The notes under the pieces: generated by a model
What the model was told of the DNA's origin: nothing
The model's input: only the letters and a program-made list of their open reading frames with translations
The model's database searches: none
Program-made: the position numbers and the translations under genes
NCBI GenBank assembly: GCA_001769215.1
Contig: MEOL01000014.1
Span: 1-64,000 of the forward strand
Reading direction: 5' to 3'
Length of the DNA stretch: 64,000 nucleotides
Source: Bacteroidetes bacterium GWF2_41_31
GTDB lineage: Bacteria; Bacteroidota; Bacteroidia; Bacteroidales; F082
Shown: piece after piece, positions 1 to 64,000 of the stretch
Layout of the letters: each line of letters opens with the position of its first letter
Position numbering within the stretch: position 1 is the stretch's first letter

Positions 1-212
1 GTTAATACAGTAAGATATTTTAAGTAAGAATGTTAAAAACTTATGAGAAAATTATTTGCTTTAACCATAGAATACCGGCAGGTAGGTATCCCCCAGGAAT
101 GATTATCTCCATTTTAATACATTAATCTAATATACAGGATTTTACAAAAAGGTGTCATTGGTAGACCTGTTCGAAATACTCATGTTCCGATGCTTCTGTT
201 TACAATACTTTT

Positions 213-512
213 TCATGTCACTCTTACTTTTTGACACATCCACCACATCAATAGTCCACGGGCGACCATGAACAGGTTGAGTGCGAACCACAAGGCGTTA
301 TTGCCCCAACTATTATCGGTAAGGTGGTATGCGGGGAGAAAAATAACCAGTGAAGAAACGATCATGGCATTCCGCATTTGTTTGGAAGCGGTGACGCCGA
401 CAAAAATACCGTCCCAAATCAACCATCCCAGAAGGGGAACGGTGATATTGGTTACAATACCGGGTACCGCCAGCTTAAGTATACTTTCATAGATACTTCC
501 GTGAAAGACCAC
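213..512 (-). pseudogene. MATE-family efflux protein remnant: N-terminal segment fused in frame to C-terminal segment
   Basis: LAVPGIVTNITVPLLG resembles the MATE/DinF N-terminus and WDGIFVGVTASKQMRNAM...WGNNALWFALNLFMVARG the C-terminus. Only 99 aa versus ~440 expected. GTG start directly after the cysH stop. Confidence 0.7.
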
Positions 513-1220
513 CTATTTCTTATGAAGTCCGCACTCTTTTGTTTCCGGATTTTCCCACCACCAACGGCCGGCACGAGTCTCTTCACCGGGTTCTATGGCA
601 CGTGTACAAGGCTGGCATCCAATGCTGGCAAAGCCTTTTTTATGAAGAGGGTTGACCGGAATTTTATGTTCATTAATGTAATCCCAGGTTTGCTTTTCGG
701 TCCAGTCGATGAGTGGGTTGATCTTGAGCATGTTGTTGCCGGCATCCCACTCCACCACCTGCATGTTTTCGCGTGTAACCGATTGTTCACGCCTCAAGCC
801 GGTGATCCAGGCATCCAACCCTTGCATGGCCCGGGCAAGAGGCACCAGTTTCCGTAACCGACAACACAACTTGCGGTTTTCAATGCTGTCGTAAAACAGG
901 TTGATGCCTTTTTGAGTAACCATTTCTTCAACTTCGTGGGCATTGGGAAAAAAAACCTCCAGGTTGATCTTGTACTTTTTGGAAGTACGATCCATCAGAT
1001 CGTACGCTTCTGGAAAAAGCCGCCCGGTGTCGAGCGTAAATACCCGGGTAGAAGGATCAACGTCTGCCACCATTTGGGTAAGCACCTGGTCTTCCAGTCC
1101 CAGACTTGTGGAAAAGGCAATCTTACCTTTAAATTTCTCCAGGAAGAAGGCTACAATTTGTTGTGCTGATGCCCCGGAAAGCTGATCATTCCAGTCGGCT
1201 ATGGTTGATGCGTCGATCAT
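513..1220 (-). CDS. cysH: phosphoadenylyl/adenylyl-sulfate reductase (4Fe-4S type)
   Basis: FSTSLGLEDQVL PP-loop region, CC...C..C motif (RKLCCRLRK, GCQPCTR), GLHKK C-terminus. Start placed at MIDAST (1220). Confidence 0.9.
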   Translation of the reverse strand: MIDASTIADWNDQLSGASAQQIVAFFLEKFKGKIAFSTSLGLEDQVLTQMVADVDPSTRVFTLDTGRLFPEAYDLMDRTSKKYKINLEVFFPNAHEVEEMVTQKGINLFYDSIENRKLCCRLRKLVPLARAMQGLDAWITGLRREQSVTRENMQVVEWDAGNNMLKINPLIDWTEKQTWDYINEHKIPVNPLHKKGFASIGCQPCTRAIEPGEETRAGRWWWENPETKECGLHKK

Positions 1221-1319
1221 TTTTATGATTTTAGGCAAAAATAGTGTTTTCCTGAAAAAGAATACCAACCGATTTTACGGATTGATTTTGACAATAGCCT
1301 ACTTTTGCGCCAAAAAAAT

Positions 1320-2180
1320 ATGGTCCTGTTATTTCTCACCTCATCCGAAATGCCTGATCTGCTTCCTTATGATCAGGAAACCATTAAAAGTTTAACTCAA
1401 CAAGGTATTGATGTTGATATTTTGGATTGGGAAAAGGTGATTCATACAGATTCCGCAATACTCAGAAATTACAAGGCCATCATCATCCGTACCATCTGGA
1501 ATTACTTTAAAAAACCGGAATCGTTTATCGAAATGCTTGATTTCTGTGAGGAGAACAACCTTCCATTGCTCAACCCGGTGAATATTGTCAGGTGGAATAT
1601 GGATAAACGGTATTTGCAGGACCTACAAGATGATGGAATTGAACTCATTCCAACGAAGTTTATTTTCAAGCACCATGAAAATGTATTTCAGAAAGCCATC
1701 AACCGAGGTTGGAAAACGATGGTATTAAAGCCCATGATTTCAGGAGGTTCCTATCACACTTTCGTGATAACGGATCAGGAAGGGAAGCGATTTGATGAAC
1801 TTATTGAAGAATTCTATCAAAACCGTCCTTATTTGCTTCAGGAATTTATACCCGAAATCGCCAACGGAGAAATCTCGACCCTGTATTTTGCCAATGGATA
1901 CAGCTACAGCATTAAAAAAGTACCCCAAGCCGGTGATTACCGGGTACAATTTAACTATGGCGGACAATATCATGTTTGCCCGGTTGATCCACAAATTCAA
2001 GCTATTGCGCAAATAATTCAAGAGCGTTTAAACAGCACAACCCTCTACCAAAGAGTTGACGGCGTTTGGAGAGACGGCCATTTTTTACTCATGGAAGTAG
2101 AACTGATTGAACCTGATTTATATCTGGGTCACCATGAAGAAGCGTTGAATGAATGGGTGAAGAATTTAATGCTTTTATGA
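1320..2180 (+). CDS. ATP-grasp domain protein (RimK/glutathione-synthetase-like)
   Basis: Overall ATP-grasp pattern (NMDKRYLQDL, MVLKPMISGGSYHTF, YLLQEFIPEI, GVWRDGHFLLMEVELIEPDLYL). Confidence 0.75.
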   Translation: MVLLFLTSSEMPDLLPYDQETIKSLTQQGIDVDILDWEKVIHTDSAILRNYKAIIIRTIWNYFKKPESFIEMLDFCEENNLPLLNPVNIVRWNMDKRYLQDLQDDGIELIPTKFIFKHHENVFQKAINRGWKTMVLKPMISGGSYHTFVITDQEGKRFDELIEEFYQNRPYLLQEFIPEIANGEISTLYFANGYSYSIKKVPQAGDYRVQFNYGGQYHVCPVDPQIQAIAQIIQERLNSTTLYQRVDGVWRDGHFLLMEVELIEPDLYLGHHEEALNEWVKNLMLL

Positions 2181-2392
2181 GCAGGAAATACTGCCCTAGG
2201 ATATTATTTCACCCCTGATTTACCGGCTTCATTATTATTTTTGAAGCATAACCAAACTCAGTAAGCGCTTTTTAATTTTTTTTATCATTTACTACATAGC
2301 AAGTACCGAAAGAAGGTATCCGAATTAAAAATGCTAACTATTAATAAAGAACAAAAATTCTATTATGCACATGTACATGTGCTTCTTATTAA

Positions 2393-2417
2393 TATATTTG
2401 CACAAACACATGTGCAA
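2393..2417 (+). promoter_or_regulatory. TATATTTG -7-like box plus inverted repeat TTGCACA-N6-TGTGCAA overlapping the start codon of the next gene
   Basis: TATATTTG at 2393-2400; palindrome 2398-2417; further perfect 16-bp palindrome GCACATGTACATGTGC at 2367-2382. Confidence 0.55.
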
Positions 2418-3610
2418 TGAACGACCTTTTAGAATTATCAGAAAAGTATATTGGGCAGGTACAACTTAACTTTACCAGATACTTGCTTCATGAAATCAAC
2501 TGGAACAACAGGCTTATTGGGATTAAGGGAGCTCGCGGGACTGGTAAGACCACCCTGCTTCTACAATGGCTTCGAAGCAGGGATTTAAGTCCTGGTGAGG
2601 CCGCCTACTTTTCTGTAGATGAGTTGTATTTCACTACCCACAGTTTGGTTGAAACTGGTCGCGAATTTTACAATAAAGGCGGAAAAATTATTGTTTTTGA
2701 TGAGGTTCACAAGTATCTCAATTGGGCGAGGGAAATTAAAAACCTTTATGACCGCTATAAGGACTTACAGATTATTTTTACAGGATCGTCCATCATCGAC
2801 ATTTCAAAGCAAGAAGGAGACTTGAGCCGCCGTGCCATCGTTTATGAACTATTCGGATTATCATACAGGGAATACCTGCAAATGAATGGCGTGATAGATC
2901 TAAAAGTAATAAAACTGGAAGAAATTGTTAACTCAAATGCAAACATCCGAAGTTTGTTTCCTGCAACCTTCAGGCCAATTGAGCACTTCGAATCTTATTT
3001 GGCTTATGGTTACTATCCTTTTTCAGCGGAAGATATGGATGGTTATCACCTTCGTCTGCGACAACTTATACGACTTATCATTGAATTTGATATGGCGGAA
3101 CTAAAAGGCTTTGATATTAGAAACGCAAAAAAAATGCTGCAACTGGTTACGATCGTAGGTCAGCAAGTACCATTTAAACCCAATTTGATCAAACTCGCAG
3201 AAAAAAGCCAGATCCACCGCAACTCCATTTCCAGCTATCTCTTTTTTTTAGAAGAGGCTCGTTTGATTCGTATGTTGTATCCCTCCGGTATTAGTATTGC
3301 GACCCTGCAAAAGCCAGAAAAGATTTTCATGAATAACACCAATTTAATGTATGCTCTGGCTTTTGGCCAACCTGACAAAGGCACCTTAAGAGAGACATTT
3401 TTTCTCAGCCAGTTGGCAGTAAGGCATCAGGTTCGACAACCTAAATCTGGCGATTTTGAGGTCGATGGAAATTATATATTTGAAGTGGGAGGGCGGTCAA
3501 AAAGTCAAAAGCAAATACGCAACCTTACTAATGCTTATGTTGTTAAAGATGACATGGAATTTCCCGCGGGCAATGCAATACCTTTGTGGTTATTTGGTCT
3601 TTTGTACTGA
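2417..3610 (+). CDS. AAA-family ATPase, AAA_14/DUF4143 type
   Basis: Walker A GARGTGKTT, Walker B IIVFDEVHK, sensor FTGSS, C-terminal DUF4143-like region. Confidence 0.85.
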   Translation: MNDLLELSEKYIGQVQLNFTRYLLHEINWNNRLIGIKGARGTGKTTLLLQWLRSRDLSPGEAAYFSVDELYFTTHSLVETGREFYNKGGKIIVFDEVHKYLNWAREIKNLYDRYKDLQIIFTGSSIIDISKQEGDLSRRAIVYELFGLSYREYLQMNGVIDLKVIKLEEIVNSNANIRSLFPATFRPIEHFESYLAYGYYPFSAEDMDGYHLRLRQLIRLIIEFDMAELKGFDIRNAKKMLQLVTIVGQQVPFKPNLIKLAEKSQIHRNSISSYLFFLEEARLIRMLYPSGISIATLQKPEKIFMNNTNLMYALAFGQPDKGTLRETFFLSQLAVRHQVRQPKSGDFEVDGNYIFEVGGRSKSQKQIRNLTNAYVVKDDMEFPAGNAIPLWLFGLLY

Positions 3611-3626
3611 TTTTTAATTTTATATT

Positions 3627-6581
3627 TCACCCTGCCCTGGGATCCCCCTTCACTCCTAATTTCGCCAGCTTTATCACTTCTACCGATGCATAACCAAACT
3701 CCGAAACTACCTTGCCCAGAATCAGATAAACGCCATGTCCGCGAAAGGGATAGTTCCTGAGTGAATCGGGAAAGTGTGTGGTATCGAAAAACTCACAACT
3801 GGCATCGGTAAAGGTGCCGAAATGCATGAGCTCGCCTTTGATGGTTTTCACATATTTAATGGTGACCAGCAAACCCACCATCCGCACAACAGTACCTACC
3901 CTGTTGTCCAGTTCACAAGCCATAATTTCACCCCGGAAGGAGGTGTTAAGCAAATCGAAATAGCTCATGGTAAGCGGAAAACCCAACAATTCTATCTCGT
4001 CGTAGGCATCTTCCAACGGGTTATACTCCAGGGTCGGGAGTTGAAACTGTTTACTTCTGCTCTCGAACAGCCGCAGGTTTTTCGGGACAGGCTTGGTGCT
4101 TTTCTGAAACAGGTGCGCCTCCCACAGCAGTTGTGCCTTGCTTTTTCCGGTAAACCGGAAAGCGCCAATACGGATTAACAAAATCAACTGCTCCATGCCG
4201 GGATTCACACGCCGTATCAAATCCTCCAGATCGGTAAAGGGTCCATTCTGCACGCGTTCGTCAAGCATTTTCCTGGTGAACTTGGTTTCAAGCCTGGCCA
4301 CATGGATAAATCCAGTAAAAATATCCTTTCCGGTAATGGAAGTCTTTTCGTAACTGCGGTTTACACAAGGCAGATGCAAATTCCCGCCCTGGCGACGCGC
4401 CTCATAAAAATACACCCAGGTATGGTAAAAACCGCCAAAATTGTTGATCACCGCCACCTGAAACTCCAGCGGAAAATAGGCTTTCAGGTACAGGCTCTGA
4501 AAACTCTCCACCGCATACGAAGCCGAGTGGGCCTTGGAAAACGAATACCCGGCAAAGCTCTCAATCTGCCTCCACACTTCACGTGTGATCTCCTCAGGAA
4601 TTCCACGCTCACGGCAATTGTTAAAAAACTTATCGATGATGTTCTGAAACTCACTCTTCGACCTGAACTTACCGCTCATGGCGCGGCGCAGCACATCGGC
4701 ATCACCCAGATCGAGTCCTGCAAAATGATGGCACACCTTCAGCACATCTTCCTGATAAACCATCACGCCAAAGGTTTCCTCCAGTTGGTCCTTCATCACC
4801 GGATGCAGATAGCGCACACTTTCGGGATGATGAAAACGCAGAATATACTCACGCATCATGCCCGAACGTGCCACTCCCGGACGGATGATGGAGCTGGCAG
4901 CCACCAGCGTAAGGTAATTGTCGCAACGCAGTTTTTTGAGCAGCCCGCGCATGGCCGGGCTTTCGATATAAAAACAACCGTTGGTTTCGGCCTTCCTCAA
5001 CTGATCGCGTACTTTGGGATCATGTTTAAATTTCTCCACCTGGTGGACATCCACTTCGATGTCGCGGTTGGCCCGGATGATGTCCACAGCCTCTTTGATG
5101 TGGCCAATGCCCCGCTGGCTGAGGATATCGATCTTTTCAAAGCCAATGGATTCGGCCACGTACATATCCCACTGCGTAGTTGGAAATCCTTTGGGAGGCA
5201 GATCGAGGGCGGTGTAGGCCGTGATGGGTTCTTCGGAAATGAGGATACCACCGGCGTGTATGCTGCGTTGGTTGGGAAAATCTGTCATCATCAACGCGAT
5301 GGAATGGATGTGGCGGGTGAGTTCGCTCTTGCCCACTTCCTTCATGGGATTGGCCGTCAGGGCATCAATCTCGCCTTTGGGCAAACCATGAACTTTTCCC
5401 AACTCACGGTAAATGGATTTCCCTTTAAAAGTAACTGAGGTTCCCAGAAAAGCTGTGTGCTTGCGGCCATAACGCTTAAAAATGTACTCTTGTACCTCTT
5501 CCCGGTCTTTCCATGAATAGTCAATATCAAAATCGGGCGGACTGGTGCGCTTGGGATTGAGAAACCGCTCAAAATATAAATCCAGCTCAATTGGATCCAC
5601 ATCGGTTATTTTAAGACAGTATGCCACCATGCTGTTGGCACCACTGCCCCGCCCCACATGATAGTATCCACGCGACATGGAGTACCGGATGATATCCCAG
5701 GTGATAAGAAAATAAGCCGAAAACCCCAGGTGATGAATGATTTCAAGTTCGCCATGCACCCGCTTCAATGCTGTTATATTGCTTGGTTTGTATCGGTATT
5801 TGAAGCCATCCAACGCTAACTTTTCAAGCAGCACCCGGTCATCTTGCAGGTTTCCGGTAAAGGTTTTCTTGTTTTTAATGCTTTGATAATCAAACTCGAA
5901 GGAACAATTATCAAGCAGCTGCCGGGTATTTTTTATCAGTTGAGGATAAGCCTCAAAGGACTTTTCAAGCGCTTCAGGCGACACAAAAACCTCATCCGAA
6001 GGAGCGTGCATGTGTGGTTTCAGGTGACTTAACAACAGGTTGTGGTCGATGGCCCGAAGATTTTTGTGCAAGTACCAGGAAGCTTCATCGGTAAAGGTAA
6101 CGGGCTGTAATGCCATCATTTTTTCAAGTGCGCGGGTTTTTACTTTGATGAGCTGATTTATTTGGGCAGGTTTTACACCGATGTATTCATGAGCGAGCAA
6201 CTCTCTTTCAGGATTGAAGCCATAAGGGTAGATCAAAAAAACCTCCGAGAACTCCTGCTGTAAGCTGCTCATGTTGCCTTTGGGGAATTCTTTCTCTTTC
6301 AGGTTAATGGCGGTCATGAAATCGTTGAGTTCCATAAAGCCTTTGTTATTGCGGGCGATCCCAATAAACAGCAACTTATCGCCATCGCGGAACTCCATCC
6401 CTGCCACTGGTTTGATACCTGCTTCTTGCGCCAGCCGCGCAAAATCCAGTATCCCCGAAGAGTTGTTGATGTCGGTGAGGGCCATCGACTTCACACCCAA
6501 TGCGGTTGCCTGCTCTAACAGTTGTTCGATGGAACAGGTGCCGTAGCGCAGACTGTAGTAGGAGTGTGTGTTAAGGTACAT
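3627..6581 (-). CDS. DnaE-like C-family DNA polymerase (accessory/error-prone type, 984 aa)
   Basis: PHP-like N-terminus, PPDFDIDYSW catalytic motif, HAGGILIS, GVMVYQEDVL, FSKAHSASYA, C-terminal OB-fold (VVRMVGLLVTIKYVKTIKGELMHFGTFTD). Located next to dinB. Confidence 0.9.
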   Translation of the reverse strand: MYLNTHSYYSLRYGTCSIEQLLEQATALGVKSMALTDINNSSGILDFARLAQEAGIKPVAGMEFRDGDKLLFIGIARNNKGFMELNDFMTAINLKEKEFPKGNMSSLQQEFSEVFLIYPYGFNPERELLAHEYIGVKPAQINQLIKVKTRALEKMMALQPVTFTDEASWYLHKNLRAIDHNLLLSHLKPHMHAPSDEVFVSPEALEKSFEAYPQLIKNTRQLLDNCSFEFDYQSIKNKKTFTGNLQDDRVLLEKLALDGFKYRYKPSNITALKRVHGELEIIHHLGFSAYFLITWDIIRYSMSRGYYHVGRGSGANSMVAYCLKITDVDPIELDLYFERFLNPKRTSPPDFDIDYSWKDREEVQEYIFKRYGRKHTAFLGTSVTFKGKSIYRELGKVHGLPKGEIDALTANPMKEVGKSELTRHIHSIALMMTDFPNQRSIHAGGILISEEPITAYTALDLPPKGFPTTQWDMYVAESIGFEKIDILSQRGIGHIKEAVDIIRANRDIEVDVHQVEKFKHDPKVRDQLRKAETNGCFYIESPAMRGLLKKLRCDNYLTLVAASSIIRPGVARSGMMREYILRFHHPESVRYLHPVMKDQLEETFGVMVYQEDVLKVCHHFAGLDLGDADVLRRAMSGKFRSKSEFQNIIDKFFNNCRERGIPEEITREVWRQIESFAGYSFSKAHSASYAVESFQSLYLKAYFPLEFQVAVINNFGGFYHTWVYFYEARRQGGNLHLPCVNRSYEKTSITGKDIFTGFIHVARLETKFTRKMLDERVQNGPFTDLEDLIRRVNPGMEQLILLIRIGAFRFTGKSKAQLLWEAHLFQKSTKPVPKNLRLFESRSKQFQLPTLEYNPLEDAYDEIELLGFPLTMSYFDLLNTSFRGEIMACELDNRVGTVVRMVGLLVTIKYVKTIKGELMHFGTFTDASCEFFDTTHFPDSLRNYPFRGHGVYLILGKVVSEFGYASVEVIKLAKLGVKGDPRAG

Positions 6582-6598
6582 GGTTGTGGATTTAAAAA

Positions 6599-6627
6599 CT
6601 TTTCCAAAGCTTTAAACTTTGGAAAAG
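6599..6627 (-). terminator. intercistronic hairpin between Y-family polymerase and DnaE-like gene, 11-bp stem with 7-nt loop followed by TTTTT on the minus strand
   Basis: CTTTTCCAAAG-CTTTAAA-CTTTGGAAAAG read directly. Confidence 0.5.
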
Positions 6628-6634
6628 CTCTGAC

Positions 6635-7798
6635 TTATACCGAAGGCGGGCGACAACTGATCCCCCGCAGAATGGACTTGGCCCCATAGCGCAGGCGAAT
6701 CTGGTCCATGGCCTTGTACAAATCCGGCATATGCGGGTCTTCGTCAAACAGATCGAGTTGTTGGTTTCCACCCACCAACTGACTAAACCGAACGCCAATC
6801 AGTCGGATGAGCATCCTCCGGGTATAAAGCCGTTCGAAAAGGCTCAGTGCCGTTTTAATCAGCACATGATCGAAAGAGGTGTACGGCAACTGCTGTTGCA
6901 GGGTATGGGTATCGAAGTTGGAATACCTGATTTTAACCGTTACACAACCGGTAAGAAACTGCTTCTTCCTCAGTTCAAAAGAAATTTTATCTACCATCGA
7001 AATCAAGAGGTTACGCAAAAGCACCACATCGGTGGTATCCTGATTAAAGGTATGCTCGGTGCTGACGGATTTCCGTTCGGAATATTGCACCACCGGCGTG
7101 GGATCGATGCCATTGGCCTTGTTCCACACCACCAATCCGTTTTTGCCCATCACCTGAATCATCATCTCCGGCGGAATCATGCTGAGGGTCTGGATGGTGG
7201 AAACGCCCATGGAGCGAAGCAACCTGAAACTTTTGTTGCCGATCATGGGGATTTTACGGATAGATAACGGAAACATAAACGGCTTTACCTGCTGTTGCGG
7301 CACATGGATGCCCCCATTGGGTTTGGCCTGTCCGGTGGCCATCTTCGATACGGTTTTGTTCACCGAAAGGCCAAAGGAAATGGGCAATCCTGTATTTTTG
7401 ATGATGCGTTCGCGCAACTCCTGTGTCCACTTGAGTGAGCCAAAAAAGCGGTCCATCCCGGTGATATCCAGATAATGCTCATCGATGGAAGCCTTTTCGT
7501 ACACGGGAGCCTGCTCGGCGATGATCTCCGTTACCAAACGCGATTGTTTGGAATACTGCTCCATGTCGCCGCGGATAAACACCGCATCGCTGCACAGCTG
7601 TTTGGCCATCCGCATGGGCATGGCCGAGTGCACCCCAAAACGACGGGCTTCGTAGCTGCATCCGGCCACCACTCCCCTGTCGGACATGCCCCCGATGATC
7701 ACCGGCTTGCCCATAAGCTCCGAGTTATGCAGCCGTTCCACCGACACAAAAAACGTGTCGAGATCAAAATGTGCAATGGTTCTGTTATTTATTTCCAT
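6635..7798 (-). CDS. dinB: Y-family DNA polymerase (Pol IV/DinB-like)
   Basis: HFDLDTFFVSVERL, GVVAGCSYEARRFGV, SIDEHYLDIT, SFGLSVNKTVSKMAT. C-terminal QLDLF beta-clamp-binding motif. Start placed at MEINNR. Confidence 0.92.
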   Translation of the reverse strand: MEINNRTIAHFDLDTFFVSVERLHNSELMGKPVIIGGMSDRGVVAGCSYEARRFGVHSAMPMRMAKQLCSDAVFIRGDMEQYSKQSRLVTEIIAEQAPVYEKASIDEHYLDITGMDRFFGSLKWTQELRERIIKNTGLPISFGLSVNKTVSKMATGQAKPNGGIHVPQQQVKPFMFPLSIRKIPMIGNKSFRLLRSMGVSTIQTLSMIPPEMMIQVMGKNGLVVWNKANGIDPTPVVQYSERKSVSTEHTFNQDTTDVVLLRNLLISMVDKISFELRKKQFLTGCVTVKIRYSNFDTHTLQQQLPYTSFDHVLIKTALSLFERLYTRRMLIRLIGVRFSQLVGGNQQLDLFDEDPHMPDLYKAMDQIRLRYGAKSILRGISCRPPSV

Positions 7799-7815
7799 TT
7801 TTTTAGTCAGAATAC

Positions 7816-7845
7816 TTGACAATTAAAATTAATGTTGTACTTTTG
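7816..7845 (+). promoter_or_regulatory. Bacteroidota-type promoter TTG-N19-TACTTTTG driving the S24 regulator
   Basis: TTG at 7816-7818, TACTTTTG at 7838-7845. Confidence 0.65.
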
Positions 7846-7883
7846 ATTATTATTTAATCATTTATTTGATTGCAATATAATCA
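7844..7883. promoter_or_regulatory. two tandem 17-bp palindromic operator candidates
   Basis: TGATTA-TTATT-TAATCA at 7844-7860 (perfect 6-bp arms) and TGATT-GCAATAT-AATCA at 7867-7883. Confidence 0.6.
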
Positions 7884-7942
7884 TTTTTTTTAACTTTTGT
7901 CATCGTTAGCTAAGAAATTTTTAAACTAAAAACAGTTTCATC

Positions 7943-8743
7943 ATGTATTTCAACAGCAACATCAAACTATTGCGCAAGCGCCGCAGCCGCACCCAGGACG
8001 AGGTAGCCTTTACACTCAACATGAAGCGCCCCACCCTGAGCGGGTACGAGAATGGGGTGGGGACACCCAACCTCGGAGCACTGATGCAGTTCTCCGAATA
8101 TTTTGGCATTGCCATCGACACCCTGGTCAAAGTCAACCTGAGTACCCTCTCCGAGAGTCAGTTTCATCAGTTGGAGAATGGTTACGACGTATTTATCAAA
8201 GGGAGCAAACTAAGGGTGCTGGCTACGACTGTAGACGAAAACAACGAGGAAAACATCGAGTTGGTAAACGAAAAAGCGCGGGCAGGCTATGCCGTAGGCT
8301 ATGCCGATCCTGAGTACATCCGCATACTGCCTACCTTTAAACTTCCGTTTTTATCGAAACAGAAAAAATACCGCACCTTTCAGATCAGTGGCGACTCTAT
8401 GCTGCCCATCCCCGACGGTTCGTATGTTACGGGAGAATATATCCAGGACTGGAATTTCATCCGAAACCACCATGCCTACATCGTTCTCACCCACGAAGAA
8501 GGCGTTGTATTTAAGGTGGTGGAGAACAACATCAAAACCACCGGCTCGCTGAAACTTCACTCGCTCAATCCCCATTACGATCCATTCGATCTGGGTGTAA
8601 ACCAGGTAAAGGAAATATGGAAATTTGTAAACTACATCAGTTCGCAAGTACCCGAACCCAACAAAGAAAAGGACCAGATGGCCGAAGAATTGTTGCTCCT
8701 TAAAAAACAGGTGCAGGCCATCCAAATGAAGTTGAACCTGTAA
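7943..8743 (+). CDS. LexA-like XRE HTH / S24 peptidase-domain transcriptional regulator
   Basis: N-terminal HTH (LRKRRSRTQDEVAFTLNMKRPTLSGYENG), ARAGYAVGYADP putative Ala-Gly cleavage site, ISGDSM catalytic Ser, VVFKVV catalytic Lys. Confidence 0.9.
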   Translation: MYFNSNIKLLRKRRSRTQDEVAFTLNMKRPTLSGYENGVGTPNLGALMQFSEYFGIAIDTLVKVNLSTLSESQFHQLENGYDVFIKGSKLRVLATTVDENNEENIELVNEKARAGYAVGYADPEYIRILPTFKLPFLSKQKKYRTFQISGDSMLPIPDGSYVTGEYIQDWNFIRNHHAYIVLTHEEGVVFKVVENNIKTTGSLKLHSLNPHYDPFDLGVNQVKEIWKFVNYISSQVPEPNKEKDQMAEELLLLKKQVQAIQMKLNL

Positions 8744-8755
8744 GCTGTATTCTTC

Positions 8756-10108
8756 ATGAGTCAGTATGCCATTGTCGATATTGAGACCACCGGGTTAAGT
8801 CCGTCGACTGAAAAAATTACCGAAATCGCTATCCTGATACACGATGGGACGAAGGTAACAGAGACTTTTTCCACCCTCATCAATCCGGAGATGAAGATTC
8901 CCTACCGCATCACCCAGATGACAGGAATCAACAACCGGATGGTGGAAGATGCCCCCAAATTTTATGAGGTGGCAAAAAAGATTGTGGAGATTACCGAAGA
9001 CAGAATTATCGTAGGTCACAACGTTCGTTTCGATTACAGCTTTATACGCAACGAATACAAAAGCCTGGGCTATGAATACCAGAGGCAAACACTTGATACC
9101 ATTAAACTTTGCCGGAAACTCATTCCCGGCCAACCATCTTATGGCCTGGGCAATCTTTGCAAATCGTTAAAAATAGACAACCACGCCCGCCACCGTGCCG
9201 AAGGCGATGCCATGGCTACCACCAGGTTGTTTGAACTGCTGCTCAGCATTGAAGGTGAACCCGAAAAAGCAAACCTCACCGGAATGCAGTCGTCGTTAGG
9301 AAAATCACTCATCGAAAACCTGCCAAAAGAACCGGGTGTGTATTATTTTTATAATAAAGACAATGAACTGATCTACGTGGGGAAATCCATAAATATCCAC
9401 GACCGGATTCTGTCGCACCTGAACAACAACCTGAATAAAAAGGCAGTCGAGATGCGCAATTCCATTACCGACGTTCAATTCACCCTGACGGGAAATGAGT
9501 TGGTGGCGCTGTTGTTAGAATCATCCGAAATAAAAAAACACCAGCCATTATACAACCGCGCCCAACGCAGGACATTCTATAACCAGGGATTGTACTCGTT
9601 TTTTGATGACGAAGGTTACCTGAATTTAAAAATTACCCGGGTCATCGCTTCACTCAACCCGCTGTACACCTACAGTTCGGTAAATGAGGGCAGGAACCAT
9701 GTGGAGATGCTGATGGAAGAATACGGACTTTGTCAGAAACTGTGCGGCTTGTACGATACCCAGGGACCTTGTTTCCATTACCAGATTCACCAATGTAAAG
9801 GTGCCTGTGTGGGCGAAGAAACCAAAGAAAGCTACAATTTGCGGGTTCAGCAGGCACTGGATAATTACCATTTTGAACACCAGAACTTTTTATTGATCAC
9901 GGCTGGCCGCCAGCCACATGAAAAAGCCATTGTAAAAGTAGAGAACGGACGGTACAAGGGATTTGGCTACGCGGACGAAACCTGTGACCTGAACAATCCG
10001 GATCTGTTACGCGAATGCATCACTTCCTATTCTGACAACAAGGAAGTGCGGCGGATTATAAAAAGTCACTTGCGGAACAACCCTGACGGGAAAATCCTGC
10101 TTTTTTAA
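8756..10108 (+). CDS. DnaQ-like 3'-5' exonuclease fused to GIY-YIG (UvrC/Cho-like) nuclease domain
   Basis: YAIVDIETTGLSP, HNVRFDYSFIRNE, HRAEGDA exonuclease motifs; LPKEPGVYYFYNKDNELIYVGKSINIHDRILSHL GIY-YIG motif. Confidence 0.9.
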   Translation: MSQYAIVDIETTGLSPSTEKITEIAILIHDGTKVTETFSTLINPEMKIPYRITQMTGINNRMVEDAPKFYEVAKKIVEITEDRIIVGHNVRFDYSFIRNEYKSLGYEYQRQTLDTIKLCRKLIPGQPSYGLGNLCKSLKIDNHARHRAEGDAMATTRLFELLLSIEGEPEKANLTGMQSSLGKSLIENLPKEPGVYYFYNKDNELIYVGKSINIHDRILSHLNNNLNKKAVEMRNSITDVQFTLTGNELVALLLESSEIKKHQPLYNRAQRRTFYNQGLYSFFDDEGYLNLKITRVIASLNPLYTYSSVNEGRNHVEMLMEEYGLCQKLCGLYDTQGPCFHYQIHQCKGACVGEETKESYNLRVQQALDNYHFEHQNFLLITAGRQPHEKAIVKVENGRYKGFGYADETCDLNNPDLLRECITSYSDNKEVRRIIKSHLRNNPDGKILLF

Positions 10109-10213
10109 GGCTGTGTTACCTTCTATTTTACAACCCTTATTAGCATAAACGCAGCAGTGTTCACATACTATATATCTGGTTTTGTGGACTTAAAAAAATA
10201 TTAACTTCAAGGC

Positions 10214-10243
10214 TTGTCAGTTTTCAAAAAGATATTACTTTTG
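10214..10243 (+). promoter_or_regulatory. Bacteroidota promoter for tRNA-Ser, TTG-N19-TACTTTTG
   Basis: TTG 10214-10216; TACTTTTG 10236-10243; tRNA begins at 10249. Confidence 0.6.
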
Positions 10244-10248
10244 CCCAC

Positions 10249-10336
10249 GGAGAGTTGGCAGAGTGGTCGATTGCGGCGGTCTTGAAAACCGTTGACCCGC
10301 AAGGGTCCGGGGGTTCGAATCCCTCATTCTCCGCCA
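10249..10336 (+). tRNA. tRNA-Ser (anticodon TGA), CCA encoded
   Basis: Acceptor stem GGAGAGT/ATTCTCC, anticodon loop CTTGAAA, long variable arm, GGTTCGAATCC T-arm. Confidence 0.93.
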
Positions 10337-10338
10337 CC

Positions 10339-10371
10339 AGATTCCACGATACTTTCGTGGAATCTTTTTTT
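10339..10371 (+). terminator. Rho-independent terminator after tRNA-Ser
   Basis: AGATTCCACGA-TACTT-TCGTGGAATCT followed by a T run. Confidence 0.9.
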
Positions 10372-10383
10372 ACATAGGGCTAA

Positions 10384-12111
10384 TTATTGCTCCGAAATGA
10401 TCGGAATAGTAAACGAAAACACGGAACCTTTTTCTCCTGATATACCACTCGGATCACTTTCTACCCAAATTTCTCCACGGTGTTTTTCAACAAACTCTTT
10501 ACACAGTATCAGTCCCAATCCGGTACCGACTTCATTTTGCGTGCCATAAGTTGAGTAATTTTCGTCGATACGGAACAATTTAGCTTTGACTTCATCGGAA
10601 ATACCAACACCATTGTCCTTCACTGTTACCAGCAAATTGCCCTGAACTTCCTCTGCCGAAACAACTATTTTCCCTCCCGGATAGGTAAATTTTATTGCAT
10701 TGGCAATCAGATTCCTCAACACAGTACCAATCATTTCTTTATCAGCAAACAAGGTGATATACCCGGGCAAAATCTTTTGAATCGAAATCGACTTTTCTTC
10801 TGCAACTCCACTAACCAACGAAATTGCATTGTCAATTGTACTCGTCATATCAAAATTTGCAGGTTTAAACTGCATTCGACCGGTTTGAGAGAGTGCCCAC
10901 TGCATCAGGTTGGTGAGTAATTCCATCGCCTGTTGCGACGATTGTTGAATAATTTGTGAATATTCTTCAACCGCCTTGTAATCCTTTTCTTTAACCAGTT
11001 CGACCAGAAGGCTGCTAAAACTAACAATGCAACCAAATGGGCTTCTGAGATCGTGAGCAATAATAGAGAAAAATTTATCCTTTTCAGCATTTAGCCTCTG
11101 AAGTTCTTCATTTTTCAGCCTGATCTCCTCCCCTTCCATATGCTGCCGTGTAACGTCTCTGGAAATGCCGAAAGTTCCCATGATATTCCCTTCCCTATCT
11201 AACAAAGGCATTTTCACTGTTGAAACCCAGGTGTCCGGACGATCCTCGTATGTTTCTTTTTCTTCAATACTCAATGGTTTTCCTGTACGGATAATTTCCT
11301 GTTCATCTTCAAATGCACGTTTTGAGTGCTCGTCGGTAAAGAAATCCAAATCTGATTTGCCGATTGCCTCATCAGGATCGTCCAATCCGAACAATTGGGC
11401 TTGAGACTTGTTTATTTTAACAAACCTGCTTTCCAAATCTTTAAAATAGATATGATCAGGAAGATAATCCATCAGTGTCCGCATGAGATGTTGTTGCTTT
11501 TCAAATGGCTCATCGTTCTTCTTCTTTTCAGAAATTTCAGCACTCTTGCCGATAAATGCTTCGGGTTTACCTTCATAATCTTTTATTAAAGCCGTCATTT
11601 GCCTATTAGTCTGTAGGATATCCCTCAGACTTTTACGATGCATGAGCAGATAAAAAAGAAAAAGCAACAAACTGAGCACCAATCCTCCTACAAGAAAAGC
11701 AAGTGTTTTATCGTATACCGACAGCCAAGGTGCGTTGTATTGAGATATGTATAAAATCCCATTTGTATTGTCGGATTCCAGCTCCTGTATTCCGATCAGT
11801 TCATCAGCGTACTTAAAGTTTACAACAGAAAATTGCCAGTCTCCTGTAGTTGCAGTATCAGAAAATGTGTTAGGTAAAGAATCATTCAGAAATATCAAAG
11901 GTGTACCATCGGACCGGGAAATCAGTTTTGAATTCATGTCCTCACAAAACATCCCGAACTTCTCTTTTTCCTGTTTTTTCGCCTGTTGGTATGATTGGTA
12001 GCTTACAATTGCCGTTATTAAAAACCCTCCGATCAGAATCAGGTTGGCATACAAAACATATCTATAACCGGGTTTTAAGGGTAATTTCTGATTTTCTGAA
12101 CCTACTCTCAT
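10384..12111 (-). CDS. membrane PAS-domain sensor histidine kinase
   Basis: Two TM segments, PAS (LMDYLPDHIYFKDLESRFVKINKSQAQLFG), H-box IIAHDLRSPFG, N/G boxes. Confidence 0.9.
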   Translation of the reverse strand: MRVGSENQKLPLKPGYRYVLYANLILIGGFLITAIVSYQSYQQAKKQEKEKFGMFCEDMNSKLISRSDGTPLIFLNDSLPNTFSDTATTGDWQFSVVNFKYADELIGIQELESDNTNGILYISQYNAPWLSVYDKTLAFLVGGLVLSLLLFLFYLLMHRKSLRDILQTNRQMTALIKDYEGKPEAFIGKSAEISEKKKNDEPFEKQQHLMRTLMDYLPDHIYFKDLESRFVKINKSQAQLFGLDDPDEAIGKSDLDFFTDEHSKRAFEDEQEIIRTGKPLSIEEKETYEDRPDTWVSTVKMPLLDREGNIMGTFGISRDVTRQHMEGEEIRLKNEELQRLNAEKDKFFSIIAHDLRSPFGCIVSFSSLLVELVKEKDYKAVEEYSQIIQQSSQQAMELLTNLMQWALSQTGRMQFKPANFDMTSTIDNAISLVSGVAEEKSISIQKILPGYITLFADKEMIGTVLRNLIANAIKFTYPGGKIVVSAEEVQGNLLVTVKDNGVGISDEVKAKLFRIDENYSTYGTQNEVGTGLGLILCKEFVEKHRGEIWVESDPSGISGEKGSVFSFTIPIISEQ

Positions 12112-12371
12112 ATCAAAATGAATTTGTAGGTAAAATACAACAATTTATTATATACCAACAAAACACACTTTATAAAAAATTCCCATTTTTATCAAACCAT
12201 CCTCATATGTCGGCCCAATTAATTATCAATGTGCATATTGTGAAAAATGATTTACAAACAGGTAAATGGCAGAAAACTATGGAATTAATTTATCTGAGGA
12301 TAGAAAATACAACTTACTTTTTAATTCCGTTACTTTGCAAAATATTACACGACAATTTTCCGGGATTGTAC

Positions 12372-14390
12372 ATGACAAACGCAATAATTTTAATGTATGT
12401 TTCATGGGCAACAACCATTCTGGCTGTGGTACTCATGTGTTTTATTCCTTCTGCAAAAAAATCAATCCTGGCAATCGTTACGGTGATCATCAATGCCATT
12501 GTAACAAGCATTCCTGCGATCCAGGCGTTGGGAGGCGCCACAAGTGATTTTTCCTTTTACGCGGGAACTTTTTTAGGCGATGTACCCATCCGGATTGATG
12601 GCCTTTCTGCATGGTTCATCCTGATCATCAATTTTACTTCCGTAACCGGGATTATCTATGGCACCGGTTATTTAAAAGCTTATAAAAACACGGCTTCTAA
12701 ACTCAGTTTACACTGGGTGTTATTTATCCTTTTTCATCTTTCAATGGTTTGGGTAACGCTTTTACAAAATGGGTTTGCCTTTCTCATTGCATGGGAAATT
12801 ATGTCGCTTACCTCGATGCTGCTCGTCATTTTTGATGGCCATAATACAAAAACCTTGCAAGCGGGTATTAATTACTTTGTCCAGATGCACATCAGCATTG
12901 TGTTTTTAACCATTGGATTTCTATGGGTTTACCTTGAAACAGGATCCTTTGGTTTTGATGCGTTTCAAACATTTTTTGCCTCCAACAACAACCTCTGGTT
13001 GTTTATCATCTTTTTTGTTGGATTTGGGCTTAAAGCAGGATTTATCCCGCTGCACAGCTGGTTGCCCCTTGCACACCCTGCCGCGCCTTCGCATGTGTCA
13101 GGTGTGATGTCGGGGGTGATTGTAAAGTTGGGTATTTATGGGTTGATCCGGGTGATTTCATATGTGCAATCTGATTTTATACTGTTGGGCGAAATCATTA
13201 TTTCCATTTCCATACTTACCGGATTATACGGCATCCTCAATGCAGCTATTCACCGCGATTTCAAAAAAATGCTGGCCTATTGCACCATCGAAAACATAGG
13301 AATTATAGGCATTGGCATTGGTCTGGGCATGATTGGTCTGGGAAGCAATTCGCCATTGCTTTATTATCTTGGTTTTGGAGGAGCGCTCCTGCATGTATTG
13401 AACCATTCATTATTTAAATCGATGCTCTTTTTTGCTGCGGGTTCGGTTTATCAGCAAACCCATACACGCGACATGGAGCGTTTGGGCGGATTGATAAAAA
13501 ACATGCCTCAAACCGCCATCATTTTTCTCATTGGAGCCATCGCCATCGCGGGAATCCCACCATTCAACGGGTTTGTTTCAGAATTTGTAATTTACAGCGG
13601 ACTGATAGAAGGATTAAAGTCGGATAACATCAACCTGATCAGCTTGTTGATCCTGTCGTTCGCGGGTCTTAGCCTGATTGGTGGCCTGTCGATTCTAACC
13701 TTCACCAAATCGTTTGGAACCCTGTTTTTAGGGAACCAACGCGAAACCTTGCCTCACCAACCTCATGAAGTGTCGCGTATCATGCTTTTCCCTCAATATC
13801 TTATCATAGCGGTTATGCTCAGTATAGCCTTTGTGCCACAGTGGTACCTGGCCATCGTGGGAAATCTTTTATCAGGAATGGCACTGGTTTCCCATCCAAT
13901 TGCTGAGGGATTTGAAGTCTCTTCCCTGGCTGTTTATTCAAAAACGTTGAGTCATATCAGTTTATATTCACTGCTCTTTATTGCAGTAATTGGTCTCTTT
14001 TGGATGATCAGACATTACTCACAAAAAAGCAAATCCATTATCGTGGGAAATACCTGGGGTTGCGCTTATGTGGCACCAAATAACCGGATGCAATACACCG
14101 GAAAATCCTACTCAAAACCGCTGGGTAAAATGTTCAGCTTTATGCTGATCGAAAAGAAAAGATACCCGGAAATCATGGCCGGGGAAATATTTCCTCAACC
14201 CAGAAAATACTCGTCGCACTACCTGGATTTTATTGAACATTATTTAATCGACAATGCAATCCGGCTCCTTTTGACGATTGTCAACTACTTTAAATTTATT
14301 CAAAACGGACGTGTACAATCCTATGTGATGTATGGCATCGTTTTTATACTTACCATCTTCATCCTGACACTGTTAAACCTTGTAAAATGA
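12372..14390 (+). CDS. HyfB/NuoL-like proton-conducting antiporter subunit, copy 1
   Basis: LIAWEIMSLTSM, GFGLKAGFIPLHSWLPLAHPAAPSHVSGVMSGVIVKLGIYG. Start placed at MTNAII; the upstream ORF extension looks non-coding. Confidence 0.88.
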   Translation: MTNAIILMYVSWATTILAVVLMCFIPSAKKSILAIVTVIINAIVTSIPAIQALGGATSDFSFYAGTFLGDVPIRIDGLSAWFILIINFTSVTGIIYGTGYLKAYKNTASKLSLHWVLFILFHLSMVWVTLLQNGFAFLIAWEIMSLTSMLLVIFDGHNTKTLQAGINYFVQMHISIVFLTIGFLWVYLETGSFGFDAFQTFFASNNNLWLFIIFFVGFGLKAGFIPLHSWLPLAHPAAPSHVSGVMSGVIVKLGIYGLIRVISYVQSDFILLGEIIISISILTGLYGILNAAIHRDFKKMLAYCTIENIGIIGIGIGLGMIGLGSNSPLLYYLGFGGALLHVLNHSLFKSMLFFAAGSVYQQTHTRDMERLGGLIKNMPQTAIIFLIGAIAIAGIPPFNGFVSEFVIYSGLIEGLKSDNINLISLLILSFAGLSLIGGLSILTFTKSFGTLFLGNQRETLPHQPHEVSRIMLFPQYLIIAVMLSIAFVPQWYLAIVGNLLSGMALVSHPIAEGFEVSSLAVYSKTLSHISLYSLLFIAVIGLFWMIRHYSQKSKSIIVGNTWGCAYVAPNNRMQYTGKSYSKPLGKMFSFMLIEKKRYPEIMAGEIFPQPRKYSSHYLDFIEHYLIDNAIRLLLTIVNYFKFIQNGRVQSYVMYGIVFILTIFILTLLNLVK

Positions 14391-16411
14391 CCATGATACC
14401 GGCCTTTTTAGCCATCGGTTTTTTTGTAATACTTACCATTCCTTTTCTAGGAGTAAAATACAAGGGAATACTGGTGTATATGGCTATCGTAGTCAATGCC
14501 GGCCTTACAGGATATCTGGCTATACAAGCATTGATGGGTCTGCCATTCGAAATTATTTTTCCAGGCAACATGGTCACCGGGGCCATTGCCCTTCGCCTGG
14601 ATGCCTTATCCGCCTGGTTTATATTGATCATTAATTTTATTTTTATTACCGGTGGGTTTTATGGCTTATTTTATATGAAAGCTTATCAAAACCAAAGTAA
14701 AAACCTCAGTCTTCATGGTATTGCTTTTGTTTTATTGTATAGTGCCCTCATCAGCCTGACGGTTATCCAAAATGGGATGGTGTTTCTGATTGCCTGGGAA
14801 ATTATGGCGCTTACTGCTTTTATCAGTGTGATTTTTGAACATGAGAAAATGGCAACCATCAAGGCGGGATTCAACTATCTCCTCCAGTCGCATGTGGCCA
14901 TCATCTTCCTGATGCTTGGATTTATGTGGGCGGCTTACAAAACCGGAAGTTATGATTTTCAGGTGTTGAGTAACTACACGGCAGGTGAGAAAGGCGCTGC
15001 CACCGTCATTCTGTTTACCACTTTTTTTGTTGGATTTGCCTTAAAGGCAGGTTTTGTTCCTTTTCATACCTGGCTTCCCTATGCCCATCCGGCGGCACCG
15101 GCACACATTTCAGGAATCATGTCGGGAGTTATGATTAAAATAGGAATATTTGGCATCCTGCGCATGATGTTGGTCATTAAACCGGACTTCGCCATCATTG
15201 GTTACATTATTTTAGTGGTATCAGTTATTTCCGGTTTGTATGGCGTGATGTTGGCCATCGTTCAGCACAACCTGAAAAGGCTGCTGGCCTACCACAGTAT
15301 CGAGAACATTGGCATTATCGGTATGGGTATTGGCTTGGGCAGTATTGGTTTAGGTACAGGCAACCTGGTTCTGGCTACCCTTGGATTTGCCGCCGCGTTG
15401 CTGCACGTCTGGAACCATGCCCTTTTCAAGTCGCTTTTATTTTTTACAGCGGGAAATGTATACCAGGCTACCCATACATTGAACATAGAGCAATTGGGTG
15501 GGTTGATCAAAAAGATGCCACAAACAGCATTCCTTTTCCTGATAGCTGCCATCGCTATCTCCGGACTTCCACCATTCAACGGCTTTATTTCAGAATTTAT
15601 TTTGTACAGCGGGTTGTACCACTGGTTGCTGGATGCCAGATTATTATCCTTGGTAGCGATTGTATTCGCGATACTCGGGCTGGTGATGATTGGTGGCCTG
15701 GCGATGTTGTGCTTCACCAAAGCCTTTGGCGTGGTTTTTTTAGGAAACGCGCGGCAAACATTTAAACACGAAGTCCATGAAGTGTCGTTTCAACAACTGA
15801 TTCCACTTTATTTGATTGCTTTTTTTATTGTCGCTATCGGGTTCTTCCCCGGTTTTTTCCTGAAACTGCTTATCGAACCTGTATCTTTACTTGCCGGAAA
15901 CAGTGGGGTTGCCGGTATTTTTGAGACCAATACCATGCAGACCATGCAGCAAATCAGTTGGGCGGCCTGGGGCTTCATCGCGCTGATTTCTGTTATCTTC
16001 ATGGTCAGGAAACTGGTATCGCGCAAACACACCATTGCAATTGAATCCACCTGGGGTTGTGGTTACGTGAAACCTACGGCCAATATGCAATATACGGCCA
16101 GTTCGTTTATCCGCTCCTATACTAAACTTTTCAAACCCTTGTTGTTATCGTATAAAAAAGAAAAGAATATCCAGGGTATCTTCCCCACCGATGGCTTTTT
16201 CGAGTCGCATCCTTACGATAAACTGGAAAAGTGGCTCTATGATACTCCCATCATGGAATTCAAATCTTTCATGAGCCGCTTTATCTTTCTTCAAAATGGA
16301 CGGCTTCAGTTTTATATTTTGTACGGGATTATTTTCATTATTTCAATTATATGTATTCCAATTGTTTACGATATGTTCATCCACCTTATAGGTTACTTTA
16401 AACAACTATAA
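14387..16411 (+). CDS. HyfB/NuoL-like proton-conducting antiporter subunit, copy 2
   Basis: LIAWEIMALTAFISVIFEH, GFALKAGFVPFHTWLPYAHPAAPAHISGIMSGVMIKIGIFG. Overlaps the upstream gene by 4 nt. Confidence 0.9.
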   Translation: MTMIPAFLAIGFFVILTIPFLGVKYKGILVYMAIVVNAGLTGYLAIQALMGLPFEIIFPGNMVTGAIALRLDALSAWFILIINFIFITGGFYGLFYMKAYQNQSKNLSLHGIAFVLLYSALISLTVIQNGMVFLIAWEIMALTAFISVIFEHEKMATIKAGFNYLLQSHVAIIFLMLGFMWAAYKTGSYDFQVLSNYTAGEKGAATVILFTTFFVGFALKAGFVPFHTWLPYAHPAAPAHISGIMSGVMIKIGIFGILRMMLVIKPDFAIIGYIILVVSVISGLYGVMLAIVQHNLKRLLAYHSIENIGIIGMGIGLGSIGLGTGNLVLATLGFAAALLHVWNHALFKSLLFFTAGNVYQATHTLNIEQLGGLIKKMPQTAFLFLIAAIAISGLPPFNGFISEFILYSGLYHWLLDARLLSLVAIVFAILGLVMIGGLAMLCFTKAFGVVFLGNARQTFKHEVHEVSFQQLIPLYLIAFFIVAIGFFPGFFLKLLIEPVSLLAGNSGVAGIFETNTMQTMQQISWAAWGFIALISVIFMVRKLVSRKHTIAIESTWGCGYVKPTANMQYTASSFIRSYTKLFKPLLLSYKKEKNIQGIFPTDGFFESHPYDKLEKWLYDTPIMEFKSFMSRFIFLQNGRLQFYILYGIIFIISIICIPIVYDMFIHLIGYFKQL

Positions 16412-16413
16412 TC

Positions 16414-17319
16414 ATGTTGAGTTTTATTTTAATACTCATCGCTGGTGCATTCTTCACAGGCATCATAATCCGGACGAAGAGCGTAGCCTCCGGGCGCAAA
16501 GGGCCAGGCATACTGCAACCAATAAATGATGTAGTGCGACTTTTTAAGAAAGGAGCAGTATACAGCGGGACCACCAGCTTTATTTTTCAAATGGCACCTA
16601 CCATTTATTTTTCATCGGTTGTCATGGCGATGATGTTGATTCCTTTTGGCCAATCGAAAGGGCTTATCAGTTTTAATGGCGACTTTGTGTTTTTCGCTTA
16701 TGTGTTGGCATTGGGCAAATTTTTCAGCATCATATCTGCCATGGATACAGGCAGCAGTTTCGAGGGGATGGGAGCCAGCCGTGAATCTCTTTACTCCTTG
16801 CTTGCCGAGCCCGCCTTCTTCATCCTGATGGGTTCGTTTGCCTTACTTACCGGCTACACTTCATTCCAGGAAATGTTCGCGGCTCTGCATCTCGGATCTT
16901 ACATTAGTTATGCCATTGCGATCCTGGCCACCTTTGTGCTGGTGATGATCGCGATGATCGAAAACAGCCGCATGCCCATCGATGACCCAAAAACTCACCT
17001 TGAACTTACGATGATCCATGAGGTCATGATTCTCGACAACAGCGGTTTCGATCTGGGATTGATACTCTCGGCAGGTTATCTAAAATTCGCCTTATACGGA
17101 GCTATCATCGTCAATCTTTTTATTGGAATGGTTCCCTATCCCTATGCCATACCCCTGTTTTTTGTCATTCAGTTTTTGCTGGCTATCATCATCGGGCTCA
17201 TCGAATCGTTCATCGCGCGTTTCAGGATGAGCCACAATCCCCAGTTTATTTTCGCGCTTACCTCGGTGAGTTTGCTGATATTCTTTGGTGTGCTGTTGGT
17301 ATTGGGAAAATTTATTTAA
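16414..17319 (+). CDS. HyfC/HycD/NuoH-like membrane subunit
   Basis: RKGPGILQPINDVVRLFKK, MIENSRMPIDDPKTHLELTMIHEVMILD. Confidence 0.92.
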   Translation: MLSFILILIAGAFFTGIIIRTKSVASGRKGPGILQPINDVVRLFKKGAVYSGTTSFIFQMAPTIYFSSVVMAMMLIPFGQSKGLISFNGDFVFFAYVLALGKFFSIISAMDTGSSFEGMGASRESLYSLLAEPAFFILMGSFALLTGYTSFQEMFAALHLGSYISYAIAILATFVLVMIAMIENSRMPIDDPKTHLELTMIHEVMILDNSGFDLGLILSAGYLKFALYGAIIVNLFIGMVPYPYAIPLFFVIQFLLAIIIGLIESFIARFRMSHNPQFIFALTSVSLLIFFGVLLVLGKFI

Positions 17320-17336
17320 TTTAAAATCCGTGTAAA

Positions 17337-17969
17337 ATGATAGATGTACTGTTAATCACCCTTCTGATCACTCTTTTTTACATGGCCATTGCCAATCGGT
17401 TGATGACCTATATCAAAGTCCTGGCGATTCAAGGCGTATTGCTTTTCATAGTTGCATTTGTTCAACTTGAGGAAATAAACCCATTGAACCTGGGATTTAT
17501 TCTGTTGGAAACCATTGTGGTAAAAGCCATCGTCGTTCCCTTTTTTCTGGTATACATCCTCCGGAAAAACAACATCACGCGCGAAGCGGAGCCCTTTGTG
17601 TCCAATTTCTTTTCGCTCATCATCACTACCCTCATCGTGGTGCTTACCGTTTTGTTGTCGAATACCATACAGGAAGCCCGCCTGGATAAAATCTTTTTTA
17701 TCGTTGCCATGTCGACCCTGTTTTTCGGACTGTACCTGATCGCCACCAGGCGCAAAATCATTACCCATGTGATGGGATACCTGGTGATTGAAAATGGCAT
17801 ATTTGTGCTATCACTGGCAGTGGGAAACGAAATGCCCATGCTGGTAAACCTGGGAATTATGCTGGATATTTTTGCCAGTGTATTGATTTTGGGCATATTC
17901 CTGAATAAGATTGGTGATGTTTTTAAAGATGTAGATGTGCAACAACTCAATAGTTTAAAAGACGTTTAA
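17337..17969 (+). CDS. HyfE-like (NuoK-like) membrane subunit
   Basis: Hydrophobic multi-TM protein, FILLETIVVKAIVVPFFL, VIENGIFVLSLAVG, position in the hyf-like operon. Confidence 0.85.
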   Translation: MIDVLLITLLITLFYMAIANRLMTYIKVLAIQGVLLFIVAFVQLEEINPLNLGFILLETIVVKAIVVPFFLVYILRKNNITREAEPFVSNFFSLIITTLIVVLTVLLSNTIQEARLDKIFFIVAMSTLFFGLYLIATRRKIITHVMGYLVIENGIFVLSLAVGNEMPMLVNLGIMLDIFASVLILGIFLNKIGDVFKDVDVQQLNSLKDV

Positions 17970-17981
17970 AACCGAATTTTC

Positions 17982-19409
17982 ATGATACTAACCTACCTGA
18001 TCGGAGCACTGATTATTGCCGTTGGAATATCTGTAAACAGGAATAAATGGGTCAATTATAGCCTGGCGGGAATCTTCCTTCTCCTGCAGTGGATGTTCAC
18101 CATATACGCTTGCTTCCATCTCAACGAAACAGACCTTGGCTACTTTACCTATGATTCACTTGGCATTCTGCTGCTGATTACCCTGAGCATCATCGCGATT
18201 CCTGCCATGATCCATAGCAAGATATACGTAGAGAATCACCACGAAAGCGGAGCCGTCAGGGCCATTTATTTTCTTTCCATGGTTGGTTTGATCACAGCCA
18301 TCGGGGCAGGATACCTGGCCAACCACATCGCAGTAACCTGGATATTTACTGAAATCACCACGCTGAGTGCTTCGGCTCTTATTTATCACCACCGCAACAA
18401 ACTGGCGCTCGAAGGAACATGGAAATATGTCTTCATTGGTGCTATCAGCATCACCTTTGTTTTTATAGGCATCTTGTTTTTAAGTCTCTCCATTCAGCAG
18501 TCAGGAACAGGTCACATGTCGTATGCCAGCTTACTAGAAAATGCCCACCTGATGAACCCTTTCTGGTTGCGGTTAGCCTTTCTGTTTATTTTCACGGGCT
18601 ACACGGTAAAACTAGGGTTAGTTCCCATGTTTACAGCTGGTGTGGATGCCAAAGACAAAGCCCCGGCACCGGCAGGGGCACTGCTTTCGAGCGTTTTGAT
18701 GAACCTGGGTTTCGTGGGGGTTTTTCGTATGTACATCATCATGGCCAACACCCCTTTGCATCATTGGGCCAATCTGGTCATCGGCATCTCGGCTTTTTTG
18801 TCGCTGTTTGTGGCTACTGTATACATGATCAAGGTAAAAAACATCAAAAGGATGTTGGCCTACTCAAGCATCGAACACATGGGTTTGGTGATGCTGGGTA
18901 TTGCAGCGGGAGGCATTGGCTACTATGCTGCCATTTTGCACATCATATTACATGCTTTTGTAAAATCGAGTTTATTTTTTCAATACAACCAGTTGTACCG
19001 CGTGTTTCAAAGCAAAAGCATCTACCTGGTCGGAAATTATTTTAAATACAACACCACGGGCGCCATGGTACTTTTGCTTGGATTTATCAGTGCCGCGGCC
19101 ATGCCACCTTCGGGATTGTTTGTGAGTGAGTTTCTCATTTTCCGCTCTATGTTCGAGGCGCATCAATTGGTACTTCTGATCGCGGTACTGTTACTGCTCA
19201 CCATGATTATCTGGGCCTTTGGAAAGAATATTCTCAAGATATTGTTTATTCCGCCTGTTGGCTTTAACGAAAACGATGTGCCCCGAATCAGTCCATGGGA
19301 GTCGGTAACACAATTTGTGCTGCTGGCTCTCGCAGTCTATCTTGGTTTAAACCCACCGGTTGAATTTGTGCATCTTATCGAGGAAAGTCTCATTCTTTTA
19401 CCCCACTGA
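17982..19409 (+). CDS. HyfF-like antiporter subunit
   Basis: TVKLGLVPMFTAGVDAKDKAPAPAGALLSSVLMNLGF, KRMLAYSSIEHMGLV. Confidence 0.88.
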   Translation: MILTYLIGALIIAVGISVNRNKWVNYSLAGIFLLLQWMFTIYACFHLNETDLGYFTYDSLGILLLITLSIIAIPAMIHSKIYVENHHESGAVRAIYFLSMVGLITAIGAGYLANHIAVTWIFTEITTLSASALIYHHRNKLALEGTWKYVFIGAISITFVFIGILFLSLSIQQSGTGHMSYASLLENAHLMNPFWLRLAFLFIFTGYTVKLGLVPMFTAGVDAKDKAPAPAGALLSSVLMNLGFVGVFRMYIIMANTPLHHWANLVIGISAFLSLFVATVYMIKVKNIKRMLAYSSIEHMGLVMLGIAAGGIGYYAAILHIILHAFVKSSLFFQYNQLYRVFQSKSIYLVGNYFKYNTTGAMVLLLGFISAAAMPPSGLFVSEFLIFRSMFEAHQLVLLIAVLLLLTMIIWAFGKNILKILFIPPVGFNENDVPRISPWESVTQFVLLALAVYLGLNPPVEFVHLIEESLILLPH

Positions 19410-19410
19410 C

Positions 19411-20910
19411 ATGAACTACATTCGTATCACCAACCACCAGACCATACCTGTTTCAGATATCCCTGAACTGGATTATAAATCATTTTTTGAACTGAATACA
19501 GGATTTATCATCGATCACCCCGAACGACATTGTGTGAATTATTTCGGTTATCACGAAGACAATCACATCAAACTGATTTGTTGTATTGCCGATGATGAAA
19601 CGCACGAGATATATGTTTCTTCGTGTTGCACAGCCATTCAATCAAAGTTGCAGGCTTTTACTTCTAAACTTTTGTGTTTTGAAAAGTTCGAACGTGAGAT
19701 ACATGAAAACTTTGGGCTCGATTTCATCGATCATCCCTGGCTGAAACCAGTGAGGTACGCATTTAACCGGGCTGACAAAACCAAGACCATCGCCAATTAT
19801 CCGTTTTTCAAAATCGAAGGTGAGGAATTACATGAAGTCGGGGTTGGTCCCATTCACGCCGGGGTGATTGAGCCGGGGCATTTCAGATTTATCTGCAATG
19901 GCGAACAGATTTTACACCTCGAAATACAACTGGGTTACCAACACCGGGGAATTGAATCACTTTTTCTGAAGAAGAAATCGATTCTGGAGCGGGCAACCCT
20001 TGCCGAAAACATTGCAGGTGATACGGTGGTTGGACATACTTCCGCATTTTCGTATCTATGGGAAAGTTTGTGTGGCTATCAGGCCTCACGGGACATGCAT
20101 TTTTCGCGCATCCTGGCGCTCGAAATGGAACGAATGGCCATTCATACGGGTGATTTAAGTGCCGTTTGCACGGACATAGCCTATCAGCTGGGTAGTTCCG
20201 TGTACGGACGACTCAGGACTCCTCTGATTAACTTTATGCAGGAATGGGGCGGCAACCGGTTGTCAAAAGGCCTCATCCGGCCCGGACGCGATCAATTTCC
20301 ATTTACCTCCGGTTTGGCAGAAAGAATAAAAAATATTTTTGACGCCTTTGAACCTGATTTTAATGAGATAAGCGATGAATTGCTTAAACTACCCAGTGTT
20401 TTATCAAGACTCGAACGCACCGGTGTGGTTACACCAGCTGATGTTCAGGAAATTGGCGCCGTTGGCATGACTGCCCGGATGGCCGGGATCAATCGTGACA
20501 TCCGTACATCGCATCCATACAGTTTATACCCTGAATTAAACCATGAACCCATTTTAAAGCACCATGGTGATGTGTATTCACGTGTTTTGATCAGAAGACA
20601 GGAAGTGAACCAATCCATGGCATACGTAAGAGATTTGTTAAACCAACTTCCTGAACAGACCACAACCAATACCGAATTGGGTAAGCCAAAGGCGAACTCT
20701 TTTACACTTTCAATGATTGAAGGTTGGCGCGGCGAAATTTGTCATTGTGCCATCACGAATGAAAAAGGAGATCTGGTACTTTACAAAATCAAGGATCCTT
20801 CTTTTCATAACTGGCTTGCATTGGCTCTGTCGGTGAGAAACAACGAGATATCCGATTTTCCCATTTGCAACAAAAGTTTTAACCTTTCATATTCAGGCCA
20901 CGATTTATAA
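19411..20910 (+). CDS. HyfG-like (NuoC-NuoD fusion) hydrogenase-related large subunit lacking NiFe ligands
   Basis: GVGPIHAGVIEPGHFRF, LQLGYQHRGIE; L1 position reads ENIAGDTVVGH; C-terminus reads DFPICNKSFNLSYSGHDL. Confidence 0.88.
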   Translation: MNYIRITNHQTIPVSDIPELDYKSFFELNTGFIIDHPERHCVNYFGYHEDNHIKLICCIADDETHEIYVSSCCTAIQSKLQAFTSKLLCFEKFEREIHENFGLDFIDHPWLKPVRYAFNRADKTKTIANYPFFKIEGEELHEVGVGPIHAGVIEPGHFRFICNGEQILHLEIQLGYQHRGIESLFLKKKSILERATLAENIAGDTVVGHTSAFSYLWESLCGYQASRDMHFSRILALEMERMAIHTGDLSAVCTDIAYQLGSSVYGRLRTPLINFMQEWGGNRLSKGLIRPGRDQFPFTSGLAERIKNIFDAFEPDFNEISDELLKLPSVLSRLERTGVVTPADVQEIGAVGMTARMAGINRDIRTSHPYSLYPELNHEPILKHHGDVYSRVLIRRQEVNQSMAYVRDLLNQLPEQTTTNTELGKPKANSFTLSMIEGWRGEICHCAITNEKGDLVLYKIKDPSFHNWLALALSVRNNEISDFPICNKSFNLSYSGHDL

Positions 20911-20918
20911 AAAGAATT

Positions 20919-21695
20919 ATGTTCGATAACCTCAAAATAGTTTTTCACCAGGGCAAACAGTTTATTCCCGATGTAACCACGGCAAAAGTGCCCGGCATCT
21001 ATCGTGGAAGGCCCATCATCAGTGGTGTACAAGTAAATGAAGCTGAATTACAAGGACTTTGTCCGGCCAATGCCATTGCCACCAAACCTGTTAGCATCGA
21101 TTTGGGCAAATGCACTTTTTGTGGAGAATGTGCCCTCCGTTTCCCGGAAAAAATCACATTTACAACCGACTACAAAATTTCGACCAACGAACGTGAGCGC
21201 CTGATCATTAAAGAAGGAGATGAAAAACCTGTGGAGGTAAATCCTGAAACCGTCAGAAGAGAAATTCACCAGGTTTTTGGACGATCGCTTAAACTCAGGC
21301 AGGTATCTGCCGGTGGTGACAACAGCTGCGAGTGGGAATTGAATGCCGCCATCAATGTGCAGTTCGATATGGGACGGTTTGGGATTGAGTTTGTCGCTTC
21401 ACCCCGCCATGCCGACGGGATTGTGATCACCGGCCCCATCACCGAAAATATGGCAGAACCACTGCGCATTGCATACGACGCCGTTCCCGATCCAAAAATA
21501 ATCGTTCTGGTTGGAACAGATGCCATCAGTGGTGGTTTGTTTGCAGATAGTCCGGCCATCGACCGTGGTTTTCTGGATCAGTATCCCGTTGATTTGTACA
21601 TTCCGGGCAATCCGGCCCACCCACTCACCATTATTAACGGATTGTTGGATTTAACCAGGAAAAAGGAGCTTATTCGTTTAATTCATCCTGTTTAA
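20919..21695 (+). CDS. HyfH-HyfI-like fusion: ferredoxin-like segment plus NuoB-like subunit with degenerate cluster ligands
   Basis: GLCPANAIA...CTFCGECALRFP; SPRHADGIVITGPITENMAEPLRIAYDAVPDPKIIVLVGTDAISGG; VDLYIPGNPAHP. Confidence 0.87.
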   Translation: MFDNLKIVFHQGKQFIPDVTTAKVPGIYRGRPIISGVQVNEAELQGLCPANAIATKPVSIDLGKCTFCGECALRFPEKITFTTDYKISTNERERLIIKEGDEKPVEVNPETVRREIHQVFGRSLKLRQVSAGGDNSCEWELNAAINVQFDMGRFGIEFVASPRHADGIVITGPITENMAEPLRIAYDAVPDPKIIVLVGTDAISGGLFADSPAIDRGFLDQYPVDLYIPGNPAHPLTIINGLLDLTRKKELIRLIHPV

Positions 21696-21716
21696 GGTTA
21701 AATGCTAAGACAATTC

Positions 21717-21747
21717 TTGCAAAAAGGTAAATTATTATTTACCTTTG
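21717..21747 (+). promoter_or_regulatory. hicAB promoter TTG-N20-TACCTTTG overlapped by a 24-bp palindrome
   Basis: AAAGGTAAAT-TATT-ATTTACCTTT at 21723-21746; TACCTTTG at 21740-21747. Confidence 0.7.
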
Positions 21748-21774
21748 CCTAAATATTTTCTGACAAATAAGCAT

Positions 21775-21963
21775 ATGAAATGTTCAGAATTATTTCGACT
21801 TTTAAAAAAAGAAGGCTGGTATCCCATTTCACAAAAAGGATCTCATGTTAAAATGAAACATGATAGCAGAGACGGAATAATCATTTTTCCAAATCACGGA
21901 AGTCAGGAAGTTGGTAAAGGACTTGAAAAGAAAATTCTGAAAGATGCAGGTATTACAATTTAA
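21775..21963 (+). CDS. hicA: HicA-family mRNA interferase toxin
   Basis: MKCSELFRLLKKEGWYPISQKGSHVKMKH...IIFPNHGSQEVGKGLEKKILKDAGI. Confidence 0.88.
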   Translation: MKCSELFRLLKKEGWYPISQKGSHVKMKHDSRDGIIIFPNHGSQEVGKGLEKKILKDAGITI

Positions 21964-21965
21964 CA

Positions 21966-22370
21966 ATGAGGGCCATGAAAAAGTTAAAGAAAAAAATAAA
22001 AATAATTGTGGAGAAGACTAATACCGGGTTTTCTGCATATTCTGATGAATTTCCCATTTTCACAACTGGTAAAACTGTTCCTGAATTACTTTCAAATTCA
22101 TATGAAGCAACTCAAATGTACTTCGAGGACAAGTATGAAATTACCAATGAAAATATAAGATTTGAGATAGATTTTGAGCAGTTTTTTCAATATTACAAAG
22201 TGTTAAATTCAAAATTTCTTGCCGAAAGAATTGGTATGAATCCTACTTTGCTTTCGCAGTACGTTCAGGGACATAAAAAACCTTCTGAGAATCAAACAGA
22301 GAAAATACTTTCGGGAATTCATCAGATCGGCCAGGAATTATCTGAAATGAATTTAATATTTAACAGGTAG
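21966..22370 (+). CDS. hicB: HicB-family antitoxin with C-terminal HTH
   Basis: IVEKTNTGFSAYSDEFPIFTTGKTVPELLSNS followed by LAERIGMNPTLLSQYVQGHKKPSENQTEKI. Confidence 0.82.
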   Translation: MRAMKKLKKKIKIIVEKTNTGFSAYSDEFPIFTTGKTVPELLSNSYEATQMYFEDKYEITNENIRFEIDFEQFFQYYKVLNSKFLAERIGMNPTLLSQYVQGHKKPSENQTEKILSGIHQIGQELSEMNLIFNR

Positions 22371-22394
22371 AACTGCAACTTAAACCATTGATCC

Positions 22395-22778
22395 ATGAAT
22401 AAAAATATCGCGTTCCTGTTTATCCTCCTAATCCCAATACTGATGGGCTGTAAAGAACTTGTGGTGACCTATGCCGACAGCGGAAATACCGTGCACCTGG
22501 CCGTGGATCAAATCCTTAAAATCGAACTTCCGGCCAATGCGTCCACGGGCAACGACTGGCGGAAAATAAGTTATAACGACTCCGTTTTGATTTCAATGGG
22601 CAAACCAAATTATGTGCTTTCCGATGACCGAGATGGGGCCGCAGGTAAGAGATATTACCGGTTTAAAGGTCTTGCACCCGGCACTTGTAAATTAACCATG
22701 GAATATGGTTCTAAGTACGATTCCTCCAAAGAACCTGTGACGACTTTTGAGTTGGAAATCATTGTGGCAGGCCGTTAG
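22395..22778 (+). CDS. lipoprotein, chagasin/I42-like protease inhibitor fold
   Basis: Lipobox LMGC; ASTGNDW (NPTTGY-like loop), GAAGKRYYRFKGLAPGTCKLTMEY. Confidence 0.7.
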   Translation: MNKNIAFLFILLIPILMGCKELVVTYADSGNTVHLAVDQILKIELPANASTGNDWRKISYNDSVLISMGKPNYVLSDDRDGAAGKRYYRFKGLAPGTCKLTMEYGSKYDSSKEPVTTFELEIIVAGR

Positions 22779-22884
22779 TCCATCCATTCCGCTTTCGCGG
22801 AAAAGAACCTCCCGTTGAGTTCATTAAAACCTCTGCCGGTTCGCTGCTTTTTATTATTTTTGCACCCTAAAAAAATCACAGACT

Positions 22885-24219
22885 ATGTTTGAAGGATTAA
22901 GCGACAGGCTGGACCGGTCATTTAAAATGCTCAAAGGCCAGGGCCGCATCACAGAAATCAATGTTGCCGAATCGATAAAGGAAATTCGCAAGGCATTGCT
23001 CGATGCCGATGTGAGTTATAAAATTGCCAAGCAGTTCACACAGGATGTAAAAGAGAAAGCACTGGGTTCCAATGTACTTACTTCACTCAAGCCCGGTGAT
23101 CTGATGGTGAAGATTGTCCACGATGAACTGGCAGCCCTGATGGGAGGCGAGCATGTGGAAATCAACATCAAAGGAAGTCCGGCCATCATCCTGATCGCAG
23201 GTTTGCAAGGATCGGGTAAAACCACGTTCGCTGCCAAACTGGCCAACTACCTGAAAACTAAAAAAAGCAAACAGCCTCTCCTGGTAGCCTGTGACGTGTA
23301 TCGTCCTGCCGCTATCAACCAATTAAAGGTGCTGGGTGAGCAAATCGGTGTGGATGTTTATACCGAAGAAGAAAATAAAAATCCTGTTCAAATCGCTAAA
23401 AATGCCATTGCCTACGCCAAAGAAAAAGGCCGTCAGGTGGTGATTATCGATACCGCCGGTCGTTTGGCTGTGGACGAGGAGATGATGAACGAAATAGCGG
23501 CCATTAAAAAGACCATTAATCCTGGTGAAACGCTGTTTGTGGTGGATTCGATGACAGGTCAGGATGCAGTAAATACTGCCAAGGCCTTTAACGATCGGTT
23601 GAACTTCGATGGTGTGGTTTTAACCAAACTTGATGGTGACACCCGCGGTGGAGCTGCCCTCACCATTAAATCGGTGGTGAACAAACCCATCAAATTTGTG
23701 GGTATCGGCGAAAAAATGGAAGCCCTCGACCTGTTTCACCCGAGCCGTATGGCCGACCGAATCCTCGGCATGGGCGACATCGTTACCCTGGTGGAAAAAG
23801 CTCAGGAACAGTATGATGTGGAAGAAGCCCGCCTACTTCAAAAGAAAATAGCCAAAAACCAGTTTAACTTCAACGACTTCCTCAAGCAGATACAACAGAT
23901 TAAAAAGATGGGGAACGTGAAGGACTTGATGGGCATGATTCCGGGTATCGGCAAAGCCGTTAAAGACATGGACATTGACGACGATGCCTTTAAAAGCATT
24001 GAAGCCATTATCTATTCGATGACTCCCGAAGAACGCGATAACCCAAAGGTACTCAATGGTTCACGCCGTAAGCGCATAGCCGATGGGGCGGGTTCCGATA
24101 TTCAGGAAGTCAACCGCCTGATAAAACAATTTGCCGAAACCAGCAAAATGATGAAGGTGATGACCACAGGTGGAGGCCGCAAAGCCATGAGCATGATGAA
24201 TAATATGAAACGCAGATAG
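22885..24219 (+). CDS. ffh: signal recognition particle protein
   Basis: GLQGSGKTTFAAKLA, DTAGRLAVDEEMM, TKLDGDTRGGAAL, GMGDIVTLVEKAQE, C-terminal M domain. Confidence 0.98.
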   Translation: MFEGLSDRLDRSFKMLKGQGRITEINVAESIKEIRKALLDADVSYKIAKQFTQDVKEKALGSNVLTSLKPGDLMVKIVHDELAALMGGEHVEINIKGSPAIILIAGLQGSGKTTFAAKLANYLKTKKSKQPLLVACDVYRPAAINQLKVLGEQIGVDVYTEEENKNPVQIAKNAIAYAKEKGRQVVIIDTAGRLAVDEEMMNEIAAIKKTINPGETLFVVDSMTGQDAVNTAKAFNDRLNFDGVVLTKLDGDTRGGAALTIKSVVNKPIKFVGIGEKMEALDLFHPSRMADRILGMGDIVTLVEKAQEQYDVEEARLLQKKIAKNQFNFNDFLKQIQQIKKMGNVKDLMGMIPGIGKAVKDMDIDDDAFKSIEAIIYSMTPEERDNPKVLNGSRRKRIADGAGSDIQEVNRLIKQFAETSKMMKVMTTGGGRKAMSMMNNMKRR

Positions 24220-24221
24220 CC

Positions 24222-25118
24222 ATGTCGGAAAAAATAACGGCCATCCTGATGGATGGGAAAAAAACAGCCGCCAAAATCATGGAGGAAATCAAGGTGCAGG
24301 TAGCCCAACTCATTGACGACCATGATGAAGCACCACACCTGGCAGCGATTTTAGTTGGTGATGATCCTGCGAGCCAGACCTATGTATCCTCCAAGGAAAA
24401 AGCAGCACATGGCGTAGGCATTATTTCTTCCGTCTACCGGTATCCGGAAGATACTACAGAGGCGGAATTGCTCGCGGCCATCGATTTTCTGAATGACGAT
24501 GAAACAGTGGATGGTTTCATCGTGCAGTTGCCGCTTCCTGAACAGATCAACGTAGACCACGTCATCGCACGAATCAGCCCCGACAAAGACGTGGATGGTT
24601 TTCATCCCATGAACATGGGTAAAATGGTTTTGGGACAACCCGGCTTTGTTTCGGCCACTCCTGCCGGTATTGTTGAATTGCTGAAAAGGTATAAAATTGA
24701 AACAGAAGGAAAACATGTTGTCGTCCTGGGGCGCTCGAATATTGTAGGTTCTCCGGTGAGCATCCTGCTTGCACAAAAAACCAGCATGGGAAATGCCACC
24801 GTCACTCTCTGCCATAGTAAAACACAAAATTTAGCAGAGATTACCCGCACTGCCGACATCCTGATTTGTGCCATTGGGCAACCTCAGTTTGTAAAAGCCG
24901 GCATGATAAAAGCCGGTGCTGTTGTGATTGATGTGGGCATTCACCGAATCCCGGCCAAAAACGAGCAAGGGTACCGCATCGTGGGTGATGTAGATTTTAA
25001 TGAAGTATCATTTAAAGCCGGATATATCACTCCTGTTCCGGGTGGTGTGGGGCCGATGACCATTGCCATGCTCCTGAAAAGTACGCTGGAAGCACATCTG
25101 CGTAAGCACAAATCGTAA
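24222..25118 (+). CDS. folD: bifunctional methylenetetrahydrofolate dehydrogenase/cyclohydrolase
   Basis: DDPASQTYVSSKEKA, VQLPLPEQI, DKDVDGFHPMNMG, GRSNIVGSPVS, TPVPGGVGPMTIAMLL. Confidence 0.98.
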   Translation: MSEKITAILMDGKKTAAKIMEEIKVQVAQLIDDHDEAPHLAAILVGDDPASQTYVSSKEKAAHGVGIISSVYRYPEDTTEAELLAAIDFLNDDETVDGFIVQLPLPEQINVDHVIARISPDKDVDGFHPMNMGKMVLGQPGFVSATPAGIVELLKRYKIETEGKHVVVLGRSNIVGSPVSILLAQKTSMGNATVTLCHSKTQNLAEITRTADILICAIGQPQFVKAGMIKAGAVVIDVGIHRIPAKNEQGYRIVGDVDFNEVSFKAGYITPVPGGVGPMTIAMLLKSTLEAHLRKHKS

Positions 25119-25197
25119 AATGGAATTTTTTATTGAAATACCCATTCTACTATTTACTCGTTTCTAATTCGTTGAGCTGCATACTAAAACTACCTTC

Positions 25198-26454
25198 ATG
25201 ATTACACGACTTCTGGCTTTTCTTTTCGTCTTCAGTATTTTTGAATCAATTGGACAACAAATCAGTGGATGCAACGATGTGCGTGCCAATAACTTCAATT
25301 CGCAAGCCAATACAAATGATGGCTCATGCACCTACAACCTCACGGTTTACAATCCTCCGCTCAGGTATTTGTTGCCACCAGAAGTGGAAGAAACTTCGGG
25401 CCTGGCCTATTACAATAATCGATTCTGGACCATTAACGACAGTGGCGGATTGCCTGTACTTTATGGCCTCGACACCACCACAGGAGAGATCATCCAACGG
25501 ATTACGATCAAAAACGCCATCAACCGTGATTGGGAAAGTCTGGCTCAAGACAATCGTTTTATGTACATCGGTGATTTTGGCAATAACTCCGGCACCCGCG
25601 ACGATTTAACAATCTATAAAATTGCTTTGGCAGCATTTCCATTGGATGGCGACACAGCCCTTACTGCAGAAAAAATCACGTTTAAGTATGAAGATTACCA
25701 GGGCCCGATAGCCAAAAAGAAAGAAAACAACTTTGATTGTGAAGCCTTAATCGCGGTGGATGATTCACTCTACCTGTTATCGAAAAACTGGGAGAATGAA
25801 CAAACCAACCTTTACCGGCTGCCAAAAGAACCCGGAGATTATCTGGCGAAACGACTGACTTCCTTCGACAGCAAAGGACTGATTACCGGTGCTGACATCG
25901 ATCCCCTTACGGGAGAAATCATCCTGACGGGATATACCAACAAAACCTGGATCCCGTTTATGTGGATTCTCTCCGATTATCCGGGTCATCGGTTTTTCTC
26001 GGGAAACAAACGCCGGATTGACATGGTGAATTTGCCGGCAACCCAGGTTGAGGCCATCGCTTTTACACACCCAAACCAGGGCGTAATCACTTCCGAGGGA
26101 CATGTGCTGTTTTCACAAACAGCTTTTAGTATCTCCACGCAAAACTGGTCAGTGAGTTCTCCTGCTACCATACCGGTTTATCCGGCAAAAAGCCTGGATT
26201 TTAATATCAACCCCAATCCTGTAAAAGGCAAGAAAGTATTTGTGGAATTTAAATCAGACACCGATGGTGAGTTCTCAATCGACCTCTACGATGCTGACGG
26301 GAGGCTGATGGAAAAGCCGGGACAGTGGTTCGCGGGAAAGCAAAATGACCGAAACCGCATCAAAATAAAAGTCAACCACCTCAAGCCCGGGGTGTATTTC
26401 ATCCGCATGACCAGCGGACAACAGCACGTGGAAAAAAAACTGATTGTACAATAA
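25198..26454 (+). CDS. secreted protein with C-terminal T9SS type A sorting domain
   Basis: Signal peptide; GCNDVRANNFNSQANTNDGSCTY repeat; C-terminal INPNPVKGKKVFVEF...LKPGVYFIRMTSGQQHVEKKLIVQ. Confidence 0.8.
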   Translation: MITRLLAFLFVFSIFESIGQQISGCNDVRANNFNSQANTNDGSCTYNLTVYNPPLRYLLPPEVEETSGLAYYNNRFWTINDSGGLPVLYGLDTTTGEIIQRITIKNAINRDWESLAQDNRFMYIGDFGNNSGTRDDLTIYKIALAAFPLDGDTALTAEKITFKYEDYQGPIAKKKENNFDCEALIAVDDSLYLLSKNWENEQTNLYRLPKEPGDYLAKRLTSFDSKGLITGADIDPLTGEIILTGYTNKTWIPFMWILSDYPGHRFFSGNKRRIDMVNLPATQVEAIAFTHPNQGVITSEGHVLFSQTAFSISTQNWSVSSPATIPVYPAKSLDFNINPNPVKGKKVFVEFKSDTDGEFSIDLYDADGRLMEKPGQWFAGKQNDRNRIKIKVNHLKPGVYFIRMTSGQQHVEKKLIVQ

Positions 26455-27086
26455 TGGAAACGAGAGAAGACGAACTACTTGAAGGAGGGAAAAAACTCCC
26501 GTTGATGGAAGAATTTTACACCTTGCAGGGCGAAGGGTTTCACATGGGTCGTGCGGCCTATTTTATCCGTGTCGGGGGATGTGATGTGGGATGTTCCTGG
26601 TGCGATTCAAAGGAATCGTGGAATGCAGCGCTATTTCCTCCCGTGGCGGTTGAGCAAGTCGTCAGGAATGCGGCCAGTCATCCTGCCAAAACCGTCGTGG
26701 TAACGGGTGGCGAACCTTCTATGTATCCAATGGATTTTCTCACGCAATCGCTTCAGCGCGAAGGCATAAAAACCATGGTAGAAACCTCCGGCGCCTATCC
26801 TTTAAGCGGCAGTTGGGATTGGATATGTCTTTCGCCAAAGAAATATATGCCGCCACAAAAGGCAATTTATCAGCGGGCCAACGAGCTTAAGGTGATCATA
26901 CAACATCCGGGAGACCTGGAGTGGGCCGAGCGCAATGCCGCCCTCGTGTCGATTTCGTGTCAGTTGTTCCTCCAACCCGAATGGAGCAAATCGGGAGAAA
27001 TTATGGAGGTGCTGACACAATATGTGATGGACAATCCCAAGTGGCGCATCTCGCTTCAAAGCCATAAGTATATGAGGATTCCCTAA
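26454..27086 (+). CDS. queE: 7-carboxy-7-deazaguanine synthase
   Basis: FYTLQGEGFHMGRAAYFIRVGGCDVGCSWCDSKESW; VVVTGGEPSMYP; LSPKKYMPP. Confidence 0.92.
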   Translation: METREDELLEGGKKLPLMEEFYTLQGEGFHMGRAAYFIRVGGCDVGCSWCDSKESWNAALFPPVAVEQVVRNAASHPAKTVVVTGGEPSMYPMDFLTQSLQREGIKTMVETSGAYPLSGSWDWICLSPKKYMPPQKAIYQRANELKVIIQHPGDLEWAERNAALVSISCQLFLQPEWSKSGEIMEVLTQYVMDNPKWRISLQSHKYMRIP

Positions 27087-27303
27087 AAGGAAGAGGGTAA
27101 GATGAATCCGTATCAGTGGTTCAAAAAAGGTTGTTCAGGTAATACCCGGCGATCCCGCTAACTCACTCGCTGATCTGCTGCCGAAAAATCAAGCGCTTTT
27201 ATTTGCCTGACTTTCTCTTTTTTAGGTACATAAATAGTCATTTTTATTGATAATGAAGGCTGGGTTGCTGGGGGGTAAAATAACGATTAACGGGCAGCAG
27301 ATA

Positions 27304-27486
27304 CTTTGTGGAGGACTTTCAAAGATAAATCTTTCTGCCCACACTGTTTTTTATTTCATGCCTCCTACCTCCGTTACTCCGGTAGATGAACCTGCCTCCG
27401 TTCCTCCGGTAGGTTCATCTACCGATTTATCTGCCGAAGGCATAAAGGTAGGTTAACCGGCAGACAAGTGGAACTAAAATGTTCAT
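27304..27486. repeat. dispersed intergenic repeat, copy A, contains a 14-bp inverted repeat
   Basis: Shares ctttgtgg.ggattttcaaagataaa.cttTctg.ccacac...atttcatgcctcc...ccggcagacaagtgga.ctaaaat.ttcat with copy B; CGGTAGATGAACCT / AGGTTCATCTACCG at 27380-27424. Confidence 0.8.
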
Positions 27487-27502
27487 TGTTTCGGTGAGTT
27501 AT

Positions 27503-28339
27503 TTATCTAAGGGTGAATTTTATCGGTATATTATACCCCACTTTAACAAAATTTCCATCTAATATTCCGGGAGACCATTTTACAGATGAGGAATTAATCA
27601 CCTGATATGCTGCCAAATCGAGATTCTGATCAATACCTTTAATAATATAAGTGCCTGTGATTTGACCCTCTTCATCAACAATAAAATGAATAAACACCCG
27701 TCCTTGAATTCCTTTATTCTTTTCATTTTCAGGATAATGGAGATTTTTTCCGATATAGTTTAAAAAAGCTTCAATACCACCTGGATACTCTGGCATGACA
27801 TCAACGGTATTAAATATATTGTCTTGATATTTTTCTCCATTTTTTAACCAATTCTGATTGCTGATCATCTGATTATCGATATATTCCTCAATAGATGATA
27901 AGTTTCCTGAGTCATAGTATTTTTTAACTTGCCCCTCTAAATGTAGTGGCAAAATGGACTTTGTTAAACCTTCCTGTTTTATTTCTTTGTTCTTAAAGTA
28001 ATCCTTAAAATAGAATAGATCACCCTGCTTGGAAAATATTCTGAGAGTTTCTTCTTTATTTCCCACTGAGTATTCTTTAACAATGCTAAGGGTGGAGTCA
28101 TTTATGAAATATGCGGTTTCTTTAATAGACGATAAAATCCATTTGTTATCTGTTTTATAATAGGTGCTTATTGTAAATATATTTTTTTTGTTTTTTTGAA
28201 CTTTAATATATTCTGTTGCATTATCCTTTACAGCAGGCTTGTTGTTGGCTCTGTGATATATAATGGTGTCTGTTTGTGAAAACCCGCTTTGAGCCAATAG
28301 TAGGAGTACAAGATGTACAAAAAATAGTTTTTTTTTCAT
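27503..28339 (-). CDS. TonB C-terminal-domain (energy transducer TonB family) secreted protein
   Basis: Signal peptide; MPEYPGGIEAFLNYIGKNLHYPENEKNKGIQGRVFIHFIVDEEGQI...KWSPGILDGNFVKVGYNIPIKF. Confidence 0.8.
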   Translation of the reverse strand: MKKKLFFVHLVLLLLAQSGFSQTDTIIYHRANNKPAVKDNATEYIKVQKNKKNIFTISTYYKTDNKWILSSIKETAYFINDSTLSIVKEYSVGNKEETLRIFSKQGDLFYFKDYFKNKEIKQEGLTKSILPLHLEGQVKKYYDSGNLSSIEEYIDNQMISNQNWLKNGEKYQDNIFNTVDVMPEYPGGIEAFLNYIGKNLHYPENEKNKGIQGRVFIHFIVDEEGQITGTYIIKGIDQNLDLAAYQVINSSSVKWSPGILDGNFVKVGYNIPIKFTLR

Positions 28340-28451
28340 GGTTTTTGCTTTATTATTAAATTTTCAGTCACTCACAGAGTCGATTATTTTATTCAAAATT
28401 CTACTAGATTCTATACTAACTTTTTGGGCTTGTCATACCGGGAAGAATATG

Positions 28452-28618
28452 CTTTGTGGCGGATTTTCAAAGATAAACCTTTCTGTCCACACCGATTAAT
28501 ATTTCATGCCTCCTGCCTCCGTGCCTCCTCCGGTAGGTAAACCTGCCTTCGTTCCTCCATGCCTTCGGCAGGTAAACCGGTAGGTAAACCGGCAGACAAG
28601 TGGAGCTAAAATATTCAT
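28452..28618. repeat. dispersed intergenic repeat, copy B
   Basis: Direct-orientation copy of 27304-27486. Confidence 0.8.
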
Positions 28619-28669
28619 GCTCATAACGTAACCGGCCATAAAGTATGATGCATTGTTACCGCCTGTGCT

Positions 28670-29017
28670 TTATTGGTTTTCAATTATTTTTCTTAAGTCA
28701 ATAGAATTCAGAGGTATATTCTTTTTAGAAATTTCCCAAATCATTTCGTAGTCTATCCCAAAGTATTCGTGTGCTATTAAATTCCTTAATCCAACCATCT
28801 TTTTCCACGGAATTTCAGGATACTTGTTCTTAACTTCTTCAGGGATATTTTTTACGGCTTCACCAATAATTTCAAAGTTTCGGACTATTGCATCAACTAT
28901 TAAGTAGTTCATTTTAAATTCTCTGAAACTCATATCTCCAATATACTCTTCAATTCTTAGCATAGAAGTCAAAATGTCTTCAAGGTAAAAATTGTATTCC
29001 CGCTTTATTGGTGTCAT
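28670..29017 (-). CDS. HEPN-domain HepT-like (DUF86) toxin
   Basis: RX4HXY motif in MVGLRNLIAHEYFGIDYEMIW; adjacent MNT gene. Confidence 0.88.
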   Translation of the reverse strand: MTPIKREYNFYLEDILTSMLRIEEYIGDMSFREFKMNYLIVDAIVRNFEIIGEAVKNIPEEVKNKYPEIPWKKMVGLRNLIAHEYFGIDYEMIWEISKKNIPLNSIDLRKIIENQ

Positions 29018-29304
29018 ACGTATTTTACACTATTTAAAATGATTTGCCGTAGTTGCTCTTTTAATGCCTTCTCCGAAACCAGGTCAACTTTCAATTTTAA
29101 TTCATTTTCTAGTAGGTCCTGGAGGTCAAAAAATTCCCAACCGATTGGCTTCGAGAAATACACTAAAATATCAATGTCTGAGTCAATAGTCTGCTCATTA
29201 CGGGAATATGAACCAAAATACCCAATTCTTTCAACGTTATATTCTTGGCTGAGAATTGGTTTCAACGCCTTAAGTCTGCTTTCTATTTCAACTTGAGTAT
29301 TCAT
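29014..29304 (-). CDS. MntA-like minimal nucleotidyltransferase antitoxin
   Basis: IGYFGSYSRNEQTIDSDIDILVYF (GSX10DXD). Confidence 0.88.
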   Translation of the reverse strand: MNTQVEIESRLKALKPILSQEYNVERIGYFGSYSRNEQTIDSDIDILVYFSKPIGWEFFDLQDLLENELKLKVDLVSEKALKEQLRQIILNSVKYV

Positions 29305-29622
29305 GTCTCAAATTTACACTAAATTTTGTAATAATGGCTGTGCGGTATTTTTTCTTGCATTGGCGGTAACGAGAATAAAAACCCAACTCGGGAAGTTCAC
29401 CATTTAATACCTCTTTTTAACCTCTCTGTATACATAATACCCTATCCATTTTCAATAGTTCAAAATCAGTTAAATCAGCTCTTTGTCTCATTGTAAATGG
29501 ATCATCGGATGTTTGGTTGGGTAAATCTAGGAATAAATATTATTGGTTTTACATTGGGGATTAAGAATTGATGGAGTTGTATGTCAGGTTATGAATTCAG
29601 GATATTTTACAGTGCCAATCCT

Positions 29623-30072
29623 TTATCTCAAATGCTTCTTCCTGACCTCATACATCAGGATGGCAGGTACAAAAAACACGATGTCGGCCAGGGTTTTCCC
29701 AATAAAGGAGCCCACGATAAAATTGGTCATCAGTGTGGGTATTAAATACATAAAGAAGGGGCGTACCGCCAGGACATCCAACACTTCGGCAGGGCCAAAT
29801 TCAACCATGAGGTTCCTGAAATCAATCAGGATCGATCGGGCCTGATATTTCTTATTCCTGAGCCGGTGGCTTTGCATGCTTTTCTTAACATCGCGCAGGA
29901 TGATCACTCCATAAAAAATGACAGAAGCAGCGGCCGAGGCCAGGAAAGCCGACAGCACCCTGTCGTTGGTGGTTTCTTTGATGGCCCACGCCACAAAAAT
30001 GGATACAATCGTACTAAGGGTATCAGGCCAAAAGTAGCGCTTTAACCACTCTTTTATTTTCCTTTTAAACAT
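29623..30072 (-). CDS. conserved membrane protein of unknown function
   Basis: Multi-TM protein, MFKRKIKEWLKRYFWPDTLSTIVSIFVAWAIKE; start trimmed to 30072. Confidence 0.65.
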   Translation of the reverse strand: MFKRKIKEWLKRYFWPDTLSTIVSIFVAWAIKETTNDRVLSAFLASAAASVIFYGVIILRDVKKSMQSHRLRNKKYQARSILIDFRNLMVEFGPAEVLDVLAVRPFFMYLIPTLMTNFIVGSFIGKTLADIVFFVPAILMYEVRKKHLR

Positions 30073-30255
30073 GAAGTTGAAATTTTTCGCCAAGCCGATG
30101 AAAAGCAAATTGTGGGCAAAGATACAATTAGCAAGGTGTCGCGCCATATTTTTTGGTGTAGGGCAAACTTCATTTATACAATGCCAATTCCGAACAATAG
30201 CTCCCCCGTCAACATGGAACTTTTAACTACCTTCGTGCCTTATAAATATCGTTTC

Positions 30256-30939
30256 ATGATTGGTACACTTGTTAATACGGCGGCAGTGGTAGCCGGAGGG
30301 GTTATCGGTTTGCTTTTCCGGGATAAGCTTCCCGAAAAATACATGACTATTTTCTTTCAAGCCATCGGATTGTTTACCATGTATCTTGGAATATCACTTG
30401 CGTTGGAGGCTCAACAGGTTTTTTATGTTGTTCTTTCTTTGATCATTGGTTCACTCACGGGTGAAGCCTTAAATCTTGAAGTAAGGATGGAACGTGGGAG
30501 TCAATGGCTAAAAAAGCGGTTTCGTTTTAAAAATGAGCGTTTTTCCGAAGGCATGCTTACAGCTTTTCTGTTGTATTGCATGGGTTCGCTTACGGTCATT
30601 GGCTCGGTTACAGAAGGATTGGGCGGAGGGGCAAAAATTTTATTTATTAAGTCGCTGATGGATGGTGTCTCATCCATTGCACTGGCTTCTGCCATGGGAG
30701 TGGGTGTTGTTTTCTCCGCTGTACCCTTACTCATTTATCAGGGAGGGATTACCTTGTTATCCATGTGGCTGGGCGATATTATCCCACCTGAAATTATTAC
30801 CGATGTTTCAGCCGTGGGTGGTATACTGCTCATCGGATTGTCTATCACCATTTTGCAAATAAAAAAGATCAGGGTGATGAATATGTTACCTGCTTTGATC
30901 GTTGTGGTGGTTCTATTGTTGCTCCTTCCCCGTTTGTAA
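30256..30939 (+). CDS. DUF554 membrane protein (YdfK/YqgA-like)
   Basis: MIGTLVNTAAVVAGGVIGLLF...LLYCMGSLTVIGSVTEGL...DGVSSIALAS. Confidence 0.88.
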   Translation: MIGTLVNTAAVVAGGVIGLLFRDKLPEKYMTIFFQAIGLFTMYLGISLALEAQQVFYVVLSLIIGSLTGEALNLEVRMERGSQWLKKRFRFKNERFSEGMLTAFLLYCMGSLTVIGSVTEGLGGGAKILFIKSLMDGVSSIALASAMGVGVVFSAVPLLIYQGGITLLSMWLGDIIPPEIITDVSAVGGILLIGLSITILQIKKIRVMNMLPALIVVVVLLLLLPRL

Positions 30940-31332
30940 AATTGTTGTTTTCTAGACTGGAATTTTTAATTCTTTCTGAGAAATTAGATGCCAATCCTCC
31001 TGTCATTAAATCCCCTGTACCTGATTTTTTTTTTAAAGTTTCTTCTTAAAAGGATGATGTAAAACTTCTTCGATGCCATTATGTACGGCTATGTGATACC
31101 GGCTGTGAAGTTAATAATAGTGAATGGTGAGACAAAGTATTTACAATTGAGGGTTGACAAGTATTTGAAGTGATTGGTATATCATATGGCGGTCCTTTAT
31201 ACTTTTCTCATATAAGTATTTAGGGTTGGACCATTGGTTAAATTGTTTCTAAATTAGCCGGGTAAGCGATTGTGTCGACCGCATTTCTATATTTTCAGTA
31301 CCTTAGCACCCTGATTTATTAACTATTTAGTC

Positions 31333-32361
31333 ATGGAAAATACAAAGAATATAGACTGGGGTAATCTTCCGTTTGGGTATTACAAAACCGACTATAACGT
31401 AAGGTGTTACTTCAAAAATGGCAAGTGGGGCGAGTTGGAAATTTCCTCATCGGAATATGTTCCCATGCACATGGCAGCCACTGCATTGCATTATGGTCAG
31501 GAAGCTTTTGAAGGCTTAAAGGCTTATCGCGGTAAAGATGGTCAGGTACGGCTATTTAGATGGAATGAAAATGCCAGCCGCATGCGCCGCTCAGCCGATG
31601 GGGTGATGATGGCGGAAGTCCCGGATTCCTTGTTTTATGAGGCCATCACGAAGGTGATTAAACTAAACGCAGATTATATACCACCTTATGGTACCGGCGC
31701 ATCGCTTTATTTACGTCCGTTGTTAATTGGCAGTGGACCTCAGGTGGGGGTAAAACCGGCGCTGGAGTACATGTTCATGGTGTTTGTAACTCCGGTTGGT
31801 CCTTATTTTAAAGAAGGTTTTAAACCCGTAGAGGTTGAGCTTGTTCGCGATTACGACCGCGCTGCTCCAAAAGGAACAGGTAATATCAAAGTGGGCGGTA
31901 ATTATGCGGCAGGAATGCGTCCGGCCCACCGTGCACATCATGATGGTTTTTCGTCGGTGTTATTCCTGGATGCGCTCGAAAAGAAATATATTGATGAGGC
32001 CGGACCCGCCAATTTTTTTGGTATCCGGGATGGCATCTACATCACTCCACAATCAGACAGTATCTTGCCCTCGATTACCAACATGAGCCTGGAGGCGATT
32101 GCCAATGACATCGGGTTAAAAGTAGAACGGCGCAAGGTTCCTTTTGAAGAGCTGGAAACCTTTGAGGAGGTAGGTGCGTGTGGTACCGCTGCTATCATTA
32201 GCCCAATCAAGCGTATTTTCGACAGGGTAAACAATAAAAACTACGAATATGGTACCATTGCAGGACCCTATTCCACAAAATTATACATCACGCTAAGGGC
32301 AATACAGGAAGGTGAAATAGAAGACACTCATCACTGGACAACCATCGTTGAAGGGGTGTAA
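31333..32361 (+). CDS. ilvE: branched-chain amino acid aminotransferase
   Basis: ALHYGQEAFEGLKAYRGKDG, GTGNIKVGGNYAAGM, FFGIRDG. Confidence 0.95.
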   Translation: MENTKNIDWGNLPFGYYKTDYNVRCYFKNGKWGELEISSSEYVPMHMAATALHYGQEAFEGLKAYRGKDGQVRLFRWNENASRMRRSADGVMMAEVPDSLFYEAITKVIKLNADYIPPYGTGASLYLRPLLIGSGPQVGVKPALEYMFMVFVTPVGPYFKEGFKPVEVELVRDYDRAAPKGTGNIKVGGNYAAGMRPAHRAHHDGFSSVLFLDALEKKYIDEAGPANFFGIRDGIYITPQSDSILPSITNMSLEAIANDIGLKVERRKVPFEELETFEEVGACGTAAIISPIKRIFDRVNNKNYEYGTIAGPYSTKLYITLRAIQEGEIEDTHHWTTIVEGV

Positions 32362-32392
32362 TCCCTTTATTTCAAACCTATATAAAAATAGG

Positions 32393-32418
32393 AGGCGGCC
32401 TGAAAAAGCCGCCTTTTT
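32393..32418. terminator. Rho-independent terminator between convergent ilvE and yqgE
   Basis: AGGCGGC-CTGAAAAA-GCCGCCT-TTTT. Confidence 0.85.
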
Positions 32419-33007
32419 AGTTCATGCCGGGATTTATTGGGAATTTTGTCCAATATTGATACTCTTCTCCCATGGCGGTGAGTAGCTCCTGCCACATGGA
32501 ACCGGCATCAGAATTTAAAATTGGAGATTTGGGAAGTTGGGTTACCACCCATGAATTTCGCTTGAGTTCGTCTTGTAACTGAGCAGGCGACCAACCTGAA
32601 TAACCGGCGTAGAAACAAATGTTGTCAGGAGTTAGTTTGCCAAACAGGATAAGTTCTTTGATCATGTCCAGTTCTCCTCCCCAAAAAAGTCCATCTCCAA
32701 TCGAAACAGATCCTTCGATCAGGTCTCCAAAAGAATGAACATAAAACAACGAGTTGCTTTCAACAGGCCCGCCCAAATGAAGATTTCCGGTAAAATCAGG
32801 AAAGTTAGGCACAATTTCGTTGAATGGTTGATGGAGGGGTTTGTTCATAATCACACCAAATGAACCTTCGTTGTTATGCTCAACCAATAATATGACTGCC
32901 CTCCCAAAATAGTAGTCGCCCATCAGAGGCTCAGATAACAACAATCTGCCCTGAGCAGGAGCCAGGTCGTTGCTTTTTACCTGTAAATATTTTTCAATTC
33001 GATTCAT
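32417..33007 (-). CDS. YqgE/AlgH family protein
   Basis: GRLLLSEPLMGDYYFGRAVILLVEHNNEGSFGVIMNKPL, YAGYSGWSPAQLQDEL. Confidence 0.93.
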   Translation of the reverse strand: MNRIEKYLQVKSNDLAPAQGRLLLSEPLMGDYYFGRAVILLVEHNNEGSFGVIMNKPLHQPFNEIVPNFPDFTGNLHLGGPVESNSLFYVHSFGDLIEGSVSIGDGLFWGGELDMIKELILFGKLTPDNICFYAGYSGWSPAQLQDELKRNSWVVTQLPKSPILNSDAGSMWQELLTAMGEEYQYWTKFPINPGMN

Positions 33008-33089
33008 TCAACTTCAAGTTTGAAAACGTTCCTGATGGAAAAACGATTACTTTTACACGCTGTTTCATTACAAAAAACATACCAAGACT

Positions 33090-34463
33090 TTGAATATCCA
33101 AAACCGTCAACGGGATTTTGAAAAACTACGGAAGAAATTTCCTGTCTTCACCTACCAGGCATATTCCTATCATGAAGATACTTCAGGTTTGCATATTAGT
33201 TTCGATTTTGACCTGAGCGGTCAATATAGGTTTTCGCCCGGGTTGTTTATTCCTAAAAAAGAAGTTCTCCTTTGGGACATTCCCGGAAAACAGGGACTTG
33301 ATAATTTAATTTTCCACCTGGGAATGATCGAGCTGATAAGTTATTGGAAGTTAACTTGTTCTCCACGAATTGTAATCCATCCGCATGGGTTAAACGATGA
33401 TCAGGTTGCCTGGTGGAAAAAATTATATTTCCATGGGTTAGGCGAGTTTCTTTACCTGAATGGAATAGAGGTTGATGCTGAAAAATTGATGAAAATAGTG
33501 ACTAATGGTAAACCGCCGGCCTTACTCGCGACACAACCTGACATGAAAAAGGTGATGGTACCCATTGGCGGCGGGAAAGATTCCGTTGTAACGTTGGAGT
33601 TGCTAAAGGCCGGCAACGCGGCAATTTTTCCAATGGCCGTAAACCATACTCCGGCCATCAGCAGAACCATCCAGCAGGCAGGGTTCCAGATGGATCATGT
33701 CCTGGAGGTTCATCGAAAACTTGATCCCCTCATGCTTGAGTTAAACAGCAAGGGTTTCCTTAACGGACATACCCCATTCTCAGCTTTACTAGCCTTTACT
33801 TCTGTATTGTTGGCCGCCGGGAGTGGCATTGGAAATATTGCTTTGTCGAATGAAAGCAGTGCCAGCGAAAGCACCGTGCCGGGAACTAAAATCAACCACC
33901 AGTATTCAAAATCTTTTGAATTTGAACAGGATTTTGATGCTTATTGCAGAAACTATATTCATCCCGAAATTCGATACTTTAGTTTTCTGAGGCCCCTGAA
34001 TGAATTACAGATTGCCCGTGTGTTTTCTTCCTTTCCAGAGCACCACCGTGGTTTCAGAAGCTGTAATGTGGGGAGCAGGGAAGATCGTTGGTGTGGGGCT
34101 TGTCCCAAATGTTTGTTTACCTATCTTATCCTGGCACCCTTTATCCCCGAAAAGGACCTGATCTCAATTTTTGGTTCCAATCTGATGGAAAACAGCTTGC
34201 TGGTCTCTTACCTGGATGAATTAACCGGCAAATCCCCTGTTAAGCCCTTTGAATGCGTGGGCACACCCGAAGAAGTGAATGCAGCCATCAATAAAGCCTT
34301 TCATGGAAGAACAGCCTCTCATTTGCTATTAAAGGATTATTCATATGATGTGACAAGTCCTCTTCAATTTAACCGGTTGTTGGATGGTTTCTCGGATGAA
34401 CACGCTGTCCCGCTTGAATTTTTGAAAATATTAAAAAAAGTCGTACATGATCAGCTTACTTAA
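33090..34463 (+). CDS. murL: MurL-like UDP-MurNAc-L-Ala-L-Glu epimerase (PP-loop-containing)
   Basis: VPIGGGKDSVVTLELLK, LSNESSASESTVPGTKINHQYSKSFEFE, YFSFLRPLNELQIARVFS, WCGACPKC; followed by an overlapping MurD-like ligase. Confidence 0.8.
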   Translation: MNIQNRQRDFEKLRKKFPVFTYQAYSYHEDTSGLHISFDFDLSGQYRFSPGLFIPKKEVLLWDIPGKQGLDNLIFHLGMIELISYWKLTCSPRIVIHPHGLNDDQVAWWKKLYFHGLGEFLYLNGIEVDAEKLMKIVTNGKPPALLATQPDMKKVMVPIGGGKDSVVTLELLKAGNAAIFPMAVNHTPAISRTIQQAGFQMDHVLEVHRKLDPLMLELNSKGFLNGHTPFSALLAFTSVLLAAGSGIGNIALSNESSASESTVPGTKINHQYSKSFEFEQDFDAYCRNYIHPEIRYFSFLRPLNELQIARVFSSFPEHHRGFRSCNVGSREDRWCGACPKCLFTYLILAPFIPEKDLISIFGSNLMENSLLVSYLDELTGKSPVKPFECVGTPEEVNAAINKAFHGRTASHLLLKDYSYDVTSPLQFNRLLDGFSDEHAVPLEFLKILKKVVHDQLT

Positions 34464-35787
34464 GGATTTGTTCACCGACCATGAGCTGGTCATTATCCTG
34501 GGATTTGGCCGTGAGGGGAAATCAACTTACCGACTTTTACGAAAATATTTTCCGGAGATTTCCATCCTTGTTTCGGATGTCAATTTGGCAGTCAACCAGT
34601 TGGAGGAAACTGCTGCTGATATTCATTTGAAATTTTCCACCGGAGATGACTATCAACAGGTTTTGGGCTTGAAAGCGGTTGTTTTTAAGTCGCCCGGAGT
34701 AAAAATTGATGCTACTCTGTTGCACCCTCAGAGTATTTTAACTTCACAAACGAATTTGTTTATTCAACGCTATCACCAACAGTTAATTGGCGTTTCGGGA
34801 ACAAAAGGGAAAAGTACCACTTCTTCATTAATTTTTCATCTGCTCAAAGCCGGTGATATGGATGCTGTGCTGTTGGGCAATATTGGCATTCCTGCCTTCG
34901 ACAAACTGGAGGCTATTTCAGATAAAACCACCATTGTTTTTGAATTGTCGGCGCACCAGTTGCAGTATGTTAAATATTCGCCACATATAGCTGTACTGCT
35001 TAATATTTTCCCCGAACATCTGGATTATTTCAATTCGTTCGAATCGTATCGGGAGGCAAAACTGAACCTGTATGCCTTTCAATCGTCAGCCGATGTTTTA
35101 ATTGTACCTGAAAGCCTGACCGATCAGGTGAAAGGTGGTAGGGGACAGGTATGGAGCTTTTCGCAAAATTCAGATAGCACGACCGGCAGACTGGAATCTG
35201 AGAATAAATTTACCATTGCCGGCAAGCAATTTGTTTTCCCGGAAATTCAACTGAAAGGGATGCATAACAAACTCAATATGATTGCAGCGTTGATGGCTGT
35301 ACAAAATGCCGGCCTTGAAATTCCCGAAATAATTCAGTCGTTATCTACTTTCAGGGGATTGCCTCATCGATTGGAATATGTGACTGAAAAGAATGGGGTA
35401 ACATATTACAATGACAGCATCAGTACAATTCCGGCTTCGGCCATGGCAGCCATTGAAGCATTGCAACAGGTGGGTAGTCTGATTCTTGGAGGATACGACC
35501 GGGGCCTTGATTACCAAGAACTGGTATCCTTTCTGGAAAAATCGAACCTCAGCTGTGTGGTGTTTTTAGGCGAAGCAGGCAAAAGGATGATGCCGTTGTT
35601 TAGTCCTGTTTTTAAAGGCCAATTGTTTTGGGCCGATTCATTGGCTCATGCGGTGGAACTGGCGGGTGGTCATACCCCATCCGGAAAAATATGCCTGCTT
35701 TCCCCGGCTGCAGCAAGCTACGACCAGTTTCATAATTTTGAGCACAGGGGTGATACCTTTAAGGCACTGGTATTTAAAATGATTTGA
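34447..35787 (+). CDS. MurD-like UDP-MurNAc-L-alanine:glutamate ligase (MurD2 candidate)
   Basis: GVSGTKGKSTTSSLI, LGNIGIPAFD, FELSAHQLQ, NIFPEHLDYF, GLPHRLEYV, YNDSISTIPAS, LSPAAASYDQFHNFEHRGDTF. Confidence 0.9.
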   Translation: MISLLKDLFTDHELVIILGFGREGKSTYRLLRKYFPEISILVSDVNLAVNQLEETAADIHLKFSTGDDYQQVLGLKAVVFKSPGVKIDATLLHPQSILTSQTNLFIQRYHQQLIGVSGTKGKSTTSSLIFHLLKAGDMDAVLLGNIGIPAFDKLEAISDKTTIVFELSAHQLQYVKYSPHIAVLLNIFPEHLDYFNSFESYREAKLNLYAFQSSADVLIVPESLTDQVKGGRGQVWSFSQNSDSTTGRLESENKFTIAGKQFVFPEIQLKGMHNKLNMIAALMAVQNAGLEIPEIIQSLSTFRGLPHRLEYVTEKNGVTYYNDSISTIPASAMAAIEALQQVGSLILGGYDRGLDYQELVSFLEKSNLSCVVFLGEAGKRMMPLFSPVFKGQLFWADSLAHAVELAGGHTPSGKICLLSPAAASYDQFHNFEHRGDTFKALVFKMI

Positions 35788-35904
35788 ACCATAGGTGTCA
35801 TTACGAAATGCACCCAAGTGTATCATTGATGAATTCCTTTTAAAAAAGTTCTTTTTTTCCAGTTTTTACTAGCTTTGTGGCCAGGGGAATAAAAGCACCT
35901 GATT

Positions 35905-37560
35905 ATGCTAAAGTCTTTGTTAATACAAAATTACGCGTTGATCGACCAGTTGGAAATTTCCTTCCGGGATGGGTTTACCGTGATTACCGGAGAAACGGGT
36001 GCCGGAAAATCTATTCTGTTGGGTGCTTTGGGACTGATATTGGGAAACAGGGCTGATTTACAAGTTTTGCACGACGACACCAGGAAATGTGTGGTAGAAG
36101 GTATTTTTGATACTTCTAAATTGAACCTGACTCATTTCTTTACTGAAAACGACCTGGAACAGGAACCCACAACTATTTTAAGGCGAGAAATATTAACCAC
36201 TGGAAAATCCAGGGCATTTATCAATGATTCTCCGGTTAACCTGCAAACAATGAAAGAGTTGAGCAGCTTTCTGGTGGATATTCACTCACAGCATGAAACC
36301 CTGCAACTGGCAATCTCCGAATTTCAAATGGAAGTGCTCGACAGCTTTATCAACCGTTCCGAATTACTTGCTGCTTATGCCCGCGAATACCAATCGTTTG
36401 TGGATGTAAACAAAAAGCTGAATCAGCTGATTCGCCAGTCAGAGAACTCAAATTCAGAAGAAGCGTTGCTCCGGTTTCAATTTGAGGAACTGGAAGAAGC
36501 CAAGTTAAGTAAAGAGGAGTTTCAGGAAATTGAAGAACGTCTTCGTTTTTTAAATCATGCCGAAGAAATTAAAAATACACTCGGTCAGGCCGTGCTGATG
36601 ATGGACGAAGGTAACGAGCCGATCCTGGGAAATTTGATTCAAATTGCGAAATCCTTCGATAAAATACAGCCTTTTCTCTCGGATGCGTCCTCTTATTCAC
36701 AAAGGTTTCAGTCGATTGTTATCGAATTGAAAGACTTGCTTGCCGGTATACAGTCACAACTTGCTGATACAGAATTCGACCCGGGTGAATTGCAACTACT
36801 GATTCAACGAACGGATGAACTCAGCCGGCTCATGTTTAAACACCATGTTTCGGATATTGAACAGTTGCTCCTTTTGCGGCAAGAGATCGGAACCCGTCTT
36901 TTAAGTATTGAAAAACTCGATGAAGAAATACATCAGGCTGAGAAACAGCTCTCGTTACTAAAACTGGCGGTTAAAGCCAAAGCCAACGAATTGCATGATG
37001 AACGCGAAACTCAGGCAATCAAACTTTCGGAGAAAATAAAAAGTATGTTGCCTTTAGTCGGAATAAAAGATGGTGCTTTTCATATTAAAGTGGAGCGACA
37101 ATCAGAGTTTAGTACAAAAGGAAATGACCTTGTTACTTTTTGGTTTAGTGCAAACCTGGGGGTGTTCCCCGGAGAGATTTCAAAAATGGCCAGTGGGGGA
37201 GAACTTTCTCGACTTATGTTGATTATCAAATCGTTGGTGACCAAAGAACAGATGTTACCCACCGTTATTTTTGATGAGATTGATTCGGGCGTGTCTGGCG
37301 ATATTGCCGGTAAGGTGGGCATTCTTATGAAACAAATGGGACAATTTCACCAGGTAATTGCCATCAGCCATCTTCCTCAGATTGCCGCAACTGCTTCACA
37401 TCAATATAAAGTTTTTAAAGACTCAGATGCCAGGCAAACCTATACCCGTATGAAGCAGTTATCGCCTGATGAAAGGGTAGAAGAAGTAGCTAAAATGCTT
37501 AGTAACGAAAAAGTTACGATGGTGGCAATGCAGGCAGCACGCGAACTGTTAAAAAGCTGA
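35905..37560 (+). CDS. recN: DNA repair protein RecN
   Basis: MLKSLLIQNYALIDQLEISF, TGETGAGKSILLGALGLILG, SGGELSRLMLIIK, FDEIDSGVSG. Confidence 0.97.
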   Translation: MLKSLLIQNYALIDQLEISFRDGFTVITGETGAGKSILLGALGLILGNRADLQVLHDDTRKCVVEGIFDTSKLNLTHFFTENDLEQEPTTILRREILTTGKSRAFINDSPVNLQTMKELSSFLVDIHSQHETLQLAISEFQMEVLDSFINRSELLAAYAREYQSFVDVNKKLNQLIRQSENSNSEEALLRFQFEELEEAKLSKEEFQEIEERLRFLNHAEEIKNTLGQAVLMMDEGNEPILGNLIQIAKSFDKIQPFLSDASSYSQRFQSIVIELKDLLAGIQSQLADTEFDPGELQLLIQRTDELSRLMFKHHVSDIEQLLLLRQEIGTRLLSIEKLDEEIHQAEKQLSLLKLAVKAKANELHDERETQAIKLSEKIKSMLPLVGIKDGAFHIKVERQSEFSTKGNDLVTFWFSANLGVFPGEISKMASGGELSRLMLIIKSLVTKEQMLPTVIFDEIDSGVSGDIAGKVGILMKQMGQFHQVIAISHLPQIAATASHQYKVFKDSDARQTYTRMKQLSPDERVEEVAKMLSNEKVTMVAMQAARELLKS

Positions 37561-37664
37561 TATACACTTTTCTTTTATTATTGCAACAAGTTACTGAACA
37601 TTCGTTTTATAAAAAACTTGTTATCTTTGCCGCGCATAATCAGTCTAAATAAAGCTAAAAAACC

Positions 37665-38504
37665 ATGGCTTATAACTTATTAAAAGGGAAAAAGGGTATT
37701 ATTTTTGGTGCATTGGACGAAAAATCCATTGCCTGGAAAGTAGCGGAAAGGGCCTTTGAAGAAGGTGCTGTTTTTACATTAAGTAATACACCAACGGCAT
37801 TGCGTTTCGGTGAGATCAACGAATTGGCAGAAAAGTGTAATGCCACGGTTATTCCGGCAGATGCCACCAACCTGGATGATTTAACGCGTGTTTTTACCGA
37901 ATCGATGGCTGTATTGGGTGGAAAAGTGGATTTTATCCTCCATTCAATCGGCATGTCATTAAATGTTCGTAAAAAGCGTGTTTACAACGACCTGGATTAT
38001 AATTACCTGAACAAGACGTTGGATATCAGCTCGATTTCATTTCATAAAATGCTTCAGGTTGCCTTTAAACTGGATGCCATCAACTCATGGGGTTCGGTGG
38101 TAGCATTGTCTTATATTGCTGCTCAACGTACGCTTTATGGCTATAACGACATGGCCGATGCCAAAGCTTTACTCGAGTCCATTGCCCGCAGTTTTGGATA
38201 CATCTATGGCAGGGAACGTAAGATCAGGATTAATACCATTTCTCAGTCGCCTACTCTTACAACAGCCGGTTCAGGGGTAAAAGGGGTGGGGTCGCTTATG
38301 GACTTTACCGATCGCATGTCTCCACTTGGAAATGCAGATGCGGACGAATGTGCCGATTATTGTGTTACCATGTTTAGCGACCTGACAAAAAAAGTGACCA
38401 TGCAAAACCTTTTCCACGACGGTGGGTTTAGTAGCATGGGGATGAGTTTGAAGGCCATGAACATTTATGATAAAAACCTGGAGAAAAAGATGCAACTTGA
38501 TTAA
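37665..38504 (+). CDS. fabI: enoyl-[acyl-carrier-protein] reductase
   Basis: LLKGKKGIIFGALDEKSIAWKVA, VDFILHSIGMS, short-chain dehydrogenase pattern. Confidence 0.93.
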   Translation: MAYNLLKGKKGIIFGALDEKSIAWKVAERAFEEGAVFTLSNTPTALRFGEINELAEKCNATVIPADATNLDDLTRVFTESMAVLGGKVDFILHSIGMSLNVRKKRVYNDLDYNYLNKTLDISSISFHKMLQVAFKLDAINSWGSVVALSYIAAQRTLYGYNDMADAKALLESIARSFGYIYGRERKIRINTISQSPTLTTAGSGVKGVGSLMDFTDRMSPLGNADADECADYCVTMFSDLTKKVTMQNLFHDGGFSSMGMSLKAMNIYDKNLEKKMQLD

Positions 38505-38634
38505 GGCATCTTATCAAGTTGGGGAACGATTGTTACCATAAGACTCGTTTATTTTTTTTTAAGATTAGTTATAATTTTTAGCCAAGGTTCTTTTTGTCGT
38601 TCATTTAAAAAGACAATCCTATCTTTGCCTCAAA

Positions 38635-39222
38635 ATGAATATCATGATTATTAAAAAATCCATTGGTCAATCCATCGCCGTTAAGCAGCAAATGTTGACG
38701 GATCAGGATTTGCATGGAAAAATCCAACAGGCTGCCGATAGTTGTATTGAATGTTTTCAAAAGCAAGGGAAGGTGCTTTTGTGTGGAAACGGGGGCAGCG
38801 CCGCCGATGCGCAACACATTGCTGCCGAGCTTTCCGGCAGGTTTTACTACGACCGCGATCCACTCTATGCCGAGGCCTTGCATGTAAACACCTCTTATGT
38901 AACTGCTGTGGCCAACGATTATGCTTATGATGAAATCTTTGCGCGCATGGTGAAGGCTGCAGGTCGTAAGGGTGATGTTTTAATAGGATTGACCACCAGT
39001 GGTAATTCGGCCAACGTGGTAAAAGCGTTCCAGCAGGCAAAGAAGGTTGGAATGATTACGGTGGCCTTTACAGGTCAAACAGGTGGAAAGCTGGCTGAAC
39101 TGGCTGATATTTGTTTGAAAATTCCCTCAGTTAATACAGCCCGCATTCAGGAAGCTCACATCCTGACCGGACATATCTTATGCGAAATTATTGAGAGCAC
39201 AATCTTTCCAAAGAATGGTTGA
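38635..39222 (+). CDS. gmhA: D-sedoheptulose-7-phosphate isomerase (SIS domain)
   Basis: LLCGNGGSAADAQHIAAELSGRF, LTTSGNSANVVKAF. Confidence 0.92.
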   Translation: MNIMIIKKSIGQSIAVKQQMLTDQDLHGKIQQAADSCIECFQKQGKVLLCGNGGSAADAQHIAAELSGRFYYDRDPLYAEALHVNTSYVTAVANDYAYDEIFARMVKAAGRKGDVLIGLTTSGNSANVVKAFQQAKKVGMITVAFTGQTGGKLAELADICLKIPSVNTARIQEAHILTGHILCEIIESTIFPKNG

Positions 39223-39775
39223 TTTTATTCACCAGGTAGACAACTCATGGACTTTGTTCCTCGACCGTGATGGGGTAATCAACCGCAGGATTTTTGGTGG
39301 ATATGTAACTAAGACTACTGATTTTGAATTTCTTCCGGAGGTACTACCAAGTTTAAACATATTCGCCCGCAGATTTGGAAGAGTTTGCGTGGTAACCAAT
39401 CAGCAAGGCGTTGGCAAAGGCTTGATGAGTGAAAATCAAGTTGAAACCTTGCATCAATTTATGATTGAGCAGGTGCAGCAATCAGGGGGGCGCATCGACA
39501 AAGTATACTATTGTCCCGATCTGGCTACTATGCCAAACAATTGCCGCAAGCCAAACATCCACATGGCAAACCAGGCCAAGGCCGATTTCCCGGAAATCAA
39601 TTTTTCGAAAAGCATTATGGTTGGTGATTCGCTGAGCGATATGGAATTCGGCAGAAATGCCGGAATGCATGTGATTTATGTTAAACATGGTACGGAGATA
39701 AAAAAAAATCTTTCTGAAGGTTTCATTTCCGGTCTGTCAGAGTTAGCGGATTGGCTTCAGCAAGATAGAAAGTAA
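39215..39775 (+). CDS. gmhB: D-glycero-D-manno-heptose 1,7-bisphosphate phosphatase family (HAD)
   Basis: LFLDRDGVINRR, VVTNQQGVGKGLM, YYCPD, RKPNIHMANQAKADF, VGDSLSDMEFG. Start overlaps the gmhA stop. Confidence 0.9.
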   Translation: MVDFIHQVDNSWTLFLDRDGVINRRIFGGYVTKTTDFEFLPEVLPSLNIFARRFGRVCVVTNQQGVGKGLMSENQVETLHQFMIEQVQQSGGRIDKVYYCPDLATMPNNCRKPNIHMANQAKADFPEINFSKSIMVGDSLSDMEFGRNAGMHVIYVKHGTEIKKNLSEGFISGLSELADWLQQDRK

Positions 39776-39806
39776 TAATTGGCACAGCAAACAAAAAGAT
39801 AGGTTA

Positions 39807-41258
39807 ATGAGCCCGGAAATCATACTTGGTACATTTGTAATATATACGCTAACCCTTTTTGTGGTGGCATGGTTTACATCGCGCCATGCCGACAGCCAGA
39901 GTTTTTTTATTGGCAACCATAAATCACCCTGGTTCGTAGTGGCTTATGGGATGATAGGCGCCTCGTTGTCAGGGGTTACCTTTATTTCTGTTCCCGGATG
40001 GGTTGGGAATACAGGCTTTAGTTATATGGTAATTGTGGTTGGGTATGTATTTGGATATCTGGTTATTACAACAGTTTTGCTGCCGCTCTATTACCGTTTA
40101 AACCTAACCTCTATTTACACCTATTTGGATCAACGGTTTGGAAATACGGCCTATAAAACCGGAGCTTTGTTTTTTCTGTTATCACGTATTGTTGGTGCAT
40201 CGTTTAGGTTGTTTTTGGTCGTTAGCGTATTGCAGGCGTTTGTGATGGATTATTTTGGCGTTCCGTTTTGGGTTACGGTGATTTCTTTTTTAGTGATCAT
40301 CCAATTATACACCATGAAGGGTGGAATAAAAACCATTATTTGGACAGATACCTTACAGACAACCTTCATGCTTTTGGCTGTGGTGATCTCTATTGGAATG
40401 ATTATGCAACAAATGGGTACCACTTTTACGGAAATGATTGCAACCGTTTGCGAAAGCGATCTGTCGAACATGATTGTCACCGATGTGGATAGCAAAGAAA
40501 ATGTGATAAAATTGTTTTTTAGTGGCATGTTTATTACCATTGTTATGACCGGACTTGATCAGGATATGATGCAAAAAAACCTGAGTTGCAGGAATATAGG
40601 CGATGCACAAAAGAATATGGTTAGCCTGAGTTTAATCCTTGTTCCTGTAAACCTGTTGTTTTTGTTTCTTGGAGCCGTATTGTACCTTTATGCGGCTCAA
40701 AATGGGATTGCCTTACCTGATTCATCTGACCACCTTTTTCCAATGATTTCGTTTGAACATCTGGGAGTTACGGCTGGAGTTGTGTTTATTATCGGACTCG
40801 TTTCAGCGGCTTATTCCAGTGCCGACAGCGCATTAACCGCCTTAACTACCTCGTTTAGTATCGATATATTGGGCCTGGATAAAAAATATGCACATGATGA
40901 AAACCTTTTGAAAAAAAAACGGTATTGGGTGCATTTGTTAATGTCCGCAATCATTATATTTGCCATCATTTCGTTCAGACTTATTAATAACCAGGCTGTT
41001 ATTTCTCAGCTATTTACCTTTGCCGGATTTACCTATGGTCCGCTCCTGGGTTTGTATGCATTTGGGATGTTTACAAAATTCAGGGTTTACGATCGGTTTA
41101 TCCCCATTGTGGCCATAGCTGCTCCCGTTATCTCCTATCTTTTCAGCCGTTATTCGGAGCAATTGTTTAATGGTTATCAAGTGGGTTTTGAACTTTTGAT
41201 TATCAATGGCGCACTTACATTTTTAGGATTATTCATGATTAGAAAACTAAACCCATAA
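39807..41258 (+). CDS. sodium:solute symporter family protein
   Basis: FFIGNHKSPWFVVAYGMIGASLSGVTFISVPGWVG; multi-TM SSS pattern. Confidence 0.92.
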   Translation: MSPEIILGTFVIYTLTLFVVAWFTSRHADSQSFFIGNHKSPWFVVAYGMIGASLSGVTFISVPGWVGNTGFSYMVIVVGYVFGYLVITTVLLPLYYRLNLTSIYTYLDQRFGNTAYKTGALFFLLSRIVGASFRLFLVVSVLQAFVMDYFGVPFWVTVISFLVIIQLYTMKGGIKTIIWTDTLQTTFMLLAVVISIGMIMQQMGTTFTEMIATVCESDLSNMIVTDVDSKENVIKLFFSGMFITIVMTGLDQDMMQKNLSCRNIGDAQKNMVSLSLILVPVNLLFLFLGAVLYLYAAQNGIALPDSSDHLFPMISFEHLGVTAGVVFIIGLVSAAYSSADSALTALTTSFSIDILGLDKKYAHDENLLKKKRYWVHLLMSAIIIFAIISFRLINNQAVISQLFTFAGFTYGPLLGLYAFGMFTKFRVYDRFIPIVAIAAPVISYLFSRYSEQLFNGYQVGFELLIINGALTFLGLFMIRKLNP

Positions 41259-41265
41259 CACTACT

Positions 41266-43458
41266 ATGTCGAATTTTAGATTTACAGCACTCGAAAAAAC
41301 CTTGAACCGGCCGATCGGAATTGTCGTTCCACCTTCATTAAAAGTCTCGGATTATTATGGATCAATGACCTTTAACTCCCAGACTATGAAGGAGCACCTG
41401 ACAGATGAGGCATACAAGGTGGTGATGAGTGCCATCGAAAAGGGTACACGCATCGATCGTAAAATTACCGATCAGATCGCATCCGCCATGAAAGCATGGG
41501 CCTTAAACAGAGGTGTTTCTCATTATACCCATTGGTTTCATCCTTTAACCGGTTCAACTGCCGAAAAGCACGATGCGTTTATACATCCTACAGGTCAGGG
41601 AAAGGCGATAGAACAATTTCAAGGTGATTCCCTTATCCAGCAGGAACCAGATGCTTCCAGTTTTCCAAGTGGAGGAATCAGAAGTACATTTGAAGCCCGT
41701 GGCTACACGGCATGGGATCCTACCTCTCCCGCATTTATTCTCGATAATACGCTCTGTATACCTACTATATTTGTTTCGTATACCGGCGATTCGCTCGATT
41801 ATAAAACGCCTTTGCTGAAATCGATGAGGGCATTGGATACGATCGCTGTGGAAGTGTGTAAGTATTTTGATAAAAACATTGACAAGGTATATCCTACCTT
41901 GGGCTGGGAACAGGAATATTTTCTGGTAGATGCTGCACTTTATGCGGCACGTCCCGATATGGTGCTAACCGGTAAAACGGTTTTTGGGCATCCTTCGGCA
42001 AAAGACCAACAGTTGAGTGATCATTATTTTGGAACCATACATAACCGGGCGCTTGCATTTATGCAGGACCTAGAAATTGAATCTCATAAGTTGGGTATTC
42101 CTCTAAAAACCCGTCACAATGAAGTTGCGCCAAGTCAGTTTGAATGTGCACCGGTTTTTGAGGAGGTCAACATAGCTGTCGACCACAATCAATTGCTGAT
42201 GCATATTATGGATGTGGTGGCCAGAAGGCACGAATTCAAAGTATTGCTGCATGAGAAGCCCTACGCAGGTATCAATGGATCGGGAAAACACAACAACTGG
42301 TCGTTGGCTACCAATACAGGTTTAAACTTACTTTCTCCCGGGAAAAGCGCCTCTGATAATTTTCGATTTATTGCTATTTTATCCAATATCTTAAAAGCCG
42401 TTCATACCCATGAAGGATTGATGCGCGCAAGTGTTGCTTCCGAGGGCAACGATTTAAGGCTTGGCGCTCACGAAGCTCCACCTGCTATAATTTCGGTGTT
42501 TGTTGGTGAGCAAATTACCGCCACACTCGAAGAAATTGAAAAAATGCCTTCGCGCAAAGCCCTGACTTCAAACAATGGCAATAAGGATATCATCCTTGAT
42601 ATTCCAAAGATACCTGAAATATTGTTCGATAATACCGACCGGAACCGCACTTCCCCTTTTGCATTTACAGGCAACAAGTTTGAGTTTCGGGCCGTCGGGT
42701 CGAGTGCCAACACGGCCAAACCCATGTTTGTTTTAAACACCATCATGGCCGATCAGCTCAATCATTTTAAACAAGATGTAGATAAGTTATTGGCTGAAGG
42801 CATGAAGAAAAACGATGCCATCTTCAATGTAACACGTCGTTATATTATTGAATCGAAAAACATCCGCTTTGAAGGAAATTCATATAGCGATGAATGGATA
42901 AAAGAGGCTGCAAATCGTGGATTGTCGAATAACAGAAGCACTCCCGAGGCATTGGAAGCGTTTGTTTCTGAAAAAACCATCGAGCTTTTCAGAAAACACC
43001 AGGTAATGACAGAAAAAGAGCTCCTGGCTCGTTTCGATATTAAATTGGAAAAATACACCAAGAAAATTCAGATTGAATCGCGCGTGATAGGCGATTTGGC
43101 CACCAATCACATTCTTCCAACAGCCATTCATTATCAAAACAGGCTGATTGAGAATGCCCGGGGGTTAAAAGAGGTGCTCGACTCAAAGACATTTGTAAAA
43201 CTTTCGCGAAATCAATTGAATACAATCAAGGATATTTCCAATCACATCAGTTCCATTAAAGATGATGTGGAAATGATGACAGAAGCACGAAAGGAGGCCA
43301 ACCTGATCGAGCATGTCCAACAAAAGGCCATTGCTTACAAAGATGAGGTAAAACCTTATTTTGAAAAAATAAGGTACAACGTGGATAAACTCGAAATGCT
43401 GGTTGATGACGAGCTGTGGCCATTGCCAAAATACCGTGAACTGCTCTTTATTAAATAG
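41266..43458 (+). CDS. glnN: glutamine synthetase type III
   Basis: HWFHPLTGSTAEKHDAF, GWEQEYFLVD, RHNEVAPSQFECAPVFEEVN, 730 aa. Confidence 0.97.
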   Translation: MSNFRFTALEKTLNRPIGIVVPPSLKVSDYYGSMTFNSQTMKEHLTDEAYKVVMSAIEKGTRIDRKITDQIASAMKAWALNRGVSHYTHWFHPLTGSTAEKHDAFIHPTGQGKAIEQFQGDSLIQQEPDASSFPSGGIRSTFEARGYTAWDPTSPAFILDNTLCIPTIFVSYTGDSLDYKTPLLKSMRALDTIAVEVCKYFDKNIDKVYPTLGWEQEYFLVDAALYAARPDMVLTGKTVFGHPSAKDQQLSDHYFGTIHNRALAFMQDLEIESHKLGIPLKTRHNEVAPSQFECAPVFEEVNIAVDHNQLLMHIMDVVARRHEFKVLLHEKPYAGINGSGKHNNWSLATNTGLNLLSPGKSASDNFRFIAILSNILKAVHTHEGLMRASVASEGNDLRLGAHEAPPAIISVFVGEQITATLEEIEKMPSRKALTSNNGNKDIILDIPKIPEILFDNTDRNRTSPFAFTGNKFEFRAVGSSANTAKPMFVLNTIMADQLNHFKQDVDKLLAEGMKKNDAIFNVTRRYIIESKNIRFEGNSYSDEWIKEAANRGLSNNRSTPEALEAFVSEKTIELFRKHQVMTEKELLARFDIKLEKYTKKIQIESRVIGDLATNHILPTAIHYQNRLIENARGLKEVLDSKTFVKLSRNQLNTIKDISNHISSIKDDVEMMTEARKEANLIEHVQQKAIAYKDEVKPYFEKIRYNVDKLEMLVDDELWPLPKYRELLFIK

Positions 43459-43475
43459 TGAGTCACAAACGTATT

Positions 43476-43507
43476 AAAATGCCGGTTTTACATCGGCATT
43501 TTTTTTT
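43476..43507 (+). terminator. Rho-independent terminator after glnN
   Basis: AAAATGCCG-N9-CGGCATTTT followed by T run. Confidence 0.8.
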
Positions 43508-43530
43508 ACCTTTGAATTCCACAAATAGTA

Positions 43531-44658
43531 TTGAATATGAAGACGCACATCATACTCAGGTCAATTTTTTTTCTGGTAGTAATTGCCGGCCTGACTGTAA
43601 TCGGCAAGGCTCAGGTGATGGTAACTAAAGTGGTTCCGGAAAGTCCTGCACCTGTTGGTGGAGGTCTGTTTTACACACTCCCAAAAACAGTCCTGAAAGT
43701 TAACCTTGTGTTTGAAAAAATCGCCCGTCAGAAGGGGCCTTTATCCGCGTATGCCGCCGAATACATGGGTGTCAGCGATATTATTTTAACCTCAGAATCA
43801 ACATTCAGGCTTCTGGATGCAGGCATAGAACCTTTACCTGTTTCCGATCCAAATGAGATGTATTATGTGCAGTTTCCTGCCGATAAAGCAAAGGATGAGC
43901 TTAACCCGGTTTTTCATTTGGCTGAAAACGGAGCGTTGTTGTCGATTAATGACAATGAAAACCTGCCTATGGCAAAGCCTTTTCCTGAGCTTCAGCAAAC
44001 CATCCTGTTTAAAAAAGAATCAGAGTCGTTTGATTATGAAGCAAGTTACAACAAAAGGAAGAAAATGGATACGGTGGTCAGAAAAATCTCCATCGATACC
44101 ATGACAATTAATCGGTTTTTATTTAAAACAAACTGGGTTGATAAATCAGAGAAGGAGCGCGCCGAAGAAGCCGCGCAACAAATAGCAAAAATAAGGGAAG
44201 CCCGTTATAACCTGCTCACAGGATATCATGAAGTTAATTTTGGCGAAAGCTTGCAGTACATGGATAATCAGCTTAAGAAAATGGAACAGGATTATCTGGA
44301 GTTGTTTTTAGGAAAGGAGACCTCAACCATTATCGCTCAAACAGTTTTTTATTCTCCCCAAAAAGGAGAAAAACAGGTGCCGATATGGAAAAGTTCAGAA
44401 GGGGAAACGGTGTTGCTTGAGTTGAATGCCGATGCCATACTTAAAGGATTAACTGAGGCGCCGATCAGCGGTTCAAACATAGTATATTATCGAATTCCGG
44501 CTCAAACCTTTGTAAAAGTCAGCTTCAAAGGCGACATTTACTTTAATCAATTAATACCAATCAATCAGTTGGGTATTGTTTCTACAGCTCACATTTCAAA
44601 AGCGAGGTTGCATTTTGACCCTCGTAGTGGGAGTTTGATCAGCATGGTCAAGGAATAA
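43531..44658 (+). CDS. DUF4831-like secreted protein
   Basis: Signal peptide; FYTLPKTVLKVNLVFEK, LLTGYHEVNFGESLQYMDNQLKKMEQDYLELFLG. Confidence 0.75.
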   Translation: MNMKTHIILRSIFFLVVIAGLTVIGKAQVMVTKVVPESPAPVGGGLFYTLPKTVLKVNLVFEKIARQKGPLSAYAAEYMGVSDIILTSESTFRLLDAGIEPLPVSDPNEMYYVQFPADKAKDELNPVFHLAENGALLSINDNENLPMAKPFPELQQTILFKKESESFDYEASYNKRKKMDTVVRKISIDTMTINRFLFKTNWVDKSEKERAEEAAQQIAKIREARYNLLTGYHEVNFGESLQYMDNQLKKMEQDYLELFLGKETSTIIAQTVFYSPQKGEKQVPIWKSSEGETVLLELNADAILKGLTEAPISGSNIVYYRIPAQTFVKVSFKGDIYFNQLIPINQLGIVSTAHISKARLHFDPRSGSLISMVKE

Positions 44659-44696
44659 TATGTAATTCGGCGAATTAGGAAAAACATTCATATAGT

Positions 44697-45515
44697 TTAA
44701 AACTGAGCTGTCACCGCACGCAATGCAGAAAGTCTCTTTAGGAGATCGGCTAGTAAATCAAGTTTCAACATATTGGCTCCATCCGATTTGGCTTTGCCGG
44801 GATTGGGATGTGTTTCCAGGAAAATTCCGTCAGTGCCAACCGCGATGCCGGCTTTGGCAATGAGCTCAATTAAATCGGGCTGGCCACCTGTAATTCCCGA
44901 GGTCTGGTTGGGTTGTTGAAGTGAATGGGTGATATCGAGAATAACAGGAACACCGGTTTTTTGCATGGCCGCAATGTTGCGGTAGTCTACCACCAAATCG
45001 CCGTACCCAAACATGTTTCCTCGTTCAGTCAGCATCACCTGTTGGTTTCCGGTCGATTTTACTTTGTCAACGGCAAACTGCATCGATTCGCCCGATAAAA
45101 ACTGACCCTTTTTGATGTTGATCACCTTTCCCGTTTTACCTGCTGCGATCAGCAAATCGGTTTGTCGACATAAAAACGCGGGTATTTGCAAAATGTCTAC
45201 ATAGTCTGCCGCAAGCTTTGCTTCCTCTGCGGTATGCACATCCGTAACAACCGGAATCTGGTAGGTGTTTCTGATGTTATCGAGGATCTTCAGTGCTATT
45301 AAATCACCAATGCCCATAAACGAATCCAGTTTCGACCGGTTTGCTTTTTTATAGGAAGCCTTAAAAATTGTTGGAATCTTAAGTTCGGTGGTCAATTTTA
45401 GGATGTGCTCTACAATGGGATAAGCCATGTGTTCGTCCTCTATTACACAAGGTCCGGCCATGAGAAAAAATTGGTTGCTGTCTGCAAATTGAAGTCTGGG
45501 GATAGAAGGTATCAT
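44697..45515 (-). CDS. kdsA: 3-deoxy-8-phosphooctulonate synthase
   Basis: MAGPCVIEDE, FKASYKKANRSKLDSFMG, DITHSLQQPN. Confidence 0.95.
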   Translation of the reverse strand: MIPSIPRLQFADSNQFFLMAGPCVIEDEHMAYPIVEHILKLTTELKIPTIFKASYKKANRSKLDSFMGIGDLIALKILDNIRNTYQIPVVTDVHTAEEAKLAADYVDILQIPAFLCRQTDLLIAAGKTGKVINIKKGQFLSGESMQFAVDKVKSTGNQQVMLTERGNMFGYGDLVVDYRNIAAMQKTGVPVILDITHSLQQPNQTSGITGGQPDLIELIAKAGIAVGTDGIFLETHPNPGKAKSDGANMLKLDLLADLLKRLSALRAVTAQF

Positions 45516-46447
45516 ATTGCTGGTTTTTTATTGACGGAATGATTAAAATTAACAAAATATACTCCGGTAAAGATTAACAATGCGGCAACAATCTCTGGCC
45601 AGGTCAATACATCTTTACCAAAACTGATCGCCACAAAGGTAGCCAGAAATGGTTGAAAATAAATATAGGCACTATTAACTGTCGGACTAATTACCTTGAG
45701 CGAGAAATTGTTAAGAAAATAGGCGATAACAGTGGTGAACAATACAACAAAACCAATGGAAAGCCAAATGTTTGATGGAATTATCCGGAAATCGGCGATC
45801 AAAACCAAATGAAGCGTGAATGGTGTAACCAATACAAATCCAAAGGTAAATACCCATTTCATTACCGTTAAAGGATGGTACTTAGCCATAAGCGGTTTTA
45901 TTAGCACCAGAAAGAGTGCGTATGAGGCAGCGTTTGTAAAAACCAGCAGGTTGCCCAGTTGGCTTCCCTGAAATGAAGCATTCCCGGCCTGAATGATTAA
46001 AAAAACGGAACCTGAAAATCCCAGTACGATGCCAATCATTTTGTTTTTTGTAATGCGCTCTTTAATAATGAAATGAGCGAAGAACAACACTAAAATCGGA
46101 ACCCCCACCATGATCACCGATGCATTGATTGGCGTAGTAAGATTGAGACCTTCAAAAAACAGGATTTGGTTGATTGCGACACCAAAAATAGCTGCGATGA
46201 ACATTTTCAGGAGATCATGTTTCGCAACAGCCTGCTTGGGCATAATGAGTGAAATAGCCCAAAATATGGCCATGGCACCAGTTACACGTAAAAAAATGAC
46301 GGCTCTTGGAGCCAGATAATCAGGCATGATTCCTTTGGCAACAACATAATTTATCCCAAATATAATGTTGGCTCCAATAGCAGCAAGGTGCGCTACAACT
46401 AATTTGTTGCGATTAAGAAAATGACCCTTATCGGGTATTTGGTTCAT
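45512..46447 (-). CDS. EamA/DMT family transporter
   Basis: 10-TM EamA-like pattern, NIIFGINYVVAKGIM, two internal repeats. Confidence 0.9.
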   Translation of the reverse strand: MNQIPDKGHFLNRNKLVVAHLAAIGANIIFGINYVVAKGIMPDYLAPRAVIFLRVTGAMAIFWAISLIMPKQAVAKHDLLKMFIAAIFGVAINQILFFEGLNLTTPINASVIMVGVPILVLFFAHFIIKERITKNKMIGIVLGFSGSVFLIIQAGNASFQGSQLGNLLVFTNAASYALFLVLIKPLMAKYHPLTVMKWVFTFGFVLVTPFTLHLVLIADFRIIPSNIWLSIGFVVLFTTVIAYFLNNFSLKVISPTVNSAYIYFQPFLATFVAISFGKDVLTWPEIVAALLIFTGVYFVNFNHSVNKKPAI

Positions 46448-46452
46448 GGGAT

Positions 46453-46809
46453 TTAGAACGGGAGGTCGTCTTCGGGCAGGCCCAAATCATCGGGTGGCAG
46501 GTTGGGGAGCGTGGCAGCTGGGGTGCTTCCTTCATCGGAGCCACGTTGGATACGCCAGGCACGAATGTCCGTGTACCAGCGTCCATTGAATTCGCGCGAT
46601 TCGATGTTTACCGAAGCTGTAATGTGGTCACCTTCAACCACTCCTGCTAAGGCTGACAATTTTTCACCCCATACATTCATGCAGATTTTTTTTGGATATT
46701 GGTCATCGGTTTCAATGACAAATTCCTGCTTTTCCCATTTTCCGTTTTTGCCTTCTCCTGAAACGGGAGTCATTTTTTGGATTAATTTTCCGGTAAGTTC
46801 AATATTCAT
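46453..46809 (-). CDS. DUF3127 OB-fold protein with SSB-like acidic C-terminal tail
   Basis: MNIELTGKLIQKMTPVSGEGKNGKWEKQEFVIE...; C-terminus PPDDLGLPEDDLPF. Confidence 0.82.
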   Translation of the reverse strand: MNIELTGKLIQKMTPVSGEGKNGKWEKQEFVIETDDQYPKKICMNVWGEKLSALAGVVEGDHITASVNIESREFNGRWYTDIRAWRIQRGSDEGSTPAATLPNLPPDDLGLPEDDLPF

Positions 46810-46878
46810 TGGTCGTTTTTGTTTTCAAAAGTACAGTTTTTGCATTTTGGAACCGGTGTTTTCTTAAAGAAATTATTT

Positions 46879-48597
46879 TTATGCTGACAGTGCATTGCTT
46901 ATTACCTGATCCAATTCAGGCCGTGATTCGCTTAATAATTTTAGATGATTTTCGATATCTTTTGAATAATGCAGGTGATGTGTTTTTGAGATTTCAAGTA
47001 TTTCGCACGCCAGCAACCAATCGTGAGTTGAATTATTCAGATAAGTCTCCCAAATTTCCGTCAGATGGCTTACAGGCTCATGGCCTTCACGGATATTTCT
47101 AAGACTGGTGTAGATTTTATGCCTCTCTCTGGTTTCTTTTGGAACTATTATCTTGTGTGTTTTTTCAGTCGGTGGCTCATAATTCAATCCGTAACCTACC
47201 GGATCGGCCGGTCCATTATAAACGGATACAATATGCTCGCCCACGGCCATGTCAAAAATCCCCCAGGAGGGTTCAAACAAAATTCTTTCCTGGTATTTAA
47301 CCAGACAATCACTAAAGCTCATAAGAACGACAAACCGGTCTTTCCGAATTAATGATCGAAGGATACCTGTTACTTTAATACCTGATTCAAATTCAAATTC
47401 CGATGGCAGATCTTTAATGATCCCTAATTCAGCAAGATCAGCATCTGAAAGCAGGCGTATGGGTTTTAAGGAACCTTTAATCTTCCCGATGGGTGAACCA
47501 AAACCATCCTGATGGTGGTCTTTTCCGTGTTCGGGGAGCATCTTGTTTTTGTAACATAAGATGGTCGGTCCGGTAGTATTCAGGTAAATGGCCTGGCCGT
47601 TTTGCGACAGCACGTTGGTAAATATTCCTGAGACTTGCAGTCCTGAGGCAAACCTGGCGGTTGCGGCGTTTCCCGATGCGATGGCTTTCAGTAACCCTTC
47701 CAATCCTCCTTTTTTCAATGCCATTTGGTTGGTAAATTCCTCCAGTACCTTGTTTAAATGAGCAAAGTCAGGTGTGACGAATAGCTGCGGCTGAGGTTTG
47801 GTGATGTCGAAATTGTAATGGATGGCTTCGATGGTATAGGGCAGTTTTGTTACCTCCTTTTTCATGGCACTTGTACATTCACCAATTGACGACAGCAATC
47901 CGGCCCCATATACTTTTGGATGCTCCAGATCGCCAATCAGACCATATTCCACGGTCCACCAATGAAGGTTCCTGATGAGTGCCATTTCAGATGGAATGCC
48001 CATGTTATTGCTTATATGATCGATTTTAGCTTCAGCTTCGACAATATCTTTTTCGGTTGAATAGGGGTCAGCCTTGAGAATGCTTAAATGGCGAATGGCC
48101 TCGTACAGTTCATTGTCTTTTTTCGATGAAAAGGCTTTGGAACCGATTTCACCAAAATTGCGCAAATAATCGGAATATTCCTTATCAACAATAATGGGAG
48201 CATGTCCTGCTGCTTCATGGATAATGTCTGGGGCAGGCGTGTATTCGATCTGGTCAACAGGCCGGATGTCTGCAGCAATGACCAAAACCTTGTGTTTTTG
48301 AAATTCCATGAATGCTGCGGGTGGTATAAACCCGTCTACTGCTACCGCAGCCCACCCAATTTTGCTCAGGATGTGATTCATCTCATCAATGCTCGGAATA
48401 CTTTCAATGCTGATGCCTGTTTTTGCTAATCCATCCAGATAGGCAGGGTGGGCTACCAGGGTTAATTTTCGCAGGTTTTGCTTCATAACATATCGCCAGA
48501 CAGCATGATCCTGAGGCGTGTACAGTTCGTGGTACTGATCGGTGATAAAGCATTTCAAATGCTCTGGAAGCTGCTCAATGACGGAGTTGTTGACCAT
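46879..48597 (-). CDS. aromatic amino acid hydroxylase with long C-terminal extension
   Basis: EYTPAPDIIHEAAGHAPIIVDKEYSDYLR, HWWTVEYGLIGD; ~270-aa C-terminal extension beyond the catalytic core. Confidence 0.9.
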   Translation of the reverse strand: MVNNSVIEQLPEHLKCFITDQYHELYTPQDHAVWRYVMKQNLRKLTLVAHPAYLDGLAKTGISIESIPSIDEMNHILSKIGWAAVAVDGFIPPAAFMEFQKHKVLVIAADIRPVDQIEYTPAPDIIHEAAGHAPIIVDKEYSDYLRNFGEIGSKAFSSKKDNELYEAIRHLSILKADPYSTEKDIVEAEAKIDHISNNMGIPSEMALIRNLHWWTVEYGLIGDLEHPKVYGAGLLSSIGECTSAMKKEVTKLPYTIEAIHYNFDITKPQPQLFVTPDFAHLNKVLEEFTNQMALKKGGLEGLLKAIASGNAATARFASGLQVSGIFTNVLSQNGQAIYLNTTGPTILCYKNKMLPEHGKDHHQDGFGSPIGKIKGSLKPIRLLSDADLAELGIIKDLPSEFEFESGIKVTGILRSLIRKDRFVVLMSFSDCLVKYQERILFEPSWGIFDMAVGEHIVSVYNGPADPVGYGLNYEPPTEKTHKIIVPKETRERHKIYTSLRNIREGHEPVSHLTEIWETYLNNSTHDWLLACEILEISKTHHLHYSKDIENHLKLLSESRPELDQVISNALSA

Positions 48598-48689
48598 AAC
48601 TTAATTTAGAAAGAATATAAATTAATCCAAAAGTAAAAATAATTTAACAATACGGATGCATATTTAACGCTTTATAGGATTTTTGTTTC

Positions 48690-49916
48690 ATGGTAAACGA
48701 TGTAAAGTTGTATTTAGCCCTTCCGGTTCTAAACGAATATGGAAATTTGGCTTCTTTAATGGGTTCGCTTCACGGACAAGAAGAGCAAGACTTTCATCTG
48801 GTAGTCTGTATAAATCACTATGAACATTGGCGACAACAACCAGAGTATGCCGATACCATTGCTGACAATGAGAAAAGCATGTCCTTCTTTGGTTCATTTT
48901 CCGGATTGCCGGTAACGGTTATTGACCGGGCCTCTGCCGGTAACGGCTGGAATCCAAGAAATGGAGGCGTGGGTTGGGCACGCAAAATGGCGATGGATGC
49001 CATTGCCAAAATAGCCCGACCGGAGGATATCATCGTGAGTATTGATGCCGACACTTATTATCCACCCAATTACTTATCAGAAATAAAGAGAGCTTTCAAT
49101 CAAGATACCAAGGCTGTCGGACTGGCAATTCCGTATTACCATAAATTGATTGGCAATGATACCGATAAGCTTATCCTGAGGTATGAGTTATACATGAGGC
49201 ATTATGCGTTGAACATGCTCCGGATTAAGAATCCTTATGCGTTTACCGCGATGGGGTCAGCCATGGCTTTTCCGGTTTGGGCTTATCTGAAGGCGGGGGG
49301 CATCACGCCTGTTAAAAGTGGCGAGGATTTTTATTTCATGCAAAAACTTGTTAAGATGGGCCGGCTGATGAACTGGTGCGAAACCATTGCTTATCCTTCG
49401 CCCCGTTTTTCCAATCGGGTTCTTTTTGGAACCGGGCCTGCCCTCATCAAAGGAAATACAGGCGATTGGACTTCCTACCCTATTTATCATCCTGAGTTGT
49501 TCACTGCCGTGGCCACCACTTTCTCCACTTTCGAGCATTTGTATAAGGAAGACCTGGAAACTCCCATGGACGAATTTTTGTTTTCATGTTTTAAAGTCAA
49601 CGATCTTTGGCAACCCCTTAGAAAGAATTACAGAAGTATGGAAAACTTTGTTCGTGCCTGTATAAACAAGGTTGATGGGTTAAGGATTTTACAGTTTCTT
49701 CGTCAGCAACAGCAGCTTCTGGAAGTATCAGACACACAAGTTTTTGCACATACTTACGAACATGAGTTACACATGATTTTAAGTGAAAATCAACTACGGG
49801 TTTTAGCTAAAACGGAGTTCGATTCATTAACAACCGATCAACTTGACTTTCTTCGAAACAGCTTGTTTCAGAAAGAAAATTCCCTCAGAAAGGAAATGCA
49901 TTTCAATTGTTTGTAA
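48690..49916 (+). CDS. family 2-like glycosyltransferase
   Basis: LYLALPVLNEYGNLASLMGSLHGQ, IIVSIDADTYYPPNYL, GEDFYFMQKLVKMG. Confidence 0.82.
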   Translation: MVNDVKLYLALPVLNEYGNLASLMGSLHGQEEQDFHLVVCINHYEHWRQQPEYADTIADNEKSMSFFGSFSGLPVTVIDRASAGNGWNPRNGGVGWARKMAMDAIAKIARPEDIIVSIDADTYYPPNYLSEIKRAFNQDTKAVGLAIPYYHKLIGNDTDKLILRYELYMRHYALNMLRIKNPYAFTAMGSAMAFPVWAYLKAGGITPVKSGEDFYFMQKLVKMGRLMNWCETIAYPSPRFSNRVLFGTGPALIKGNTGDWTSYPIYHPELFTAVATTFSTFEHLYKEDLETPMDEFLFSCFKVNDLWQPLRKNYRSMENFVRACINKVDGLRILQFLRQQQQLLEVSDTQVFAHTYEHELHMILSENQLRVLAKTEFDSLTTDQLDFLRNSLFQKENSLRKEMHFNCL

Positions 49917-49938
49917 ATTGCAGTAAATTTTTTGGTGT

Positions 49939-50853
49939 ATGTTTCATCTCATCACGATTTTAGGTCCAACAGCTACCGGCAAAACAACTTTGGCCTGTCA
50001 TTTGGCAGCACTCCTTCAGGGTGAAATAATCAGCGCCGACTCACGCCAGGTTTACCGGGGAATGGATTTGGGGACGGGTAAAGACTTAACCGATTTTCAT
50101 TTAACGGGCTATGATGTTCCATATCACTTAATTGATGTAGTGGACCCTGGCTATGAATTTAATGTTTTCGAATTTCAGCAGCATGTAGCCCAGGCCCTTG
50201 AAAAAGTGGAACATAACGGCAGATTGCCGATCCTGTGCGGAGGCTCGGGACTATATCTGGATGCGGTGCTGCGTGGTTACCAATTACAGCGGGTTCCCGA
50301 AAATAAGGTGCTTCGGGAATTTATCGAGACACTTTCAATGGAGTCTTTGACAAGAAAGCTTAAATCATATGGCCCGGTGCACAATACTACTGACATCACC
50401 GATCGCCATCGTTTGATTAAGGCTATTGAAATTGCAGAGCATAGCATAAACCATCCAAAACCGGATTTTATCATGCCTCGGGTTTCATCCATTAATTTTG
50501 GTTTGCATTTTGAAAGGCAACAACTTCGTGACAGGATAACCCAACGGTTAAAACAACGGTTTGAAGAAGGAATGGTTGATGAAGTGAGAAATCTTTTGAG
50601 CAGTGGCCTGCTCCCGGAACAATTGAAATTTTATGGGCTCGAATATAGATTGATTACTCAATATGTGATGGGTGAGCTGACTTATAATGAAATGTTTGAG
50701 CTTCTAAACACTGCGATCCATCAGTTTGCCAAACGTCAAATGACCTGGTTCAGAAGAATGGAAAATGGAGGCGTACGGATTCATTGGATAAACGGGAACA
50801 TCAATTTGGAAGAAAAATTGGTAACTATTTTAAGTTTTTTGCCTAAAACCTAA
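49939..50853 (+). CDS. miaA: tRNA dimethylallyltransferase
   Basis: ILGPTATGKTTLACHLA, ISADSRQVYRGMDLGTGK, FAKRQMTWFRR. Confidence 0.93.
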   Translation: MFHLITILGPTATGKTTLACHLAALLQGEIISADSRQVYRGMDLGTGKDLTDFHLTGYDVPYHLIDVVDPGYEFNVFEFQQHVAQALEKVEHNGRLPILCGGSGLYLDAVLRGYQLQRVPENKVLREFIETLSMESLTRKLKSYGPVHNTTDITDRHRLIKAIEIAEHSINHPKPDFIMPRVSSINFGLHFERQQLRDRITQRLKQRFEEGMVDEVRNLLSSGLLPEQLKFYGLEYRLITQYVMGELTYNEMFELLNTAIHQFAKRQMTWFRRMENGGVRIHWINGNINLEEKLVTILSFLPKT

Positions 50854-50857
50854 GCAC

Positions 50858-53800
50858 ATGGTCGTAAGGTTTATCGCGATATGTACATTTTTGATCAGCC
50901 TGACGGCGTTGGCTCAAAGGCCTTTGCTTTTCGACAAGCAGGCTCTCGAAAATCCTCAGGTCAGGTTTATCAGGCTTACAACTGAAGATGGATTGTGTCA
51001 TAACCGGGTAACGGCGTTGCTACAGGATCAGTTCGGGTTTGTTTGGGTTGGAACTATCAATGGACTAAATCGCTATGATGGGCGCGCATTTGAAGTGTAC
51101 AAGCAAAACCCTGATAATTTCACCTCCTTGTCTTCCAGCCACATTTCTTCCTTGGTGTGCGATCGGAAAGGAGACCTTTACGTTGGCACAAAAAGCGGGA
51201 TTAATCAGTATAACAGACTGACAAACAATTTTAAACACCTGGAATTAGTTGGCGACAGCATCGTTGAGCCTTTTCCGGATATTCGGGAGTTGTTGTTCGA
51301 AAACGATTCGATCCTGTGGATTGACACTCAGGAAGGACAATTGGTTCAATTTAATATCAATCAACATTTAATAACCCGGGTCTATTTACACCCTAAAAGC
51401 ACACAACCCTATTATTTATATCATGATTTGTATTTAGATCATGAAAATGTGTTGTGGTTGGGAGTGCGGGGGTATGATATGATGTACCTGAACAGGAAAG
51501 CGCAAAAACTGGAGTTCATAGCTGCTGATGAAAATGATTTTTCAAAAAAAAGGACAAGTGATGTGTCCTGTTATTTTGAAGACAGTAAAGGAAACTTTTG
51601 GGTGTCTGCAATTGATGGAGTTTATCTGATGGACAAAACACAACGAACATTTAAAAAATTGATGAATACGTCCACTTTTGATATAAACGAAGATAAAAAC
51701 GGAAATCTTTGGTTCGCAACAGGAAGTGGTATATTTAAGTATAACCACATGGAAAACAAGATGATGAGGTTTCTGAATGAAAAGGATAATCCACACTCCA
51801 TCACGAGTAACAGCACGTATAAAATTCTTGAAGACCAGGTAGGAAATATGTGGTTTGCTACGAGCATGGGGTTAAATATTTATAACCCGTCACCCTTTCC
51901 TTTTGGTACCTATACCCATATACCCGGTATATCAAATTCACCTGAAGGTTATGTGGTTACAGCGGTAGCTGAAGACAATCATCATAACCTCTGGATTGGA
52001 TTTGAGGAGGATGGACTCGATTATTTTAACACGAAAAACGGCCGTTTTATACACTACATTCGTCAGGGGAATAGTAAGAACCAGTTGGCCGTCAACCAGT
52101 TGTCGGCGCTTTATTTCGATAAAAAAAACCGACTGTGGATAGGACTGTGGCGAGGCATTGGTTTTAATCTCTACGAGCCTGAAAAAGATCGCTTTAGTTT
52201 GTTTACCTATTATAAAAAAAATCTACATATGGATTGGTATGCAGATTTTTGTGAAGATGATTCGGGCCAATTTTACATCGGGTTTTGGGGAGCCGACGGA
52301 TTGGTTCGCTTCGACAGGGAAAAACGGAAATTTGGGGAGAGTTTACAGAGCCGGTTTCAACGAACTGAATGTTCGCGCCTTATTACCAGACTTTATCACG
52401 ATCGCCAAAATACCATTTGGGTTGGAACCACCGAATGCGGGCTGCACCGCTATTTTCCGGAGAGGGATTCTTCCATGGCTTTTTTTTGTGATGGGAAGGA
52501 CAGCTCAGGCCTTGTTTCTGACGACATTAAAGACATTACCCAGGATGCGGATGGTACCATTTGGGTACTCACTTCGACCTTGCAGAAATTTGATGAGCAA
52601 ACCCGGCGATTTAGTGAATATGGTGCTGCCGATGGCTTTTATTCTGTCGATCCCATTTCCATCCTTCCTGACAGGGACAGTTGTTTGTGGATCGCCACCA
52701 AAGGAGACGGCCTTTTTAAATTTGACAAGAGAAATAATCACTTTACCCAGTATTTGAAAACAGATGGCATCCAGGGAAATACTTTTACCCCTGCCAGGTT
52801 AGCTATGAGTGATGGCAGGTTGTTCTTTGGAGGTGTAAATGGATTCAATTTATTTAACCCCGGGGATATTATGGTAGACTCTGTCGTGCCAAAACCTTTT
52901 TTTGGACGTTTTTTGGTAAACGACCACATTGTAAGTCACGACCTGAACCAACAATCAAGTATCGCGATGATGCCAAATGACAAAGTATTCTCCGTCGAAT
53001 TGAACAGTACTGACCTCATTAATCCGGAACGGTATTTATATCAGTGCATGTTGATTGGTTTCGACAACACCTGGGTTGATGTGGACAACACGCAACGAAA
53101 GTTGCGTTATGCTGCTGTGCCACCGGGAACCTATCAGTTAAAATATCGGTTAGGCAACAGAAATGGAAAATGGTCAAGTGAATCAGCAAGTGTATCTATC
53201 CTAATCAAACAACCATTTTATCGAACTCCCTGGTTCATTTTTCTGTTTTTATTAGCATTCGCCACTTTGCTTTTTCTCTACATTAAAAGGCGCGAATACG
53301 AACTTAAGATCAAGGGAAAGTCAATTGAATTACAGCAACGCGTTTTTCGATTACAAATGAATCCACATTTCATGGGCAATTCATTGTTAGCCATACAAAA
53401 TTTCATCTATGCCAGCGAACCAAAAGCTGCGGGCAATTACCTGTCCGATTTTTCACGTCTGTTCAGGTTGATCTTAAACAATAGCAAATCGGAATTTGTT
53501 CTCATTTCCAAGGAGATCGAAACGCTGGAATTATACTTAAAACTGCAGAGTCTTCGATTTCCGGGAAAATTTGAAGTTACATTTGAAATGGATGAAACGA
53601 TCGACCCCGATGGATATATGATTCCGCCCATGCTGGCCCAACCAATAATCGAAAATGCACTTGAGCATGGGTTGTTTACTAAAGAAGGCAAAGGGAAACT
53701 GATGATCAGGTTTTTACGTGAAAATGACCACCTTATTTTTGAAGTGGATGACGACGGAATTGGCCTTACAGCTGCTTTGAAACTTAATTTAGGAAAATCA

Positions 53801-53974
53801 ATGCATGATAGCACGGCTTTAAAAATCACCCAGGAAAGAATTGAGATATTAGGAAAAAAGTATGGGTTCATGGTAAAATTTGAGGTGAATGAAAAGTGGA
53901 ACGAAGAGGGTCAATCGCTTGGAACAAAGGTACGTTTTACCTTACCATATTGCTATTCAACAGGTTTTAACTAA
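50858..53974 (+). CDS. two-component regulator propeller / LytS-type histidine kinase
   Basis: RFIRLTTEDGLCHNRVTALLQDQFGFVWVGTINGLNRYDG repeats, Y_Y_Y-like domain, RLQMNPHFMGNSL His_kinase motif. Confidence 0.93.
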   Translation: MVVRFIAICTFLISLTALAQRPLLFDKQALENPQVRFIRLTTEDGLCHNRVTALLQDQFGFVWVGTINGLNRYDGRAFEVYKQNPDNFTSLSSSHISSLVCDRKGDLYVGTKSGINQYNRLTNNFKHLELVGDSIVEPFPDIRELLFENDSILWIDTQEGQLVQFNINQHLITRVYLHPKSTQPYYLYHDLYLDHENVLWLGVRGYDMMYLNRKAQKLEFIAADENDFSKKRTSDVSCYFEDSKGNFWVSAIDGVYLMDKTQRTFKKLMNTSTFDINEDKNGNLWFATGSGIFKYNHMENKMMRFLNEKDNPHSITSNSTYKILEDQVGNMWFATSMGLNIYNPSPFPFGTYTHIPGISNSPEGYVVTAVAEDNHHNLWIGFEEDGLDYFNTKNGRFIHYIRQGNSKNQLAVNQLSALYFDKKNRLWIGLWRGIGFNLYEPEKDRFSLFTYYKKNLHMDWYADFCEDDSGQFYIGFWGADGLVRFDREKRKFGESLQSRFQRTECSRLITRLYHDRQNTIWVGTTECGLHRYFPERDSSMAFFCDGKDSSGLVSDDIKDITQDADGTIWVLTSTLQKFDEQTRRFSEYGAADGFYSVDPISILPDRDSCLWIATKGDGLFKFDKRNNHFTQYLKTDGIQGNTFTPARLAMSDGRLFFGGVNGFNLFNPGDIMVDSVVPKPFFGRFLVNDHIVSHDLNQQSSIAMMPNDKVFSVELNSTDLINPERYLYQCMLIGFDNTWVDVDNTQRKLRYAAVPPGTYQLKYRLGNRNGKWSSESASVSILIKQPFYRTPWFIFLFLLAFATLLFLYIKRREYELKIKGKSIELQQRVFRLQMNPHFMGNSLLAIQNFIYASEPKAAGNYLSDFSRLFRLILNNSKSEFVLISKEIETLELYLKLQSLRFPGKFEVTFEMDETIDPDGYMIPPMLAQPIIENALEHGLFTKEGKGKLMIRFLRENDHLIFEVDDDGIGLTAALKLNLGKSMHDSTALKITQERIEILGKKYGFMVKFEVNEKWNEEGQSLGTKVRFTLPYCYSTGFN

Positions 53975-53984
53975 CATTTAAGAG

Positions 53985-54734
53985 ATGCTACGGACAATTA
54001 TTGTAGATGACGAACCAAATGCCCGCCAGGTAATAAGAAACATTCTGGAATTGTATTGTAATCAGGTTGAAATAGTTGGCGAAGCCGCAAATGTTAAACA
54101 AGGATTGGCCCTCATAAAGGATCAAAAACCGGATCTGGTGCTTTTGGATATCCGCATGCCCGATGGTACAGGCTTCGATTTACTAAACAAGGCAAGGGGA
54201 TTAAATTTTAGGTTTATCATTATTACAGCTTTCGAGCAATTTGCAATTCAGGCCATCAAGCGAAGTGCTCTTGATTACATCATGAAGCCCATCAATGCAA
54301 ATGAATTGATCGAAGCCATCGAAAAAGCGGTAATCACTGAATATCGACCAGAAAGTGAATCTGTTAAACTGGATAATTATTTTTACAACCTGCAAAGAGA
54401 GGCTCATGAGCACCGGATCGTGTTAAATACCTTAAATTCCATTTATGCGGTTAAAATCAAAGACATCATCAGGTGCATGGCTGATAAAAATTACACGGAT
54501 GTTTTCCTATTGAATGGCAAATATTTAACGCTTTCAAAAACGTTGAAGGAGTTCGAGGAAATACTTACCGAACATGGCTTTTTCAGGACGCATCAGTCGC
54601 ATCTGATCAATATCCGGTTCATTGAATCATACGAAAAAGGATTGGGAGGTACGGTAGTGATGAGTGATGGTTCTAAAGTACCTGTTTCTTCACGCCGGAA
54701 AGAATTGTTTATAAAACTGATGCAAAAATTGTGA
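53985..54734 (+). CDS. LytTR-family response regulator
   Basis: TIIVDDEPNARQVI, LVLLDIRMPDGTGFDLL, C-terminal LytTR domain (FFRTHQSHLINIRFIESYEKG). Confidence 0.95.
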   Translation: MLRTIIVDDEPNARQVIRNILELYCNQVEIVGEAANVKQGLALIKDQKPDLVLLDIRMPDGTGFDLLNKARGLNFRFIIITAFEQFAIQAIKRSALDYIMKPINANELIEAIEKAVITEYRPESESVKLDNYFYNLQREAHEHRIVLNTLNSIYAVKIKDIIRCMADKNYTDVFLLNGKYLTLSKTLKEFEEILTEHGFFRTHQSHLINIRFIESYEKGLGGTVVMSDGSKVPVSSRRKELFIKLMQKL

Positions 54735-54912
54735 AAATTTATTTTTGACGATCTACTGGAAATCTCTTTGCAGATACTCACCACTTGATTACGAATATTC
54801 ATCTTGACATATCGTCCGCTCATTCATGTTCTTAAATAGGCAAGCTTGTGACTACTTTTAATTCATATTTTTTAAACCCGTTTGTTAAAAGGCAAACACA
54901 AAACTTAAAATT

Positions 54913-55335
54913 ATGAATGTAAAAAGTTTACTAAAAGTCTTAGGTATCATGCTTCTCAGCATGACCTTTATTTATGGGTCCTGTAATAAAAAGGACGATC
55001 CAACGCCACCTCCGGCAGCCTATGTACCCACCTTTTCAGCAACCTATTTTTCAGTTGATATGGGTGGGGTCGATTACCTCGATTTCTATATCACCTGTGT
55101 ATCTGATGACTGGGAAATGATCAAGGTGATAGTCACTTATCCGGGAGGTGCCGGTAAAGACACTTTTACCGGTGGAGGCGCTATTCAACTTCAAGGCGAA
55201 CCGTTTACCTTTCCCAATTATTTCCTGAAACTGGGTGGAAACTGGACCTTCTCGATTACGGGCAATATTAAATCGGGTGCTCACGTAGGGGAAAGTTTCG
55301 CTGTAAATACAAGCATAAGTGTTTCAGGAAAATAA
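54913..55335 (+). CDS. small lipoprotein of unknown function
   Basis: Signal peptide with YGSC lipobox followed by KKDDPTPPPAAYVPTF. Confidence 0.7.
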   Translation: MNVKSLLKVLGIMLLSMTFIYGSCNKKDDPTPPPAAYVPTFSATYFSVDMGGVDYLDFYITCVSDDWEMIKVIVTYPGGAGKDTFTGGGAIQLQGEPFTFPNYFLKLGGNWTFSITGNIKSGAHVGESFAVNTSISVSGK

Positions 55336-55346
55336 CAATTAACCTG

Positions 55347-55391
55347 ATTATGAAGAAAAGCCCTCAATTGGGTTTTTCTTCATAATTTTTT
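55347..55391 (+). terminator. strong terminator, 17-bp stem with one G-T pair
   Basis: ATTATGAAGAAAAGCCC-TCAATT-GGGTTTTTCTTCATAAT then T run. Confidence 0.85.
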
Positions 55392-55416
55392 GTTAGCCTG
55401 GTTTAATATCGGGTAG

Positions 55417-55445
55417 AAGGCTGCGCTAAGGCGCAGCCTTTTTTT
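55417..55445. terminator. terminator between convergent lipoprotein gene and pcm
   Basis: AAGGCTGCGC-TAAG-GCGCAGCCTT followed by T run. Confidence 0.85.
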
Positions 55446-56091
55446 AATCGTTGGCTTTGTCTCCAAGCAAGGGCACAAACCTAAATGCACCAAACGATTC
55501 GGCGGTGAGTTCTCCCGTAAGTTGTTTGGTATAGCGCATCATGGTTTGCACCGCTCCATGCCCTAAAGGCACAACAATAGTACCTCCGGGTTTGAGCTGA
55601 TCAATCAGGTTTTCGTGGAGGTTTGGTGCTGCAGCCGTAATCAATATCTTGTCAAATGGTCCATAAGTTGGCAATCCCTTGTTTCCGTCTCCATAAAAAA
55701 CCTTTATGTGATAACCCAGTTCTCTAAGAAATTCTTTTGTCTTGTCATACAAGCGTTTTTGTCGTTCGACGGAAAAAACCTTCGCTCCCAGTGCTTCAAG
55801 CACACATGCCTGATATCCGGATCCGGTACCGATTTCAAGTATTTTGTCGCCTTTTTTTACTTGTAACAATTCGGTTTGAAAAGCAACAGTATAAGGTTGC
55901 GATATGGTTTGTCCTGATCCAATTGGAAAGGGTTTGTCTTCGTAAGCAAACTCAAGAAATGACGAATCCAGGAAAAAATGCCTTGGAATGGAACCAATCA
56001 CTTCCAGGACACGTTCATCACAAATTCCTTTTTTCCGGATCGTGTCAACCAGTTTTTTTCGCATTCCCTGATGTCGGTACGAATCTTCCAT
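55444..56091 (-). CDS. pcm: protein-L-isoaspartate O-methyltransferase
   Basis: IGSGQTISQPYTVAFQTELL, ILEIGTGSGYQACVLEALGAKVFSVER, PFDKILITAAA. Confidence 0.94.
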   Translation of the reverse strand: MEDSYRHQGMRKKLVDTIRKKGICDERVLEVIGSIPRHFFLDSSFLEFAYEDKPFPIGSGQTISQPYTVAFQTELLQVKKGDKILEIGTGSGYQACVLEALGAKVFSVERQKRLYDKTKEFLRELGYHIKVFYGDGNKGLPTYGPFDKILITAAAPNLHENLIDQLKPGGTIVVPLGHGAVQTMMRYTKQLTGELTAESFGAFRFVPLLGDKAND

Positions 56092-56185
56092 TTTCTTCTC
56101 TACACTCCTTATTAGTTCTCAATAATGTGCGAAAATAGAAATAATGACAGCAAGAAAAAACTACCTTTGTCAAAAATTTTAATTT

Positions 56186-57187
56186 ATGATAAAAATTGGT
56201 GTGTTGGGCGTTGGCCATTTGGGCAAAATCCACTTAAATTGTATTCAGAAAATTGAAGAATTTCAACTGGTTGGCTTTTATGATACAGATACTGAACGGG
56301 TAAAGCTGATTGAGCAGGAATTTGGGATTAAAGGTTACAGTAGTATCAACGATTTACTGGATGTAGTTGACGTAGTTGATATTGTTACCCCAACTGTTTC
56401 GCATTTTAGTTGTGCTTCTGAGGCCATCCGCAAATCGAAACACGTTTTTATCGAAAAACCAATTGTTACAACACCGGACGAAGCCCTGGAGTTGATAAAA
56501 CTGGCAACAGCAGCCAATGTGAAAGTACAGGTGGGTCATGTTGAACGCTTCAATCCCGCTTTTTTAGCAGCCCAGCCATTTATTAACAACCCCATGTTTG
56601 TGGAAACCCACCGGTTGGCATTGTTTAATCCTCGTGGAACCGATGTACCCGTGGTGCTCGATTTAATGATTCACGATATTGATATTGTGTTGAGTGTTGT
56701 CAAATCCAAAGTACGCGATGTTTACGCCAGTGGAGTGAATGTGGTAAGCGACACCCCTGATATTGCCAACGCGCGTATTGAATTTGAAAATGGAGCCGTT
56801 GCCAACCTGACGGCAAGCAGGCTTTCATTGAAAAATATGCGTAAAACAAGGATTTTTCAGCGTGATGCTTATATTACGGTAGATTTCCTGGATAAGGTTA
56901 GCGAGATTATCCGCATGGAAGAAATTGATGTGTTGCCTGCCGACCCGATGGCTATGGTTATCGATTTGGGAAATGGCAAGAAAATGAAACGCATTTCATT
57001 TGAAAAACCTGTGGTTGGCAATATTAACGCCATTGTGGAAGAACTTAGAAGTTTCAAAGATTCTATCATATACAATAGGGTGCCACCCGTCAGTATTCAG
57101 GATGGCTATCACGCCTTGCAGGTGGCACACATGATTATGGAAAAAATCACCGCTTCATTGCCAAATGATCACAAACCACTACAATAA
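56186..57187 (+). CDS. Gfo/Idh/MocA family oxidoreductase
   Basis: IGVLGVGHLGKIHLNC, HVFIEKPIVTTPDEALEL, VLDLMIHDIDIVL. Confidence 0.9.
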   Translation: MIKIGVLGVGHLGKIHLNCIQKIEEFQLVGFYDTDTERVKLIEQEFGIKGYSSINDLLDVVDVVDIVTPTVSHFSCASEAIRKSKHVFIEKPIVTTPDEALELIKLATAANVKVQVGHVERFNPAFLAAQPFINNPMFVETHRLALFNPRGTDVPVVLDLMIHDIDIVLSVVKSKVRDVYASGVNVVSDTPDIANARIEFENGAVANLTASRLSLKNMRKTRIFQRDAYITVDFLDKVSEIIRMEEIDVLPADPMAMVIDLGNGKKMKRISFEKPVVGNINAIVEELRSFKDSIIYNRVPPVSIQDGYHALQVAHMIMEKITASLPNDHKPLQ

Positions 57188-57229
57188 ATAACAATCGTTT
57201 TCGTTTCTACACACAAAGGATTTAATGGT

Positions 57230-58147
57230 TTGAGGCTAAAGACATTGCTATATGGCATTTTAGGATTGCTGATGATGACATCAGCATTTGTATGGCAGGG
57301 ATGCTATAAGTTCGATGGGGATCAAACAATTCCTGCTTATCTGCAAATCGATTCCGTTTCGTTAACGACCAACTATTCAGAAGAAGGCGCCAATTCGGCG
57401 AAAATCACCGATGTGTGGGTGTATGTAGATGATGGATTGATCGGTGTTTTTGAATTACCGGCCTTATTACCGGTATTGGCGCAGGGTAAGCACAAGCTCG
57501 AAATTCGCCCCGGTATCAAACTCAATGGCATTTCAAGCACAAGGGTTCCCTATCCTTTTTACAATCCAATCGTGTATACCAACTTCGAATTTGTTCCTGA
57601 GCAGATATCTGATCTCAAAACCATTTCAACTACCTATTATACTGATTTATCTTTTCAATGGATGGAGGATTTTGAACAGACCGCTCTTTCGTTTGAGGAA
57701 TTAGATATTAGTGATACGGTAATCAAACGCACCGCACCTGCAAATAATCCTGCCGCATTTTTAAGTCCAAATTCACACTATTCAGGAGTCATTAGTTTAA
57801 CAGAAGAAAAACCTGAATATGGCGGAGCTTCATTTAATAGCTTTATTATGCCCAAATCACAGGGGGCAGCTGTGCTTTTGGAGTTAGATTTTAAGACCAA
57901 TAATGCGGTTACAATAGGCTTGCTCATGCGAATCAATAATAGTTTTACTGAAATCCCTCTCGTTATATTAGGCCATAATGACGAGTGGACAAAAATATAT
58001 ATCAACCTTGGACCAAATATTTCCTTAAATTCCACGGCCAGTGATTACAAAGTCATTTTCAGGGCGGGTTTGGGTAACGATATTTCCAATGCTGAGATTC
58101 TGGTCGATAATATCAAAATTGTTTCAAGGCAAAACTCGTATGAATAG
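57230..58147 (+). CDS. lipoprotein of unknown function (TTG start)
   Basis: Signal peptide with WQGC lipobox; overlaps the start of the downstream glycosylphosphotransferase. Confidence 0.65.
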   Translation: MRLKTLLYGILGLLMMTSAFVWQGCYKFDGDQTIPAYLQIDSVSLTTNYSEEGANSAKITDVWVYVDDGLIGVFELPALLPVLAQGKHKLEIRPGIKLNGISSTRVPYPFYNPIVYTNFEFVPEQISDLKTISTTYYTDLSFQWMEDFEQTALSFEELDISDTVIKRTAPANNPAAFLSPNSHYSGVISLTEEKPEYGGASFNSFIMPKSQGAAVLLELDFKTNNAVTIGLLMRINNSFTEIPLVILGHNDEWTKIYINLGPNISLNSTASDYKVIFRAGLGNDISNAEILVDNIKIVSRQNSYE

Positions 58148-59555
58148 ACGTTTACAAGTTGCTAAATACGTTGTTCTCGACTGGCTGGCAGCGGCCCTGG
58201 CTTGGAGCTTGTTCTATATTTTCCGGAAATACTCGGAAGATCCAAGTATCTTATCACACATCGAAACGGTGCTTGACGACAGGAAATTCTGGATGGGAAT
58301 TATCCTGGTACCCGTCTTTTGGTTGATACTGTACCTGATGGTTGGGTCTTATCGGCGAATATACCGTAAGGCCCGTCTAAAGGAATTGGGCGAAACGCTC
58401 ATTATTACCCTAATTGGAGTTACAGTCATCTTTTTTATTCTCATCCTGGACGATTTTATCGTTACTTACAAATCGTATTACCAATCGTTCGCGATACTTT
58501 TTATCCTGCAGTTTTCAATCACATATATTTTCAGGCTATCGCTCACCACTATTACGGTAAAAAACATCCATAGTGGAAAACTTGGTTTCAATACCATTAT
58601 TATTGGTAGCAATGGCAATGCCATGAAAGTTTACAACGACATAACAAGTCAGGAAATATCTTCCGGAAATCATTTTGTTGGCTTTGTTAATGTTCACGAC
58701 AGGGATGATTTTAAAATTGGCAAGTTTTTACCACATCTAGGCGCCTACAAGGACTTAAATACGGTAATAAATGATTTTAAAGTGGAAGAGGTGGTCATCG
58801 CCATCGAGCGATCTGAGATAGGTACCATCGAACGCATCATTACAGAGCTTGAGACTACCAGTGTGATTATCAAGGTTATACCGTTGATGCAAGACATTAT
58901 TTTCGGATCAGTGCGAACACGGGGAATTTTTCATACCCCTTTAATTGAAATTTCACCCGACCTGATGCCTGCCTGGCAACAGTCGTTGAAGCGGTTGATT
59001 GACATCATTGCTTCCTTAATGGCCATGATCATCCTGATCCCCGTGTATATTTTCACCGCTGTCGGGGTTAAATTATCTTCGCCCGGAGCTATCCTGTTTT
59101 CTCAGGAGAGGATTGGGAAACACGGCAAACCTTTTATGATGCATAAATTTAGGTCGATGTATTCTGATGCAGAAAAATTCGGACCGCAATTGTCCTCGGA
59201 TGAGGATCCCCGCATCACCCGTTTTGGACTGTTTATTCGCAAGGTACGATTAGACGAAATCCCTCAGTTTTACACTGTTCTTAAAGGAGATATGTCGCTC
59301 GTGGGCCCCCGTCCCGAGCGTCAGTTTTATATCGATTTAATAGCCAAACGGGCTCCGCATTACCGTCTGCTGATGAAGATAAAACCCGGGATCACTTCCT
59401 GGGGACAGGTTAAATTTGGGTATGCGTCCACCATTGACGAAATGATTGAGCGGCTGCAATACGACATCCTGTATATCGAAAACATGTCGCTGGCCATGGA
59501 TTTTAAAATCATGATTTACACCATTTTGATTGTTCTGCAAGGTCGGGGTAAATAA
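58140..59555 (+). CDS. undecaprenyl-phosphate sugar phosphotransferase (WcaJ/polyprenyl glycosylphosphotransferase family)
   Basis: N-terminal TMs; KRLIDIIASLMAMIILIPVYI, MHKFRSMYSDAEKFGPQL, LDEIPQFYTVLKGDMSLVGPRPER. Confidence 0.93.
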   Translation: MNRRLQVAKYVVLDWLAAALAWSLFYIFRKYSEDPSILSHIETVLDDRKFWMGIILVPVFWLILYLMVGSYRRIYRKARLKELGETLIITLIGVTVIFFILILDDFIVTYKSYYQSFAILFILQFSITYIFRLSLTTITVKNIHSGKLGFNTIIIGSNGNAMKVYNDITSQEISSGNHFVGFVNVHDRDDFKIGKFLPHLGAYKDLNTVINDFKVEEVVIAIERSEIGTIERIITELETTSVIIKVIPLMQDIIFGSVRTRGIFHTPLIEISPDLMPAWQQSLKRLIDIIASLMAMIILIPVYIFTAVGVKLSSPGAILFSQERIGKHGKPFMMHKFRSMYSDAEKFGPQLSSDEDPRITRFGLFIRKVRLDEIPQFYTVLKGDMSLVGPRPERQFYIDLIAKRAPHYRLLMKIKPGITSWGQVKFGYASTIDEMIERLQYDILYIENMSLAMDFKIMIYTILIVLQGRGK

Positions 59556-59609
59556 GGGATAAGACTGAACTGTAGCTTTAAGGGTTTGAATTTAATTAAT
59601 TCATTTTTT

Positions 59610-60773
59610 TCAAGATGTTTCTGGTTTCGATTCAATAAACGAAAGGGTTACCTGAGCACCGACGGGTTTTAAGTTTTTTACAGATATTTCTCCTTTATGC
59701 GCATCGACAATAAGCTTTAAAGTGGCAAGCGATAGCCCTGAACCTTCTTTATGCAGGATATCCCCTGCTGAGAAAAGTTGAAACAAATACTCGAGTGCTG
59801 CATCTGAAAAACCGGGTCCCTGATCAACAAAATGCAGGTGAATTTTTTTATTGCTTCTGGTGGCAGAAATGGTTAGTGTAGGATTAGGGCTGGCAAATTT
59901 TTCAACATTATCCATTAACATACGTGCTCCAATCATAACAAGTTCCGAATCCGCCATAATCAGTAATTGTCTGGCTGGTTTTTCGTAATGAATTGATAAG
60001 TCGGACAATGGATTTTGCTTTTTGAATGTGCCGATAGAAGTTTCAACTAAATGATCGATCGACACGGGCAATATGTCGGGATTATACCTATCCGTTTTCA
60101 GTCGGGTGATTAACATGGCTATGTCGCTAAAACTCACCATACGGGCTGAAACCTCCGTGAGGTATGCCAGATATTCTTTTTGATCGGCATCGATATTTGT
60201 TAAACTTAAGAGTTGAGTCAGGCCGATAATACCATTTAACGGAGTTCGCATTTCATGGCTGATAAGGGATAGAAAATTTGATTTCGCCTGGTCAAGTTTT
60301 GCCAGTTTCTGATTCGCAATTTCTAGCTGGATAGTACGTTCTTTCACCAACTCTTCCAGTCGAAGGTTGATGGATTTAAGTTCTTGTTTTTGTTTTTTGA
60401 GCAGCAAATGAGTTTGAACACGGGCCAGTAATTCTGGTGAATTAAAAGGTTTGGTAATATATTCCTGTCCTCCGGTTTCAAATCCTTTTACGATGCTGTT
60501 CATATCCGCTTTAGCCGTAAGGAAAATAATGGGAATATCCTTCGTCCTGGGATCGTGCTTTAAGCGATTGCATACTTCGAAGCCGTCCATGCCTGGCATC
60601 ATAATGTCGAGCAAGATTAGGTCAAACTCCTGCATTTCGCATATTTTCAAGGCTTCATAACCATTTTGGGCATAAGCTACCTGGTAGTCTCTTTGTGCCA
60701 GAATGTTTCCAAGAATTTGAATATTATTTGAAACATCGTCTACAATCAGTATTTTTTCATGATGGTTATTCAT
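59610..60773 (-). CDS. response regulator receiver-histidine kinase hybrid
   Basis: KILIVDDVSNNIQILGNIL, LILLDIMMPGMDGFEVC, SLISHEMRTPLNGI, DQGPGFSDAALEYLFQLF. Confidence 0.92.
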   Translation of the reverse strand: MNNHHEKILIVDDVSNNIQILGNILAQRDYQVAYAQNGYEALKICEMQEFDLILLDIMMPGMDGFEVCNRLKHDPRTKDIPIIFLTAKADMNSIVKGFETGGQEYITKPFNSPELLARVQTHLLLKKQKQELKSINLRLEELVKERTIQLEIANQKLAKLDQAKSNFLSLISHEMRTPLNGIIGLTQLLSLTNIDADQKEYLAYLTEVSARMVSFSDIAMLITRLKTDRYNPDILPVSIDHLVETSIGTFKKQNPLSDLSIHYEKPARQLLIMADSELVMIGARMLMDNVEKFASPNPTLTISATRSNKKIHLHFVDQGPGFSDAALEYLFQLFSAGDILHKEGSGLSLATLKLIVDAHKGEISVKNLKPVGAQVTLSFIESKPETS

Positions 60774-60866
60774 GGGTGTACTATCATTAGGTTTGACTTT
60801 AAAATGTATGTTACTATTACCACATTAATACTTCCGTTTTATCCCTTTCGGCTTTATGAACTATTC

Positions 60867-63431
60867 TCAATCGCCACGCTGTTGTTTTTTGGTTAAATGA
60901 TTGGTAACAAATTGATATTCATATAAATTTAATAACATATCGATTGCATTTGTATTAAATTCTGTGGTTCGTGCCTCAAGTTGTGAACAATACTCTTTCA
61001 TGCCGGCATCGTTAAATTCATCGGCCAGGTGATTGAGTTCACGACAAAATTCCTGAATATGGCTGATTAGTTTGGTGTTGATAGCCGGAAGGAACTTATA
61101 CCTGATGATTCGTTGATTCTTTCTGATGAATTGGATATTGTGGTTGTATAGTTTTTCTTCAGTAAAAAAACGTGGAACGGAAATCCCTGTTTTAGTCTGA
61201 GAATCGATTTCCAGATTGAATTTTAATTCTTCAGCTGAATGGTTTATTACCTCAATATTGTTAAAGAAAACCGAGAAAATGGTGCCTGTACCCGGAATAC
61301 TTTCTACACTGATGATACCATCCATCATTTCCACCAGACGCTTGGTTATGGTCAATCCCAAACCGATCCCCTGTTCATTTTTCACCATTCCGCCTTGCCT
61401 GAATGGTTCAAAAATTGACGTCAGGTTATCCTTTTCGATTCCTATGCCGGTATCTTTCACATAAAGAATCATGTTGAGCTTGCCGGTTTTTTCGTTAAAA
61501 TGGCAATCCACCAACAACTCTATTTTTCCTTTTGATGTGAATTTAATGGCATTCCCCACCAGATTAAATAATATCTGACGAAACCGGATATCGCTGAACA
61601 AGATTAAGGCAGGAAAGTATTTTGAAACGTGGCTGGTTAGTTCAAGTCCTTTTTCAATAATATTGTTAGAAAAAATCTGTTCAATTTCTCCAATAATGGC
61701 TTTGATATTTACCGGGGCATAATGAAGATCGAGTTTCTCAGCTTCAATTTTCGATAAGTCGAGGATGTCGTTAATCAACATTAACAAGCTTTTTCCACTT
61801 GAACTGATTAACTTTAAATAATTTAGGTGTTTTGTATTGGTAATATTCTGACTGAGGAGCTCAGAAAAACCAATAACAGAGTTTAAGGGTGTTCTGATTT
61901 CATGGCTCATGTTAGCCAGGAACTCACTCTTGGTTCGGCTGATTTTTTCCGCTTCTTTTTTAGCCGCAAGCAATTGTTGGGCATAACGATCGAGCTCGAT
62001 CCCCGCTTTTTCGATGATTTTGTTTTTTTCTATCAGCAGTTGGTTGGTTTTGTTTTTTGAATAGACATAAAATAATAAAAAAGCCACCATAATCAAGGCA
62101 AGAATAAAGGCGCTGACAAAAAGCAGGTTAATTGTTTTTTGGCGCTTTATTTTAAGCTGTGAAATGGCTGCCTGTTGTTCTAATGATTGTATTCGGTTTG
62201 CCTGTCGTTCGCTTTCAAAACTAATTTGAAGTAAGGCTATTTCTTTTCTGATATTGATATTTAGAATAGAATCGTGGTATTGATGCGCAAGTTGCAGGTA
62301 ATCGAGTGCTTTTTTATATCTGTTTTGGTTTACCTCTATTTTATAAAGTGAAGTATAGGCCTCTACCATGTTATTTTTGGCATTGATTTCCTGCGAAAGC
62401 GTTAATCCTGGTATTAAATATTCCAATGCCAGTTTGTCTTGATGCATTTCTGTGTAAAACCCCCCCAGTTTAATATAGGAATAAGCCAGAAAGTTTTTGT
62501 CCTTGAGTCCACTGTTTATTTCAAAAGCAGATTTAAAATATTCCAATGCTTTATAAAAGTCGCCTTCTTCTTGATAAAGATTTCCCAAATCGTTGTAGCA
62601 GATGGCAACACCCTTTAGATTGTTAATTTGTTTATTTACCTCCAGTGAACGTAAATAGGATTCTTTGGCGAGTGCAAGGTTCCCTTGTTCCAGATAGATA
62701 TTGCCTAAGTTATTGAGGTTGATAGCAATTCCAAGCCTGTTATTCAGGTTTAGCTCGATAGCGTAGCTTTTTTTAAACAATTTGGTTGCTTCCTCCAGAT
62801 TTCCGATCGACTCCTGAATATTTCCCATGCTGTTGATGGCAACGGCCATGGTGATCGAGTCGTGGTTCATTTCGGCCAGGTTAAGTGCACGCATATGAAA
62901 ATCCATGGCATTTTTATAATTGTCGAGTCTTCGGTGAACCACGCCGATGTTATTCAGGATGATGGATTCAATTATTCTGTCGTTGGCCTTTTGAGCCAGA
63001 GCCAGTGCTGCCTCATGAAAACGAATCGCTAACAGGTATTTTCCGTTATTGCGGTTGTTCACTCCCAAACGGTCAAGTTTGGTAGCCATCCTCTTGGCTT
63101 GAAGGGTACTGTGTACCCATTCTCCAAGCGGGTCCAGGTTTCTAAACTGCTCGTATTCGGGTAAGTGAAGCTGGTTTGTGCTGTCCAAATACATGATGAG
63201 ACTGCAAAACGATTCTGCCTTGAGCGAATCTCCGCTTGTTCCGGAATAAACTCCGATAAGCGAATCGGCATCCGGTAAGGTGGTCGCTTTACCACAATTG
63301 CTGATGCCGGCCACCTGCAAAATAACAAGTAGAAAGAGATTAATAAGATAACAAGGACAATATCTCAATTTGGGTATAACCATTAACAACACTGTAAAAT
63401 GGGATAGCAATTTAAGCAGAGCAAGATACAA
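60867..63431 (-). CDS. TPR-containing sensor histidine kinase
   Basis: Multiple TPRs, TM segment, FLANMSHEIRTPLNSVIGFSELL, ATPase N/G boxes. Confidence 0.92.
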   Translation of the reverse strand: MYLALLKLLSHFTVLLMVIPKLRYCPCYLINLFLLVILQVAGISNCGKATTLPDADSLIGVYSGTSGDSLKAESFCSLIMYLDSTNQLHLPEYEQFRNLDPLGEWVHSTLQAKRMATKLDRLGVNNRNNGKYLLAIRFHEAALALAQKANDRIIESIILNNIGVVHRRLDNYKNAMDFHMRALNLAEMNHDSITMAVAINSMGNIQESIGNLEEATKLFKKSYAIELNLNNRLGIAINLNNLGNIYLEQGNLALAKESYLRSLEVNKQINNLKGVAICYNDLGNLYQEEGDFYKALEYFKSAFEINSGLKDKNFLAYSYIKLGGFYTEMHQDKLALEYLIPGLTLSQEINAKNNMVEAYTSLYKIEVNQNRYKKALDYLQLAHQYHDSILNINIRKEIALLQISFESERQANRIQSLEQQAAISQLKIKRQKTINLLFVSAFILALIMVAFLLFYVYSKNKTNQLLIEKNKIIEKAGIELDRYAQQLLAAKKEAEKISRTKSEFLANMSHEIRTPLNSVIGFSELLSQNITNTKHLNYLKLISSSGKSLLMLINDILDLSKIEAEKLDLHYAPVNIKAIIGEIEQIFSNNIIEKGLELTSHVSKYFPALILFSDIRFRQILFNLVGNAIKFTSKGKIELLVDCHFNEKTGKLNMILYVKDTGIGIEKDNLTSIFEPFRQGGMVKNEQGIGLGLTITKRLVEMMDGIISVESIPGTGTIFSVFFNNIEVINHSAEELKFNLEIDSQTKTGISVPRFFTEEKLYNHNIQFIRKNQRIIRYKFLPAINTKLISHIQEFCRELNHLADEFNDAGMKEYCSQLEARTTEFNTNAIDMLLNLYEYQFVTNHLTKKQQRGD

Positions 63432-63695
63432 AAATAGTTTACTTATTCAATTGTAAGGAACACTTACCTTTATATTTGATAAAATCTCCGCCGAAGCTAC
63501 TACCGGCAATGCCTTGTGGGCTATGAAGCTGTTGGTTTTAAAGAAAGATGTTTTTGGTCGGAGAGTTCAATTCGTTTCAATTAATCTATCGCTATAAAGT
63601 AAATCAGCTGTGATTAAAGATTTTAAGCCAATTTTAAGCGTAACCTAATCTCTTCTATATCTGGCACTGATATTTTTGCGTTAAAATTTAAAACG

Positions 63696-64000
63696 ATGAT
63701 TTCAGCAACACACCTCCACGCCATGATTATTCATTTTCCGATCGCCCTTTTGATGGCAGGGTTTTTATCGGAAATAATTGCTTTATTCACCAAAAAATCA
63801 TTTTTCCGGGATGCGGCAACCTACCTGTTGATACTCGGAGCGATGGGTGCAGCTGCGGCCTTTCTTAGCGGTGATTATGCCGGTGAGGGTATTGAGGATG
63901 GTCCGTTGAAAGTGCCAATGGAACTTCATGAACAGGCCGCCTCCGTTACTCTTTGGCTTGCCATTATCACAGCAGTTTTCAGGGTAGTAATCACATATTT
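63696..64000 (+). CDS. DUF2231-like membrane protein, truncated by window end
   Basis: Own translation: MISATHLHAMIIHFPIALLMAGFLSEIIALFTKKSFFRDAATYLLILGAMGAAAAFLSGDYAGEGIED..., open at the window edge. Confidence 0.75.
   Translation, partial: MISATHLHAMIIHFPIALLMAGFLSEIIALFTKKSFFRDAATYLLILGAMGAAAAFLSGDYAGEGIEDGPLKVPMELHEQAASVTLWLAIITAVFRVVITY

Follow-up and report, generated by a model that had tools for sequence, protein, structure and literature searches.

The 64,000-nucleotide stretch of DNA analysed here (the window) carries seven adjacent + strand genes in its ORF listing at positions 12372-21695, which make up a hydrogenase-related (Ehr) operon in the order A1-A2-B-C-D-L-S (Table 1). 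Their Pfam and NCBIfam matches reproduce the layout HyfB-HyfB-HyfC-HyfE-HyfF-HyfG-HyfH/I, confirming the Hyf/Hyc-like arrangement recognised in an earlier, sequence-only reading of this DNA. In gene order, the matches are to Proton_antipo_M (twice), NADHdh/NuoH, a HyfE-like family, Proton_antipo_M, Complex1_49kDa and Oxidored_q6, with a weak NuoI-like match at the N-terminus of EhrS. The best NCBIfam match of both EhrA1 and EhrA2 is hydrogenase 4 subunit B, under the equivalog cut-off; none of the seven genes reaches such a cut-off, as is expected of a divergent family like Ehr. The flanking genes are unremarkable: a PAS histidine kinase gene upstream, and an unassigned ORF, a chagasin-type inhibitor gene, ffh and folD downstream. 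Residues of EhrS are numbered from the ATG at 20919 and those of EhrB from 16414; in EhrL, the codon at 19408 is residue 1, so that the initiator Met is residue 2.

Table 1. Genes and cofactor-site features of the Ehr operon (positions in the window)
Feature	Positions	Strand	Basis or location
EhrA1, HyfB/NuoL-M-like antiporter-like subunit	12372..14390	+	ORF, Pfam, NCBIfam, residue alignment
EhrA2, second HyfB-like antiporter-like subunit	14387..16411	+	ORF, Pfam, NCBIfam, residue alignment
EhrB, HyfC/NuoH-like coupling subunit	16414..17319	+	Pfam, NCBIfam, residue alignment
EhrC, HyfE-like (NuoK-related) membrane subunit	17337..17969	+	Pfam, NCBIfam
EhrD, HyfF-like antiporter-like subunit	17982..19409	+	Pfam, NCBIfam, residue alignment
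EhrL, HyfG/NuoCD-like large subunit (ATG 19411)	19411..20910	+	Pfam, NCBIfam, alignments, predicted fold
D205 of EhrL	20020-20022	+	inside former first CxxC motif
C487 of EhrL	20866-20868	+	upstream of former second CxxC motif
EhrS, ferredoxin (HyfH-like) half fused to NuoB/HyfI-like half	20919..21695	+	Pfam, NCBIfam, alignments, predicted fold
Retained N6b-type [4Fe-4S] site of EhrS: C48 (21060), C65 (21111), C68 (21120), C71 (21129)	21060..21131	+	aligned with NuoI/HyfH/HycF
Former proximal (N2-type) [4Fe-4S] site of EhrS: D134 (21318), C137 (21327), D201 (21519), N231 (21609)	21318..21611	+	alignments

Residue alignments of the membrane subunits showed that EhrA1 keeps E142, K221, K252 and E404, corresponding to NuoM E144, K234, K265 and E407, and that EhrA2 keeps E138, K220, K251 and E403 at the same four pump positions. 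EhrD keeps E124, K210 and E383, with N241 at the position of NuoM K265, as in E. coli HyfF. Judged by alignment, each of the three antiporter-like subunits has its pump residues intact, in agreement with the earlier claim that the membrane subunits retain the channel Glu and Lys residues. EhrB keeps the equivalents of NuoH E157, D213 and E220, and its K193 (16990-16992) stands at the position of NuoH E216; this position is Lys in 30 of 33 members of the set that lacks the N2-type cluster (N2-less, see below) and mostly N, A or T in the N2-containing set. In EhrC, the NuoK Glu36 and Glu72 columns are not aligned to acids; by eye, E152 (in GYLVIENG) and a nearby Asp (in MLDIFAS) are plausible equivalents.

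The large subunit lacks all four NiFe-binding Cys, both in alignments with HycE and MbhL and in a joint alignment with HycE, HyfG and NuoCD, which upholds the earlier assignment to an Ehr-type complex without NiFe motifs. The first CxxC motif, VCGIC, is replaced by IAGDT, and the second, DPCYSC, by NLSYSG (CYSC to SYSG). Seven residues before the lost second motif stands Cys487 (in SDFPICNKSF); it is frequent among Ehr proteins and variable, with Ile or Asn in some alignment rows, and a single such Cys cannot supply four ligands as displaced Cys would have to. In EhrL, Ile and Gly take the places of the His and Tyr of the NuoD quinone site. The C-terminus, ...NLSYSGHDL, stops at the motif, without the extension cleaved by a maturation protease. 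The predicted fold is nevertheless of the HycE type (TM 0.88 over the query), with conserved histidines around the former active site that are common to HycE.

In the small subunit, the proximal-cluster Cys of MbhJ and HycG align with D134, C137, D201 and N231 of EhrS, so that three of the four are replaced and one Cys is left; the additional loss of the terminal FeS cluster noticed earlier is borne out by these replacements. In the ferredoxin half, the second ferredoxin cluster is gone and one full ligand set is left, Cys48/65/68/71, which is invariant throughout the window's clade. In the alignment this set corresponds to the N6b-type cluster of NuoI/HycF, in the N6a/N6b naming (Nqo9 ligands). 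The N6b-type cluster adjoins N2 in complex I. To describe the redox module as dismantled is an overstatement, because this one [4Fe-4S] site never varies in the clade. EhrS is predicted with confidence (pLDDT 93.4); in this model the NuoB half resembles both MbhJ, at a TM of 0.84 of target, and HycG, at 1.5 Å over 134 columns.

A scan of named genomes with the EhrL alignment yielded 80 loci from Bacteroidota, Desulfobulbaceae, Geobacter, Geomonas, Melainabacteria and others. Of the EhrS homologues, 94 were typed, a count that leaves aside the divergent locus L046 described below; 44 of them are without the proximal Cys set, and the other 50, from Geobacter and other phyla, have all four Cys. 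Position 134 is Asp in 42 of the 44 N2-less proteins versus Cys in 50/50 N2-containing ones; the corresponding figures are 40/44 Asp versus 50/50 Cys at position 201, and 39/44 Asn versus 50/50 Cys at position 231. In 12 of the 44 the remaining Cys137 is replaced as well, which leaves all four ligand positions devoid of Cys, so the loss cannot be put down to Cys that are displaced but present. EhrS-like genes occur in 86 of 393 genomes and 57 of 206 genera of the window's order, and 17 of the 18 window-type loci that were inspected lack the N2 ligands. One carrier of an N2-less EhrS, Ancylomarina sp. 16SWW S1-10-2 (locus L103), is a cultured isolate. On this sequence evidence, N2-less Ehr is a family trait, widespread in the order. 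Across the phylum, 18 of 396 genomes were positive at E ≤ 1e-50, a sporadic distribution, and a scan of viral contigs with EhrS found no relatives. Loss of EhrS at L100, L101, L112, L116, L127 and L128 was considered and rejected, the gene being relocated elsewhere in those genomes; at L130 there is only a NuoB-level match for EhrS, and the contig ends inside EhrL.

The history of N2 loss was approached through the EhrL tree, which is independent of the gene that bears the trait. This tree calls for two changes of N2 state: one covers the main Bacteroidota set, the other L046. With genomes added later, the N2-containing L221 nests among N2-less members, and a tree constrained to group the N2-less rows is not rejected (p-AU 0.153), so a single clean origin is not established; the EhrS tree is built on too few columns to resolve the number of losses. 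One loss in the main set is possible, and two or more losses, or a regain, would be compatible with the trees as well. Ehr with intact N2 is present in close sister lineages. The L221 locus itself (4275-6579) is an N2-containing EhrL-EhrS pair without adjacent membrane subunits, beside a DUF349 protein. Another locus, L110 (contig WGDE01000195.1), is labelled Phycisphaerae; its EhrL groups with Bacteroidota, and the contig may be mis-binned.

A second lineage, comprising two genomes (L046 in G048 and L190/L222 in G607), has an EhrS of 175-178 aa without the ferredoxin half. One of the four proximal-cluster Cys is kept in L046 EhrS and no intact set in that of L190; the EhrS proteins of L046 and L190/L222 have no intact cluster site. 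The L046 operon has the order S-A-B-C-D-L, and its EhrL is also without NiFe ligands. The contig available for L190 is partial and shows no large subunit.

The window's operon is kept as a unit in related genomes, with 42-99% identity per gene (86-99% in close relatives), and per-gene identity is ~25-80% in more distant members of the order and phylum. Such sharing of the operon is far beyond chance. Comparison of the window with its three nearest relatives gives a dN/dS of 0.02-0.14 for each of the seven genes, which, with the conserved operon, argues that the locus is not decaying. The N2-less state of window-type Ehr is under purifying selection.

Clustering of neighbour proteins revealed no redox partner or other family that recurs beside N2-less operons beyond the synteny of close relatives. 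Upstream of N2-containing operons, an HTH-PTS_EIIA gene recurs at 20 of 50 loci (L069-L080, L114, L137, L147, L151 and L156-L159, Geobacter and Geomonas included), and a SulP transporter gene accompanies 7 of the 50. SulP genes (PF00916) stand beside or inside Ehr operons in four arrangements: upstream (L072-type), downstream (L068), downstream at the N2-less loci L102 and L109, and as a fusion (L082). In three genomes among these, that of L082 included, the Ehr-linked gene is the sole SulP gene. This suggests that in some lineages Ehr works in connection with the transport of ions or anions, without such a tie being required. The L082 gene (6939-9140) encodes a SulP-STAS-PTS_EIIA fusion and lies between EhrL and EhrS in an N2-containing operon. 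SulP as an obligatory partner was rejected, since a search of the window's genome gave no SulP match at E ≤ 1e-10. A literature search for links between SulP, EIIA and hydrogenase-4, and for Bacteroidetes hydrogenase-4 variants, returned nothing relevant.

The window's own genome also carries, separate from Ehr, a HoxH-like hydrogenase cluster (contig C28, L036:5183-15466). Its RLCGIC motif is intact, and beside the HoxH-like gene lie hypF, above cut-off, and genes that by eye resemble HypD and HypE. The earlier remark that hyp genes are missing is right for the surroundings of the operon, as none adjoins it in the window's ORF listing, but does not extend to the genome, where the Hox-type cluster accounts for H2 metabolism and hyp genes without Ehr. 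The same contig bears a complex I operon (L037:4102-13948) whose visible locus has no nuoE/F/G-like genes. In the window's relatives, L185-L188 are Mrp-gene-containing NuoB/NuoCD-like complexes, apparently without NiFe CxxC motifs. The MrpG marker was found in 0 of 9 genomes with full window-type EhrS versus 21 of 52 others, counts that are not corrected for relatedness; that Mrp-gene complexes stand in for Ehr in relatives is only suggestive.

We favor, at about even confidence, the reading that the window's Ehr is a Bacteroidota-subfamily ion exchanger without a long-range electron path, in which the peripheral arm may act as gate or sensor. In E. coli formate hydrogenlyase (FHL) each relay step is < 14 Å (PMC9474812), so with two of three Fe-S sites and both the NiFe and quinone sites gone, a long-range electron path is very unlikely. 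The usual redox drive is probably absent, because dozens of related bacteria conserve the N2-less state, and an exchanger with a gate or sensor arm is favoured because the rest of the complex is conserved. In the mechanism we propose, this Ehr would have lost the long-range electron-transfer path, with no electron flow to a catalytic site. EhrA1, EhrA2 and EhrD, together with the NuoH/NuoK-like coupling subunits EhrB and EhrC, would exchange H+ for another cation, or let H+ run down its gradient, with transport through EhrA/B/C/D proceeding as in Mrp antiporters or the NuoL-type subunits of DAB/Mps. The EhrL/EhrS arm, with its hydrogenase/NuoCD-NuoB-like fold, would be a gate or sensor and not a redox engine, and the [4Fe-4S] cluster that is left could signal the redox or oxygen state.

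Several lines of evidence argue for this exchanger: the ligand losses, the Asp/Asp/Asn replacement, the pump and coupling residues, the predicted folds and the low dN/dS; the retention of EhrS even where the operon is split; the L046 and L190/L222 lineage, with neither a ferredoxin half nor an intact proximal-cluster set; and the lack of a recurring redox partner. There is also a precedent in DAB2, where a complex-I-type antiporter-like subunit takes part in a PMF-driven, non-redox process (PMC13144422). The earlier suggestion of a drive other than classic H2 or quinone chemistry is, as a sequence-based proposal, the better-supported one, given that N2 loss is clade-wide and found again in a separate lineage. 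Against the exchanger stands the N6b-type Cys set, whose invariance, as aligned, is more than a pure exchanger should need; moreover, soluble redox partners may be encoded away from the operon and need not be nearby. Sodium exchange cannot be assumed from family resemblance, since DAB2 failed to rescue sodium-transporter-deficient E. coli (PMC13144422). The Mrp comparison extends to the NuoL/M-type subunits only, since MrpG (PF03334), the one Mrp marker searched, is absent from the operon and the window's genome.

The invariant Cys48/65/68/71 set leaves room for a short-range redox drive, a reading we regard as unlikely overall, though it is the most serious of the alternatives. Electrons would pass from a soluble carrier to the exposed N6b-type cluster and on to a new acceptor near the old N2 site, in the D134/D201/N231 pocket or at the EhrL-EhrS interface, and thereby trigger pumping. 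The retained cluster is of the type that lies next to N2 in complex I, the N2 site shows conserved Asp/Asp/Asn and no random decay, and Ehr with intact N2 persists in close sister lineages. However, both neighbouring cluster sites, that of the other ferredoxin cluster and N2, are gone along with the NiFe and quinone sites, and removing two clusters would break a relay with steps as short as those of FHL (PMC9474812). Furthermore, the separate lineage does without even the N6b-type cluster, and no partner oxidoreductase recurs nearby.

The SulP genes bear on another alternative, in which Ehr would be a vectorial enzyme resembling DAB/Mps or NDH-1MS: the EhrL cavity would carry out non-redox CO2 hydration or bicarbonate handling, powered by the PMF through the membrane arm. 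Some SulP proteins, such as BicA, are bicarbonate transporters; the four SulP arrangements, with a sole SulP gene in three genomes, are consistent with such a role, for which DAB2 is a mechanistic precedent. We nonetheless consider it improbable, as the window's genome lacks a SulP match at the threshold given above, the operon gave no match to a DabA domain (PF10070) or a carbonic anhydrase, and the EhrL histidines at the old active site are common to HycE. Finally, the successive loss of cofactor ligands and the sporadic distribution in the phylum might be read as the decay of a redox Ehr that has no function left and survives by chance, but this is very improbable in view of the dN/dS values of the seven genes, the intact pump residues, the retention of EhrS in split operons, the specific conserved replacement residues and the spread of EhrS-like genes through 86 of the order's 393 genomes.

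There is also a wider proposal, which we hold slightly more tentatively: parts of the complex-I superfamily may have passed, at least twice, from a fully redox-coupled to a purely electrochemical ion machine, keeping the NuoCD/NuoB/NuoH coupling arm, with conserved Asp/Asp/Asn in place of the terminal cluster. For complex I, the central question still to be answered is how the arrival of electrons at N2 and quinone drives ion pumping over a long range. Beside a conserved pump arm, Ehr offers a natural series in which EhrS has N2 and two ferredoxin clusters, N2 and one, one without N2, or, in the separate lineage, no intact cluster site, and the coupling mechanism is testable with these natural variants. 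The function of Ehr becomes testable too, in a family whose EhrS-like gene is carried by about one fifth of the sampled species genomes of the window's order.

Ehr complexes are defined by a large subunit homologous to those of group 4 hydrogenases, without the Ni/Fe-binding Cys (PMC6349859, PMC10284858), and their function has been described as unknown or uninvestigated (PMC10284858, PMC10432482, PMC7894505). In the window, the NiFe Cys are absent and antiporter-like subunits share one operon with EhrL and EhrS; the proximal [4Fe-4S] ligands of N2-containing Ehr, which are not stated as defining, are absent from its EhrS. We found no description of an N2-less Ehr in the open-access literature; prior mention in the subscription papers that define Ehr is possible. 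The Ehr of Geobacter sulfurreducens (GSU0739-45), a cluster of seven locus tags with a subunit set like that of the window, appears in a proteomics paper with EhrA-1, a HyfE-like EhrC, EhrL and EhrS, its role never having been investigated (PMC7894505). Its relatives Geobacter argillaceus (L156) and Geomonas limicola (L158), which were compared here in place of G. sulfurreducens itself, have an EhrS with four proximal-cluster Cys and an HTH-PTS_EIIA gene nearby, whereas the window's Ehr has lost the proximal cluster and has no such regulator adjoining.

DAB2/MpsAB, unlike the window's Ehr, is a two-subunit complex with DabA as a carbonic-anhydrase-like partner. Mrp antiporters work without redox and have NuoL/M-type subunits in common with Ehr; the window's Ehr differs from them in having NuoH-, NuoCD- and NuoB-like subunits and no MrpG. 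With E. coli Hyc and Hyf (group 4a) it shares gene order, subunit families and the folds of the large and small subunits, but not the adjacent hyp or other maturation genes, the proximal-cluster ligands or the two NiFe CxxC motifs and C-terminal maturation-protease extension of group 4 [NiFe] hydrogenases; compared with Hyf, it has no counterpart of HyfA or HyfD, and the HyfH-like part is fused to EhrS. From complex I it differs in having no NADH module in the operon, no quinone His/Tyr, no N2 and one ferredoxin cluster fewer, while sharing with it the NuoCD-, NuoB-, NuoI-, NuoH-, NuoK- and NuoL/M/N-like modules and the intact charged residues of the membrane arm.

Follow-up and report, generated by a model that had tools for sequence, protein, structure and literature searches.

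A predicted Ehr complex of Bacteroidota whose small subunit has lost the ligand set of the proximal [4Fe-4S] cluster

What kind of complex is built around a protein with the fold of a hydrogenase large subunit in which the residues that should hold nickel and iron have been replaced? The question is raised by an uninterrupted open reading frame of 499 aa at positions 19411–20910 (+) of the window, by which we mean the whole stretch of 64,000 nucleotides analysed here (contig MEOL01000014.1 of Bacteroidetes bacterium GWF2_41_31). Its product is NuoC+NuoD-like, and its best sequence matches among solved structures are HycE, from the formate hydrogenlyase of E. coli (6e-33), and the large subunit of MBH (2.8e-32). 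The AlphaFold2 model (pLDDT 90.8) is closest in fold to HycE (7z0s_E, TM 0.88 by query length) and then to NuoCD, which answers the superposition proposed by an earlier, sequence-only reading of this DNA. In the phmmer alignment with HycE, the L1 region (E199-N-I-A202-G203-D204-T205-V-V-G-H209; 20005–20037, +) pairs without a gap (LSDRVCGICGFAHS / LAENIAGDTVVGHTS), with A202 and T205 at the positions of the two L1 cysteines. In L2, SLDPCYSC of HycE pairs with SFNLSYSG, and S493 and G496 stand in place of both cysteines. All four cysteines of the NiFe site are replaced, as the sequence-only reading had claimed, with alanine and threonine in L1. It had also described DPCxxC as absent: both of its cysteines are indeed gone, but the position itself is present and filled by NLSYSG, within a C-terminal segment (N487-K-S-F-N-L-S493-Y-S-G496-H-D-L499; 20869–20907, +) that sits there gap-free.

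The large subunit is encoded by gene 6 of seven co-directional genes (12372–21695). The first gene encodes an EhrA-type antiporter-like subunit 1 (HyfB/NuoL-like, 672 aa; 12372–14390, +, with the start placed at the first in-frame Met within its conserved portion), matched by PF00361 (3.7e-54) and by the NCBIfam model of hydrogenase 4 subunit B (5.9e-148). It is followed by a second antiporter-like subunit (HyfB-like, 674 aa; 14387–16411, +) recognized by profile matches and conserved key residues, a NuoH/HyfC-like membrane anchor (301 aa; 16414–17319, +; PF00146, 7.2e-34) in which E183, E197 and E203, among others, are conserved, a HyfE-like membrane subunit (210 aa; 17337–17969, +; NCBIfam hydrogenase 4 membrane subunit, 2.8e-20) and a HyfF/NuoN-like antiporter subunit (475 aa; 17982–19409, +; PF00361, 2.7e-40, and hydrogenase 4 subunit F models). 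Finally, downstream of the large subunit, a small subunit combines ferredoxin-like and NuoB-like domains (258 aa; 20919–21695, +; PF01058, 1.1e-20). Antiporter, NuoH-like, HyfE-like, HyfF-like, large and small subunits are thus found in one operon, with a group-4-like large subunit devoid of NiFe-binding cysteines, which is the composition of the energy-converting hydrogenase-related (Ehr) complexes, which are kin of group 4 hydrogenases but lack the Ni- and Fe-binding residues (PMC6349859, PMC10284858, PMC7304191). Ehr occurs in G. sulfurreducens, where its abundance is higher on formate (PMC7894505). The gene order A-B-C-D-L-S recurs in relatives of many phyla, Geobacteraceae included, and the large-subunit tree separates all Ehr entries from the group-4/complex-I outgroup, with the clade of the window nested within Ehr. 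By operon, sequence and tree, the predicted product of 19411–20910 is the large subunit of an Ehr complex.

The L1 G-D pair and the terminus DFPxxNKSxxxSYxGxDL are near-invariant among about 90 Ehr large subunits. The replacement of the NiFe site in the window is therefore not a matter of chance, and both the G-D pair and NKSFNLSYxGxDL mark Ehr as a whole rather than the window protein. The sequence-only reading had seen in the patterned C-terminus the possible signature of a different active or docking site; the pattern is conserved, but it is Ehr-wide and occupies the homologous position of DPCxxC, and we rejected a new docking motif for this reason. In Gastranaerophilales and close entries (L053, L057–L059, L064, L066, L067, L069, L076, L083 and L094), Ehr large subunits keep one L1 cysteine (ESVCGDS or ESICGDS), possibly an intermediate of NiFe ligand loss. 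As for the surroundings of Ehr, most operons have one HyfB-like antiporter gene and the tandem pair (12372–16411 in the window), which suggests a longer membrane arm, is restricted to close relatives of the window. A PAS-domain histidine kinase gene (10384–12111, minus) is divergent from the window operon; L037 and L078 also have genes of a related kinase type close to Ehr, and L156 has both a kinase and a response regulator there. A Variovorax plasmid (L157:2845-17368) carries an Ehr operon less than 4 kb away from another operon of the hydrogenase-4-like type.

Could the complex still work as a NiFe hydrogenase that uses unusual ligands? Its genome (G000) does encode HypD (C28:54987) and, apart from Ehr, genuine NiFe hydrogenases (C34:44604-46163 and C28:47764-49671). 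On the other hand, the four cysteines are gone, HypD is absent from 18 of the 26 genomes carrying window-type Ehr, and the large subunit stops at the DL position, beyond which group-4 hydrogenases (L014–L016, with DPCYCCTER at this place) have an extension of about 34 residues. On these grounds we rejected a hydrogenase with aberrant ligands as extremely improbable, in line with the view of the sequence-only reading that the protein is not a hydrogenase despite its fold.

A second loss, more unusual than that of the NiFe ligands and not raised by the sequence-only reading, is apparent from the sequence of the neighbouring small subunit, the AF2 model of which (pLDDT 92.3) has the MBH small subunit (6cfw_J) and HycG (7z0s_G) as best folds. 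Of the four cysteines that would hold the proximal [4Fe-4S] cluster (N2), three have given way to other residues: the former ligands 1 and 2 are D134 and C137 (21318–21329, +), ligand 3 is D201 (21519–21521, +) and ligand 4 is N231 (21609–21611, +), positions 134, 201 and 231 being cysteines in N2-intact Ehr. These relatives carry the four cysteines in the motifs GxCNxCE, GxCA and PGCPP. In our own comparison, the N2 ligand set is general in other Ehr, and the window lacks it. The ligands of the ferredoxin-like [4Fe-4S] cluster (C48, C65, C68 and C71; 21060–21131, +) are kept, and cysteines of this type are conserved in every Ehr small subunit possessing that domain, a sign that selection may still act on some electron transfer or on a function of this cluster. 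No obvious substitute for the small subunit is supplied in trans by this genome, whose other NuoB-family proteins are the NuoB of complex I and two encoded beside hydrogenase large subunits.

The 108 Ehr small subunits compared fall into two N2 states: CCCC occurs in 52, drawn from many phyla, and the other 56 have at most one of the four cysteines, with no intermediates. In the 56 N2-lost small subunits, position 134 is D (54), E (1) or A (1), position 137 is C (42), V (4), N (3), A (2), D (2) or another residue (Y, H and S also occur), position 201 is D (52), E (3) or H (1) and position 231 is N (51), A (4) or S (1). All 56 are acidic at 134 or 137 and carry D/E/H at 201, including two apparent swaps, A134/D137 in L036 and E134/H137 in L045. 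Aspartate ligates Fe–S clusters in some proteins, and a heterodox cluster in the DCDN form is conceivable, but 14 of the 56 have no cysteine at any of the four positions.

On the large-subunit tree, the N2-lost entries form one clade (49 entries, SH-aLRT 100), to which L013/L100 must be added, and the N2 label requires two changes compared with an average of 27 in shuffles; the tree is of a quick kind, and L013 is a long branch of unsure exact placement. The clade is made up of Bacteroidota from several orders, with the exception of one planctomycete MAG, whereas CCCC is kept by Bacteroidota Ehr outside it (L070, L078, L090, L129–L140 and L142) and by Ignavibacteriota L068. Among 395 genomes of the same class as the window, 15 of 23 matches (that of the window included) have N2-lost small subunits, a prevalence of about 4%, and one further match, L116, is a partial operon without the small subunit. 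As judged from these sequences, the N2 ligand set of the Bacteroidota clade appears to have been lost once and never regained. The other case, L100, is the whole contig around L013, from a fragmented assembly, and carries a complete six-gene Ehr operon (L100:539-7752, minus) in the order S-A-B-C-D-L. Its small subunit has 175 residues, no ferredoxin domain and D, C, D and D at the N2 positions, and the contig has no further 80-residue ORF bearing an Fe–S motif; the membrane arm is kept, with no Fe–S ligand set in any subunit of the operon and no NiFe ligands. The nearest kin of L013/L100, L143 and L144 (44 and 42% identical), keep CCCC, so this loss is independent of that in Bacteroidota. Searches for relatives of L100 returned no further N2-lost case, making it a single one so far. 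Small subunits without a ferredoxin domain but with intact N2 ligands occur in proteobacterial Ehr (Azospirillum, Rhizobium and Methylocalor).

The main alternative to a mere loss is that the N2 site holds another metal centre or a mixed-ligand cluster (D134, C/D/H137, D201 and N231), with redox or Lewis-acid activity coupled to the pumps. The constant acids at 134 or 137 and the D/E/H at 201 across all 56 small subunits, swaps included, speak for it, as does the independent loss in L100, which also has Asp at N2 positions 1 and 3, a substitution for Cys that takes two base changes. With 137 free and 231 occupied by N, A or S, however, only two plausible ligands are constant, and we regard this alternative as unlikely.

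We may ask next whether the remainder of the complex is degenerating. Of the large-subunit columns conserved in N2-intact Ehr, 84 of 91 are kept in the N2-lost clade, leaving the pocket intact, and 41 of 50 in the small subunit, where the N2 cysteines account for four of the nine changed. The antiporter Lys/Glu/His residues, like the acidic residues in the NuoH-like subunit, are equally conserved in N2-lost and N2-intact Ehr; E138, K220, K251 and E403 of the antiporter-like subunits are invariant in both states, as expected of Mrp-like subunits, and the key residues are conserved in both antiporter copies of the window. Pairwise dN/dS values against congeners (0.09–0.10 for the large subunit, 0.11–0.12 for the small subunit and about 0.04 for the HyfF-like subunit) indicate purifying selection on the window operon. 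A decaying hydrogenase remnant does find a possible example in genome G239, which keeps only adjacent HyfF-like and large-subunit genes of Ehr, the other subunits being missing there (L154:10150-12953). For the window, the intact ORFs, the low dN/dS and the persistence of a single, well-conserved clade over several Bacteroidota orders refute pseudogenization, and decay is very improbable.

How could such a complex work? Without N2, the distance from the ferredoxin-type cluster to the pocket of the large subunit should exceed the useful tunnelling range, and electrons would not tunnel from one to the other. A pocket that gets no electrons would support neither hydrogenase nor quinone-reductase nor MBS-type chemistry. 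What the sequences show directly is that the ligands are lost and the rest is conserved; from this we infer the function, and ion transport is predicted from homology. In our preferred reading, on which our judgement is evenly balanced, the complex is a Mrp-like ion exchanger or pump without electron transfer to the large subunit, its N2 set having been lost once in the Bacteroidota clade. The conserved pocket and the membrane arm would then work in a coupling that needs no redox chemistry, in the simplest case Mrp-type ion exchange; the peripheral arm would act by binding, protonation or conformational gating, and the remaining ferredoxin-type cluster may sense redox state or play a structural part. 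As a protonatable site, the Asp pair found in place of two N2 ligands may substitute for the proton-coupled role of N2; the acid at 134 or 137, the D/E/H at 201 and the Asp pair of L100 would all fit such a replacement. A broader proposal, plausible if a little short of evenly balanced, is that a branch of the complex I superfamily has abandoned electron transfer to the coupling site while keeping pumps, pocket and coupling arm, with conformational or ligand-driven action, and that this evolved at least twice, the count being the Bacteroidota clade and L100.

The four ferredoxin-type cysteines kept in every small subunit with the domain could instead mean that the complex is still redox-active, with electrons entering and leaving via the ferredoxin-domain cluster through a protein partner and bypassing the large-subunit pocket. 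Yet we looked for a conserved redox partner gene beside the N2-lost operons and found none, no conserved oxidoreductase gene adjoining them; moreover, such a route leaves the strict conservation of the pocket without a reason, and L100 lacks even the ferredoxin-domain cluster. We consider this route doubtful.

The neighbouring genes raise another possibility, namely that Ehr takes part in inorganic-carbon or anion handling, with the pumps coupled to a non-redox reaction in the pocket such as CO2 hydration, as in NDH-1MS or DAB/MpsAB. In eight of 42 Ehr genomes, SulP genes (PF00916) occur no more than about 8 kb away from Ehr, compared with about 0.15 expected by a uniform-placement estimate. 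They are found inside the operon (L144:6978-9137, a SulP-STAS-PTS_EIIA_2 fusion between the large- and small-subunit genes), directly after the small-subunit gene (L036:5998-8199, L045:12468-14087, L146:2614-4281 and L152:6595-8298) or upstream (L148:786-2492 and L153:577-2286), and L036 also has a weak Pro_CA match beside SulP. The order Ehr–SulP–porin-like recurs in three distant taxa (L036, L146 and L152; in L036 an additional gene separates SulP from the porin), the porin-like gene having no Pfam match. A gene with HTH_17 and PTS_EIIA_2, likely a dedicated Ehr regulator, stands beside N2-intact operons at 11 loci of several phyla (L050, L070, L072, L087, L090–L093 and L147–L149; Pfam checked for L070, L091 and L148) and at none of the N2-lost loci. 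Together, the SulP and HTH-PTS_EIIA_2 neighbours point to anion or carbon handling. Nevertheless, five of the eight SulP cases come from one family, SulP substrates are varied, operons of the N2-lost clade seldom have a SulP neighbour, and the genome of the window has no SulP, which led us to reject SulP as a necessary partner there. Nor does beta-carbonic anhydrase show a consistent anticorrelation with Ehr: within the genus of the window, G000–G003 have Ehr without the enzyme and G004 the enzyme without Ehr, and the enzyme is present in three of 12 relatives with Ehr compared with 27 of 49 without, but in the wider sample 11 of 16 N2-lost genomes have it too. Replacement of carbonic anhydrase by Ehr, suggestive in the genus, is unsupported in the wider set and the test is negative overall; we hold carbon or anion handling to be quite improbable.

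The NiFe-ligand-free large subunit of Ehr was already known; what appears to be new is the N2-less variant. A description of it was not found in the open-access literature, a scope outside which lies Marreiros et al. (2013), reportedly the paper that defined Ehr. A key problem for complex I research is how redox chemistry in the peripheral arm drives ion pumping in distant membrane subunits, and a clade with pumps, coupling elements and pocket but no last cluster makes it possible to ask what role the arm would have when no electrons pass. If the presence of N2 makes no difference to how well the pocket is conserved, the function for which Ehr keeps it may be something other than electron transfer. 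In addition, Ehr proteins are easily misannotated as subunits of hydrogenase or NADH-quinone oxidoreductase.

The known Ehr complexes have the same subunit set as the window, the order A-B-C-D-L-S, a NiFe-less large subunit and the C-terminal NKSFNLSYxGxDL, but those of Geobacteraceae and most other phyla keep the proximal-cluster ligands that the clade of the window has lost, and the second HyfB-like antiporter sets the window and its close relatives apart. Group 4 NiFe hydrogenases (FHL/Hyf and MBH) share the folds of the large subunit (HycE, TM 0.88) and of the small subunit, and the equivalent of MbhL E21 is kept as E154, whereas their two NiFe CxxC motifs, C-terminal extension and N2 set are all missing from the window. 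The sulfane sulfur reductase MBS is, like the window complex, a member of the complex I family without a NiFe site; its proximal cluster is itself the catalyst (PMC7684303). In complex I and MBH electrons cross the proximal cluster to the substrate. The chemistry of MBS/Mbx takes place on a proximal [4Fe-4S] cluster held by cysteines of the MbsJ type, a ligand set that the window does not have. Respiratory complex I has homologous large (NuoCD), small (NuoB) and membrane subunits; the window has neither the NADH module nor the N2 ligands, and of the quinone site (Nqo4 numbering) Tyr87 is replaced by G203 and the region of His38 aligns to I153/E154, where the local alignment is less certain. 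Finally, Mrp and DAB/NDH-1MS, with ion-translocating subunits of the NuoL type and no hydrogenase chemistry, are possible functional analogues of the window complex, although Mrp and DAB have no NuoB/NuoCD-like peripheral arm and NDH-1MS keeps full electron transfer, both unlike the window.

Follow-up and report, generated by a model that had tools for sequence, protein, structure and literature searches.

A complex I relative in many Bacteroidales lacks NiFe and N2 ligands and is probably an ion transporter that works without conventional redox chemistry

Ehr complexes are defined as group 4 hydrogenase-like operons that encode antiporter-like subunits together with a large subunit devoid of the NiFe-binding cysteines (PMC6349859, PMC7304191), and Mbx and similar hydrogenase-related complexes have been described as ferredoxin-linked oxidoreductases (PMC6349859). 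While Ehr complexes without NiFe ligands are already known, our search of the open-access literature found no report of conserved or recurrent loss of the proximal cluster, N2. In the complex I of Yarrowia, the R121M substitution loses N2 and abolishes quinone reduction, and its authors concluded that true N2-independent quinone reduction does not exist (PMC8042128); against this background, it is unusual to find in nature a homologue that lacks N2 and yet has a complete ion path. How redox chemistry near N2 leads to distant ion pumping is a central open question of complex I, and a conserved natural homologue in which the ion path is intact and acids stand in for N2 allows one to ask directly whether the membrane arm works without this cluster.

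The window analyzed here (the whole stretch of 64,000 nucleotides from Bacteroidetes bacterium GWF2_41_31) carries a seven-gene operon at 12372-21695, the last gene of which encodes the small subunit (Table 1). Almost every locus of sufficient length for a complete operon shows the same gene order, B-B-C-E-F-G-I. Purifying selection acts on all seven genes, with dN/dS values of 0.02-0.14 across the operon and 0.11-0.12 for the small subunit, indicating that the complex is selected as a whole.

Table 1. Genes of the operon and cluster-ligand motifs of the small subunit, in window coordinates
Feature	Position	Strand	Start, length	Basis
HyfB-like antiporter-like subunit 1	12372..14390	+	start codon inferred	sequence match
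HyfB-like antiporter-like subunit 2	14387..16411	+		sequence match
HyfC/NuoH-like subunit	16414..17319	+		sequence match
HyfE/NuoK-like membrane subunit	17337..17969	+		sequence match
HyfF/NuoN-like antiporter-like subunit	17982..19409	+		sequence match
Large subunit, HyfG/HycE/NuoCD-like	19411..20910	+	499 aa	alignment, structure match
Small subunit (ferredoxin-NuoB/HyfI fusion)	20919..21695	+	ATG, 258 aa	ORF reading, alignment
CP...CxxCxxC single-cluster ligand set (C48, C65, C68, C71)	21060..21131	+		alignment
GGDNSC (D134, S136, C137) vs GGCNGC, first two N2 ligands	21312..21329	+		alignment
GTDAISGG (D201) vs GxC third-ligand motif	21513..21536	+		alignment
PGNPAHP (N231; H234) vs PGCPPxP	21603..21623	+		alignment

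Alignment of the small subunit with E. coli HycG, HyfI and NuoB revealed that three of the four N2 ligands have changed from Cys, to D134, D201 and N231, while C137 stays. This agrees with an earlier note on the same DNA, which had reported the loss of three proximal-cluster ligands from an open reading frame that reads as it described. Across 87 Bacteroidota orthologues, D134, S136 and H234 are each present in 87/87, N231 in 86/87 and C137 in 85/87; position 201 is Asp in 83/87 and Glu in 4/87. Among named strains, Breznakibacter xylanolyticus DSM 6779 (L068) has this D/C/D/N form. The note's further inference of conserved loss, not decay, is supported by this fixation and by the low dN/dS values of the operon and the subunit. 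Its statement that one expected Cys remains holds for the studied copy but not strictly for the family, as position 137 is Ala, Asn or Gly in five orthologues of the wider sequence set, so that the last Cys is dispensable, not obligatory. Because D134, D201 and N231 are fixed or nearly so and C137 is dispensable, a conventional N2 cluster appears, on ligand reading, very unlikely in this subunit. His234 occurs too in a sister group with the N2 cysteines and is thus not tied to N2 loss. The AlphaFold model (mean pLDDT 84) has MbhJ (6cfw_J) and HycG (7z0s_G) as its nearest solved folds; its confidence is low at residues ~131-150, and the geometry of the new pocket is therefore not given by the model.

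In the ferredoxin part, C48, C65, C68 and C71 are each Cys in 87/87 Bacteroidota orthologues and make up a full set for exactly one [4Fe-4S] cluster, whereas ligand reading of the alignment found no second [4Fe-4S] set. The orthologue alignment thus backs the ceiling of one FeS cluster that had been predicted from the single copy. From 2[4Fe-4S] folds, we take the retained set to correspond to the N6b-type cluster, which adjoins N2.

The large subunit has lost its metal ligands as well: all four NiFe cysteines are replaced, mainly by A/T, T, S and G, in the 71 sequences compared, and the few exceptions are never Cys. It terminates at ...SYSGHDL, without the C-terminal extension of E. coli HycE, and the quinone-site Tyr region of NuoCD reads NIAGDT. 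The polar motifs GDT, DPSxHNW, NKSF and SYxGHDL are invariant, and Cys454 and Cys456 (509-aa numbering) are specific to the family relative to its N2-containing sisters, except for Cys454 in L176. An AlphaFold model (mean pLDDT 80) matches the HycE fold.

The ion path of the membrane arm is preserved. In HyfB-like subunit 1, the TM5 Glu, TM7 Lys and TM8 Lys are found in 47/47 sequences and the TM12 Glu in 46/47, the remaining one having Lys; in HyfB-like subunit 2, the corresponding Glu/Lys/Lys/Glu series (TM5, TM7, TM8, TM12) is invariant (53/53), as are the TM5 Glu, TM7 Lys and TM12 Glu of the HyfF/NuoN-like subunit (62/62). Along the NuoH-like E-channel, the equivalents of NuoH E157, D213 and E220 are invariant, and that of E228 is Asp. 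The earlier note mentions neither the NiFe loss nor these intact residues, nor that other lineages have lost N2 as well.

Inspection of the flanks of orthologous loci revealed no conserved donor, acceptor or partner enzyme gene beside the operon. A divergent Crp/Fnr-like regulator gene lies upstream of it in 8 loci (for example L043), a possible link to redox or nutrient control. Downstream in the studied window (21775-22370) there is a HicA-like toxin gene (Pfam PF07927; ~21775-21960, + strand), followed in the HicB position by a 134-aa ORF without a Pfam match, and small adjoining ORFs at 28670-29304 (- strand) resemble by eye a nucleotidyltransferase and a HEPN-type partner, a toxin-antitoxin-like arrangement. 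This genome also has a complex I gene cluster whose NuoB has its cysteines intact, NiFe hydrogenase-like genes (types assigned by eye) next to HypD/HypF-like genes, and an RnfC homologue. Cluster assembly is therefore available to this host, and the N2 loss is specific to the Ehr-type complex.

Relatives with complete N2 ligands occur close by. The fused architecture is shared by a sister group found elsewhere in the phylum (L149-L161), whose small subunits retain four N2 cysteines, and in Bacteroidales a large and small subunit pair at 4275-6579 of L212 combines four N2 cysteines with a two-cluster ferredoxin part; no membrane-arm genes were found beside this pair, which forms a stand-alone two-gene locus. 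These four-Cys relatives likely represent the ancestral state of the N2 positions, and with such close relatives the N2-less form of Bacteroidota is best read as a derived loss, not an error. According to the earlier note, orthologues with intact cysteines would point to a sequencing error or a local decayed copy; such orthologues do exist, which fulfils this condition only weakly: they do not show the studied copy to be an error, since ~110 sequences (some genomes possibly counted twice) have the altered set in common.

Most Ehr lineages sampled outside the Bacteroidota N2-less family keep four N2 cysteines, and proteobacterial plasmid Ehr loci have them without a ferredoxin part. N2-less ligand positions were also found in Allomeiothermus silvanus (T/D/E/S), Mycobacterium branderi (N/D/D/A) and the Bacteroidales contig L164 (D/C/D/D). 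In each lineage without N2, two or more of the four former ligand positions are acidic, and the third position is always Asp or Glu; the probability of such a pattern by chance is ~1e-7 given an 11% D+E background, a rough and only indicative value that assumes independent sites. The cases outside Bacteroidota were drawn from a plasmid collection and do not sample phyla systematically. On plasmid pJCM12687 of M. branderi, the hyc-type operon without N2 ligands spans 5254-12693 of L205, to which M. tuberculosis Rv0082-Rv0087, annotated as 'hydrogenase', may be a parallel. A small subunit on a plasmid of Streptomyces sp. NBC_01483 (L210, about 9832-10378) has Arg at the first N2 ligand and keeps the other three cysteines.

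The large-subunit tree forces at least four changes of N2 state on the starred branches, leaving a single origin of the loss unsupported; long branches lead to L204, L205 and L164, and the count of independent losses is therefore provisional. An AU test also spoke against the Bacteroidota N2-less sequences forming one large-subunit clade (p 0.028), the reason being that the large subunit of the Cys-intact L176/L212 groups among them; the tree of small subunits has weak resolution. Replacement of the small-subunit gene at L176/L212 would be one reading of this placement, but L212 is a stand-alone gene pair that has a two-cluster ferredoxin part and lacks neighbouring membrane genes, which leaves this reading without firm support.

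Predicted cluster counts, taken from complete ligand sets, vary across Ehr loci: 3, 2, 1 (ferredoxin-type only), 1 (N2 only) and 0. The last state is represented by L164, where a six-gene complex I-like operon (1-8370) with intact ion-path residues contains no NiFe ligands, N2, ferredoxin domain or CxxCxxC ORF on its 8.4-kb contig, although a ferredoxin gene elsewhere is not excluded. Pending more than one metagenomic contig, L164 is a candidate for a cofactor-free member of the complex I superfamily, as judged from its predicted proteins. Ion-path residues persist in all Ehr cofactor types, some of which vary at TM8 or TM12.

Collectively, we propose that the studied operon encodes an Ehr complex without a catalytic NiFe site and without N2 in which ion translocation involves no redox reaction at the coupling site. 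The composition is observed; mechanism and transport are inferred, and we give this proposal about an even chance of being correct. The main reason to prefer a mechanism without an electron relay at the coupling site is that no electron path is common to all Ehr loci. The three antiporter-like subunits would translocate ions (H+ or Na+/H+) with no redox reaction at the coupling site, and the hydrophilic arm of this Ehr-type ion transporter would no longer relay electrons to it. Where the NuoH-type E-channel begins, the carboxylates that occupy the former N2 pocket may serve as a protonatable or cation-binding group that replaces the N2 charge, and the ferredoxin-type cluster may be structural or act as a redox sensor gating transport. 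A complex I relative in many Bacteroidales thus probably transports ions in the absence of conventional redox chemistry, an inference made without activity, structure or metal data. Three features count against this explanation: the strictly kept [4Fe-4S] ligand set suggests some redox or sensing role, the invariant large-subunit pocket (GDT, DPS, NKS and GHD motifs) might serve as a catalytic site for a substrate not yet identified, and C454 and C456 could bind something.

One alternative is that the complex is still a redox-driven pump, in which electrons pass from ferredoxin or flavodoxin to the remaining cluster and on to an unknown substrate in the vacated N2/NiFe cavity, without N2. The full conservation of the N6b-type ligands and the strong conservation of the large-subunit pocket are compatible with such a route, as are the ferredoxin-linked activity described for related complexes such as Mbx (PMC6349859) and the RnfC homologue and NiFe hydrogenase genes of the host. 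Set against it are the Yarrowia R121M enzyme, which without N2 reduces no quinone (PMC8042128), the absence of a linked donor or acceptor gene, and other Ehr operons that have N2 but no ferredoxin part, or neither, and thus share no electron path. We consider a redox-driven pump unlikely, while regarding it as a serious contender.

The acidic substitutions themselves might instead indicate that Asp/Asp/Asn (plus Ser, His or Cys) binds another metal (Zn, Mn, Fe or Mg), creating a new catalytic or structural site at N2. The recurrence of at least two acidic residues in every N2-less lineage, with its chance of ~1e-7 (rough), and the near invariance of D134, S136, N231 and H234 would fit a metal site. 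H234 is shared with N2-containing sisters, however, the ligand identities vary by lineage (D/C/D/N, D/C/D/D, T/D/E/S, N/D/D/A), and AlphaFold confidence is low around residues 131-150, which together make this reading improbable. It is harder still to sustain an FeS cluster with mostly non-Cys ligands at N2. Asp can stand in for one Cys in some [4Fe-4S] proteins, and one Cys is usually kept here (85/87), but oxygen or amide groups would be needed for three of the four ligands and even the last Cys is missing in five orthologues, so that very little room is left for such a cluster. Sequencing error or local decay, for which only the existence of Cys-intact relatives speaks, is refuted by the ~110 sequences with the altered set, the small-subunit dN/dS and the conserved operon.

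Returning to ion translocation without redox chemistry at the coupling site, a broader proposal is that a branch of the complex I superfamily gave up redox coupling. It would rest on the lack of a cofactor at the coupling site, on L164, with none predicted in its operon, and on the repeated replacement of N2 by carboxylates in independent lineages; we advance it only tentatively, at less than even confidence. Similar genes annotated as NADH dehydrogenase or hydrogenase subunits, possibly including mycobacterial hyc-type loci, may encode neither activity.

Comparison with known systems places the locus among them as follows. E. coli hydrogenase-4 (Hyf) and formate hydrogenlyase (Hyc) share its subunit folds and largely its gene order, with HycE and HycG as close structural matches, but they possess a NiFe site, N2 and a two-cluster ferredoxin subunit, whereas here the HyfH-like and HyfI-like parts are fused and hold one cluster. 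The studied complex accordingly meets neither criterion of group 4 [NiFe] hydrogenases, two NiFe-binding CxxC motifs and a proximal [4Fe-4S] cluster on four small-subunit cysteines, nor that of a 2[4Fe-4S] ferredoxin of the NuoI/HyfH type, which requires two complete ligand sets. Respiratory complex I (NuoB, NuoCD, NuoI core) has a homologous Q-module and membrane arm with conserved TM5 Glu, TM7 Lys and TM12 charged residues, so that its antiporter-like Glu/Lys criterion is met; its NuoB-ligated N2 and NADH module are missing here, and NIAGDT stands at the quinone-site Tyr region. Mbh and Mbx of Pyrococcus also belong to the superfamily and have antiporter-like subunits, and MbhJ, the closest relative of known structure to the small subunit, retains in the alignment the proximal-cluster cysteines where the studied protein has changed. 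The M. branderi hyc locus resembles it in a fused one-cluster ferredoxin-NuoB-like subunit without N2 ligands and differs in its N/D/D/A replacements and distant lineage. Two of the three Ehr criteria are fulfilled, namely a group 4-like large subunit without NiFe-binding cysteines and antiporter-like, NuoH-like and small-subunit genes in one operon; for the third, the coupling of a cytoplasmic reaction to ion translocation, the sequences show conserved ion-path residues. Within Ehr complexes, the family is set apart by fixed Asp/Asp/Asn at N2 and a single ferredoxin-type cluster.
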